Assembly: GCA_025362575.1 (NCBI GenBank)
Contig: JANYIQ010000076.1
Coordinates: forward strand, 1-33,169
DNA from: Bacteroidia bacterium
GTDB lineage: Bacteria > Bacteroidota > Bacteroidia > B-17B0 > Aurantibacillaceae
Reading direction: 5' to 3'
DNA length: 33,169 nt
Notes under the pieces: generated by a model
Databases searched by the model: none
What the model was told of the DNA's origin: nothing
The model's input: only the letters and a program-made list of their open reading frames with translations
Position numbers and translations under genes: made by a program
Part shown: piece by piece, positions 1 through 33,169 of the stretch
Layout: each line of letters starts with the position of its first letter
Position numbering within the stretch: position 1 is the first letter of the stretch

Positions 1-102
1 ACCCGCAAAATGATGCGCATGATGAACGATAAGAATGCGATGGCGAAAATGATGCGTAATATGCCTAAGATGGGCGGAGGCGGAGCAATGCCTAAAATGT
101 AA
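1..102 (+). CDS. ffh: Signal recognition particle protein Ffh, C-terminal end (partial)
   Basis: The window opens inside a reading frame of 33 codons plus stop. It is extremely rich in methionine, lysine and arginine and ends in a Gly-rich tail (MGGGGAMPKM). This is the typical end of the Ffh M-domain, whose methionines bind signal peptides and 4.5S RNA for co-translational targeting to the inner membrane. The GTPase part lies outside the window. folD follows closely, and I recall ffh-folD as a common Bacteroidota arrangement, which supports the call. The fragment is short and low in complexity, so the call rests on composition plus context. Confidence 0.8.
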   Translation, partial: TRKMMRMMNDKNAMAKMMRNMPKMGGGGAMPKM

Positions 103-111
103 TTAGTTAAG

Positions 112-128
112 AGTTATAAGTTATAAGT
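112..128. repeat. Short direct repeat (AGTTATA)x2 after ffh
   Basis: Two tandem copies of AGTTATA plus AGT fill most of the 50-base gap between the ffh stop and the next start codon. Short AT-rich intergenic repeats of this kind are frequent in Bacteroidota genomes. No terminator or convincing promoter is visible in the gap, so the downstream gene may be read through from ffh. Confidence 0.4.
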
Positions 129-152
129 GTTGAGTGAAGTAAAAATTGATTA

Positions 153-587
153 ATGAACATCATCGACGGTAAAAAAATATACTCTTTATTGATTCTATTT
201 GTTTTTTGTTTTGCTAATTCAACCTGTAAAAGAATTTCCAAATACCCGGTAGATATGATTGGTGAATGGGCTGGAAGTTATTATGATTGCGGATGTGGTT
301 TGATGATGGAAATTAATAGAAATAACACCGGTAAATTGTATAATTATGAAACTCCCAAAGGATGCAATGTTTTGCGATTTGGAAGAGTTAGGTACAATCA
401 TACGCATTTATATATTGGGGTAACAGCCTTCAAGTTTGTAGCTAAACCTGAAATACCTAGCGGTAATGACACTATTGAAATTAGACTTAAGAAATATAAA
501 GTTCTCGCAAAAATGGTTTTGGAATCTCAGGCGGAAAAATACGAAACATGCAGAACTACTACTTATTACAAAATAAAAGAATACTAA
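153..587 (+). CDS. Small secreted or lipoprotein-like protein inserted between ffh and folD
   Basis: The 144-residue product has a hydrophobic N-terminal segment (about residues 10-23) followed by Thr-Cys-Lys at 24-26, suggesting export and possibly lipidation at Cys25. Thr before the Cys is not a classical lipobox residue. The mature part carries GEWAG, several cysteines, an EI-N pattern, LRFG, YIG and VAKP. These align with the gene at 6919-7338 (GTWYG, EI-N, PRFEG, YIE, VSKP), so the two are divergent paralogues. I do not recognise the family. The first residues, MNIIDGKKI, imitate the FolD start MQLIDGKKI encoded just downstream. The stop lies one base before the folD ATG, so co-transcription with folD is likely. 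Confidence 0.7.
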
Positions 588-588
588 T

Positions 589-1470
589 ATGCAACTGATA
601 GACGGAAAAAAAATATCATTAGAGCTTCAGCAGGAAATTGCTGAAGAAGTAAAACAGTTCACGGCTAAAGGCGGCAAGGTTCCGCATCTGGCGGCAGTAT
701 TGGTGGGAGAGGACCCGGCTTCACAAGCTTATGTGGGTTCTAAAGTTAAGACTTGCGAAAAAGTTGGATTTAAATCTACTCTCGTAAAATTTCCGGCAAC
801 AATTTCTGAACAGGAATTATTGAATAAACTCGAAGAATTAAATAACGATAAAGATATTGACGGTTACATTGTTCAGTTGCCATTGCCAAAACACATTAAC
901 GAACACAAAATAATTGAAGCCGTTAAACCAAGTAAAGATGTAGATGGTTTTCATCCCATAAACGTTGGTCGCTTGGTGTTAGATCTTCCAACATACGTCA
1001 GCGCTACACCTTATGGCATTACACTTTTACTGGAGCGTTATAACATTGAAACTTCCGGAAAAAATTGTGTGGTGATCGGAAGAAGTCATATTGTTGGAAG
1101 CCCCATGAGCATATTAATGGCCAAGAATTCTAAGTTCGCTAATTGCACGGTAACGCTGTGTCATAGCCGTACCAAAGATCTTAAAGCACATTGTTTGAAT
1201 GCAGATATTATTATTGCCGCTATTGGTAAACCCGATTTTGTTACAGCCGATATGGTAAAACAAGGCACGGTAATTATTGATGTTGGTATTAATCGCGTTG
1301 ACGATGCATCAAATGCCAAAGGATATAAATTGGTTGGTGATGTAAAATACGATGAAGTAGCCCCTAAATGTTCTTACATAACTCCCGTTCCGGGTGGTGT
1401 AGGGCCAATGACAATTGCGTCGTTGTTAAAGAATACTTTGCTGGCAGCTAAGAAAGAGATATATAAATAG
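589..1470 (+). CDS. folD: Bifunctional methylenetetrahydrofolate dehydrogenase/cyclohydrolase FolD
   Basis: This cytosolic enzyme interconverts 5,10-methylene-THF and 10-formyl-THF through its NADP-dependent dehydrogenase and cyclohydrolase activities, supplying one-carbon units for purines and fMet. The 293-residue length is normal. Hallmarks are visible: the catalytic Tyr48/Lys52 pair (YVGSK), VQLPLP near 95-100, DVDGFHP with Asp119, the dinucleotide-binding loop GRSHIVGSP at 164-172, and the C-terminal PGGVGPMT at 268-275. No key residue is missing. The ATG begins one base after the stop of the preceding small gene, so translation may be coupled. Downstream lies a repeat-rich spacer with no simple terminator. 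Confidence 0.97.
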
Positions 1471-1645
1471 TTCGGTTTTAGAGTTCGTAGTTCGTAGAAC
1501 TTGATCTGCGAAAAATCTGCGGGAACCTCTGCGATCACGACGCGTCGTGACTGCGTGAAATAAAAATTTAACCACAGAGACACAAAGTACACAGAGTTTC
1601 ACCGAGGAACCCTAACTTTAAACTTTCTAACCTTAAACTTTAAAC
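1471..1645. repeat. Composite of short intergenic repeats between folD and the anti-sigma gene
   Basis: The whole convergent spacer is a mosaic of small repeated units. 1483-1497 is a tandem GTTCGTA pair, and AGTTC-GTA-GAACT (1489-1501) is an inverted repeat. TCTGCG occurs at 1505, 1516 and 1528. A perfect palindrome sits at 1535-1550. 1570-1596 holds ACCACAGAGACACAAAG and ACACAGAG units. 1608-1648 contains repeated AACTTTAAACTT-type units running into the anti-sigma stop codon. I recall similar CTCTGTGTCTCTGTGGT and TCTGCG spacer sequences from many environmental bacterial genomes, but their function is not known to me. The spacer may serve as a non-coding transcript end for both flanking genes. 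Confidence 0.65.
1535..1550. repeat. Perfect 16-base palindrome TCACGACGCGTCGTGA
   Basis: The sequence equals its own reverse complement over 16 bases and is much more GC-rich than its surroundings. It interrupts the row of CTGCG repeats, with CTCTGCGA on its left and CTGCGTGAAA on its right, as if inserted between two units. It could be a protein-binding site, a hairpin at the convergent gene ends, or a trace of repeat mobility. Confidence 0.6.
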
Positions 1646-2980
1646 TTAGTATTTGTAATTAAAATAGAATGTCTGCTTAACCAACACGCCATTGCTCGAT
1701 TGCGCAGGCTCCCAATTTGGCATGTTAAGAATGATCTTCTCGATCTCTTTTTTGGAATCTGCACATTTACTTTCTGTCAGGTCTGCTTTCACATCAGTCA
1801 CTTTCCCTTTTTCGTTCACCGTTAGGTCAATTCGAAATGCTTTGTTGTATGCGATAAGACTTGTTTTTAGTTTTTCGTTCTTATCGATCTCTGTTTTTAT
1901 ATAGTCGATGTGATTATTGAACTTAGCGGTTTTAAAGAAACTGCTTCTGCGTAAAGAAACGGCACTCGCATCTCCGGCTGCAACACCTGAAGTAGCGGTG
2001 GTTTTAGGAGCATTTCCTTCTTCGTGCTTTGCTTCCAGTTCATCCATGCTTACTTTTTCGGCAGGAGCTTCTTTTGCTCTTTCGGGTTTATTGTTCTTAG
2101 CAATTTCAGTATTAGCAACACCTGCAGGAGCTGCAGATTGTGCAGCACTATTGCGATTATCATCTTCTCTGGTTTTTGACGAAGCTTTTTTAGCCTTTGT
2201 TTTTTCTTCGCTTTGATTTTTATAGTCTGATTTACTGCTTACTTCAGCAAGCTTTGCATCTTTACCAAGATCGGGCTGATCGTCTCTTTCTTTGCGCTCT
2301 GTCTTTTTATTTTCGCCATCCATTAATCCGCCGCCAAGTCCTTTACCGCCACTCGCAATACCTTCAGCATCTTGTTTTTGTTCTTCGGCAACAATTGGTG
2401 CAGCTGTTTTTGTAAGCGGCCCCTTTGTGATCATTCTTGGTGTTGGTTCGTTTTGAGAACTGGCATCCGCATCCTTTGCGGGTTTACGATCATCGTTGCT
2501 TAATTTATCTGCCACTGCTTTTTCGGCAGGAGGAGCAGGAGGCATTGAATTTTCTTTCTTGGGTTCTGCTTCAACAGTTTCGGAACTTGAAACGCCGCTG
2601 CCTATGGCAACTTCTTTTTCCAGATCAGCATTCGTTGAATTCTGAATTTCCTGACTTGTTTCGGGTTTGTAAGCTAAACTTTCTTCTTTTTTTGTGAAGT
2701 CATTAAAAAATAAAACACTCAAACCTACTACCAATACAAGGCCTGCAGCCATTGCATAATACATGAACTTCGGTTTTTCACCGGTTTTATTCATGTACTT
2801 TTCCTCAATTTTTTTATTGAGCTCAGCATTTAATTTTGTGGCCAGTTCATTATTATCCAAAGCGGCAAAGCCCTCGAAGGCTTCTTTTTCAAAGTCATCG
2901 AGCCCCTCGCTGTTTCCCGTTTTCACACGGTTCAACAATTCATCGCCATCGATATTATGATTATTAATTTTCTTTGTCAT
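1646..2980 (-). CDS. Membrane-anchored putative anti-sigma factor with TonB-like C-terminal domain
   Basis: The 444-residue product has a soluble N-terminus (1-70) and one transmembrane helix (about 74-92). A long low-complexity linker rich in Lys, Glu, Ala, Ser and Pro (about 95-345) follows. The C-terminal 95 residues contain VNEKGKVTDVKADL and MPNWEPAQ with an NGVLVKQTF strand, which resembles the TonB C-terminal fold. The start overlaps the end of the ECF sigma gene by 17 bases, the usual layout of a sigma/anti-sigma pair. I infer that the cytoplasmic part binds the sigma factor and the periplasmic part senses or contacts an envelope partner. No zinc-binding anti-sigma motif is visible, so the anti-sigma role rests on topology and gene order. 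Confidence 0.65.
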   Translation of the reverse strand: MTKKINNHNIDGDELLNRVKTGNSEGLDDFEKEAFEGFAALDNNELATKLNAELNKKIEEKYMNKTGEKPKFMYYAMAAGLVLVVGLSVLFFNDFTKKEESLAYKPETSQEIQNSTNADLEKEVAIGSGVSSSETVEAEPKKENSMPPAPPAEKAVADKLSNDDRKPAKDADASSQNEPTPRMITKGPLTKTAAPIVAEEQKQDAEGIASGGKGLGGGLMDGENKKTERKERDDQPDLGKDAKLAEVSSKSDYKNQSEEKTKAKKASSKTREDDNRNSAAQSAAPAGVANTEIAKNNKPERAKEAPAEKVSMDELEAKHEEGNAPKTTATSGVAAGDASAVSLRRSSFFKTAKFNNHIDYIKTEIDKNEKLKTSLIAYNKAFRIDLTVNEKGKVTDVKADLTESKCADSKKEIEKIILNMPNWEPAQSSNGVLVKQTFYFNYKY

Positions 2981-3557
2981 TTAATGATTCACCTAATTTT
3001 AACTTCAAATTTCGTTTACCGTTTTGTATGTGACTTTTTACTTCATTAGCCGAAAAGCCTGTTATTTCTATTATTTCGTTGTACGATTTGTTCTTATAAT
3101 AAAACAATTCAATACATAATTTCTGTTCTTTATTGATCGTATTTAAGGCCGTTTCCAGCTTTAAAATGGTTTTCTCCTTTTCTTCCGCATTATTATGATG
3201 AGAAGAATCCCCGGAATCCATAAATAAGATGTTATTGTCCTGAAGTTCAATGTCTTTCTTAAGTTGCGACTGCTTTTTACGGAGCTCCATCAGGCACATG
3301 TTCTTCGAGTATGTATAGAGCCAGCTTTTAAAGAATTCGATCTTATGCTTTTTGAGGTCGGAACTGAGCTTCTCGAAGATCTGCATCACTACATCCTGAG
3401 CATCATCCTCGTTTTTAAGGTATTTTATGCACAAACCCAGTACCAGATGCGAATAGCGCTTGAAGATAATGCCAAGAAATACCGAGTCGTTGCTCTCGCA
3501 ATAACGGGTTATCAGCTCATTATCGGTATACGAATTATATTCGCTTTTATGCAGCAT
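2964..3557 (-). CDS. ECF-type RNA polymerase sigma factor
   Basis: This 197-residue protein has the two-domain layout of sigma-70 family ECF factors. Region 2 spans about residues 28-96, with DDAQDVVMQIFEKL at 51-64 and a basic, aromatic stretch (FKSWLYTYSKN) typical of promoter melting. After an acidic, His/Ser-rich linker comes region 4 at about 133-187, with the helix-turn-helix YNEIIEITGFSANEVKSHI recognising the -35 element. It would direct transcription of an unknown regulon, probably including its own operon. The overlapping downstream membrane protein is its likely regulator. Its promoter region overlaps that of the divergent YfiR-like operon. Confidence 0.93.
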   Translation of the reverse strand: MLHKSEYNSYTDNELITRYCESNDSVFLGIIFKRYSHLVLGLCIKYLKNEDDAQDVVMQIFEKLSSDLKKHKIEFFKSWLYTYSKNMCLMELRKKQSQLKKDIELQDNNILFMDSGDSSHHNNAEEKEKTILKLETALNTINKEQKLCIELFYYKNKSYNEIIEITGFSANEVKSHIQNGKRNLKLKLGESLNDKEN

Positions 3558-3608
3558 TTTGCACTAAATTAGGCATTTTAAAAAGAAATTAACAGGTTTT
3601 TCACTTAA

Positions 3609-3639
3609 CAAATATTAAATTGCTTAAGCAGATTGCAAA
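3609..3639 (-). promoter_or_regulatory. Candidate promoter of the ECF sigma gene
   Basis: On the minus strand TTTG (3639-3636) is followed after 18 bases by TAATATTTG (3617-3609). This differs from the Bacteroidota TAnnTTTG box by one extra base. It lies about 50 bases before the sigma start codon. The candidate overlaps the plus-strand promoter at 3620-3650, so the two may interfere. The match is imperfect. Confidence 0.3.
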
Positions 3640-3650
3640 TACTATATTTG
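3620..3650 (+). promoter_or_regulatory. Candidate Bacteroidota-type promoter of the yfiR-like operon
   Basis: TTG at 3620-3622 and TATATTTG at 3643-3650 are separated by 20 bases, matching the Bacteroidota primary sigma pattern (TTG-N19/20-TAnnTTTG). The box lies 47 bases before the TTG start at 3698. The -7 box is also part of an inverted repeat, CAAATA-CTA-TATTTG (3636-3650). Confidence 0.55.
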
Positions 3651-3697
3651 TTGATTAAAATTGAGCGATTTATTGTCTCGATTTTACCGTATATAAA

Positions 3698-4222
3698 TTG
3701 AAACGTTTGTTTAAATATGTGATTGTGTTTGTGGTTATTGCCTCCGGCTTTAGCTTCCGCGACAACGTTGATACAAACGCCAAAATAAAGGCAGTATTTT
3801 TATACAACTTTACACGTTATTTTGAGTGGCCCGATGCCAAAAAATCCGGCAATTTTCAGATTCAGGTAGTAGGTACCAATGCCAATCTGATCAAAGAATT
3901 GAACGAAGTAGCTATCAAGAAACAAGTTGGAAACCAGAAGATTGAGTTAATAAATACACCCATTTTCGATGGTTCAAAACCCCCACATATGTTGTTCTTA
4001 CTTCCTGATGCTTCAAAGGCTTTACCGGATGCCATCACTAAATTAAAAGGAAAAGGCACATTAATTATTTCTGAAAAAGAAGGAGCAGCTAAAACCGGCT
4101 CTGCAATAAATTTTGTGGTTATAGATAATAAGCAGAAATTCGAATACAGTAAAAACAGTGCGGTTAAAGCCGGTTTAAAAACTAGTGAGGATTTTAAAAG
4201 TTTAGCAATTGCAGTAGATTAA
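3698..4222 (+). CDS. YfiR-like (DUF4154) periplasmic protein
   Basis: The 174-residue product starts with a signal peptide (KRLFKYVIVFVVIASGFSF) and continues with the DUF4154 pattern: KAVFLYNFTRYFEWP near the N-terminus, FQIQVVG, a central LLPDAS turn, GTLIISEKEG, INFVV and a C-terminal LKTSEDFKSLA. In Pseudomonas, YfiR is a periplasmic inhibitor of the diguanylate cyclase YfiN. No cyclase is present here; the operon instead ends in a membrane-bound SpoIIE phosphatase. The start codon is TTG; it gives the positively charged signal-peptide beginning, and no suitable ATG follows. The TPR gene begins three bases after the stop, so co-expression is very likely. The partner assignment is inference. 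Confidence 0.85.
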   Translation: MKRLFKYVIVFVVIASGFSFRDNVDTNAKIKAVFLYNFTRYFEWPDAKKSGNFQIQVVGTNANLIKELNEVAIKKQVGNQKIELINTPIFDGSKPPHMLFLLPDASKALPDAITKLKGKGTLIISEKEGAAKTGSAINFVVIDNKQKFEYSKNSAVKAGLKTSEDFKSLAIAVD

Positions 4223-4225
4223 AAA

Positions 4226-5122
4226 ATGAAGATGCGCAATACATATTTAATTGTGGTTCTTAGTCTGGTTTCAGCACTAAGCACTTCCTTGTATGCGCAA
4301 AACGATAAGTTTAACAGAGCACAGGAATTGTATGCTGCAAAAAATCCTGAAGCTGCCAAACCTGTAATTGATTCTGTTGTTCGCCATGCTGAAACCAAGA
4401 AAGATCCAATGGCTTGGGCACTCAGAGGTTATATTTACTACGATATTTATAAAAAAACAGATAAACTTAAACTGAATTCAGCGTTAAGAGATTCTTCTGT
4501 TAAGTCGTTAATGATCGCGCAGAGTTTGAAACCGGATGCTGAAATTCGCAAGAACATTGATGTTTTGGTTAAAAACTATGCTCAAGGGTATTATTCAATT
4601 GTTAAAACCTTACTTCAGGATTCTTCGAACTTTGAAAGAAGTCAGACCGCATTTAAAAAATATAAAGAATTGTATTCAAAAGTAGATTCTACATTTGATT
4701 TCAAGCAAAAAGACATTGAGTATTATTCGGCAGTAGGTTCTCAGTTCTCTGATAAATTCAATAACGATAATACAAAATCTCAGTTTGGTGAGATCGGAAA
4801 AGTAGCTTTAATGAAAGTAATTGAACTTGATCCTAAGAACATCAGCGCCAATATTAATTTGGGTATCATTTATTATAATCAGGGGGTTAATCTGATCAAT
4901 CAGATGGATCTGGATACACCGCTTGATAAACTGGAGATCATTCAGGATAACTCAGCGAAGTTATTCAAACAGTCCCTTCCCTTCATGAATAAAGTATACC
5001 AACTCGATCCTAAAAACTTAAAGGCTTTAGAAAGTTTGAGACAAATTTATCAGGCCTTGAACGATTCAGAAAAATCGATAGAATTTAATAAAAAGCTGGA
5101 AGAAGCTAAAAAAGCAAAATAG
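4226..5122 (+). CDS. Secreted tetratricopeptide repeat protein
   Basis: The 298-residue product has a signal peptide (cleavage probably around residues 24-25, YAQ) and then an almost entirely helical sequence with TPR-like units. The clearest are around residues 29-75 (RAQELYAAKNPEAAKPVID), 195-225 (ALMKVIELDPKNISANINLGIIYYNQG) and 250-290 (MNKVYQLDPKNLKALESLRQIY). It is likely periplasmic and probably a protein-interaction scaffold. It lies between the YfiR-like gene and the phosphatase gene with gaps of 3 and 15 bases, so all three should be one transcript. A role in linking the YfiR-like protein to the sensor is inference. An in-frame ATG two codons downstream is an alternative start. Confidence 0.85.
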   Translation: MKMRNTYLIVVLSLVSALSTSLYAQNDKFNRAQELYAAKNPEAAKPVIDSVVRHAETKKDPMAWALRGYIYYDIYKKTDKLKLNSALRDSSVKSLMIAQSLKPDAEIRKNIDVLVKNYAQGYYSIVKTLLQDSSNFERSQTAFKKYKELYSKVDSTFDFKQKDIEYYSAVGSQFSDKFNNDNTKSQFGEIGKVALMKVIELDPKNISANINLGIIYYNQGVNLINQMDLDTPLDKLEIIQDNSAKLFKQSLPFMNKVYQLDPKNLKALESLRQIYQALNDSEKSIEFNKKLEEAKKAK

Positions 5123-5137
5123 GTATATTAAAAAGTA

Positions 5138-6916
5138 ATGAATTTCAGATTTACAATTGGGCGGAGAATTGGGACGGGTTTCGGGACTTTAATTGTACTC
5201 ACTATAATTGCATTTGTACTTACTCTTTCCATTGTAAGCGACAGTAAGAAAAAAACCACTACCGTGGTAGATCAGGTGGCACCGAGTGTTGCAGCCTTAA
5301 AGGAGTTCAACTTTTTATTACAGCGTTCACAAACCCTTATCTCTAAATGGTATTACAGTAAGAACGTAAACGATGGCGGGCGCGACGAATTAAATAAGTT
5401 AATTACGTCCGATTATCCCGAGAGAAGAACTGAACTTCGTGAGCTGGCCAAAAGCTGGACAAAAGAAGAGTTCAGAGTGTTCAACACCATTATGAGTAAA
5501 ACAGATGCCCTGTTCTTTACCTATCAGCAGGATATCATGATCCCATTGAATTCACTCGATTCTTATGAAGATGTTTCCATTTATTTTTTGGCAAAAGATG
5601 CTTTAGACAATGCAGAAGATGATCTCAAAATAATTTATTCTAATCTAGATGAATTAATACGAAATAAAAAACTGGCTGCCGAAGAGGTAAAGAAGAGCAT
5701 GTTCAAGTCGCTCGATTTCTTACAGCGCTTTGTGGAGTTATTAAGCATTACTCTTGTTATCGGAGGTTTATTGGTGGCGTTCTTCACGGCGCGTTCCATT
5801 GTAAAACCGGTTCAGTTACTTAAGAAAATGCTATTGTCAATGGGCCTGGGTATTTTACCAAAAGAACGCATCGATTATAGAAACGATGAAGTTGGTGAGA
5901 TGGGAACCGCTCTGAATAACCTCATTGAATCGATGGAGAGTACTACCGAGTTTGCAAAACAAACCGGAACCGGAAATTTCGAAGCCTACTTTAAACCTTT
6001 AAGTGATGATGATACTTTAGGTCATGCATTGCTTCGAATGAGAGATGGTTTAGCTGAGAACGAACGTGTACTCGAAAAAAAGGTAATTGAAAGAACGGAA
6101 GAGGTAGTAAGACAGAAAGAAGAAATTGAAATTAAAACCGGAGAACTTCAGATATTATTTAAACAGGTAACAGATAGTATTCACTACGCGAAACGTATTC
6201 AAGAAGCGATCTTACCGCCGAAACCATTGTTCGATCAGTTATTACCGAATTCATTCGTGTTGTTTAAACCAAAAGATATTGTAAGCGGTGATTTTTACTG
6301 GCTCGATAAAAAAGGTGATCAGGTTTATTTTGCAGCTGTAGATTGTACAGGTCACGGGGTTCCCGGCGCCTTCATGAGTATTGTAGGATCCAATTTATTA
6401 AAGGATACAGTTAACAATACAGATCTTGAACTTCCTTCTCATATCATGGATAAACTCAACGAAGGTGTTGTTTCTACATTACACGTTGGAGTTACCGAAA
6501 AGCAAACAAAGGATGGCATGGACATGACCCTTTGCGCGCTTAATTATAAAACATTAGAGCTTCAGTTTGCAGCGGCATATAATCCTTTATACATCATTCG
6601 CGATGGACAGCTGCTGCAACATAAAGCAGATAAGTTTCCTGTTGGTGCATTTGTTGGCGAAAAACAAAAGTTCACCAACAATAAAATTCAACTGCAAAAA
6701 GGCGACATGATCTATATTTTCTCCGACGGTTATGCCGATCAGTTTGGCGGACCAAGAGGTAAGAAATTCATGGCAGGTAACTTCAGGAATTTATTATTGG
6801 AGATGAGTAAACTTCCTGCCGATCAGCAAAGACAAAAGCTGGATTCTACCATTGAAAGCTGGCGCGGAACATTAGAGCAGGTGGATGATGTATTGATCAT
6901 TGGAGTTAAGATTTAA
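5138..6916 (+). CDS. Membrane sensor with HAMP and SpoIIE-type PP2C phosphatase domains
   Basis: The 592 residues comprise a transmembrane helix (about 14-34), a helical periplasmic sensor of four-helix-bundle type (35-198), a second transmembrane helix (199-217), a HAMP domain (218-270) and a HAMP-like second unit (270-310). A coiled coil (305-345), the linker motif DSIHYAKRIQEAILPP (346-361) and a SpoIIE/PP2C serine phosphatase domain to the C-terminus follow. Metal-binding motifs are intact: SGDFYW, VDCTGHGVPGAFMS (about 401-414), DGMDMT, FSDGYADQ and QVDDVL. The enzyme would dephosphorylate a Ser/Thr-phosphorylated partner, often an anti-sigma antagonist, in response to an envelope signal. 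No antagonist or kinase is encoded nearby. The YfiR-like and TPR proteins upstream are candidate periplasmic inputs. Confidence 0.93.
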   Translation: MNFRFTIGRRIGTGFGTLIVLTIIAFVLTLSIVSDSKKKTTTVVDQVAPSVAALKEFNFLLQRSQTLISKWYYSKNVNDGGRDELNKLITSDYPERRTELRELAKSWTKEEFRVFNTIMSKTDALFFTYQQDIMIPLNSLDSYEDVSIYFLAKDALDNAEDDLKIIYSNLDELIRNKKLAAEEVKKSMFKSLDFLQRFVELLSITLVIGGLLVAFFTARSIVKPVQLLKKMLLSMGLGILPKERIDYRNDEVGEMGTALNNLIESMESTTEFAKQTGTGNFEAYFKPLSDDDTLGHALLRMRDGLAENERVLEKKVIERTEEVVRQKEEIEIKTGELQILFKQVTDSIHYAKRIQEAILPPKPLFDQLLPNSFVLFKPKDIVSGDFYWLDKKGDQVYFAAVDCTGHGVPGAFMSIVGSNLLKDTVNNTDLELPSHIMDKLNEGVVSTLHVGVTEKQTKDGMDMTLCALNYKTLELQFAAAYNPLYIIRDGQLLQHKADKFPVGAFVGEKQKFTNNKIQLQKGDMIYIFSDGYADQFGGPRGKKFMAGNFRNLLLEMSKLPADQQRQKLDSTIESWRGTLEQVDDVLIIGVKI

Positions 6917-6918
6917 CC

Positions 6919-7338
6919 TCACTTCTTTTTATACATTTTTACAGTGTAACCATGTTCGTAAAAGCGTGGTTTTTTTATTTCCATTACTGTATTGGTTGCA
7001 AAAGTAACATGATTACCACCATAACCAGACAAGTCACAAACAAACTCTTCGATTGATTTGGGTTTAGAAACAATTGTAAACTTTTTCTTTTCAATATAAA
7101 AGTGCCATGGACCAACCTTAAAATCACCTTCAAATCTCGGACCACCATGACAATCACTTGAATTACCTTGTACGCTATAGGTTGCATAGCTATTTGCTTT
7201 GATCTCGATTACATCGATGCAACCGTTACCATTACCGTACCAGGTTCCGACATAAACATTTCCTTCACTTACCTTTTTACAGGTGTTAAAAAATAAAAGA
7301 GACAGGAAAAGACAAGTATTTACTTTAAGTCTTATCAC
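6919..7338 (-). CDS. Small secreted or lipoprotein-like protein, paralogue of the gene at 153-587
   Basis: The 139-residue product has a hydrophobic N-terminus ending in FFNTCKK. The Thr-Cys-Lys is the same as in the paralogue, which points to possible lipidation of the Cys despite a non-classical lipobox. The mature part contains VGTWYG, an EIKAN strand, Cys-His-Gly-Gly, PRFEGDF, HFYIE, VSKP and a basic C-terminal KMYKKK. Several of these have counterparts in the other copy in the same order. The family is not one I recognise. The start codon is GTG, with no ATG near the N-terminus. The gene converges on the phosphatase gene with a two-base gap and no visible terminator. Confidence 0.7.
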   Translation of the reverse strand: MIRLKVNTCLFLSLLFFNTCKKVSEGNVYVGTWYGNGNGCIDVIEIKANSYATYSVQGNSSDCHGGPRFEGDFKVGPWHFYIEKKKFTIVSKPKSIEEFVCDLSGYGGNHVTFATNTVMEIKKPRFYEHGYTVKMYKKK

Positions 7339-7389
7339 GATATTTAAAAGTACTTAATTTTAGCCAATATGGCAAATTAGGTAGCAGAA

Positions 7390-7466
7390 GCGTGAGGGAT
7401 TGTAGCGAATACCCCGCAGCCCCTTAGGGCGAGGAGTAGCAGCGAAAGCCCGGCCGGAAGGCACGC
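7390..7466. repeat. GC-rich foldable intergenic element (REP-like or structured RNA candidate)
   Basis: A 77-base island is far more GC-rich than the flanking AT-rich spacer and folds on paper. GCGTG (7390-7394) pairs with CACGC (7462-7466) as a closing stem. Inside, GGGATT pairs with AATACCC across GTAGCG (with a bulge), GCCC-CTTA-GGGC (7420-7430) makes a second hairpin, and CCGGCCGG (7450-7457) is self-complementary. I recall similar GCGTGAGGGAT...TAGCGAA...GCCCG elements as dispersed intergenic repeats in flavobacterial genomes. A relation to the Rfam Flavo-1 motif is possible but not verified. The rest of 7339-7573 is AT-rich and holds the promoter at 7520-7550. Confidence 0.55.
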
Positions 7467-7519
7467 CCAAAAACCTTATATTCAATAAGAAATAACTAAG
7501 GTTATTTATAATTAAAAAT

Positions 7520-7550
7520 TTGTGTTAACAGTATATATCCGTTATTTTTG
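7520..7550 (+). promoter_or_regulatory. Candidate Bacteroidota-type promoter of the E2 gene
   Basis: TTG at 7520-7522 and TATTTTTG at 7543-7550 are separated by 20 bases, the same spacing as the promoter candidate at 3620-3650. The box ends 23 bases before the ATG at 7574, giving a short leader. Confidence 0.55.
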
Positions 7551-7573
7551 TTTTTCTTAGATTAAACAAGAAA

Positions 7574-8905
7574 ATGGCACAGTTTGAATTGGTTATGCCT
7601 AAAATGGGCGAAAGTGTTGCAGAAGCAACCATTATTAAATGGAGCAAGAACGAAGGCGACAGCATAAAGGTTGATGAAACCGTACTGGAAATTGCAACCG
7701 ATAAAGTGGATAGCGAAATACCTTCGCCATTTGCAGGAACACTTGTAAAAAAATTATTCAAAGAAAATGATGTGGTTCAGGTGGGAGCTGTTATTGCCCT
7801 GATATCTTCTGATGCCGGTGCAAGTGTTAGCGAAACTCCAAAAACAAATACAACTGAAGTAAAACAAACAGCAGCAGCTGTTATAGCCGAAGTTACTAAA
7901 GTGGCCACTGCAACAAAAACAGAAGTTGATTTCAGTAAATCCTCTAAATTCTATTCTCCTCTGGTAAAAAACATTGCCAAAGAAGAAGGGATCAGTTTAA
8001 GCGAACTAGAAAATATTAAAGGCAGCGGTCAGGACGGAAGAGTTACTAAATCCGATATCCTTGCGTATCTTCCAAACAAAAATAAAGGAGCTGCAACAAC
8101 TACAACTGTTCAGCAAACCACCACTACCGAAACCGTTCAACCGGTTAAGGAAACACAGGTAATCAAAGGGCCGGCGGTATCTGTTGGAGCCGGTGATGAG
8201 ATCATTGAAATGGATCGCATGCGTAAGATCATTGCCGATAACATGGTAATGAGTAAACATGTTTCTCCGCACGTTACTTCTTTTGTGGAAGCAGATGTTA
8301 CCAATCTTGTTCTTTGGAGAGATAAAGTGAAAAAGGATTTTGAAAAACGTGAAGGCGAAAAATTAACCTTTACTCCTTTGTTCATTGAAACGGTTGCAAA
8401 AGCTATTAAAGATTTCCCGATGATCAACGTTTCTGTTGATCAAAGCGGAACAAAAATAATTAAGCGTAAAAACATCAATATTGGCATGGCAGCAGCTTTA
8501 CCTACAGGTAATTTAATTGTGCCTGTAATAAAAAATGCTGACGAGAAAAACCTTATCGGCATTACAAAAGCCGTTAACGACCTCGCTAACCGTGCCCGCG
8601 CAAACAAACTATCTCCCGATGAAATTCAAGGCGGAACATTTACCTTGACCAACGTTGGAGGTTTTGGTAACTTAATGGGCACCCCAATTATTTTACAGCC
8701 TCAGGTTGCTATTTTAGCAGTAGGATCCATCAAAAAGAAGCCTGCTGTTATTGAAACCCCTCAAGGTGACATGATCGCCATTCGTCATTTCATGTTCCTT
8801 TCTTTGTCTTATGACCACCGTGTTGTAGACGGATCTCTTGGTGGAAGCTTCTTAAGAAAAGTAGGTGATTATCTCGAGGCTTGGGACATTAACAGAACCA
8901 TTTAA
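7574..8905 (+). CDS. Dihydrolipoamide acyltransferase, E2 subunit of a 2-oxoacid dehydrogenase complex
   Basis: The 443-residue E2 has an N-terminal lipoyl domain with the lipoylated Lys44 in ATDKVDSE, an Ala/Thr-rich hinge (about 85-125), and a peripheral E3/E1-binding domain (about 128-165, FYSPLVKNIAKEEG to GRVTKSDIL). A second hinge leads to the catalytic acyltransferase domain (about 205-443), which carries the HxxxDG motif with His415 and Asp419. It transfers an acyl group from lipoyl-lysine to CoA in the cytosol. The MPKMGESVAEATI start and single lipoyl domain suit the branched-chain or pyruvate-type E2 of Bacteroidota; the exact substrate cannot be fixed from sequence. No E1 or E3 gene is adjacent, and the gene appears to stand alone between its own promoter and terminator. 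Confidence 0.93.
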   Translation: MAQFELVMPKMGESVAEATIIKWSKNEGDSIKVDETVLEIATDKVDSEIPSPFAGTLVKKLFKENDVVQVGAVIALISSDAGASVSETPKTNTTEVKQTAAAVIAEVTKVATATKTEVDFSKSSKFYSPLVKNIAKEEGISLSELENIKGSGQDGRVTKSDILAYLPNKNKGAATTTTVQQTTTTETVQPVKETQVIKGPAVSVGAGDEIIEMDRMRKIIADNMVMSKHVSPHVTSFVEADVTNLVLWRDKVKKDFEKREGEKLTFTPLFIETVAKAIKDFPMINVSVDQSGTKIIKRKNINIGMAAALPTGNLIVPVIKNADEKNLIGITKAVNDLANRARANKLSPDEIQGGTFTLTNVGGFGNLMGTPIILQPQVAILAVGSIKKKPAVIETPQGDMIAIRHFMFLSLSYDHRVVDGSLGGSFLRKVGDYLEAWDINRTI

Positions 8906-8928
8906 GCTTTATCAGCAATCAATAGTTG

Positions 8929-8955
8929 AAAACCCTATGGAGACATGGGGTTTTT
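8929..8955 (+). terminator. Rho-independent terminator after the E2 gene
   Basis: AAAACCCTATG (8929-8939) and CATGGGGTTTT (8944-8954) form an 11-pair stem with one G-U pair, closed by a GAGA (GNRA) tetraloop and ending in a run of five T. It starts 24 bases after the stop codon. Confidence 0.85.
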
Positions 8956-8982
8956 GGCTTGGTATTAGAGTATTTTTGCTTA

Positions 8983-9021
8983 GGTAAAAGAGGAATTTTT
9001 ACCTGAATTTAACTATATTTG
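8983..9021 (+). promoter_or_regulatory. Inverted repeat and possible -7 box before the PorE-like gene
   Basis: GGTAAAA (8983-8989) and TTTTACC (8997-9003) form a seven-base inverted repeat. It is followed by TATATTTG (9014-9021), which matches TAnnTTTG and lies 22 bases before the ATG. No TTG is present at the right distance, so the inverted repeat may mark an activator or repressor site; this is only suggestive. Confidence 0.35.
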
Positions 9022-9043
9022 ATATTTGTAAAATTAACCTAAA

Positions 9044-11620
9044 ATGAAGAAAACTTTACTTCTCGCTTTATCTTTAATTGTATTTGGCATGAAGGCTCAG
9101 CTAACCACTGGCTCATACAAAGATTATTTTAAAGAAGGTTCATATTTGTTTCTTGAAGAAAACTATGATGTAGCTCTTGTAAATTTCTTAAAAGCTTACG
9201 AATTGGATTCCTCTTCAGCTAACATCAATTACAATGTAGGAGTATGCTATTTAAAATCACCGACTCAAAAAAACAAGGCAGAGCGCTTTTTAACCAAAGC
9301 CGTTGCTCATGTTGACAGTAAATACAGAATTGACGATGCTACAGAAAAGAACGCGCCACCATTAGCTTATTTTTATTACGCTCAGGCCTTGCAGATCAAT
9401 TATCATTTTGATGAAGCAATAGCTAACTACAATAAATTCGCGCCGCTGGTTGCTACAGATAAAGAATGGACAAAAGACCTTATTTATTACAAAAAACAAA
9501 GTGAGTATGCAAAAGAACAGGTTGCCATGCCGCTTCCGGTATTGATAAGTTCAATGGGAGATAGCATTAACAGCGAATACCCAGATTACAGTCCTGTACT
9601 TTCTGCTGATGAACGTACAATGATCTTTACAACACGTCGTCCAAATAGCACGGGGCAGGAAAAAACTCCGGACGGACAATTTTTCGAGGATATTGTGGTT
9701 TCTTATCGCGATAACGAAGGAAGATGGAGCAAACCGGTTTCAATTGGTAATAACGTAAATACTACAGGTCATGAAGCTTCCATAAATTTATCACCCGACG
9801 GACAAACATTAATTGTATTTAAAGATGATGGTGGAAACGGAAATATTTATTTCACCCAGTGGGATGGAAAGACTTGGGGTCCGTTAGAATCATTTGGTTC
9901 CGACATCAACACCAAGAGCTGGGAATCACACGCCTGTTTAAATGCAGACGGAACCATTCTTTATTTCGTTTCTGATCGTCCGGGTGGACAAGGTGGTCGT
10001 GATATTTACCGCAGTGTTAAATTACCGAACGGTAAATGGAGTAAATCTTTGAACATCGGTCCAACTGTTAATACTCCATATGATGAAGAAGGTGCATTCA
10101 TTCATCCGGATGGAAAAACATTTTTCTTTGCATCAAAAGGACATCGTTCAATGGGTGGATTTGATATTATGTTCTCTATTATTGACGAAGACAATAAATT
10201 TTCTGAGCCCTTCAACATGGGGCATCCGATCAACACTCCCGATGACGATGTGTTTTATGTAACATCTCCCGACGGAAAAAGATCTTACCTATCATCTGCA
10301 AGAGAATTTGGTTTAGGAGAAAAAGATATTTACATGGTTACCATACCTGAAGCAAAAGAAAAAGCTTTGGCTTTATTTAAAGGTCAGATCATTCCTGCAG
10401 ATGGCGAACAGTTGCCTGAGGATATCGTTATCGTTGTAAAGGATAAAGTTTCGGGTGACATTATTGGTAGCTACCGTCCTAAGATCGTTAACGGAACGTT
10501 CAGTACCATTTTACCTCCGGGTAAAGAGTATAACTTCTCTTATCAGGCAAACGGCCAGGAGTTCTATAATGAAGATGTTTTTGTAAGCAATGAATTGAAT
10601 TATCAGGAGATCAAAAAAGAGATCAATTTAGAGCCGGTAAAAATTGCAGGTAAGGTTACTATCAAGAACAAAGGCATTCTTTTGAATGTTATTGTTTTAA
10701 ATAATGCTAAGGATAAAAAGCCGGTAGCAAATGCTAAAGTTACTTTAACAGATAAAGCCGGTGCTGTTACAACAATAGATGTTGATGATAAAGGAAGAAA
10801 AGAAGGAACCATGCTTGCATTAGATGATGCTTATACGCTTTTCGCAGAGTTTAACGGTAAAAAATCGACGACAAATAGTTTCAATACTAAAGGCATTAAA
10901 GGTTCAAAAACATTTAATGAGGTTCTTTACGTAGAGGAAAAAGCAAAAACAAGTGCTTATGCTTTATCGTTGAATGTTTCTGTTTACAGCAGTTCAAAAA
11001 CGCATAAACCACTTGCTAACGCTAATGTTATTTTGGTTGGTAATAATGGCAGCAAGGTTGAAGTTAAAACAGACGATAAAGGTCAGGTTAAAGGTATGAG
11101 TCTTGAATCGGATGTAAATTATGATCTGTCGGCTTCGATGAACGATATTTCTTCTGATAAAACATATTTCACTACCGCGAACACAAAAGCTAATAAAACG
11201 TATAACAAAACCTTGTATGTTCAGGCAGCCCCTGTAATTGAGAAATTACCGCCTACCAAATACGAATACTACTTCTCTTACAATAAAAATAAAAACGATG
11301 ATGCGGCAGAAGCATGGATCAATTTTATCGATCGCTTGGTTGAATTGAGTAAGAAGAGAAATGTGAGTGTTTCTATCGTGGCAAGTGCTTCTAAAGTACC
11401 TACAATGATCATATTTAAAGACAATAAGGAATTAGCAAAATCACGCGCTCAGATCATGCAGGATAAGATCAATGAAGCGGTTGCGGCTAAAGGCGGCGAT
11501 GTTTCAAAACTTAAATTCAGCAAGCAATCAAGTGTTAACGGTCCGGGTTGGCATAACGACCACGTTGAAAGAAGATTGATCTTTGAGAAGTATCAGTTCG
11601 TAAAAGTTACTTCTAAGTAA
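9044..11620 (+). CDS. PorE-like envelope protein: TPR, PD40 propeller, carboxypeptidase-regulatory-like and OmpA-like domains
   Basis: The 858-residue product has a signal peptide (about 1-19, KAQ) and a TPR region (25-160). A beta-propeller of PD40 repeats (about 170-435) follows, with YPDYSPVLSADERTMIF, INLSPDGQTLIV and LNADGTILYFVSDRPGG. Next come a carboxypeptidase-regulatory-like domain (445-535), two tandem related Ig-like units (about 546-630 and 640-727, both with a DDKG turn), and an OmpA-like domain (735-858). This order is that of PorE, the T9SS-associated protein thought to link the outer membrane machinery to peptidoglycan. The OmpA motif keeps NKELAKSRA with Arg801, but the usual Asp-containing loop is replaced by VASASKVPT. 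No lipobox is seen. The unit has its own terminator. Confidence 0.8.
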   Translation: MKKTLLLALSLIVFGMKAQLTTGSYKDYFKEGSYLFLEENYDVALVNFLKAYELDSSSANINYNVGVCYLKSPTQKNKAERFLTKAVAHVDSKYRIDDATEKNAPPLAYFYYAQALQINYHFDEAIANYNKFAPLVATDKEWTKDLIYYKKQSEYAKEQVAMPLPVLISSMGDSINSEYPDYSPVLSADERTMIFTTRRPNSTGQEKTPDGQFFEDIVVSYRDNEGRWSKPVSIGNNVNTTGHEASINLSPDGQTLIVFKDDGGNGNIYFTQWDGKTWGPLESFGSDINTKSWESHACLNADGTILYFVSDRPGGQGGRDIYRSVKLPNGKWSKSLNIGPTVNTPYDEEGAFIHPDGKTFFFASKGHRSMGGFDIMFSIIDEDNKFSEPFNMGHPINTPDDDVFYVTSPDGKRSYLSSAREFGLGEKDIYMVTIPEAKEKALALFKGQIIPADGEQLPEDIVIVVKDKVSGDIIGSYRPKIVNGTFSTILPPGKEYNFSYQANGQEFYNEDVFVSNELNYQEIKKEINLEPVKIAGKVTIKNKGILLNVIVLNNAKDKKPVANAKVTLTDKAGAVTTIDVDDKGRKEGTMLALDDAYTLFAEFNGKKSTTNSFNTKGIKGSKTFNEVLYVEEKAKTSAYALSLNVSVYSSSKTHKPLANANVILVGNNGSKVEVKTDDKGQVKGMSLESDVNYDLSASMNDISSDKTYFTTANTKANKTYNKTLYVQAAPVIEKLPPTKYEYYFSYNKNKNDDAAEAWINFIDRLVELSKKRNVSVSIVASASKVPTMIIFKDNKELAKSRAQIMQDKINEAVAAKGGDVSKLKFSKQSSVNGPGWHNDHVERRLIFEKYQFVKVTSK

Positions 11621-11641
11621 AGGTTTATAAATAAATAGTTT

Positions 11642-11671
11642 AAAACACCCTCCCAAAAAGAGGGTGTTTTT
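11642..11671 (+). terminator. Rho-independent terminator after the PorE-like gene
   Basis: AAAACACCCTC (11642-11652) pairs perfectly with GAGGGTGTTTT (11660-11670) around a seven-base loop, followed by a T-rich stretch. It separates the PorE-like gene from the methyltransferase-priA pair. Confidence 0.9.
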
Positions 11672-11719
11672 GTTTATTCACAGTAGCATTAATCTATTAC
11701 TTTCTTCGTAAATTTGGGT

Positions 11720-12451
11720 ATGCAGGAAGCAGAATGGTTTAAAGATTGGTTTAATTCTCCGTATTACCACATACTATATAAAAACCGTGACCATTCAGAG
11801 GCTGCTATGTTTATTGATAAACTCAGTGAGCATTTAAAACTGAACGCAAACGATGTTGTATGGGATTTGGCCTGCGGAATGGGACGACACTCCCTTTATC
11901 TTAACAAAAAAGGATTTAAGGTAGTAGGAACAGATCTTTCTGTTAATAGTATTACATCTGCCTCTCAAAATTCAAATGAACATCTCGATTTTTATGTACA
12001 CGATATGCGTACACCTTTCCGTACGAATTATTTTACCCATGTTTTTAATTTGTTTACCAGCATTGGTTACTTCGAGAATTATAAGGATAATGCTAAGGTC
12101 TTTAAGAATATTCATGCTGCGTTGAAACCAAAAGGTTTATTTGTGATCGATTTTTTTAATGCCGATAAGGTATTGGGCTGCATGGTAGATTCGGAGAAAA
12201 AAGTAATGGATGGAATTGAATTCAAGATCTCTAAAAAGGCGGTGTTAAAACAGATCGTTAAGCGGATTGAATTTACAGATCAAGGACACAATTATTTTTT
12301 TGAAGAAAAAGTTTCTGTGATCACGAAAGCTGATTTTGAAAACTTAGCTAAAAATGCAGGATTTAATATTGTTGGAATTTTTGGGGATTACAACTTGAAT
12401 GAATTCAATAGTAAAACTTCCGACCGATTAATTTTAATATTAGAAAAATAG
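11720..12451 (+). CDS. Class I SAM-dependent methyltransferase
   Basis: The protein (243 residues from the chosen ATG) carries the SAM-binding motif I VWDLACGMGRHS around residues 47-58, the acidic GTDLS (Asp72) that would bind the ribose, and a motif with FVIDFF after a Rossmann strand. The N-terminus EWFKDWFNSPYYHILYKNRD is characteristic of a family I recall from Bacteroidota genomes. The substrate is unknown. A TTG two codons upstream (11714) would also be in frame, but the ATG fits better. A TAAATTTG box at 11709-11716 lies directly before the ATG; if used, the mRNA would be nearly leaderless. priA follows after three bases, so the two genes are probably co-transcribed. Confidence 0.85.
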   Translation: MQEAEWFKDWFNSPYYHILYKNRDHSEAAMFIDKLSEHLKLNANDVVWDLACGMGRHSLYLNKKGFKVVGTDLSVNSITSASQNSNEHLDFYVHDMRTPFRTNYFTHVFNLFTSIGYFENYKDNAKVFKNIHAALKPKGLFVIDFFNADKVLGCMVDSEKKVMDGIEFKISKKAVLKQIVKRIEFTDQGHNYFFEEKVSVITKADFENLAKNAGFNIVGIFGDYNLNEFNSKTSDRLILILEK

Positions 12452-12454
12452 AAA

Positions 12455-14965
12455 TTGGAACGCCTTACTTTATTTGTAGATATAATTGTGCCTTTGGCGG
12501 TTCCTAAAAAGTACACGTATAGAGTTCCTATTGAGCTAAACGATACCGTTGAAGTTGGCAGACGAGCTTTAGTTCAATTTGGAAAAGCAAAATTTTATTC
12601 AGGAATAATTGCGGCCATTCATCAGAATTCGCCACCGGATTATACTGCAAAATACATTGACTCTGTAATTGATGAATCACCTGTGGTTATCGAAAATCAG
12701 TTAAAGCTGTGGGATTGGATTGCGTTTTACTATATGTGCGGTCCGGGTGAAGTCATGAACGCTGCTTTGCCCTCGGCTTTAAAGTTGAGCAGTGTCTCTA
12801 ACATTCAATTGAATTCTGAATTTAATTTTGAAGAAAGTGAACACGGATTTTTTAATGATAAGGAACATCAGATCATTGATGCTCTGCATCTAAGCGATAC
12901 CATGAGTTTTGAAGATGTTGTGGCTTTATTGAAAATAAAGACCGTTCATCCAATAATTAATGGTTTAATTAAAAAGAATGCCATTTCGGTTTACGAAGAA
13001 ATAAAAGATAAATACAAACCGAAAATGGTTTCCTTTTTGCAATTGCACAGCGATTACAATAACGAAGCAAAATTGAAAGAACTTTTAGATGGCCTCGAGA
13101 AAAAAGCATTCAAACAGGCTGAAGCTATGTTGTATTTTCTTCACCTTTCAAAAACTGCTGAGAATAAAGAGTTGAAATGGATCCGTAAGTCGGAACTGAC
13201 CACTAAATTTGATGCGTCGCCGGTTAATGCTTTGGTTAAGAAAAATGTACTGATCGAAAAAGAATTTGAAATAGGGCGTTTGTTATTTGAAAATACTGAG
13301 ACCACTAAAAAAGAATTGAATTCTGTTCAGGAAACTACTTTAGCTGAAATTAAAACAGCTTTTAAAAAACATGACGTTACTTTATTGCATGGTGTAACCG
13401 GAAGCGGTAAAACCGAAGTTTATGCCCGTTTAATTAAAGAAACCATTGAACAAGGCAAGCAGGTATTATATCTGTTGCCTGAAATTGCCTTAACTACACA
13501 GCTCATCACCCGCATGCGTGCTTATTTTGGTGAGCGGGTAGGGGTTTACCATTCAAAATTCAGCGAAAACGAAAGAGTAGAGATATGGAACAATGTATTG
13601 CATCAGAATTCAAATTTAAAAGATGATTTCGGCGAAAATAAAAAACATTATCAGATCATTTTAGGGGCGCGTTCGGCTTTGTTTTTGCCTTATAAAAACC
13701 TGGGTTTAATTATCATCGATGAAGAGCACGATAATTCATTTAAACAGCACGATCCGCCACCACGTTACCACGCACGCGATGCGGCCATTTACCTTGCCAC
13801 TTTGCATAAAGCAAAAGTATTGTTAGGGTCGGCAACACCATCTTTAGAATCTTATCAGAATGCTTTAAAAAATAAATTCGGGCTGGTTGAACTCAACAAA
13901 AAATACAATGAGAGTTTTCAGAATGAAACCGTTATTTGCGATATTAAATATTTTGAGTTCACTCATCAAAAGAAATCAATTGTAACACCTCCTTTGTTTG
14001 AAGCCATTGAAAAAGCTTTAAAAAATAAAGAGCAGGTTATTTTATTTCAGAACCGCCGTGGTTTTGCACCCTATACGGAATGCCACAGCTGCGGCTGGAT
14101 ACCACATTGTGTGCAGTGCGACGTGTCGTTAATTTATCATAAGCAATCTAATAAATTGCAATGTCATTATTGTGGTTACAGTATTTCTCCGCCAAGTGCC
14201 TGTAATGCATGCGGACACAATGACCTTCGCTATAAAGGCATGGGTACCGAAAAAGCGGAGGAGGAAATAGAGATCTTATTTCCAAAAGCAAAAATTGCGC
14301 GAATGGATTTGGATACTACCAGAAGTAAATTCGCCTACAAACAAATTATCGATGATTTTGAAGAACAGCAAATCGATATTTTAATCGGTACACAAATGGT
14401 GACTAAAGGATTAGATTTTGATCATGTGAGTGTAGTGGGAATTTTAAATGCTGATACTTTGTTGAATTTTCCGGATTTTCGTTCGCACGAAAAAGCCTAT
14501 CAGTTAATAACGCAGGTTAGTGGCAGGGCAGGGCGTAAGGATAAACAAGGTAAGGTGTTTATTCAAACTTCGCAGCCCAATCACCCCTTGTTGCAGCAGT
14601 TCATGCAAAAAAACATAAAAGCGTTTTTTACCAATCAGTTAATTGAGCGGGAGCAATATCACTATCCGCCTTTTTCGCGATTAATTGAATTGAGAGTGGT
14701 TTCAAAAGACATTAATATTGTAAATAACATTAGTGAAGAGTTTGCTCAGGTTTTAAAACCTATGTTTCAAAAAAATCTGTTGGGCCCTGAATTTCCTTTA
14801 GTTTCAAAAATAAAGAATCAGTTTGCCAAACGAATGGTGTTGAAAATAGATAAATCTTTTTCTGCCGTTCAAATACGTCAGGTATTAAATACCGAAATAA
14901 ATAATTTGTTTTTACGCCACAAAACCGGGCAGTTTAGGATTCAGGTGGATGTTGATCCTAATTAA
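12455..14965 (+). CDS. priA: Primosomal protein N', replication-restart helicase PriA
   Basis: The 836-residue superfamily 2 helicase reloads the replisome at stalled forks. The N-terminal 3'-DNA-binding domain (about 1-105, FVDIIVPLAVPKKYTYRVP) precedes the helicase core, with Walker A GVTGSGKT (313-320), DEEHD (422-426), GSATPS near 458 and QVSGRAGR. Eight cysteines at 543, 546, 552, 555, 570, 573, 583 and 586 form the paired zinc-binding motif. All key residues are present. The start is TTG, three bases after the methyltransferase stop; it lies exactly where PriA N-termini begin. The last four bases overlap the stop codon of the convergent DUF2147 gene. Confidence 0.97.
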   Translation: MERLTLFVDIIVPLAVPKKYTYRVPIELNDTVEVGRRALVQFGKAKFYSGIIAAIHQNSPPDYTAKYIDSVIDESPVVIENQLKLWDWIAFYYMCGPGEVMNAALPSALKLSSVSNIQLNSEFNFEESEHGFFNDKEHQIIDALHLSDTMSFEDVVALLKIKTVHPIINGLIKKNAISVYEEIKDKYKPKMVSFLQLHSDYNNEAKLKELLDGLEKKAFKQAEAMLYFLHLSKTAENKELKWIRKSELTTKFDASPVNALVKKNVLIEKEFEIGRLLFENTETTKKELNSVQETTLAEIKTAFKKHDVTLLHGVTGSGKTEVYARLIKETIEQGKQVLYLLPEIALTTQLITRMRAYFGERVGVYHSKFSENERVEIWNNVLHQNSNLKDDFGENKKHYQIILGARSALFLPYKNLGLIIIDEEHDNSFKQHDPPPRYHARDAAIYLATLHKAKVLLGSATPSLESYQNALKNKFGLVELNKKYNESFQNETVICDIKYFEFTHQKKSIVTPPLFEAIEKALKNKEQVILFQNRRGFAPYTECHSCGWIPHCVQCDVSLIYHKQSNKLQCHYCGYSISPPSACNACGHNDLRYKGMGTEKAEEEIEILFPKAKIARMDLDTTRSKFAYKQIIDDFEEQQIDILIGTQMVTKGLDFDHVSVVGILNADTLLNFPDFRSHEKAYQLITQVSGRAGRKDKQGKVFIQTSQPNHPLLQQFMQKNIKAFFTNQLIEREQYHYPPFSRLIELRVVSKDINIVNNISEEFAQVLKPMFQKNLLGPEFPLVSKIKNQFAKRMVLKIDKSFSAVQIRQVLNTEINNLFLRHKTGQFRIQVDVDPN

Positions 14966-15393
14966 TTTTTACTCTCCTTTAGTTTGGTCCAGGTTTCGGT
15001 GCGGCCCAGTAAAGAAATTCCGATAAAGCCTCTCACGTTTATATCGCCGTTTGCTTCTTTGGTAATTTTGCAGTCGTAGGTTTTACCGTTTTTGGGGTCG
15101 TAAATGGTACCGTCTTTCCAGCAATCATCACCATCAAACGTAAAATTGTTCATGATGTTCATGCCAAGAATTTTATTAGTCTGTTTTGTTTTATCAGGAT
15201 TATTGATGTCCAGTTTATTCGGATCTTTTATAACGACCAGTTTCCCATGATATTTTCCTTTACTCTCATAAATCTGGATGGCGCCGTCTTTTGCAGGCAC
15301 CATATAATTGCCTACAAGGTCAGCGGCTTTGATTTGCGCGTTAGCTAAATAAGATACAGATAGCAACAAGCAAAGAATAGCTTTTTTAAGCAT
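14962..15393 (-). CDS. DUF2147 secreted protein
   Basis: From ATG at 15393 the product is 143 residues, with a signal peptide (MLKKAILCLLLSVSYLANA) and a mature domain typical of DUF2147: LVGNYMVPAKDGAIQIYESKGKY, a KDPN-LD-NNPD segment, GMNIMNNF, a DDCWKDGTIYDPKNGKTYDCKI core and RGFIG-SLLGRTETWTK at the end. The family is a small periplasmic or outer-membrane-associated beta domain of unknown function. An in-frame TTG at 15411 would extend it by six residues. ATG is preferred because it overlaps the stop of the upstream VOC gene by eight bases (ATGCTTAA), a normal coupling arrangement. It ends convergently with priA, with the two stop codons sharing TTAA. Confidence 0.88.
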   Translation of the reverse strand: MLKKAILCLLLSVSYLANAQIKAADLVGNYMVPAKDGAIQIYESKGKYHGKLVVIKDPNKLDINNPDKTKQTNKILGMNIMNNFTFDGDDCWKDGTIYDPKNGKTYDCKITKEANGDINVRGFIGISLLGRTETWTKLKESKN

Positions 15394-15772
15394 TGTTTTC
15401 GTGTTCAGCAAAGGTTAGTATTAATCCGTTACAATCTTTTATGGTAAATTCGGTTGCACCATAAAAAGTTTTTTCGAGGCCTTTTAAAACTAATGCTTTA
15501 TTTTCTATTTTTTTGAAGAACCCTTGAATATCTTTTACATTGATGTAAAACAACATGGGGCCACTTGTATCGGTTCTGCTAATTTCAGTTAAATCCTTAC
15601 CCAAGCTCTCAAAGGTTTGAAACATTATCGTCACTTTGTCGTTTGTCATCATTACCCAAACGTATTCAGGTTGCTCCGGTACGCTCATCGTAACTTTAAA
15701 ACCTAATTCCTTATAAAAAGCAATGGTTTTATTGATATCATGTACAAATATATTCGGACTTAAACTTTCCAT
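15386..15772 (-). CDS. VOC (glyoxalase/bleomycin resistance-like) superfamily protein
   Basis: The 128-residue protein has the paired beta-alpha-beta-beta-beta layout of the VOC superfamily: NIFVHDINKTIAFYKELGFKV in the first module, and MLFYINVKDIQGFFKKIE followed by GATEFTIKDCNGLILTFAE in the second. Members include glyoxalases, dioxygenases and drug-binding proteins; which one this is cannot be told. The metal-ligand set of true glyoxalase I is not clearly complete, so a binding or an uncharacterised enzymatic role is equally possible. The gene overlaps the start of the DUF2147 gene and lies 40 bases after the VPS10-like gene. That gap contains a small hairpin, AGCG-TGA-CGCT (15792-15802). 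Confidence 0.85.
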   Translation of the reverse strand: MESLSPNIFVHDINKTIAFYKELGFKVTMSVPEQPEYVWVMMTNDKVTIMFQTFESLGKDLTEISRTDTSGPMLFYINVKDIQGFFKKIENKALVLKGLEKTFYGATEFTIKDCNGLILTFAEHENNA

Positions 15773-15812
15773 ATTTTCTTTTTTACAATGAAGCGTGACG
15801 CTAGTCTCTGCT

Positions 15813-18800
15813 TCACTGATCCCATTTTGGTAATCGGCCCGGAGTAGAAGGAAGCTTCATATTTTCAGCTTTATTTTCCAATGCTTCCAGTTTTTTATCG
15901 GCATCAACGATCTGTGCGTATACAGGTTTGAATTTGTCCTTTATCTCAGTAAGTTTTTCTTTATTGGTATTAGTGGTTCCTAAACTATGTCCCCAGCTGC
16001 CACCAACAATGTTTTCCAGCGAACCTACAATTCCCGATAAGGTTTCAAACTCATGTTTTGCAACACTTCCATCACCATTTAAAGCAAGGTTTATGTTTTG
16101 AATTTGTTTTTCAATGTCATTCAATTCGCTAAGTAAACTTAAACTGTTGCTTGGTCCTTTTTGTAAACCTGCTTTTAAATATTTAAGATGCTCGCTCATC
16201 TGTCCAACATAATCGCTGCTGCCTTTTAAAACGCGTCTGAATTCGCCAAGTATTTTATTGAATTCAGCTTGTTGAATCTTATCGGCCACAGGTAATGTAG
16301 AATTATCAAGTGTTACAATATTAAAGCCAACTTTATCGCTTAATGGCTCAGCTTTTCCATTTTCTACTTTTACTAATTGAACAAAATATTTTCCGGGAAT
16401 ACAAACCGGTCCCTGATCTGCATCTTCATAAGGGTTATCAGGGTTAGGCGTATAAAAACTAACCGGCCCTGTAACTTCCATTCTGCCATCCCAGGTAACT
16501 TTATTCATTCCTTTTGTTGCGCCTTCTTTCAATTTTCGAACTTCATTTCCTTGTGCATCCGTGATCACCAGCAAAGTATAAACCGCTTCTTCCTGTTCTT
16601 CCAAACGCATGGTGTCTTTACTTGGATAAAATACATCTTTATTAGCTTTTATTTTATCTTTTTCTGCTTCCTTACGTTTGTCTTTTAAAGTTTTATAAGA
16701 ATCTTTCAAGTAATAAGTAATGGTAGCTCCAATCGGTGGATTTGGCGCGGTAAAAAGCGATGCACCCTGAAATGATTTTCCTTTATGACCATAAGGTGTT
16801 GATTCAATAAATACCAAGCCATCTTTTATAGGGAAGATCGTTGCTTTTTTATCAAGGTCTTCTTTTTTGATATCGCGCAACAAACTGTAATTATCTAGAA
16901 TATAAAATCCTGTATTGAATGTAGCGATCACCACATCGTTCTCGCGTTTCTGAATCACAATGTCTTTTACGTTACAAGCAGTTGGTAATCCTGCGGTAAT
17001 TTCAATCCAGTTCTTTCCGCCATCATTGCTAAAATAGAAACCAAATTCTGTACCGCAAAATAACAGGTCTTTATTCTTGTGATCTTCGTTAATGCAATAC
17101 GCAGAACCTTTTTCAGGAAGATTACCGGTTATGTTTGTCCAACTTTTCCCTTTATCAGAACTCTTTACTAAATAAGGTTTAAAATCACCATTGCGATGAT
17201 TGTTTAAAACAGCGTACACTACATTTTCATCGTGCTTCGATGCAAAAATATTCGGCACCAGCATTCCTAAAGTAGCTCCGCCAACTGAGATGGCCGGTGC
17301 GCCTGGGAATTCAGAGCTTTTTGTCCATGTAGTTCCACCGTCAGTAGTTGTTTGAATTAATCCATCATCGGTTCCGCAATAAATGATCTTTTCATTTTTT
17401 GGCGATTCCGACATGGCAGTTATGTTTCCATAAATGGAGGTAGATTGATTTTTAGCAACGGCATCCATACTCCACACTTTTCCCATTACAGGTAATTTAT
17501 TACGATCAATTTGACGTGTTAGATCCGGACTAATTACTTTCCATGTAAAACCTCGATCATCACTTCTGAATAATTTATTGGCAGCAAAATAAATGCGTTT
17601 GTTATCATGATTACTAATGTTCAATGGCGCATCCCAATTCCAACGGTATGCAGGCTCTCCTGGCTTTTCCTGAGGTTTAATATCTACTTGCTCCCCTGAT
17701 TGTTTGTCAAAGCGAACCAAACCTCCGTATTGCGATTCTGAATACACAATGTTAGGTTCATTAGGATCAACCTGCGATTGAAACCCATCTCCGCCGGTTG
17801 TTACATACCAGTCCGCGTTAATAATTCCGGTCGCACTTTTTGTTCTGCTTGGTCCGCCTAATGTATTGTTATCCTGCGTTCCGCCATAAACATTATAAAA
17901 GGGTTTGCTGTTATCTACAGCCACGCGATAAAACTGTGTTATTGGTAAATTGGCTTTAAAGTCCCAGCTTACTGCATTATCAAAAGTTTCATATAAACCT
18001 CCGTCGCAACCAACAAGCATGTGATTGGTATTATCCGGATCAACATAAATAACGTGATTATCTACGTGTTTGTTTTTTTCTCCCAAACCTTTAAAACTTT
18101 TCCCGCCGTCGTTCGTAACTTGCAACCAGGTATCCATCGAATAAACTTTATCGGCATTCTTTGGATCTGCAAAAATTTCCTGATAATAGTTTCCGGCAGT
18201 GGCCCAGTCGCTTTGTTTGTTCCAGCTGGCACCACGGTCGGTACTTTTGTAAAATCCTTTTCCTTCGGTAGCTTCTATAATGGCATAAACAATATCTGTA
18301 TTTACCGGCGAGATCGCTAATGCAATTCTTCCCATTTCAGTAGTTGGCAAACCACCTGATAATTTATTCCAGGTTGCACCTGCATCAGTACTTTTGTAAA
18401 TAGCGCTTTCCGGCCCGCCGCTGATGTAGGTCCATTCGTGGCGACGACGTTGGTGAGCTGTAGCGTAAATGATGTTGGTATGATTAGGATCAATGTGCAC
18501 TTCGTTAAAGCCTGTGTTATCGCTAACATTTAGAACACGGTTCCAGGTTTTTCCACCATCTGTAGTTTTGTAAATTCCTCTGTCTCCACCGGCATTCCAT
18601 AACGGTCCGTAAGCAGCTACATAAACAATATCCGAATTGCTTGGATCGATTGCAATTTTACCGATGTGTTCTGATTTTGGTAAGCCAACATTCTTAAAGC
18701 TTTTTCCGCCATCTTCACTTTTATAAATTCCGTCGCCATAACCAACCGCGCGCTGATTATTGTTCTCGCCGCTTCCAACCCAGATCACATTAGTGTTATT

Positions 18801-19130
18801 TGGATCAATAGCCAAGCAACCGATCGAATAAACGTTTTGAGTTTGAAAAATGGGTTCAAAGGTAATTCCGGCGTTATTAGTTTTCCAAACTCCTCCTGCA
18901 GCAGCAGCAATGTACCATTGGTATTTATTTTTAGGATTTACAACCAGATCAATGATACGACCTGAGGTAACAGCAGGGCCAATACCACGGAACGACAAGG
19001 AGGAATAGTTTTCCGGCTTTAACATCGGATCCGTTATTTCTATTGGTTTTTTTTCTGATTCTTTTTTTTGAGCGAACGAAAGATTAGAAATTAAAGTTGC
19101 AGTTAAAACAAAGGCAAATATCTTTTTCAT
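15813..19130 (-). CDS. Large secreted Asp-box/VPS10 (sortilin)-type beta-propeller protein
   Basis: The 1105-residue product has a signal peptide (about 1-20, LSFAQ) and then about eleven Asp-box/BNR motifs of the form S-x-D-x-G-x-x-W, such as SEDGGKSF, TTDGGKTW, STDAGATW, STDRGASW, SDDRGFTW, TTDGGTTW, SSDKGKSW and SNDGGKNW. These indicate one or two multibladed propellers. Its start SSLSFRGIGPAVTSGRIIDL and its total length match a family in Bacteroidota usually named VPS10/sortilin domain or glycosyl hydrolase. Catalytic sialidase residues are not evident, so hydrolase activity should not be assumed. The C-terminal third adds a Lys/Glu-rich helical segment, a beta domain with MNKVTWDGRMEV, and a helical tail. 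A good promoter precedes it. Confidence 0.85.
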   Translation of the reverse strand: MKKIFAFVLTATLISNLSFAQKKESEKKPIEITDPMLKPENYSSLSFRGIGPAVTSGRIIDLVVNPKNKYQWYIAAAAGGVWKTNNAGITFEPIFQTQNVYSIGCLAIDPNNTNVIWVGSGENNNQRAVGYGDGIYKSEDGGKSFKNVGLPKSEHIGKIAIDPSNSDIVYVAAYGPLWNAGGDRGIYKTTDGGKTWNRVLNVSDNTGFNEVHIDPNHTNIIYATAHQRRRHEWTYISGGPESAIYKSTDAGATWNKLSGGLPTTEMGRIALAISPVNTDIVYAIIEATEGKGFYKSTDRGASWNKQSDWATAGNYYQEIFADPKNADKVYSMDTWLQVTNDGGKSFKGLGEKNKHVDNHVIYVDPDNTNHMLVGCDGGLYETFDNAVSWDFKANLPITQFYRVAVDNSKPFYNVYGGTQDNNTLGGPSRTKSATGIINADWYVTTGGDGFQSQVDPNEPNIVYSESQYGGLVRFDKQSGEQVDIKPQEKPGEPAYRWNWDAPLNISNHDNKRIYFAANKLFRSDDRGFTWKVISPDLTRQIDRNKLPVMGKVWSMDAVAKNQSTSIYGNITAMSESPKNEKIIYCGTDDGLIQTTTDGGTTWTKSSEFPGAPAISVGGATLGMLVPNIFASKHDENVVYAVLNNHRNGDFKPYLVKSSDKGKSWTNITGNLPEKGSAYCINEDHKNKDLLFCGTEFGFYFSNDGGKNWIEITAGLPTACNVKDIVIQKRENDVVIATFNTGFYILDNYSLLRDIKKEDLDKKATIFPIKDGLVFIESTPYGHKGKSFQGASLFTAPNPPIGATITYYLKDSYKTLKDKRKEAEKDKIKANKDVFYPSKDTMRLEEQEEAVYTLLVITDAQGNEVRKLKEGATKGMNKVTWDGRMEVTGPVSFYTPNPDNPYEDADQGPVCIPGKYFVQLVKVENGKAEPLSDKVGFNIVTLDNSTLPVADKIQQAEFNKILGEFRRVLKGSSDYVGQMSEHLKYLKAGLQKGPSNSLSLLSELNDIEKQIQNINLALNGDGSVAKHEFETLSGIVGSLENIVGGSWGHSLGTTNTNKEKLTEIKDKFKPVYAQIVDADKKLEALENKAENMKLPSTPGRLPKWDQ

Positions 19131-19149
19131 AGGTGTGGGTTAGTTGTAA

Positions 19150-19179
19150 CAAATCTAACATTTAATAAGAGAGTACCAA
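19150..19179 (-). promoter_or_regulatory. Bacteroidota-type promoter of the VPS10-like gene
   Basis: On the minus strand TTG (19179-19177) and TAGATTTG (19157-19150) are separated by 19 bases. This matches the Bacteroidota primary promoter consensus, with the -7 box ending 19 bases before the start codon at 19130. Confidence 0.6.
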
Positions 19180-19313
19180 AACCAGTAAATTCACCTAAAG
19201 TCACTTATAAAATTGAAATACAGTGTTTTATGAACCATTTTTATCCGAAATTTTGATCAAGATTCACGCAGTTTGGGTGACTGTTAAAAACGGATATTAG
19301 TGTTTTCTTTAAA

Positions 19314-19329
19314 TTTAGACTAGTCTAAA
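19314..19329. promoter_or_regulatory. Perfect palindromic operator, probable MntR box
   Basis: TTTAGACTAGTCTAAA is a perfect 16-base palindrome located 37 bases before the mntR start. A further half-site, TTTAGAC, follows at 19336-19342. DtxR/MntR-family repressors bind palindromes of this size and AT-flanked shape, usually over their own promoter. Metal-dependent autoregulation of the mntR-mntH operon is therefore the simplest reading. The rest of the 19131-19366 spacer is AT-rich, with the divergent promoter at 19150-19179 and no other clear signal. Confidence 0.7.
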
Positions 19330-19366
19330 AATTTGTTTAGACCAATAAAAATATTAATTTTACGCC

Positions 19367-20035
19367 ATGGTTATTTCCTTTACCGAAGAAAATTACTTAA
19401 AAGCTATTTATACACTTTCAAATCAGTATGATTGGGTGGAAGTAAGTACGAATCAAATTTCGGCGCATTTAAAAAATAAAGCGGCTACGGTTACTGATAT
19501 GCTGAAGCGTTTGTCGGAAAAGAAGTTGATAGCTTACAAACCTTATCAAGGGGTTAAATTAACAGATAAAGGAAAACGTACTGCTATCACTGTTGTGAGA
19601 AAGCACCGTTTGTGGGAAGTTTTTCTGGTGGATAAATTGAATTTTAAATGGGATGAAGTTCATGATATTGCCGAACAACTTGAACACATTCATAGCGATG
19701 AACTTATTGAAAAATTGGATGATTTTTTGGGCCGCCCGAAAAGTGATCCGCACGGAGATCCTATTCCCGATGCCAATGGAAAGTTTTCAAATAAGAGATC
19801 GATACTGTTATCATCAGGCGTTAAGAAAGGAAGTTATGTTGTTACCGGAGTTACTGATCATTCAACTTCGTATTTGCAGTACTTAACGCAATTAGGAATT
19901 AGCCTTGGTTTTCAATTAAAGATAGAGGAAATAAACGAGTACGATCAGTCTTTAAAAATAAAGATCAATAATAAACAAAGTAATTTCATCAGTCACAAAG
20001 CCGCTTCACATTTATTAGTGGAGCAAAGATCATGA
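19367..20035 (+). CDS. mntR: DtxR/MntR-family metal-dependent transcriptional repressor
   Basis: The 222-residue protein has an N-terminal winged helix (about 1-72, STNQISAHLKNKAATVTDMLKRLSEKKLI) and a metal-binding dimerisation domain (75-135). That domain carries His80, Glu84, His99, Glu103, Glu106 and His107 in the pattern of DtxR family ligands. A C-terminal FeoA/SH3-like domain occupies about 140-215. Glu103 stands where DtxR has a metal-binding Cys, as in manganese-responsive MntR. It would bind Mn(II) and repress uptake genes from the palindrome just upstream. The stop overlaps the mntH start (ATGA), so the two are translationally coupled. Manganese specificity is inferred from neighbour and ligand pattern. 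Confidence 0.9.
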   Translation: MVISFTEENYLKAIYTLSNQYDWVEVSTNQISAHLKNKAATVTDMLKRLSEKKLIAYKPYQGVKLTDKGKRTAITVVRKHRLWEVFLVDKLNFKWDEVHDIAEQLEHIHSDELIEKLDDFLGRPKSDPHGDPIPDANGKFSNKRSILLSSGVKKGSYVVTGVTDHSTSYLQYLTQLGISLGFQLKIEEINEYDQSLKIKINNKQSNFISHKAASHLLVEQRS

Positions 20036-21906
20036 ATTTAAATAAAGGTAAATCTTTAGAAGAAGTAAACGCTTCGGTAAACACCGAATCAAAGCGGGGC
20101 ATAAGAGGTTTGTTAGCCTTTCTTGGGCCGGCTTATATGATCAGTGTTGGTTACATGGATCCGGGCAACTGGGCCACAGACATTGCCGGTGGAAGTCAGT
20201 TTGGTTACAGTTTATTGTGGGTATTGATCATGAGTAACATTATTGCTTTGTTGTTGCAAAGTCATAGTGCGCGTTTAGGAATTGTTACCGGAAAAGATCT
20301 GGCGCAGGCAAGCCGAGAAAGTTACCCGCGTTTCGTGAATTTGTTTTTATATCTGCTGGCCGAGATCGCCATCGCGGCTTGTGATCTGGCAGAAGTGATC
20401 GGGATGGCCATTGGTATTCACTTGTTATTTCCTCAAGTGCCTTTAGTGTGGGGAGTGATCATTACTGTTTTGGATAGTTTTGTATTGTTATTCTTATTAA
20501 ATAAAGGAATACGAAAACTCGAAGCTTTTATTATTTCATTGGTTCTTTTGATCGGTGTTTCATTTTTAATTCAATTGATTATAGCCAAACCTAACTTTGT
20601 GGAAGTGGCAAAAGGGATCATTCCCGGAATCGCCAACGAAGATGCTTTGTATATTGCAATTGGTATCATTGGTGCAACGGTTATGCCGCATAATTTATAT
20701 CTGCATAGTTCTCTTGTTCAAACCCGAAAATTCAAACGCACAGAACCGGAAATAAAAAAGGCAATAAAATTCAATCTGATCGACAGTACAGTTGCTTTAA
20801 ATCTTGCCTTATTTGTAAATGCCGCCATTTTAATTCTTGCAGGCGCTTCTTTTTTTACGAACGGATTAAATAACGTAGCCGAAATTCAGGATGCTCATCG
20901 TTTATTAGAACCTATGTTAGGAAGCACTTTAGCACCTTTATTATTTGCAGTGGCTTTGATTGCGGCAGGACAAAGCTCAACAATAACGGGCACTCTGGCA
21001 GGGCAGGTGATCATGGAAGGCTATCTGAATCTACGATTGGCTCCATGGATCAGAAGATTAATGACACGATTGATCGCCATCATTCCGGCCTTATTAACTA
21101 TTTTAATTTTAGGTGAAAGCAGCACAGGAAAATTATTGATACTAAGTCAGGTTATTTTAAGTTTGCAATTGGGTTTCGCCGTCATTCCATTAATTCATTT
21201 TGTGAGTGATAAAAAGAAGATGGGTGAATTCGCCATTCCGATGTGGCAAAAAGTGGCGTCATGGCTTGCTGCATTGATCATAATCGGATTAAACATTAAA
21301 TTGGTTTACAGTGTTTTGGTCGATTGGATCCTTTCTTCTGAGAGTCCGCTCATGATAAGCTTCACCATTGTGCCGCTTTGTATCTTTTGCCTGATCATGC
21401 TTTTGTATATTACCTTTGCACCTGTATTTGCATCGCATCATCAGCATAAAAATTTCGATTTTCATGGTGTTGTGCAGGCTTTACAGTTTGATAAAATAGA
21501 AAATTACAAGAACATTGCCATTTCAGTGGATTTTAGTAAAAGCGATAATAAGGCGATCTCAAAGGCTTTAAAGCTTGGGGGTAAGGAAGCCCGTTATTTA
21601 CTGGTTCACGTTTTAGAAAGCACCAATGCTGTTGTTTATGGTGAAGATGCTTTTGATATGGAACGCGAGCAGGATTATAAGGATCTGAAGCTTTATGTAG
21701 ATCAGATCAAGGAAAAAGGATTTGATTGCGATATGGCTTTAGGATTTGGTAATCCAAAAACAGCTATACCTTATCTGGTAAATAAAAATAATTGCGACAT
21801 GCTTGTTATGGGTACACATGGTCATAGAACCATTAAAGATATTTTACTCGGAACAACAATTGAAAGTGTAAGGCACAACATTAAAGTGCCTTTGGTTCTG
21901 GTTTAG
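20032..21906 (+). CDS. mntH: NRAMP-type manganese transporter fused to a C-terminal UspA domain
   Basis: The 624-residue protein joins an NRAMP proton-coupled divalent metal importer of the inner membrane (about 25-470, many hydrophobic helices) to a cytoplasmic universal-stress-protein domain (about 489-624). NRAMP signatures are DPGNW at 43-47 (metal ligands Asp43, Asn46) and ATVMPHNLYLHS at 215-226 (Ala215, Met218). The UspA part ends with GTHGH-x9-GTT-type ATP-binding residues (MGTHGHRTIKDILLGTT) and VPLVLV. The tail may sense ATP or stress to tune transport; that is inference. Its start overlaps mntR by four bases. Its stop overlaps the stop of the convergent sensor phosphatase gene by four bases. 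Confidence 0.95.
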   Translation: MNLNKGKSLEEVNASVNTESKRGIRGLLAFLGPAYMISVGYMDPGNWATDIAGGSQFGYSLLWVLIMSNIIALLLQSHSARLGIVTGKDLAQASRESYPRFVNLFLYLLAEIAIAACDLAEVIGMAIGIHLLFPQVPLVWGVIITVLDSFVLLFLLNKGIRKLEAFIISLVLLIGVSFLIQLIIAKPNFVEVAKGIIPGIANEDALYIAIGIIGATVMPHNLYLHSSLVQTRKFKRTEPEIKKAIKFNLIDSTVALNLALFVNAAILILAGASFFTNGLNNVAEIQDAHRLLEPMLGSTLAPLLFAVALIAAGQSSTITGTLAGQVIMEGYLNLRLAPWIRRLMTRLIAIIPALLTILILGESSTGKLLILSQVILSLQLGFAVIPLIHFVSDKKKMGEFAIPMWQKVASWLAALIIIGLNIKLVYSVLVDWILSSESPLMISFTIVPLCIFCLIMLLYITFAPVFASHHQHKNFDFHGVVQALQFDKIENYKNIAISVDFSKSDNKAISKALKLGGKEARYLLVHVLESTNAVVYGEDAFDMEREQDYKDLKLYVDQIKEKGFDCDMALGFGNPKTAIPYLVNKNNCDMLVMGTHGHRTIKDILLGTTIESVRHNIKVPLVLV

Positions 21907-24900
21907 AACTTAACGCTTATTAAAAGGACGTCGTCAACCTGCTCGTACTCACCTTTCCAACCGTAAAACTCTTCATTGATCTTTTCATCCTGTTCTTTGG
22001 TTGTAAGAGGGGCAATATTCTGTAAAAAGCCTGCTAAGCGCATGCTCGAATATTTTTTACCTCTATCGCCACCTTGCTGATCAACTATTCCATCTGAGAA
22101 TAGGAATAAATTATCTCCCGGCTTCACTTCCCAGATGTTTAGTACGAAAGGTTTTTGTATGTCTTTAAATGCACCGCCGATAGAGTAAGGCGGACTTTTA
22201 AATTTCTGTAATTCACCATCTCTGTAAATTAAAACAGGTCTAACAGCAGCGCTGAATTCCAATATTTTTGTAGCAGGATTAAATTTAGCAATAGATAGAT
22301 CCATTCCGTCCATGTTAATTTCTCCTTCACGAGAGTGCTGATTAAGAACTTTATTTACCTGGGCATCCAGTTTATGTAATATCTCAACCGGATTTAATTC
22401 CTGGTTAGCAGTAACTATCTCATCGAGCAGGGTAGAGCCAATGAACGACATGAATGCTCCCGGTACACCGTGACCCGTACAATCAACTGCAGCAATGAAG
22501 GTGTACTTGTCTGTTTTTTTGTACCAGTAAAAATCACCGCTAACAATATCCTTAGCTCTGTAAAAACAAGAAACGTCAAAACCTTCTCTAATATATGCGT
22601 CTAATGGCAACAGGGCTTCCTGAATGCGTTTGGCGTAATTGATACTATCGGTAATATCTTTGTTCTTTGACTTGATCTCGCCAAAAAGAACTTCGATCTT
22701 TTCTTTTTCTTCAACGATCTCAGAGGTTTTTTGTACAATGATCTCTTCCAGTTTCTTCTGTTCGGCTAATAATTTTTTGGTTCTGATCTTTATTAAACTA
22801 TAAACAGATACCGAAAGAACTAAAACCAGGATGATGTAGAACCAATAGTTTTTCCAGAATGGTTTTTTAATGGTGATTGTAAAAGTAACAGGGTTAGAAT
22901 TCCAAAGGTCATCGTTGTTGGAAGCGTAAAGTAAAAGTTTATACTCGCCATCCTTTAGTTTTGGAAATTGTATTTTGCGGGTTTCACGCGTTAGCGGTTG
23001 CCACTCGTCTTGCAAACCTTCGAGTTTGTATTTGTATTTAACATTGGAGGGATCAGTTAAACAAACCCCAACGAAATCAATGGCCAGATCATAAGAGCTG
23101 TAGCTTAAAATGGTATCGCGTGTAGAAGATAGTTTCGTTCCGTTCAATGTGATCTGTAAAATATTGAGCGCAGGTTCTACTTCATTAAAATGTTGCTTGT
23201 TGGTATTTACTCTCGAAAAACCATTTGAGGTTCCAAATAAAATATCATGCGATTCGGTATCGTAAAAGAAAGAGTTCTCAATGAATCGTGTTTGTAATAG
23301 ATCGGATCCGGCAACAATCTTGTTAAAATTCTTTTTATTCTTATTCTTGTAAGAAATGCCATTCGTGTGGCCCACCCAGATCCCGTTTTTGAAATCTGCA
23401 ACTATCTCATAACAGTAATTCGATTTTAAACCGTTCTTAGTAGTAAAATGCTCAAAGAATTTACCGTTATATTTAAAAACACCATCTCCTATGGAAGCGA
23501 TCCATATGTTGTTGTCTCCGTCTTCGCACACAACTGTTGTGTTAAACTTATCGAGACCAGCTACATCCTCAAATTTTCTCACGGTTTTAAGATCATCAAC
23601 ATAATAAATTAATGTACCCGGAGAGCAAACCCACATGTGTTTTTTAGAATCGATGAAAATGAAACGAACGTTGTTATGAAGTAAACCCGACTCTGTATTT
23701 AATAACTGACTCTCAAAATTATCGGCGTTAATAACATATAAACCCGAAGTGGTACAGGCATAAATATTCTTTTCGTCTGAACTTAATGAGTTAACTGAAA
23801 TTTTGGCGTTACGCGTTATGAGCGGGATCTGAGTTACCGTTTTGAATAAAGTATCACTTTTAAAAAGTTCGCCTTCTGAAGAAGATAATATCAAACTGTT
23901 CTTATAACGTATCAGACAATTGATGCTTTTTTTTGCGAGTTTAGGGTGCGTTGCAAAATCAACCTTATCATCATGAAAATAACCGATTCCTTTTTTTGTT
24001 GCCACTATGATCCGGTTATTCAATTTAACGGTAGCGTTTACTGGTAGGTTGTGACCTTCGTTATCAATGATGTCGTAGTAACAATACAACTCACTATTCA
24101 ATTGCTGTAATCCGCTTCCGTATGTTCCGATCCATAAATTATCTTCACGGTCAATTAAAATACTTTCAATGGTATTTGATGTTAAACCGTTCTTAGTAGT
24201 AAAATTTAAAATGGTTTTTGTTTCAGGCGTTATTTTGTAAACACCATTTTCGGTAGTAGCTACATAAATATTGGCGAAGCGGTCGGTGATCAGCTTTTTA
24301 TAAACCGATCCGTCATTCTTTTTTAGTTTGAAAGTATCAACAGCATTTAATTTACCGTTGTTTTGAAAGGTTAAGATACCGGATTGATTATCGGCAACTA
24401 CTATCAGGTCTTTGGCAGTATTTAGCCGCATCAATACAGCTTCTTTAAGTTTTATGATAGAATTGGTCTCATATTTTTTGTTCAATAAGTTCTGGATCTT
24501 GATCGAGTAGATTCCGTCGGGCTTTAATAAATATAATTCATCTTTTACAACAGCAATGCTTAACACCTCATTGAAATTATCATTTTCAATGTTTGTATAA
24601 GCGGTGGTAGCGTAGTTGTATAAAATGAATCCGGTGTTATTCTTTAAAAAAACGTAGTTGTTAGGTGATAATTCCGCTATCTGAATGATCTTTGATCCGA
24701 TCTCTTCTTTGTAAACAACCTGTTCGATCAGTCCTGAATTATGAAGCATGCTCACTTTCCCTTCCTGATGACCAAGCCACATAACATTCTTAGAATCGCG
24801 GAAAATGGCGGTTATGAAATCGTGAGCAAGACCTCTCTCTTTATTGAATATCTGAAAAGAATTCCCGCCATAGGTAGCCAAACCATTGGCCGTTGCAATG

Positions 24901-25046
24901 TAAATGAATCCACGGTTATCCTGACTCAGTTCATTTACAAAAGACTGTGGCAAACCATCGTCTTCTGTATAATTTTTGAAGGAATAGATCTGCGAGTAGC
25001 CCGAATAACCAATGAAGCAAAGTAACAGGAAAATTATTTTTTTCAT
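21903..25046 (-). CDS. Periplasmic Reg_prop/Y_Y_Y sensor fused to a SpoIIE-type phosphatase
   Basis: The 1047 residues start with a signal peptide (about 1-18, YSGYSQ). Two seven-bladed-propeller-like regions of Reg_prop repeats (about 20-640; motifs such as LSQDNRGFIYIATANGL and DREDNLWIGTYGSGL) follow, then a Y_Y_Y immunoglobulin-like domain (652-729), one transmembrane helix (about 735-753) and a coiled coil (760-799). The linker DSINYAKRIQEALLP precedes a SpoIIE/PP2C domain (about 800-1047) with SGDFYW, VDCTGHGVPGAFMS (854-867), MDGMDLS, FSDGIVDQ and QVDDVL. The periplasmic half is that of hybrid two-component sensors, but the kinase is replaced by a phosphatase. It is the last gene of the adhesin cluster, so it may sense adhesin or polysaccharide state; the target protein is unknown. 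Confidence 0.92.
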   Translation of the reverse strand: MKKIIFLLLCFIGYSGYSQIYSFKNYTEDDGLPQSFVNELSQDNRGFIYIATANGLATYGGNSFQIFNKERGLAHDFITAIFRDSKNVMWLGHQEGKVSMLHNSGLIEQVVYKEEIGSKIIQIAELSPNNYVFLKNNTGFILYNYATTAYTNIENDNFNEVLSIAVVKDELYLLKPDGIYSIKIQNLLNKKYETNSIIKLKEAVLMRLNTAKDLIVVADNQSGILTFQNNGKLNAVDTFKLKKNDGSVYKKLITDRFANIYVATTENGVYKITPETKTILNFTTKNGLTSNTIESILIDREDNLWIGTYGSGLQQLNSELYCYYDIIDNEGHNLPVNATVKLNNRIIVATKKGIGYFHDDKVDFATHPKLAKKSINCLIRYKNSLILSSSEGELFKSDTLFKTVTQIPLITRNAKISVNSLSSDEKNIYACTTSGLYVINADNFESQLLNTESGLLHNNVRFIFIDSKKHMWVCSPGTLIYYVDDLKTVRKFEDVAGLDKFNTTVVCEDGDNNIWIASIGDGVFKYNGKFFEHFTTKNGLKSNYCYEIVADFKNGIWVGHTNGISYKNKNKKNFNKIVAGSDLLQTRFIENSFFYDTESHDILFGTSNGFSRVNTNKQHFNEVEPALNILQITLNGTKLSSTRDTILSYSSYDLAIDFVGVCLTDPSNVKYKYKLEGLQDEWQPLTRETRKIQFPKLKDGEYKLLLYASNNDDLWNSNPVTFTITIKKPFWKNYWFYIILVLVLSVSVYSLIKIRTKKLLAEQKKLEEIIVQKTSEIVEEKEKIEVLFGEIKSKNKDITDSINYAKRIQEALLPLDAYIREGFDVSCFYRAKDIVSGDFYWYKKTDKYTFIAAVDCTGHGVPGAFMSFIGSTLLDEIVTANQELNPVEILHKLDAQVNKVLNQHSREGEINMDGMDLSIAKFNPATKILEFSAAVRPVLIYRDGELQKFKSPPYSIGGAFKDIQKPFVLNIWEVKPGDNLFLFSDGIVDQQGGDRGKKYSSMRLAGFLQNIAPLTTKEQDEKINEEFYGWKGEYEQVDDVLLISVKF

Positions 25047-25050
25047 TGTG

Positions 25051-25057
25051 CTCCTTT
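25051..25057 (-). promoter_or_regulatory. Strong Shine-Dalgarno sequence AAAGGAG
   Basis: On the minus strand AAAGGAG lies four bases before the ATG of the sensor phosphatase. Bacteroidota genes rarely use Shine-Dalgarno pairing, and I saw no comparably strong site at the other starts I inspected, so this one stands out. It may raise translation of the final gene of the cluster independently of its neighbours. Confidence 0.5.
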
Positions 25058-25061
25058 GGAT

Positions 25062-26018
25062 TTATTTAGTGACTTTGATCTTGTATTTGAATTTCGGAAC
25101 ACCGCCAATTGGTACGGAGAAGAAGGCAAGCGACTCGCCATATTGGTTCTGAATGTAAATGGTAATGTTGTTATTCTTAACCGGTTTTTTCTTTATGAAT
25201 TGAACATCAAGCGAAGTGTTTATTTCATCAGCAACAATTTTATGTTCAGAAGCTTCCCAGTTGGTTCCTTTTTCAATAGTGGTTTCTTCTGCTTTTTTTG
25301 CAACCGATATAATTCGAATATTGCCTTCTTCATCATAATCATATACGTGAATGTTCACGGCTGTAATTCCTTTAGATATGAAAGGATAGAGGTGAGATAC
25401 AGATCCTACATTGTCAGCGGTTCTTAAGCAATATTCATAAGTAAAAATGTTTCCGCCTTCTACTTTAATATTATCATCTTTTGAAGTAGATAAACTTAGT
25501 CGGTATAAATTCCCATCATCACCATCTAAACCTTCAACAACCAATTTAAAAACATTACCATCAAATTCGGGTAGAAATTCGCCTTCAAGCGGGTTAATAG
25601 GACCGAAGTTGAACCATTTATCATCAACAGAAGCATCTTCACCAAAAGTTTTGGTATACAATAAAGAACCGCTGTTGTAATTTCCTTTAGGGTCTATTGC
25701 CTGAGCATCTTTATTGCTGTGAGCGCCTTTTCCACCGTAAACAGAATATTTGGTTTTAGAATTAAATCCGCCGCGGTTTTCATCATATTTGCCGCCATTA
25801 TCCGGGTCAAATACTCTGATAAAAAAAGGTGTTTTAATGTCTTTTGGAATGGTGAAGAAATAGATCTGAATATTATCGTCATCTCCCCAGGTTTTATCAG
25901 CCTGTTTACTGAAAGTAACGAGGTAAGGAATGTTCTCATCAGTTGAAGGCATTACCTGAGAAAACAATGAAAATTTTGTCGCTAAAAAGAGCAGAGTAAG
26001 GGTGAGCGTTTTTTTCAT
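25062..26018 (-). CDS. Unrecognised secreted protein in the adhesin cluster
   Basis: The 318-residue product has a signal peptide (about 1-21, FSLFSQ) and a beta-rich mature chain. Its middle part is acidic and Gly/Asp/Asn-rich (DPDNGGKYDENRGG, GLDGDDGNLYRLSL), which could bind calcium or sugars. The C-terminus is Lys-rich with alternating strand patterns (NITIYIQNQYGESLAFFSVPIGG). I do not recognise a domain. There is no T9SS C-terminal signal domain, so it probably stays in the periplasm or at the inner face of the outer membrane. It lies 15 bases upstream of the sensor phosphatase and 46 bases after the SPOR-domain protein. A ligand-binding or accessory role for the sensor is inference from position only. 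Confidence 0.8.
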   Translation of the reverse strand: MKKTLTLTLLFLATKFSLFSQVMPSTDENIPYLVTFSKQADKTWGDDDNIQIYFFTIPKDIKTPFFIRVFDPDNGGKYDENRGGFNSKTKYSVYGGKGAHSNKDAQAIDPKGNYNSGSLLYTKTFGEDASVDDKWFNFGPINPLEGEFLPEFDGNVFKLVVEGLDGDDGNLYRLSLSTSKDDNIKVEGGNIFTYEYCLRTADNVGSVSHLYPFISKGITAVNIHVYDYDEEGNIRIISVAKKAEETTIEKGTNWEASEHKIVADEINTSLDVQFIKKKPVKNNNITIYIQNQYGESLAFFSVPIGGVPKFKYKIKVTK

Positions 26019-26064
26019 AGTTATAGTACCATTTTTAATGATGCTATATTAATAAATTATATCA

Positions 26065-29000
26065 TTATTTGGTAGTAAAAACGCCTTTTTTCTCGAGGTT
26101 TTCCATATAAATACGCTTTCCATGGTAGAAAATGCACACAAAAGCGTCGGTTTGGCCTGCCATTATTACTTTTTTATTCTGTTCAAAGGCTTCTCTTAAG
26201 GTTTTATAAGATCCTCCAATGGTCATGCGGGTAATACCGTTCTCAATTCCTGCTTTCTCAATTACGCCCAGTCCAAGCTTGTTTAAACGCGGGAAATCCC
26301 AGTCTTTTCTGTATTTGAAGAGCGCTATTTGAACCTTATATTCAACACCTTCAACGGCCATATCACCATATTTTTCGATATAAGCCATAGTTTTTCTCTG
26401 AACTACGGTTGTTGGCACAAAATCCTTGGTATCGTATTCTTTGGCAGGAGCAGATTCAGCAAGAACATCGTTCTCAGCTGCTTTTTCCTTAGGTGCTTTT
26501 TTGGTTTTACGCTCTGTTTTCTCAATTAAATTATTTTCGTTAATTACAGTTTCATTGTCACTCGCAAGGGCTTCACCTTTTTTGTTGATCACGCCGCGTT
26601 TTTCAAGATTTTCAATGTAGATCCGTTTGCCTTTGTAGTAAACCGATACGAAAGCATCCTCATGACCTCTTTTAAATACTTTTTTATTGAGTTCAAAAGC
26701 CTCTTTAAGAGTTTTAAAAGAACCTCCAATGGTCATGCGTGTTAATCCGTCTTCAAGTGATTCGCTTTCAACTTCACCTAATCCGCTTAGCTTAGGAAAA
26801 TGATACCTTTTGCGATGCCTGTAAACACCAACCTGAACTTTAAATTCAAGATCCTTTGCACTGATGTCACCGTACTTTTTAAGATACAGCATTATTTTTT
26901 TCTGAATGTCTGTTTTAGGAATAAAGTCTGCGTCGCCCGACATGGCTTCGTTTATCTCGTTTGTTGCAGTAGATACATCGCTGTTTGAATCGCTCGAATT
27001 TTCGTGATAGGTATTTGAATTGTTATTTTCTTTTTTGTTTGAGTGCTTATTTTTCGAAACTTTTTCTTTTGGAGTGTTCTTAGAGTTCTTTTCTGAGTTT
27101 GTAGTTTCGTTTGAATTGGAGTTTTGATTTTCGGAGTTATTATTTGATGCTAAAACTGTATTGTTTTCTTTTGTTGGATTTGCCGCATTGTTATCGTTGC
27201 TTGTTTTATTTCCCTGCGAATTATCAGCAGCATTGTTTTTTAAATTGTTATCTGCTGCATTCGAATTTTCATTTGTATTCGATGAATTTTCTTTCGCATT
27301 GTTGGAAGCGGTAGCCTCTGTTGTAGCAGTGGAAGCAGTTACAGCCTTTGGTTTGATCTTGCTTTTATCTTCATAAAAAGTTGCGTCCTTAATGTTTTTA
27401 GATTGATCTTCTATGATCTGACCATTTTTGTAAGCAATTACAACCGGGTTTTCTACTCCGGCATTCAATACGTTTTTATATGATTTTTCAATTGCATTGA
27501 TCTTTTTCTCGTCGCCATAGGTGTATTGATATTCGCCGTTGATCAATTGCTGATTGATACCGGTTATGCCATTAGCGCTGATGGCGGTTGTATCTTTTAA
27601 ATTCTTGCTTTTCCCTAAATGTACTTTAAAGGTTACGCCATCTCCTTCTTTCAGATCAAACAAGGTGTCAATGTCGCCTTTCATGTATTTATATTTGAGA
27701 GAGAATGCTGTGCTTGATCCGCTTAGTTCTACCGGAGCATTTCCTGTTTTGTTCCTGTCTTCAACGTAAGTTTTTATTCCATCGGCAACTTTTTTGCCAT
27801 TAAGTCCGGATTTGGTATAATTCATGCTTACATCGTCGTAATTGATAGCTGCTAAAGCAGAAGAATCGGATTTGAATTTTGAGGAACCATATTTGAGAAC
27901 TTCTTCTGCAATTTTTCTTTTTTCAACACCCGCCCAAACCTGCGCATTTACAGCTACAATGTTCTTGGTGGTACACATGAGTTGTTTTTTTGTTGAACCC
28001 TTTTGAGTATAAGTGATCCCCAGCTTAACAACATGACTTCCCAATTCTTCAAAGGTGTGTTCGATCGATCGTCCTCTAATACGTTTACCTTCTATTTCAT
28101 AGAAGTATCCTGTAATTTTTTTATCCGGTAAAAAAGTTCCGATCGTATTAATATTGAATTCACGGTCTACTAAAACAGTATCCAGTGAATTTATTTTTAA
28201 TTGAACGATCGAATCCACAGCGAGATCAAAAGAAGCCTGGGTCATGAATACCTGCTTGGTGGTAGAATCTACAACATTCAGGTTTATTAAATAGTTTCCC
28301 GGACCAATAAAGCAATGCCTTACTTCCAATCCTTTTTGTTTGGTACCATCTCCAAATAACCACTCATAATAATAACCCTTTAATGAATCTGTATTCAAGG
28401 TGCTTTCTTCACTTAGGTTATAACAATAGTCTTCTTTAACCTGTTCAACACAATTTTTAAATGATGGCCAGGTCTTTGTAAAAAAGAAGATATCATCCTG
28501 ATTTTCATTTCTGCTAGTTGAGAAATATCCGTTCTCTTCGAGTGAATCAATGTAAATTCCGAAGTCATCGTATTTTGTGTTGATTGGGCTTCCCAGGTTT
28601 TGAATCACCGCATTGCCGCTATCTATGGTGCATTTGTATATATCTAAGCCGCCATAACCCCCGGTCTGGGTACTTGAGTAATAGATCTCATTTTCGCTTA
28701 CCGCAAAAGGAAAGTATTCGTTTTCTTCGGTATTGATACTCGTATAATTCGTGAAGATCTTCCAGGTACTGTCTTTATATTCGGCAATGTAAATATCTGT
28801 TTTACCTTTTCCTCCAGGTAAATTAGCCGAAAAATAAAGTTTGTGATCGTATATCATGGGATGCGATGCCGAAAAAGTATCTGCAAGCACCATCTCCGGT
28901 TTTGGTGTTTCAAAAACATTGTTTTTTAGTAGCGAAGAGTAAATTGCAAGTTTGTGTTTTTCCTTGACACCTGAGCCCGGTATTTTTATATCGGTAGAGT

Positions 29001-29367
29001 AATAAAGTTTGGAACTTTCTCTATCAAAAAAGCAGGAACCCTGATTAAGAGGATTGTTGATCTTATCTGTTAAGGCTTTAACTTTTTTTACTGTAATTGA
29101 ATCTGAAAGGGTTCCTGAATATAGATCCAGCATCTGATGCAGGGTAGAGGCTTCCATATTAATAACGCCGATCTTTCTTTCTTGTGATGAAGTATAATAA
29201 AGTGTATTGCCAATTTTATACGGGCCAAATTCAGATTCTTCGGTATTTATGTTCAGAGGCTTTAACTGAATGTTTGTAGAGTCAAAATAAAAATTATTCT
29301 GCGCGAAAGAACATAGCTTTAGCATAAAGCAAAAAAAGAAGAACAAGGTTTTATGCTTTAAGGTCAT
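26065..29367 (-). CDS. PD40/PKD envelope protein with three SPOR-like domains
   Basis: The 1100-residue product has a signal peptide (about 1-23) and PD40-type propeller repeats (about 40-300, e.g. NEIYYSSTQTGGYGGLDIY). A PKD domain (about 320-372, YYEWLFGDGT) and a second PKD-like unit (about 395-472) follow. A SPOR-like domain lies at about 577-655 (VTFKVHLGKSKN to AYKNGQII), then an Asn/Ser-rich linker of about 140 residues (675-813), and two further SPOR-like domains at about 814-928 and 982-1100 that are clear duplicates (FKVQVGV/YKVQIAL; RMTIGGS-KTL-EAFE-NKKV; GKRIY-ENLEK-GV). SPOR domains bind denuded peptidoglycan, so it may tie the outer-membrane PorP-like protein encoded upstream to the cell wall. 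Its start shares one base with the PorP-like stop (TAATG). Confidence 0.82.
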   Translation of the reverse strand: MTLKHKTLFFFFCFMLKLCSFAQNNFYFDSTNIQLKPLNINTEESEFGPYKIGNTLYYTSSQERKIGVINMEASTLHQMLDLYSGTLSDSITVKKVKALTDKINNPLNQGSCFFDRESSKLYYSTDIKIPGSGVKEKHKLAIYSSLLKNNVFETPKPEMVLADTFSASHPMIYDHKLYFSANLPGGKGKTDIYIAEYKDSTWKIFTNYTSINTEENEYFPFAVSENEIYYSSTQTGGYGGLDIYKCTIDSGNAVIQNLGSPINTKYDDFGIYIDSLEENGYFSTSRNENQDDIFFFTKTWPSFKNCVEQVKEDYCYNLSEESTLNTDSLKGYYYEWLFGDGTKQKGLEVRHCFIGPGNYLINLNVVDSTTKQVFMTQASFDLAVDSIVQLKINSLDTVLVDREFNINTIGTFLPDKKITGYFYEIEGKRIRGRSIEHTFEELGSHVVKLGITYTQKGSTKKQLMCTTKNIVAVNAQVWAGVEKRKIAEEVLKYGSSKFKSDSSALAAINYDDVSMNYTKSGLNGKKVADGIKTYVEDRNKTGNAPVELSGSSTAFSLKYKYMKGDIDTLFDLKEGDGVTFKVHLGKSKNLKDTTAISANGITGINQQLINGEYQYTYGDEKKINAIEKSYKNVLNAGVENPVVIAYKNGQIIEDQSKNIKDATFYEDKSKIKPKAVTASTATTEATASNNAKENSSNTNENSNAADNNLKNNAADNSQGNKTSNDNNAANPTKENNTVLASNNNSENQNSNSNETTNSEKNSKNTPKEKVSKNKHSNKKENNNSNTYHENSSDSNSDVSTATNEINEAMSGDADFIPKTDIQKKIMLYLKKYGDISAKDLEFKVQVGVYRHRKRYHFPKLSGLGEVESESLEDGLTRMTIGGSFKTLKEAFELNKKVFKRGHEDAFVSVYYKGKRIYIENLEKRGVINKKGEALASDNETVINENNLIEKTERKTKKAPKEKAAENDVLAESAPAKEYDTKDFVPTTVVQRKTMAYIEKYGDMAVEGVEYKVQIALFKYRKDWDFPRLNKLGLGVIEKAGIENGITRMTIGGSYKTLREAFEQNKKVIMAGQTDAFVCIFYHGKRIYMENLEKKGVFTTK
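26068..26928 (-). repeat. Duplicated SPOR-like coding units
   Basis: Two copies of a roughly 115-residue unit, encoded at 26928-26585 and 26424-26068, share the same order of motifs: DF-P at the start, KYGD, KVQ, FP-L, G-TRMTIGGS, and GKRIY-ENLEK-GV at the end. A Lys/Glu-rich spacer of about 53 residues separates them. The copies have diverged, so this is an old duplication and not an active tandem array. Confidence 0.75.
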
Positions 29368-30254
29368 TAGAAGAATCTTGGGGTAGGCGCGTTTGAAAAT
29401 TTACCAAAGAAGTAGTTTAACATGATCTCATGTGTGCCTGAATTGTATTTTCTAAGTTTGCCGATCGATAGATCGTAAGCATAACCAACTTTTATTCTTC
29501 TGTCAAGTAAACAATCAAAATAAGCTACTATTGCATCTTTGTTCCTGTAAGCCACTCCAACACCCAGTATTTCTTTGAAATAGGTTGTGAAGTTCACATC
29601 GAACTGCACCGGAGAATTTTTTACCCCTCTCACCAGGAAACTTGGTTTAATGGTAACATCATCATTGATCTTGTAAACATAACCTCCAACAAGATTGAAC
29701 TCTGCATACCAGCTTCCTCCGCTGATGTTAAAGAGTTCAGGTGATGATAGGCCAACATACATTTTTTTAGTATAATAAAATATACCTGCGCTGGTATTGA
29801 ATTTATTCACAACCGGAGAATTGGTATTAAAGGTTTCATCCCCTTGAGTAGTGGTTCTTAATTTACTGTAATCATAAAAAATTCTTTTATACGCAGGCTG
29901 AACTCCGAATGAGATCGTTTTTTTACGGTCGATCTTTATTCTGTACGCAAAAGCAAGTTTTACGTTTGTGATACTGGTTAATCCTATTTTGTCGTTGTAA
30001 TATTGAACGCCAAGTGATAAATTCTTTGGCTTTATCTCTAAACTTGATAAAATGCAAACTGTTTGCGGCGCTCCGGTTATACCTGCCCACTGCTTACGGT
30101 AAAAGCAAGTCACGTCAAGCGCTTTTTTCTGACCGGCATACGCAGGATTCACGTCAAATAAATTAAATAAATAATTTGATGTGAGTGTAGAATGCTGCGC
30201 CCAAATTACATTTGAGGTAATTGCGAAGATCAATATGTAAAATAATTTTCTCAT
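29367..30254 (-). CDS. PorP/SprF family outer membrane protein
   Basis: The 295-residue product has a signal peptide (about 1-19, IWAQ) and the PorP/SprF hallmark NLFDVNPAYAG followed by YRKQWAGITGAPQT. The rest is alternating beta strands (SLGVQYYNDKIG, FGVQPAYKRIFY, VGLSSPELF), consistent with an outer-membrane barrel. SprF of Flavobacterium johnsoniae is encoded beside the giant adhesin SprB and is needed for its export or anchoring. Here the gene overlaps the end of a giant adhesin by four bases (ATGA), the same arrangement. A paired role for this adhesin is therefore well supported by context. The gene overlaps the next one by one base. Confidence 0.93.
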   Translation of the reverse strand: MRKLFYILIFAITSNVIWAQHSTLTSNYLFNLFDVNPAYAGQKKALDVTCFYRKQWAGITGAPQTVCILSSLEIKPKNLSLGVQYYNDKIGLTSITNVKLAFAYRIKIDRKKTISFGVQPAYKRIFYDYSKLRTTTQGDETFNTNSPVVNKFNTSAGIFYYTKKMYVGLSSPELFNISGGSWYAEFNLVGGYVYKINDDVTIKPSFLVRGVKNSPVQFDVNFTTYFKEILGVGVAYRNKDAIVAYFDCLLDRRIKVGYAYDLSIGKLRKYNSGTHEIMLNYFFGKFSNAPTPRFF

Positions 30255-33169
30255 CGTTTCACCATTATATAACCTGTTCTTACTTTGTTGTCTAAGCTGA
30301 TCACATAGAAATAGGTATCGTCTGTAAGCGGCTGACCGGTCATGTTCAAGCCATTCCAGTTATTATTGTAATTTGAATTTTCATAAACTACATTTCCCCA
30401 GCGATTCAATATCTTCACTTCTATTTTAGTATATGAATCTGATAATGGAATTTCAAGGAAATCATTAATGCCATCACCGTTAGGGGAGATCGCGTTCGGT
30501 ATCTCCAATTCAATTAAAGTAATGTTGATCTCATCTTCGGTGTAACCGCATACATCTGTTATTTTCCAACGTATAGTATTTATACCGGGTTTAATGGCGG
30601 TAATTGAAGTAGTGTTCAGAGCAGAATTTAAAATGTTATAACTGCCTCCTACATACTCCCAACTTCCAATGCCCGAAGTTGGGGTATTAGCACTTAAACC
30701 AAATGCATTAACGTATATGGTAGTATCATTACCCGCAAAGGCCTGCTGGATCGGTGCGATAATTCCAATTGAAACGGTATCTGATGAAACAGGACAAGAT
30801 CCATTGCTTATCGACCACACTAAGGCATTTGTTGAAGTGGATAAACTCGTCACCAAAGATGAATTAAGCGTAGGGGTTGTTACTGAACCACCGCCGGTAA
30901 ATACTGTCCAGATGCCTGTTCCAACAACTGGCACGTTTGCATTCAATGTTGCTGTTGAAAAACAAACCATTTGATCAGGACCTGCATTGGCCACAGTAGG
31001 TAAAAGTTGCAGCTCAATATTCATGGTATCAGATGTGGTAGGGCAAACACCGTTAGATGTTATCCATACCAATGAATTTGTTCCTACTGATAATCCGGTT
31101 ACCAAAGATGTATTTAATGTTGGGCTTGTCACCGAAGAAGCGCCTCCAATTACAGTCCATGTTCCAACGCCTGTGGTCGGAAGTAAAGCGTTAAGATTGG
31201 CAGTATTTGTGGTTAAACAAAACGCCTGATCAGGACCTGCATTCGCCGCAGAAGGGAAGGCATCAACAAATACATTCATGGTGCTGGTTGAAATCGGACA
31301 AACTCCATTTGATGTTGTCCAAACCAGCGAATTTGTTCCCGTACTTAATCCTGTAACCGCCGAAGTATTTAATGTAGTTGTTGTTACTGAAGAACCTCCT
31401 GAGATCACCGACCATGCACCGGTTCCAATAGCCGGTATGGTGCTGTTCAAAGTAGTGGTTGATGCACAAATGGTTTGATCCGGTCCTGCAACAGACGGAG
31501 AAGGATTCGGATCAACAAGAATGTCAACTGTACTAGTTGAAGCTGGGCATACACCGTTAGAGATGCTCCACACAAATGAATTTACTCCTATAGTTAAACT
31601 ACTTATAGCAGAAGTGTTTAATGTTGGAGTGGTAACAGTTGAACCTCCCGCAATTACCGACCACAATCCAGTACCAACGGTTGGTGTATTAGCACTTAAA
31701 GTTGCAGTTGAAACGCAAAGTGTTTGAGTAGAACCGGCGATTGCAGTAGTCGGGTAAAGGTCTCTGAAAATGGTTACGGTATCCAATGAATTCGGACAAG
31801 ATCCAAATCCTGTTGACCATACAAATGTATTAGCACCAAAGCTTAATCCTGTAATGCCTGAATTATTCACGTTTGTAAATGTAACCGCTGAACCTCCTGC
31901 GATCACAGTCCAAATACCCGTTCCAACAAAAGGAACATTTCCGTTTAATGTAGCAGTGCTGGCACAAACCGTGAAATCAGTTCCTGCATTAGCAGGTGTT
32001 GGGAACGGATTTACGTTGATCAATACAGTACTTGTTGAGGCAGGACAAACACCGTTAGAAATTGTCCATACAATATTATTTGTTCCCGTTATTAAACCTG
32101 TAATTCCTGAACTGTTTAAAGTAGGAGTAGTTACAGTGGAGGTACCTGAAATTACAGTCCAGACTGCCGTTCCTACTGTAGGAATATTTGCATTTAAAGT
32201 CGTTGAAGCAATGCATAAATTTTGATTAGGTCCTGCATTGGATACCGTTGGCATATCGTCAACATTGATTGTAACACTTGAAGTTGAAGTAGCGCAAGGA
32301 GAATTTGAGATCGACCATTCAAATACGTTGGCTCCAACTCCCAATCCGGTTACACTTGTTGCAGGTGAAAGCGAGTTTGTTATAGTTCCGCTTCCTGAAA
32401 TTAAACTCCAGGTTCCAACTCCAACTAAAGGAGTGTTTCCTGTTATTGCAACAGTAGGATTATTAACGCAAATGGTTGTATTGGTAATTGCGCTTGCCAC
32501 AGTTGGCATATCGTTAACAGTGATCGTAACATAATCACTCAGGGGGCTGCATGGGTTATTAGAAATGGTCCATGCAAATACGTTTGTTCCCACAGGCATT
32601 CCGGTAATGGCGGTTGTAGGAGATGTTGGACTCACAATAGTTCCACCACCTAAAACTACTGTCCATAATCCGGTTCCCACTGTTGGAGTATTAGCAGCCA
32701 TAAGGGTTGTTGGTGTTGAGATACAAAGTGTTTGATTTGGCCCTGCAAGCGGAGTAGTAGGTACGTCGTTTACATATAATGTAACATTTGAAACTGATGA
32801 TAAACAAGGTGAATTAGAAATGGTCCATGCAAAAACGTTAGCACCTAATCCCATTCCGGTTACCGGAGTTGTTGGTGATGAAGGAAGCATAATAGTGCCG
32901 CTTCCCGAAACTAATGTCCAGCTTCCGGTTCCAATGGCCGGAGTATTTCCGTTCATGAAATAATTAGGGCTGGAGATACAAACTGTGTTGTTAACGCCGG
33001 CAGAAGCAATGGTAGGTAATGGATTAACCGTTATGGTCATAATATCAACCGATGCGGCACAGGGTGAATTGGAAATGGTCCATGCAAAAACATTGTTACC
33101 AACAGTTAAACCGGTAATGGTTGTAGTAGGAGATGTAGCACTTGTAATCACTCCGGTTCCAGAAACTAA
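30251..33169 (-). CDS. Giant repetitive T9SS-secreted adhesin, C-terminal part (open at window edge)
   Basis: The frame stays open to the last base of the window; the GTG at 33151 is an internal Val, not a start. The visible 972 residues are a tandem array of about eleven beta-rich units of roughly 83 residues, each with G-W, a TGL-x-G-N-F/V-W strand, ISN-x-x-C and a second Cys (VCIS type). A C-terminal domain of about 83 residues follows (IPNAISPNGDGINDFLEI, ILNRWGNVVYE, GQPLTDDTYFYVISL, GYIMVKR). This is the gliding-motility-associated (CHU_C, type B) signal used for T9SS export and surface attachment. The protein should be displayed on the cell surface as an adhesin. Its stop overlaps the PorP/SprF gene, which likely handles it. 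Confidence 0.93.
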   Translation of the reverse strand, partial: LVSGTGVITSATSPTTTITGLTVGNNVFAWTISNSPCAASVDIMTITVNPLPTIASAGVNNTVCISSPNYFMNGNTPAIGTGSWTLVSGSGTIMLPSSPTTPVTGMGLGANVFAWTISNSPCLSSVSNVTLYVNDVPTTPLAGPNQTLCISTPTTLMAANTPTVGTGLWTVVLGGGTIVSPTSPTTAITGMPVGTNVFAWTISNNPCSPLSDYVTITVNDMPTVASAITNTTICVNNPTVAITGNTPLVGVGTWSLISGSGTITNSLSPATSVTGLGVGANVFEWSISNSPCATSTSSVTINVDDMPTVSNAGPNQNLCIASTTLNANIPTVGTAVWTVISGTSTVTTPTLNSSGITGLITGTNNIVWTISNGVCPASTSTVLINVNPFPTPANAGTDFTVCASTATLNGNVPFVGTGIWTVIAGGSAVTFTNVNNSGITGLSFGANTFVWSTGFGSCPNSLDTVTIFRDLYPTTAIAGSTQTLCVSTATLSANTPTVGTGLWSVIAGGSTVTTPTLNTSAISSLTIGVNSFVWSISNGVCPASTSTVDILVDPNPSPSVAGPDQTICASTTTLNSTIPAIGTGAWSVISGGSSVTTTTLNTSAVTGLSTGTNSLVWTTSNGVCPISTSTMNVFVDAFPSAANAGPDQAFCLTTNTANLNALLPTTGVGTWTVIGGASSVTSPTLNTSLVTGLSVGTNSLVWITSNGVCPTTSDTMNIELQLLPTVANAGPDQMVCFSTATLNANVPVVGTGIWTVFTGGGSVTTPTLNSSLVTSLSTSTNALVWSISNGSCPVSSDTVSIGIIAPIQQAFAGNDTTIYVNAFGLSANTPTSGIGSWEYVGGSYNILNSALNTTSITAIKPGINTIRWKITDVCGYTEDEINITLIELEIPNAISPNGDGINDFLEIPLSDSYTKIEVKILNRWGNVVYENSNYNNNWNGLNMTGQPLTDDTYFYVISLDNKVRTGYIMVKR
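30503..33169 (-). repeat. Tandem array of about eleven Ig-like adhesin repeats (about 250 bases each)
   Basis: Ten units carry a W-[ST]-x-[ST]-[NG]-x-x-C motif: NSPC (three times) and NNPC in the first four, then GVCP or GSCP in the next six. The eleventh is divergent (RWKITDVCGY) and lacks the other Cys (TIYVNA replaces the VCxS segment). Units 1-4 share the form SGSGTI-SPTT and units 5-10 share GGSxVTTPTLNTS, so two subfamilies sit side by side. The first unit is cut by the window edge. Most units hold two Cys and could form disulfides. Confidence 0.8.

Follow-up and report, generated by a model that had tools for sequence, protein, structure and literature searches.

A YfiR-like protein, a TPR protein and a predicted SpoIIE-type phosphatase form a conserved operon and a putative envelope-signalling system in uncultured Bacteroidia

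Introduction

The YfiBNR system of Pseudomonas and its Escherichia coli counterpart DgcN-YfiR-YfiB (operon order yfiR-dgcN-yfiB) bring together in one operon a DUF4154 protein, a HAMP protein with two transmembrane helices and another envelope protein. YfiR-YfiN cores have also been found with HK, HPT and GGDEF-EAL outputs, the system has been termed modular and MCPs enter the discussion of the same paper, while SpoIIE is not mentioned in its main text (Malone 2012, PMC3375315). Among phosphatases the closest solved structure to the protein described here is that of SiaA of the SiaABCD system, with two transmembrane helices, a HAMP domain, a coiled coil and a PP2C domain. For linker-controlled PP2C enzymes of the RsbU/RssB type, coiled-coil linkers have been proposed to allow the exchange of sensors among phosphatases, kinases and cyclases (2025 eLife, PMC12143880). 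Among the open-access papers to which our search was confined, none joining YfiR or DUF4154 with SpoIIE was found.

Here we describe a three-gene locus from an uncultured member of the Bacteroidia (assembly GCA_025362575.1, contig JANYIQ010000076.1) that resembles YfiBNR in composition and SiaA in its catalytic domain. The whole stretch of DNA analysed, 33,169 nucleotides, is referred to as the window.

Results and discussion

Layout of the locus

The initial annotation had described a YfiR-like protein, a TPR protein and a HAMP/SpoIIE phosphatase encoded in an operon whose intergenic gaps measure 3 and 15 bases; matches to PF13689, TPR, HAMP and SpoIIE models bear out the three identities, and the coordinates of the three co-directional open reading frames agree with both gaps. 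The features are as follows.

1646..2980, minus strand: probable anti-sigma factor, paired with the ECF sigma factor (position; one hydrophobic segment)
2964..3557, minus strand: ECF sigma factor, encoded divergently next to the operon (Sigma70_r2 and r4_2 matches)
3698..4222, plus strand: gene 1, YfiR-like (DUF4154) secreted protein, 174 aa (PF13689, E 5.9e-26)
3782-4204, plus strand: DUF4154 domain of gene 1 (PF13689)
4226..5122, plus strand: gene 2, secreted TPR protein, 298 aa, predicted to form an all-helical superhelix (TPR_17/TPR_19 above cut-off)
5138..6916, plus strand: gene 3, membrane phosphatase, 592 aa, with TM, periplasmic four-helix domain, TM, HAMP, coiled coil and SpoIIE/PP2C (Pfam, AlphaFold2)
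5234..5731, plus strand: periplasmic sensor domain, residues 33-198 of the gene 3 product (alignment A5, defined here)
5783..5938, plus strand: HAMP domain, residues 216-267 (PF00672, E 1.6e-7)
6314..6910, plus strand: SpoIIE/PP2C catalytic domain, residues 393-591 by Pfam (PF07228, E 1.8e-17)

The YfiR-like and TPR proteins

The PF13689 match of gene 1 scores 91.7 bits against a cut-off of 24.9 and covers positions 2-141 of the 143 in the model. Comparison of the YfiR-like profile (A1) with E. coli YfiR gives a probability of 95 (E 4e-8), which confirms the gene 1 product as a sequence relative of YfiR. Homology was judged by this comparison and not by the PDB search with the same profile, in which the YfiR matches are weak (E 0.025-0.05) and rank under a chance-level match to Cps2A. 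As read from the sequence, the protein has an N-terminal hydrophobic stretch and is without any cysteine, in contrast to YfiR, for which two conserved cysteine pairs are described (PMC4655355). Gene 1 starts at TTG; given an open frame of 185 codons, its precise start is unsure.

The gene 2 product is predicted by AlphaFold2 to be helical throughout and to form a TPR superhelix (pLDDT 92.7), its best TPR model match has an E-value of 1.9e-6, and the best Foldseek matches of the model are TPR proteins. Residues A24 and Q25 are near-invariant in 30 sequences, and this conserved A-Q resembles a signal-peptidase I site; a lipobox was not seen in the sequence. The protein stands where YfiBNR has the OmpA-type outer-membrane lipoprotein YfiB, with which it is not to be equated: the profile A2 compared with E. 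coli YfiB gives a probability of 0.3, and the fold is TPR instead. A phylum-wide search with the TPR profile returned mostly unrelated TPR proteins, and among the matches listed only those of the window and of one further genome (G102) exceed 100 bits.

The catalytic domain of the phosphatase

The closest solved structure to the gene 3 PP2C domain is that of SiaA from Pseudomonas aeruginosa (6K4E), with a Foldseek TM-score by target of 0.90 and a superposition at Z 30.2 and rmsd 2.0, and the sequence alignment to SiaA (E 4.2e-33) begins at residue 320. The full AlphaFold2 model has a mean pLDDT of 79.4 and a pTM of 0.52, the coil being poorly defined. Since the domain superposes on a SiaA-like PP2C fold and the metal-site aspartates D385, D402, D530 and D584 are invariant in 33 orthologues (alignment A3), the gene 3 product looks like an active phosphatase. 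It is nevertheless distinct from SiaA itself: the score against the NCBIfam SiaA equivalogue model NF038263 is 194.5 bits, far below the cut-off of 700 bits; the operon is without SiaB, SiaC or SiaD; and the phosphatase shares its operon with a YfiR-like gene, whereas the accounts of SiaA drawn on here describe no YfiR-like partner.

The periplasmic sensor domain

A YfiN-like topology had been proposed for the phosphatase, and the two transmembrane helices, the periplasmic sensor and the HAMP domain are indeed all present; the sensor itself is a predicted four-helix bundle unrelated in sequence to the CHASE8/PAS domain of YfiN. A comparison of the sensor alignment A5 with E. coli DgcN gives a probability of 0.3, PF17152 is present in DgcN and absent from the window phosphatase, and the AlphaFold2 model of the periplasmic part is helical, which together rule out a CHASE8/PAS sensor. 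Residues 41-191 superpose on the ligand-binding domain of MCP2201 (5xub) over 138 residues (Z 15.7, rmsd 2.0). The structure-match list for the gene 3 model is filled by PP2C domains, and the absence of other folds from that list is no evidence.

The sensor has no Pfam or NCBIfam model of its own: among the Pfam families shown, even at E 0.1, none is matched by more than 2 of the 31 A5 rows, and NCBIfam adds nothing further. The 4HB_MCP_1 model likewise has no match in the window protein, nor among the families shown for the 31 rows, although the full-length kinases at loci L225 and L242 give 4HB_MCP_1 matches below threshold. These sub-threshold matches and the MCP2201 superposition therefore point to a divergent four-helix-bundle sensor, which shares its fold with the 4HB_MCP chemoreceptor sensors but differs from them in falling under the Pfam cut-off, in its own conserved residues (P49, W71 and Y143 are invariant across the 31 members, in window protein numbering) and in its link to DUF4154.

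Across 60 genomes the A5 profile gave 54 matches in 44 genomes, all 44 of which also have DUF4154. This linkage is partly ascertained, the profile having been made from proteins encoded beside DUF4154; for this reason, and for the relatedness of the genomes, the Fisher value is not to be taken at face value. DUF4154 occurs without A5 in four of the genomes, and neither occurs in 12. Forty-seven of the 54 copies lie at most 5 kb from a DUF4154 gene; five of the other seven are at contig ends, and two (L313 and L315; G043 C72 and G050 C15) are truly apart from DUF4154. Among the 30 SpoIIE loci read in the window's genome, A5 is carried by one, the window's own, while A5 is also present on a further SpoIIE gene of the same genome, next to a TonB receptor-DUF4154 pair. 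Periplasmic parts that match the sensor are also found on kinases near DUF4154 (L225, L114, L107, L109, L242, L211 and L112) and on other phosphatases (L104, L110, L118 and more).

Conservation of the operon

The YfiR-like protein was found in 48 of 60 relatives. The neighbourhoods of these loci and of the best 80 contigs were read with a simple ORF caller; among the best 80 profile matches the TPR gene comes next in all 80, and the phosphatase is third in all 76 that have enough contig. Pooling the fetched loci and removing 29 with an identical TPR protein left 105 distinct operons, in which the YfiR-TPR pair is followed by the phosphatase in 99, by a contig end in five, and by no phosphatase in one (L101), whose genome has another DUF4154 gene (L115) two genes from a SpoIIE protein with an A5 sensor. 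The 45 operon-type DUF4154 domains group together (SH-aLRT 96) in a quick, midpoint-rooted tree of 110 DUF4154 domains in all. A survey of this kind had been set beforehand as the test on which the proposal could fail, and adjacency to SpoIIE proved to be conserved elsewhere. The gene trio is a conserved operon in many uncultured Bacteroidia, and the conserved order rules out a chance adjacency of the three genes.

The divergent ECF sigma gene lies outside the proposed module. The product of 1646..2980 has no Pfam match and is, from the position of its gene, a probable anti-sigma factor. Among the 103 operons whose upstream gene could be seen, 55 have a divergent ECF sigma gene there, mostly with an anti-sigma gene behind it, which would be expected if the operon regulated this pair through an action of the phosphatase or of its periplasmic partners on the anti-sigma factor. 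However, the sigma gene is absent in the other 48 while the phosphatase is kept in 99 of the 105 operons, and other DUF4154-sensor contexts are without an ECF sigma gene, so that we regard such regulation as improbable.

Fusions and exchanged outputs

A wider sample, of 40 class and 20 phylum loci, was read for genes at most two genes from DUF4154; the sample is non-random, with a few loci per family, and kinases were called by motif. The class loci comprise 16 with a TPR gene and sensor-SpoIIE, one with sensor-SpoIIE alone, one SpoIIE fusion, seven with a kinase (three with the sensor domain), two with both kinase and SpoIIE, two with the sensor only, 10 without kinase or phosphatase and one without a called DUF4154 ORF. 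The phylum loci comprise nine with a kinase, five kinase fusions, four with nothing, one without a called ORF and one TPR-SpoIIE locus, itself from a member of the window's class. Among these 60 chosen loci phosphatase coupling is thus confined to the window's class, while kinase coupling is wider. The 10 class and four phylum loci with neither output count against the model proposed below.

In four genomes (L111, L121, L122 and L241) DUF4154 and SpoIIE occur in one polypeptide, both domains above their Pfam cut-offs, and reading of the sequences places a signal sequence first, then DUF4154, a long coiled coil, one hydrophobic segment, a further coiled coil and SpoIIE last. Five proteins of other classes have a like build in Pfam-confirmed fusions of DUF4154, coil, transmembrane segment and histidine kinase. 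These fusions are strong evidence, at the level of sequence, that evolution couples DUF4154 to SpoIIE and kinase outputs. They also bear on the simplest alternative, that nothing but co-transcription unites the three genes, the YfiR-like and TPR proteins having unrelated functions in the envelope; adjacency by itself is indeed no interaction, but the existence of DUF4154-SpoIIE and DUF4154-kinase fusions, and of separate DUF4154 clades tied to the same A5 sensor domain, makes this alternative highly improbable.

An exchange of outputs can be followed at one type of locus. A divergent sensor-SpoIIE gene lies beside a TonB receptor-DUF4154 pair in the window's genome (L104) and in two others (L110 and L240), and in the same slot L109 and L112 have a sensor-HisKA_2 kinase. 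Across the kinase and SpoIIE outputs the first ~330 residues of the receptors are 34-47% identical and the TonB receptors 46-63%. The window phosphatase aligns nearly full length with the SpoIIE proteins of L104, L110 and L240 (32-34%; the L104 protein is truncated at its contig end) and over residues 5-348 with the kinases of L109 and L112 (27-28%). The exchange that is visible is one of kinase and phosphatase rather than of cyclase and phosphatase, because the sensor is common to DUF4154-linked histidine kinases and is not that of YfiN. The proposal that the YfiR module may have been reused to control protein dephosphorylation is supported by the conserved gene order, the fusions and the lack of GGDEF matches described below, with this correction to the receptor domain and to the kind of exchange. 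As compared with RsbU/RssB-type enzymes, the input here is periplasmic, and the unit exchanged is the DUF4154-linked sensor. We hold it to be probable on balance that DUF4154 and the uncatalogued four-helix domain are a cognate receptor pair, attached in Bacteroidia to Ser/Thr phosphatases or histidine kinases.

Output and possible substrate

The output of the window protein is PP2C (SpoIIE) where that of YfiN is GGDEF. No GGDEF match was found in any of the six genomes searched in the family, the window's included, compared with eight of 14 control genomes, while SiaC, DUF6272/SiaB, HATPase_c_2 and STAS matches are present in all six, arguing for Ser/Thr partner switches without a cyclase at the end. 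Homology to YfiR would by itself suggest, as in YfiBNR, inhibition of a diguanylate cyclase located elsewhere in the cell, but the same GGDEF counts nearly refute this and leave it a vanishingly small likelihood.

The window's genome has eight SiaC and five DUF6272/SiaB matches, and on another of its contigs (C129) a SpoIIE gene stands beside SiaB and SiaC. The substrate of the window phosphatase is probably a SiaC- or STAS-type phosphoprotein; its identity is uncertain because there is no SiaC, SiaB or STAS gene within the window and because K542 occupies the position of F612, a SiaC contact of SiaA. The GKK motif at this loop is common to many SpoIIE proteins of the genome whatever their neighbours, and with the change of F612 to K542 this rules out the contact loop as proof of substrate.

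A model for the system

From the sequences and structural models we consider it likely that the three genes specify one envelope-signalling system, in which the YfiR-like protein docks on the sensor and sets the activity of the phosphatase, modulated by the TPR protein. The periplasmic YfiR-like protein would bind the four-helix-bundle sensor of the phosphatase, and binding would alter the signal that reaches the paired PP2C domains by way of the second transmembrane helix, the HAMP domain and the coiled coil. A further periplasmic input may come from the TPR protein, which would bind the YfiR-like protein or present it, as YfiB does for YfiR. The output would be dephosphorylation, at Ser or Thr, of a partner-switch protein, for which the SiaC or STAS type is the most likely. 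As to the direction in which the YfiR-like protein controls the phosphatase, an inhibitor-release model need not hold, because a fused DUF4154 domain cannot be sequestered as YfiR is.

Periplasmic binding proteins are known to dock on sensor kinases, TorT on TorS being an example, and the YfiR-like protein might likewise activate instead of inhibiting, as a co-receptor that binds a small molecule and docks on the helical sensor. The sensor is a helical bundle like the ligand-binding domains of chemoreceptors, other DUF4154 genes adjoin TonB receptors, DUF4154 is the outermost input domain in the fusions, and YfiR is described as resembling an ABC substrate-binding domain (PMC4655355). Against this, there is no known ligand, and YfiR acts as a repressor in the relative that has been studied best (PMC3375315); we regard the co-receptor as a tentative alternative, distinctly plausible yet falling short of probable. 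A YfiR-like protein that docks on the sensor and sets the activity of the phosphatase, in whichever direction, is the reading that we retain.

Implications

The locus fits the ideas of modularity and sensor exchange as put forward in PMC3375315 and PMC12143880, and extends them by a PP2C output, by a receptor domain of another kind, by a TPR partner and by direct fusions; one sensing module seems to have been connected to a new type of output. YfiR-type signalling, so far mainly tied to c-di-GMP, would thereby be extended to protein dephosphorylation in a clade without GGDEF in the genomes searched, and one among the dozens of orphan SpoIIE phosphatases in such genomes gains a proposed periplasmic partner. 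The sensor defines a domain family without a Pfam or NCBIfam model of its own, and the swap of kinase and phosphatase at one locus is a natural experiment on the exchange of receptor outputs. If the reading of DUF4154 and its four-helix partner as a receptor pair is true, one periplasmic signal could be directed into partner-switching or two-component pathways by a swap of the C-terminal half.

Genes surrounding the operon

The operon of the YfiR-like (DUF4154), TPR and HAMP-SpoIIE phosphatase genes (window positions 3698-6916, plus strand) lies between two minus-strand features, and the window holds two further features of note:

1646-3557, minus strand: ECF sigma factor and probable anti-sigma factor genes, divergent from the operon
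6919-7338, minus strand: small protein of 139 aa with a lipoprotein-like start, convergent with the operon and directly behind it
19367-21906, plus strand: iron-dependent repressor with a FeoA domain, adjoining a fusion of an Nramp transporter and a universal stress protein domain
21906-25046, minus strand: protein of 1047 aa that combines two-component regulator propeller repeats and Y_Y_Y with SpoIIE as its C-terminal domain

The ECF sigma/probable anti-sigma pair is retained as a neighbour at about half of the operons. A Pfam search with the 139-aa protein gave no match. Among the other DUF4154 loci, L215 carries at least two such genes in tandem, with three closely spaced among the search matches from its genome, and L189 (CAJCJB010000130.1) presents the Bacteroidia operon described here on a contig labelled Candidatus Saccharibacteria, a label that is probably wrong.

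Output modules in the window and genome

Propeller repeats together with Y_Y_Y form a sensor arrangement typical of hybrid kinases. In the 1047-aa protein this arrangement is joined to a phosphatase, a second output swap within the window. The 4.3 Mb genome to which the window belongs (G000) gave 46 SpoIIE matches, some of which are pieces of a single gene at contig ends. SpoIIE, DUF6272 (SiaB-like) and SiaC-family genes cluster at G000:C129:2537-5038 and G000:C92:17143-19099. Since no GGDEF match was found in the whole of this genome, the target of SiaC here must be other than a SiaD cyclase.

Follow-up and report, generated by a model that had tools for sequence, protein, structure and literature searches.

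A conserved gene block in Bacteroidia joins genes for a putative type IX surface complex, an exported protein of a candidate new family, and a propeller sensor phosphatase

A five-gene block conserved in order and inheritance

We analyzed a stretch of 33,169 nucleotides from a Bacteroidia bacterium (the window), in which five minus-strand open reading frames form a block whose gene order recurs in related genomes and whose most constant members are an exported protein, here called sec, and the sensor encoded directly after it. In our reading, to which we give roughly even chances, the block encodes a PorE-type anchored surface complex that sec would connect to a SiaA-like sensor. The genes are transcribed in the order type B cargo, PorP/SprF barrel, PD40/PKD protein, sec, and Reg_prop/Y_Y_Y/SpoIIE sensor, and lie close together: at the first two junctions the genes overlap by 4 and 1 bases, and the next two leave gaps of 46 and 15 bases. 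A recheck of the five frames reproduced exactly the positions, strand, overlaps, and gaps given by the original prediction, and profile searches agreed with its domain calls, finding CHU_C in the adhesin, PorP_SprF, PD40/PKD, and Reg_prop-Y_Y_Y-SpoIIE. The genes of the block, and the two repeats within the third of them, are as follows.

30251-33169, minus strand: T9SS type B cargo, a repeat-rich surface protein with a CHU_C C-terminal sorting domain, 972 amino acids, 5' end open
29367-30254, minus strand: PorP/SprF-family outer-membrane barrel, 295 amino acids (PF11751, TIGR03519)
26065-29367, minus strand: protein with a PD40 propeller (PorE-like region), PKD, a low-complexity linker, and two SPOR-like repeats, 1100 amino acids
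26533-26937, minus strand: first SPOR-like repeat, residues 811-945, 54% identical to the second
26068-26487, minus strand: second SPOR-like repeat, residues 961-1100, beta-alpha-beta-beta-alpha-beta, AlphaFold pLDDT 78
25062-26018, minus strand: sec, an exported protein with a signal peptide and two predicted beta-sandwich domains, 318 amino acids
21903-25046, minus strand: sensor with Reg_prop, Y_Y_Y, and SpoIIE, 1047 amino acids

The window comprises contig C101 in full, from a 4.3-Mb Bacteroidota assembly, and the start of the adhesin gene and any promoter fall beyond the contig end at 33169. At the other side of the block, the sensor gene and the convergent mntH share 4 bases at their 3' ends. 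Matches from promoter and terminator scans were no more numerous than expected from shuffled sequence.

Searching 60 relatives for sec located it in 23, and the mapped loci repeated the five-gene order. A search across 84,980 species genomes then yielded 497 sec places, of which the 80 closest to the window, rather than a random sample, contributed to a pooled set of 87 distinct loci; distant members are hardly sampled in it, and its gene calls are mechanical. In this pooled set, a propeller sensor followed sec on the same strand in 82 of the 86 loci with a downstream neighbor, at a median gap of 9 bases. On the other side of sec, the same pooled loci had a PD40 gene in 68 of 84 cases, then PorP in 60 of 64 that have another neighbor, and then a CHU_C gene in 55 of 56, and the entire order adhesin-PorP-PD40/PKD-sec was found in 55 of them. 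The carriers belong to the Bacteroidales, Marinilabiliaceae, Cytophagales, and further Bacteroidia, with the cultivable Breznakibacter xylanolyticus (L128) and Geofilum rhodophaeum (L151) among them, and a genome of another family in the same class (L169) holds the full order. The original prediction had proposed, as its own test, that genomes of relatives should have the five families as neighbors too, and this is strongly borne out. In a phylum-wide sample of 296, a single genome other than that of the window had stand-alone sec; this rarity indicates that the block is patchy across the phylum.

Sec and the sensor are also inherited together. Among 87 genomes of the order to which the window belongs, an orthologous sensor (threshold, E value of 1e-295 or better) was present in 34 of the 42 with sec and in none of the 45 without it (Fisher P = 7e-17). 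Of the 37 orthologous sensors, 34 came immediately after sec; each of the remaining three was on a different contig, and in those cases either sec or the sensor stood at or near a contig end. Several of the genomes with sec that were scored as lacking the sensor (L193 to L195 and L197) do carry a more distant or truncated one next to sec or nearby. In a second architecture, a TPR-PKD protein replaces the PD40-PKD protein, adhesin and PorP are missing, and sec and the sensor are mostly kept (loci without adhesin and PorP are L075, L076, and L190 to L195). The constant partner of the sensor is therefore sec, which persists with it without adhesin or PorP, and not the adhesin. Given this reduced form of the block, the adhesin may not be what the sensor reads.

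Sec, an exported protein that may act alongside PKD domains and the sensor

The description of the fourth gene product as an unknown secreted protein held, in that sec has a signal peptide, no Pfam family, and no PDB relative by sequence; against NCBIfam it gave one weak match far below cut-off. About 50 columns are invariant in an alignment of 18 members. The predicted model (pLDDT 81) has two beta-sandwich domains, and a structural search with it returned matches at background level (Z about 8 or less), carbohydrate-binding modules being among these weak matches, and no fold beyond the beta-sandwich. In other Bacteroidota classes, sec-like domains stand at the N terminus of long proteins, and those read are PKD-repeat proteins. 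Together, the kept neighbors, the second architecture, and the sec-PKD fusions suggest that sec acts in the vicinity of PKD domains and of the sensor; for PKD this is read from neighboring genes and fused domains, PKD repeats being promiscuous. As separate observations, the loci at which a sec-like domain starts a long PKD-repeat protein are L170 to L175; a gene beside it codes for a FecR/Glucodextran_B protein in L170, L171, and L172, and in L170 and L174 both a histidine kinase and a SpoIIE protein are encoded nearby.

Cargo, barrel, and a periplasmic protein with a variable tail

The cargo matched PF13585 (CHU_C; E value, 9e-25; 87.1 bits against a cut-off of 27) and reached 55.8 bits with TIGR04131 (cut-off, 35), which places it among proteins with the type B sorting domain. 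It had been called a giant adhesin, but only 972 amino acids are visible in the window, its 5' end being cut by the contig end; cargo lengths are 1523 and at least 2404 amino acids in close relatives and 316 to 700 in many others. The barrel belongs to the PorP/SprF family (PF11751 at 3.8e-61, with 207.5 bits against a cut-off of 22.3; TIGR03519 at 222.6 bits against 90.55). The translocon gene sprA is present in the window's genome.

Whether such a cargo-barrel pair serves gliding can be judged from the barrel, since in SprF a cysteine pair links to GldK by a disulfide and so to the gliding tracks (PMC12635249). The Cys-x-Cys motif was found in the C-terminal tail of none of the 72 PorP proteins of the mapped loci, and the tail of the window's PorP ends in SNAPTPRFF. 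A gliding adhesin of the SprB-SprF type is therefore disfavored, and a static surface complex is the likelier arrangement.

The PD40/PKD protein matched NF052230 (PorE) over residues 39-298 with an E value of 2.4e-37 and PKD_4 with 3.2e-12. It is not PorE proper, as its 128.6 bits are far under the NF052230 cut-off of 600 and no TPR or OmpA match was found in the window's protein; a lipobox-like motif was seen in none of 64 PD40 members. The original prediction ascribed to it a SPOR domain and hence a peptidoglycan-binding link. The best PDB match of the second repeat was the SPOR domain of CwlC (1x60; Foldseek probability, 1.00), with a weak E value of 0.021, and the DedD SPOR domain was also among its best matches, again with a weak E value; a profile search with this second repeat gave a SPOR match at E 0.017. 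Profile search and model hence point to a SPOR fold for the tail repeats of the window, whereas Pfam calls no SPOR (PF05036) there and gives a sub-threshold match in L067. The wall-binding tail varies, being SPOR-like in the window's lineage and OmpA in some relatives. Many PD40 genes encode at most 561 amino acids (40 of 64), and the one short member scanned consisted of PD40 and PKD alone, with no wall-binding domain. The peptidoglycan link thus probably holds for the window's lineage but is not part of the core of the block, as most members appear to lack it.

A sensor with a kept outer half and a variable output half

The sensor combines Reg_prop (PF07494; 5.9e-21), Y_Y_Y (PF07495; 2.3e-14), and SpoIIE (PF07228; 1.6e-17), arranged as a periplasmic propeller with Y_Y_Y, a transmembrane segment (read from the sequence), a coiled coil, and a cytoplasmic SpoIIE/PP2C domain. 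Given that the PP2C acidic residues D838, D855, D985, D1038, and D1039 are invariant in 16 proteins, the phosphatase should be active. An assignment as SiaA proper was rejected, the sensor reaching 146.1 bits against a cut-off of 700 for the SiaA equivalog.

The two halves of the sensor differ in how closely they follow sec: distance matrices correlated at 0.94 between sec and the outer half and at 0.71 between sec and the catalytic half, in a comparison in which kinship of species by itself lifts all correlations. The window's catalytic half is only 30 to 35% identical to those of the nearest modules, against 56 to 58% for the outer halves of the same modules, and reaches 40 to 46% identity with several more distant modules. 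In a tree of catalytic domains, those of close relatives form a separate clade with support of 100/100, and the domain from L111 groups with paralogues of the window's genome. Finally, the Cytophagales member L141 has the same outer half and an output that consists of HATPase_c with a weak HisKA match. Based on the identity pattern, the tree, and this histidine kinase, the receptor appears to have been kept while its output was exchanged or diverged more than once, so that the constant pair would be sec and the outer half of the sensor, with the phosphatase half variable. A response by dephosphorylation, as originally proposed, fits the SpoIIE output in the window but not the histidine kinase output in Cytophagales. 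On a side note, sensors without a SpoIIE match were seen in L141, L145, and L159 (all labelled Cytophagales) and in L165.

SiaB and SiaC genes beside the sensor in relatives

In several relatives the block continues beyond the sensor, at which it ends in the window in agreement with the original prediction: SiaB and SiaC genes lie directly 3' of the sensor in L067, L072, L077, L078, L099, L115, and L138. In L194 (positions 3993-5374), two SiaB genes and one SiaC gene stand between sec and the sensor, a layout that would tie the partner switch directly to sec. The window's sensor has no adjoining SiaB or SiaC, and eight SiaC genes are found elsewhere in its genome. The phosphosite of SiaC in the SiaABC(D) system of Pseudomonas aeruginosa is T68 (PMC7647112), and the NTSS motif of the SiaC proteins studied here matches it. 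Propeller-SpoIIE sensors paralogous to the window's in the same genome also adjoin SiaB/SiaC. Because SiaB/SiaC lie beside the sensors of relatives, the phosphosite motif is kept, and the paralogues behave alike, SiaC is the likely substrate class of the sensor; any of the eight SiaC proteins in the window's genome could be the substrate. We found no reports in the literature of inputs to SiaB/SiaC proteins in Bacteroidota, and the block supplies a genomic context for these proteins outside Pseudomonas.

Comparison with known systems

Each half of the block is a known kind of system, and it is the fixed combination and the sec family that appear to be new. A literature search, which left out preprints and most subscription journals, found no paper on either, in line with the original remark that the combination was not familiar as a described system.

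The closest counterpart of the surface half is PorE-PorP-PG1035 of Porphyromonas gingivalis, where PorE holds PorP, which in turn holds a type B cargo (PMC9143113); static PorE-type operons have also been proposed for Flavobacterium johnsoniae (PMC12618676). As in those operons, type B cargo, PorP barrel, and periplasmic propeller are encoded together and some tails are wall binding. In contrast to them, the propeller protein of the block has PKD domains and lacks the lipobox-like motif, its tail is SPOR-like in the window and OmpA or absent in relatives, and the block adds sec and the sensor. With SprB-SprF the block shares a type B cargo and a cognate PorP/SprF-family carrier; it differs in the missing cysteine pair and in having a PorE-like gene, which sprB-sprF is without (PMC9143113).

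The signaling half resembles SiaABC(D) in its membrane sensor with SpoIIE/PP2C output, in the SiaB/SiaC genes of relatives, and in the kept T68 motif, but has a propeller as sensor half, no identified cyclase partner, and, in the window, no adjacent SiaB/SiaC. Its sensor half and the histidine kinase of the Cytophagales member are shared with Reg_prop/Y_Y_Y hybrid two-component systems, from which the window's sensor differs by its phosphatase output: only Reg_prop, Y_Y_Y, and SpoIIE were over cut-off in it, with no receiver or DNA-binding domain found. A surface protein that feeds a membrane sensor is known from the relay of P. gingivalis, in which PorA, carrying a type IX CTD, signals to PorXY-SigP (PMC7712824); the sensor, the proteins, and the two-component output of that relay are different.

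A proposed mechanism and its alternatives

Gene order, conservation, co-inheritance, domain content, catalytic residues, output variation, and the SiaB/SiaC genes of relatives are the observations on which we build the following scheme; its physical contacts, direction of signaling, ligand, output, and SiaC partner in the window's genome are our proposals. The type IX system would export the type B cargo, and the PorP/SprF-family barrel would keep it on the surface. The PD40/PKD protein would sit in the periplasm below the barrel, as PorE does below PorP, and in the window's lineage might also grip the cell wall via its two SPOR-like domains. Sec would act as a periplasmic adaptor, binding the PKD part of the surface complex on one side and the sensor's outer propeller half on the other. 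Whether that complex is occupied or under strain could then alter the sensor dimer and so set PP2C activity. The most likely target of the phosphatase would be a SiaC-type phosphoprotein, with a SiaB-type kinase as the opposing enzyme, in a partner switch as in SiaABC. Under this scheme the sensor may monitor adhesin state, and overall the original interpretation is partly supported.

The most radical alternative is that five unrelated genes were packed together by chance. With 46 SpoIIE matches (about one per 94 kb) and 18 PorP matches in the window's genome, some pairs are likely, and a few PorP-SpoIIE neighbors are expected in any case; that dozens of genomes from the lineages named above repeat the order shows that the adjacency is real, and we reject chance as having a negligible probability. 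An alternative of more weight takes the sensor for an ordinary ligand receptor and sec for a soluble protein that presents an external ligand, with the adhesin block as regulated target rather than as the thing sensed. Reg_prop and Y_Y_Y form the receptor half of hybrid two-component systems, including glycan-sensing sensors, and the window's sensor shares them; a member with HisKA, HATPase, and Response_reg adjoins the block in L196, sec and the sensor persist without the adhesin, and the beta-sandwich prediction for sec, with carbohydrate-binding modules among its weak structural matches, would suit a ligand carrier. Those matches are at background level, however, and in both architectures the neighbor of sec is an envelope protein with PKD, and sec-like domains are fused to PKD repeats elsewhere, which argues for a structural part rather than a free binding protein, so that we regard this alternative as somewhat unlikely. 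Still less probable, in our view, is that all exported members including sec are parts of one appendage and the sensor is merely coexpressed and governs something else. The 5' order of cargo, carrier, and anchor is that of other type B operons, and many paralogous SpoIIE proteins exist in the genome; yet sec and the sensor form the tightest pair, with shared presence and absence, which mere coexpression would not require.

If the reading of a surface complex wired through sec to the sensor is extended beyond the window, it is tempting to speculate that the block represents a widespread, hitherto undescribed outside-in signaling system of Bacteroidota, in which sec reports on a type IX surface complex to a sensor with exchangeable output and attachment is read mechanically or by occupancy. 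We consider this generalization possible but doubtful; if true, its outputs would be PP2C with SiaB/SiaC or a histidine kinase. Most of the numerous type B surface proteins of the type IX system have no assigned function, and the block bears on how Bacteroidota sense contact with a surface. With sec as a marker consisting of one gene, a defined sensor, and, in some relatives, a kinase and a phosphoprotein that are defined too, the block makes surface-to-cytoplasm signaling directly testable.

Other genes in the window

The window holds a second SpoIIE phosphatase, with a HAMP domain (5138-6916, plus strand), whose catalytic domain is 43% identical to that of the sensor and among its closest paralogues. 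Apart from the block, a further PD40-repeat protein of 858 amino acids with weak TPR and carboxypeptidase-regulatory-like matches is encoded at 9044-11620 (plus strand). An ECF-type sigma factor gene (2964-3557, minus strand) overlaps a gene for 444 amino acids without a Pfam match (1646-2980, minus strand), possibly a regulator of the sigma factor. Next to the block, 19367-21906 (plus strand) encodes a DtxR/MntR-type repressor with a FeoA domain and, after it, an Nramp transporter carrying a fused universal stress protein domain, and this repressor-Nramp pair stays beside the block in three genomes of the same genus.
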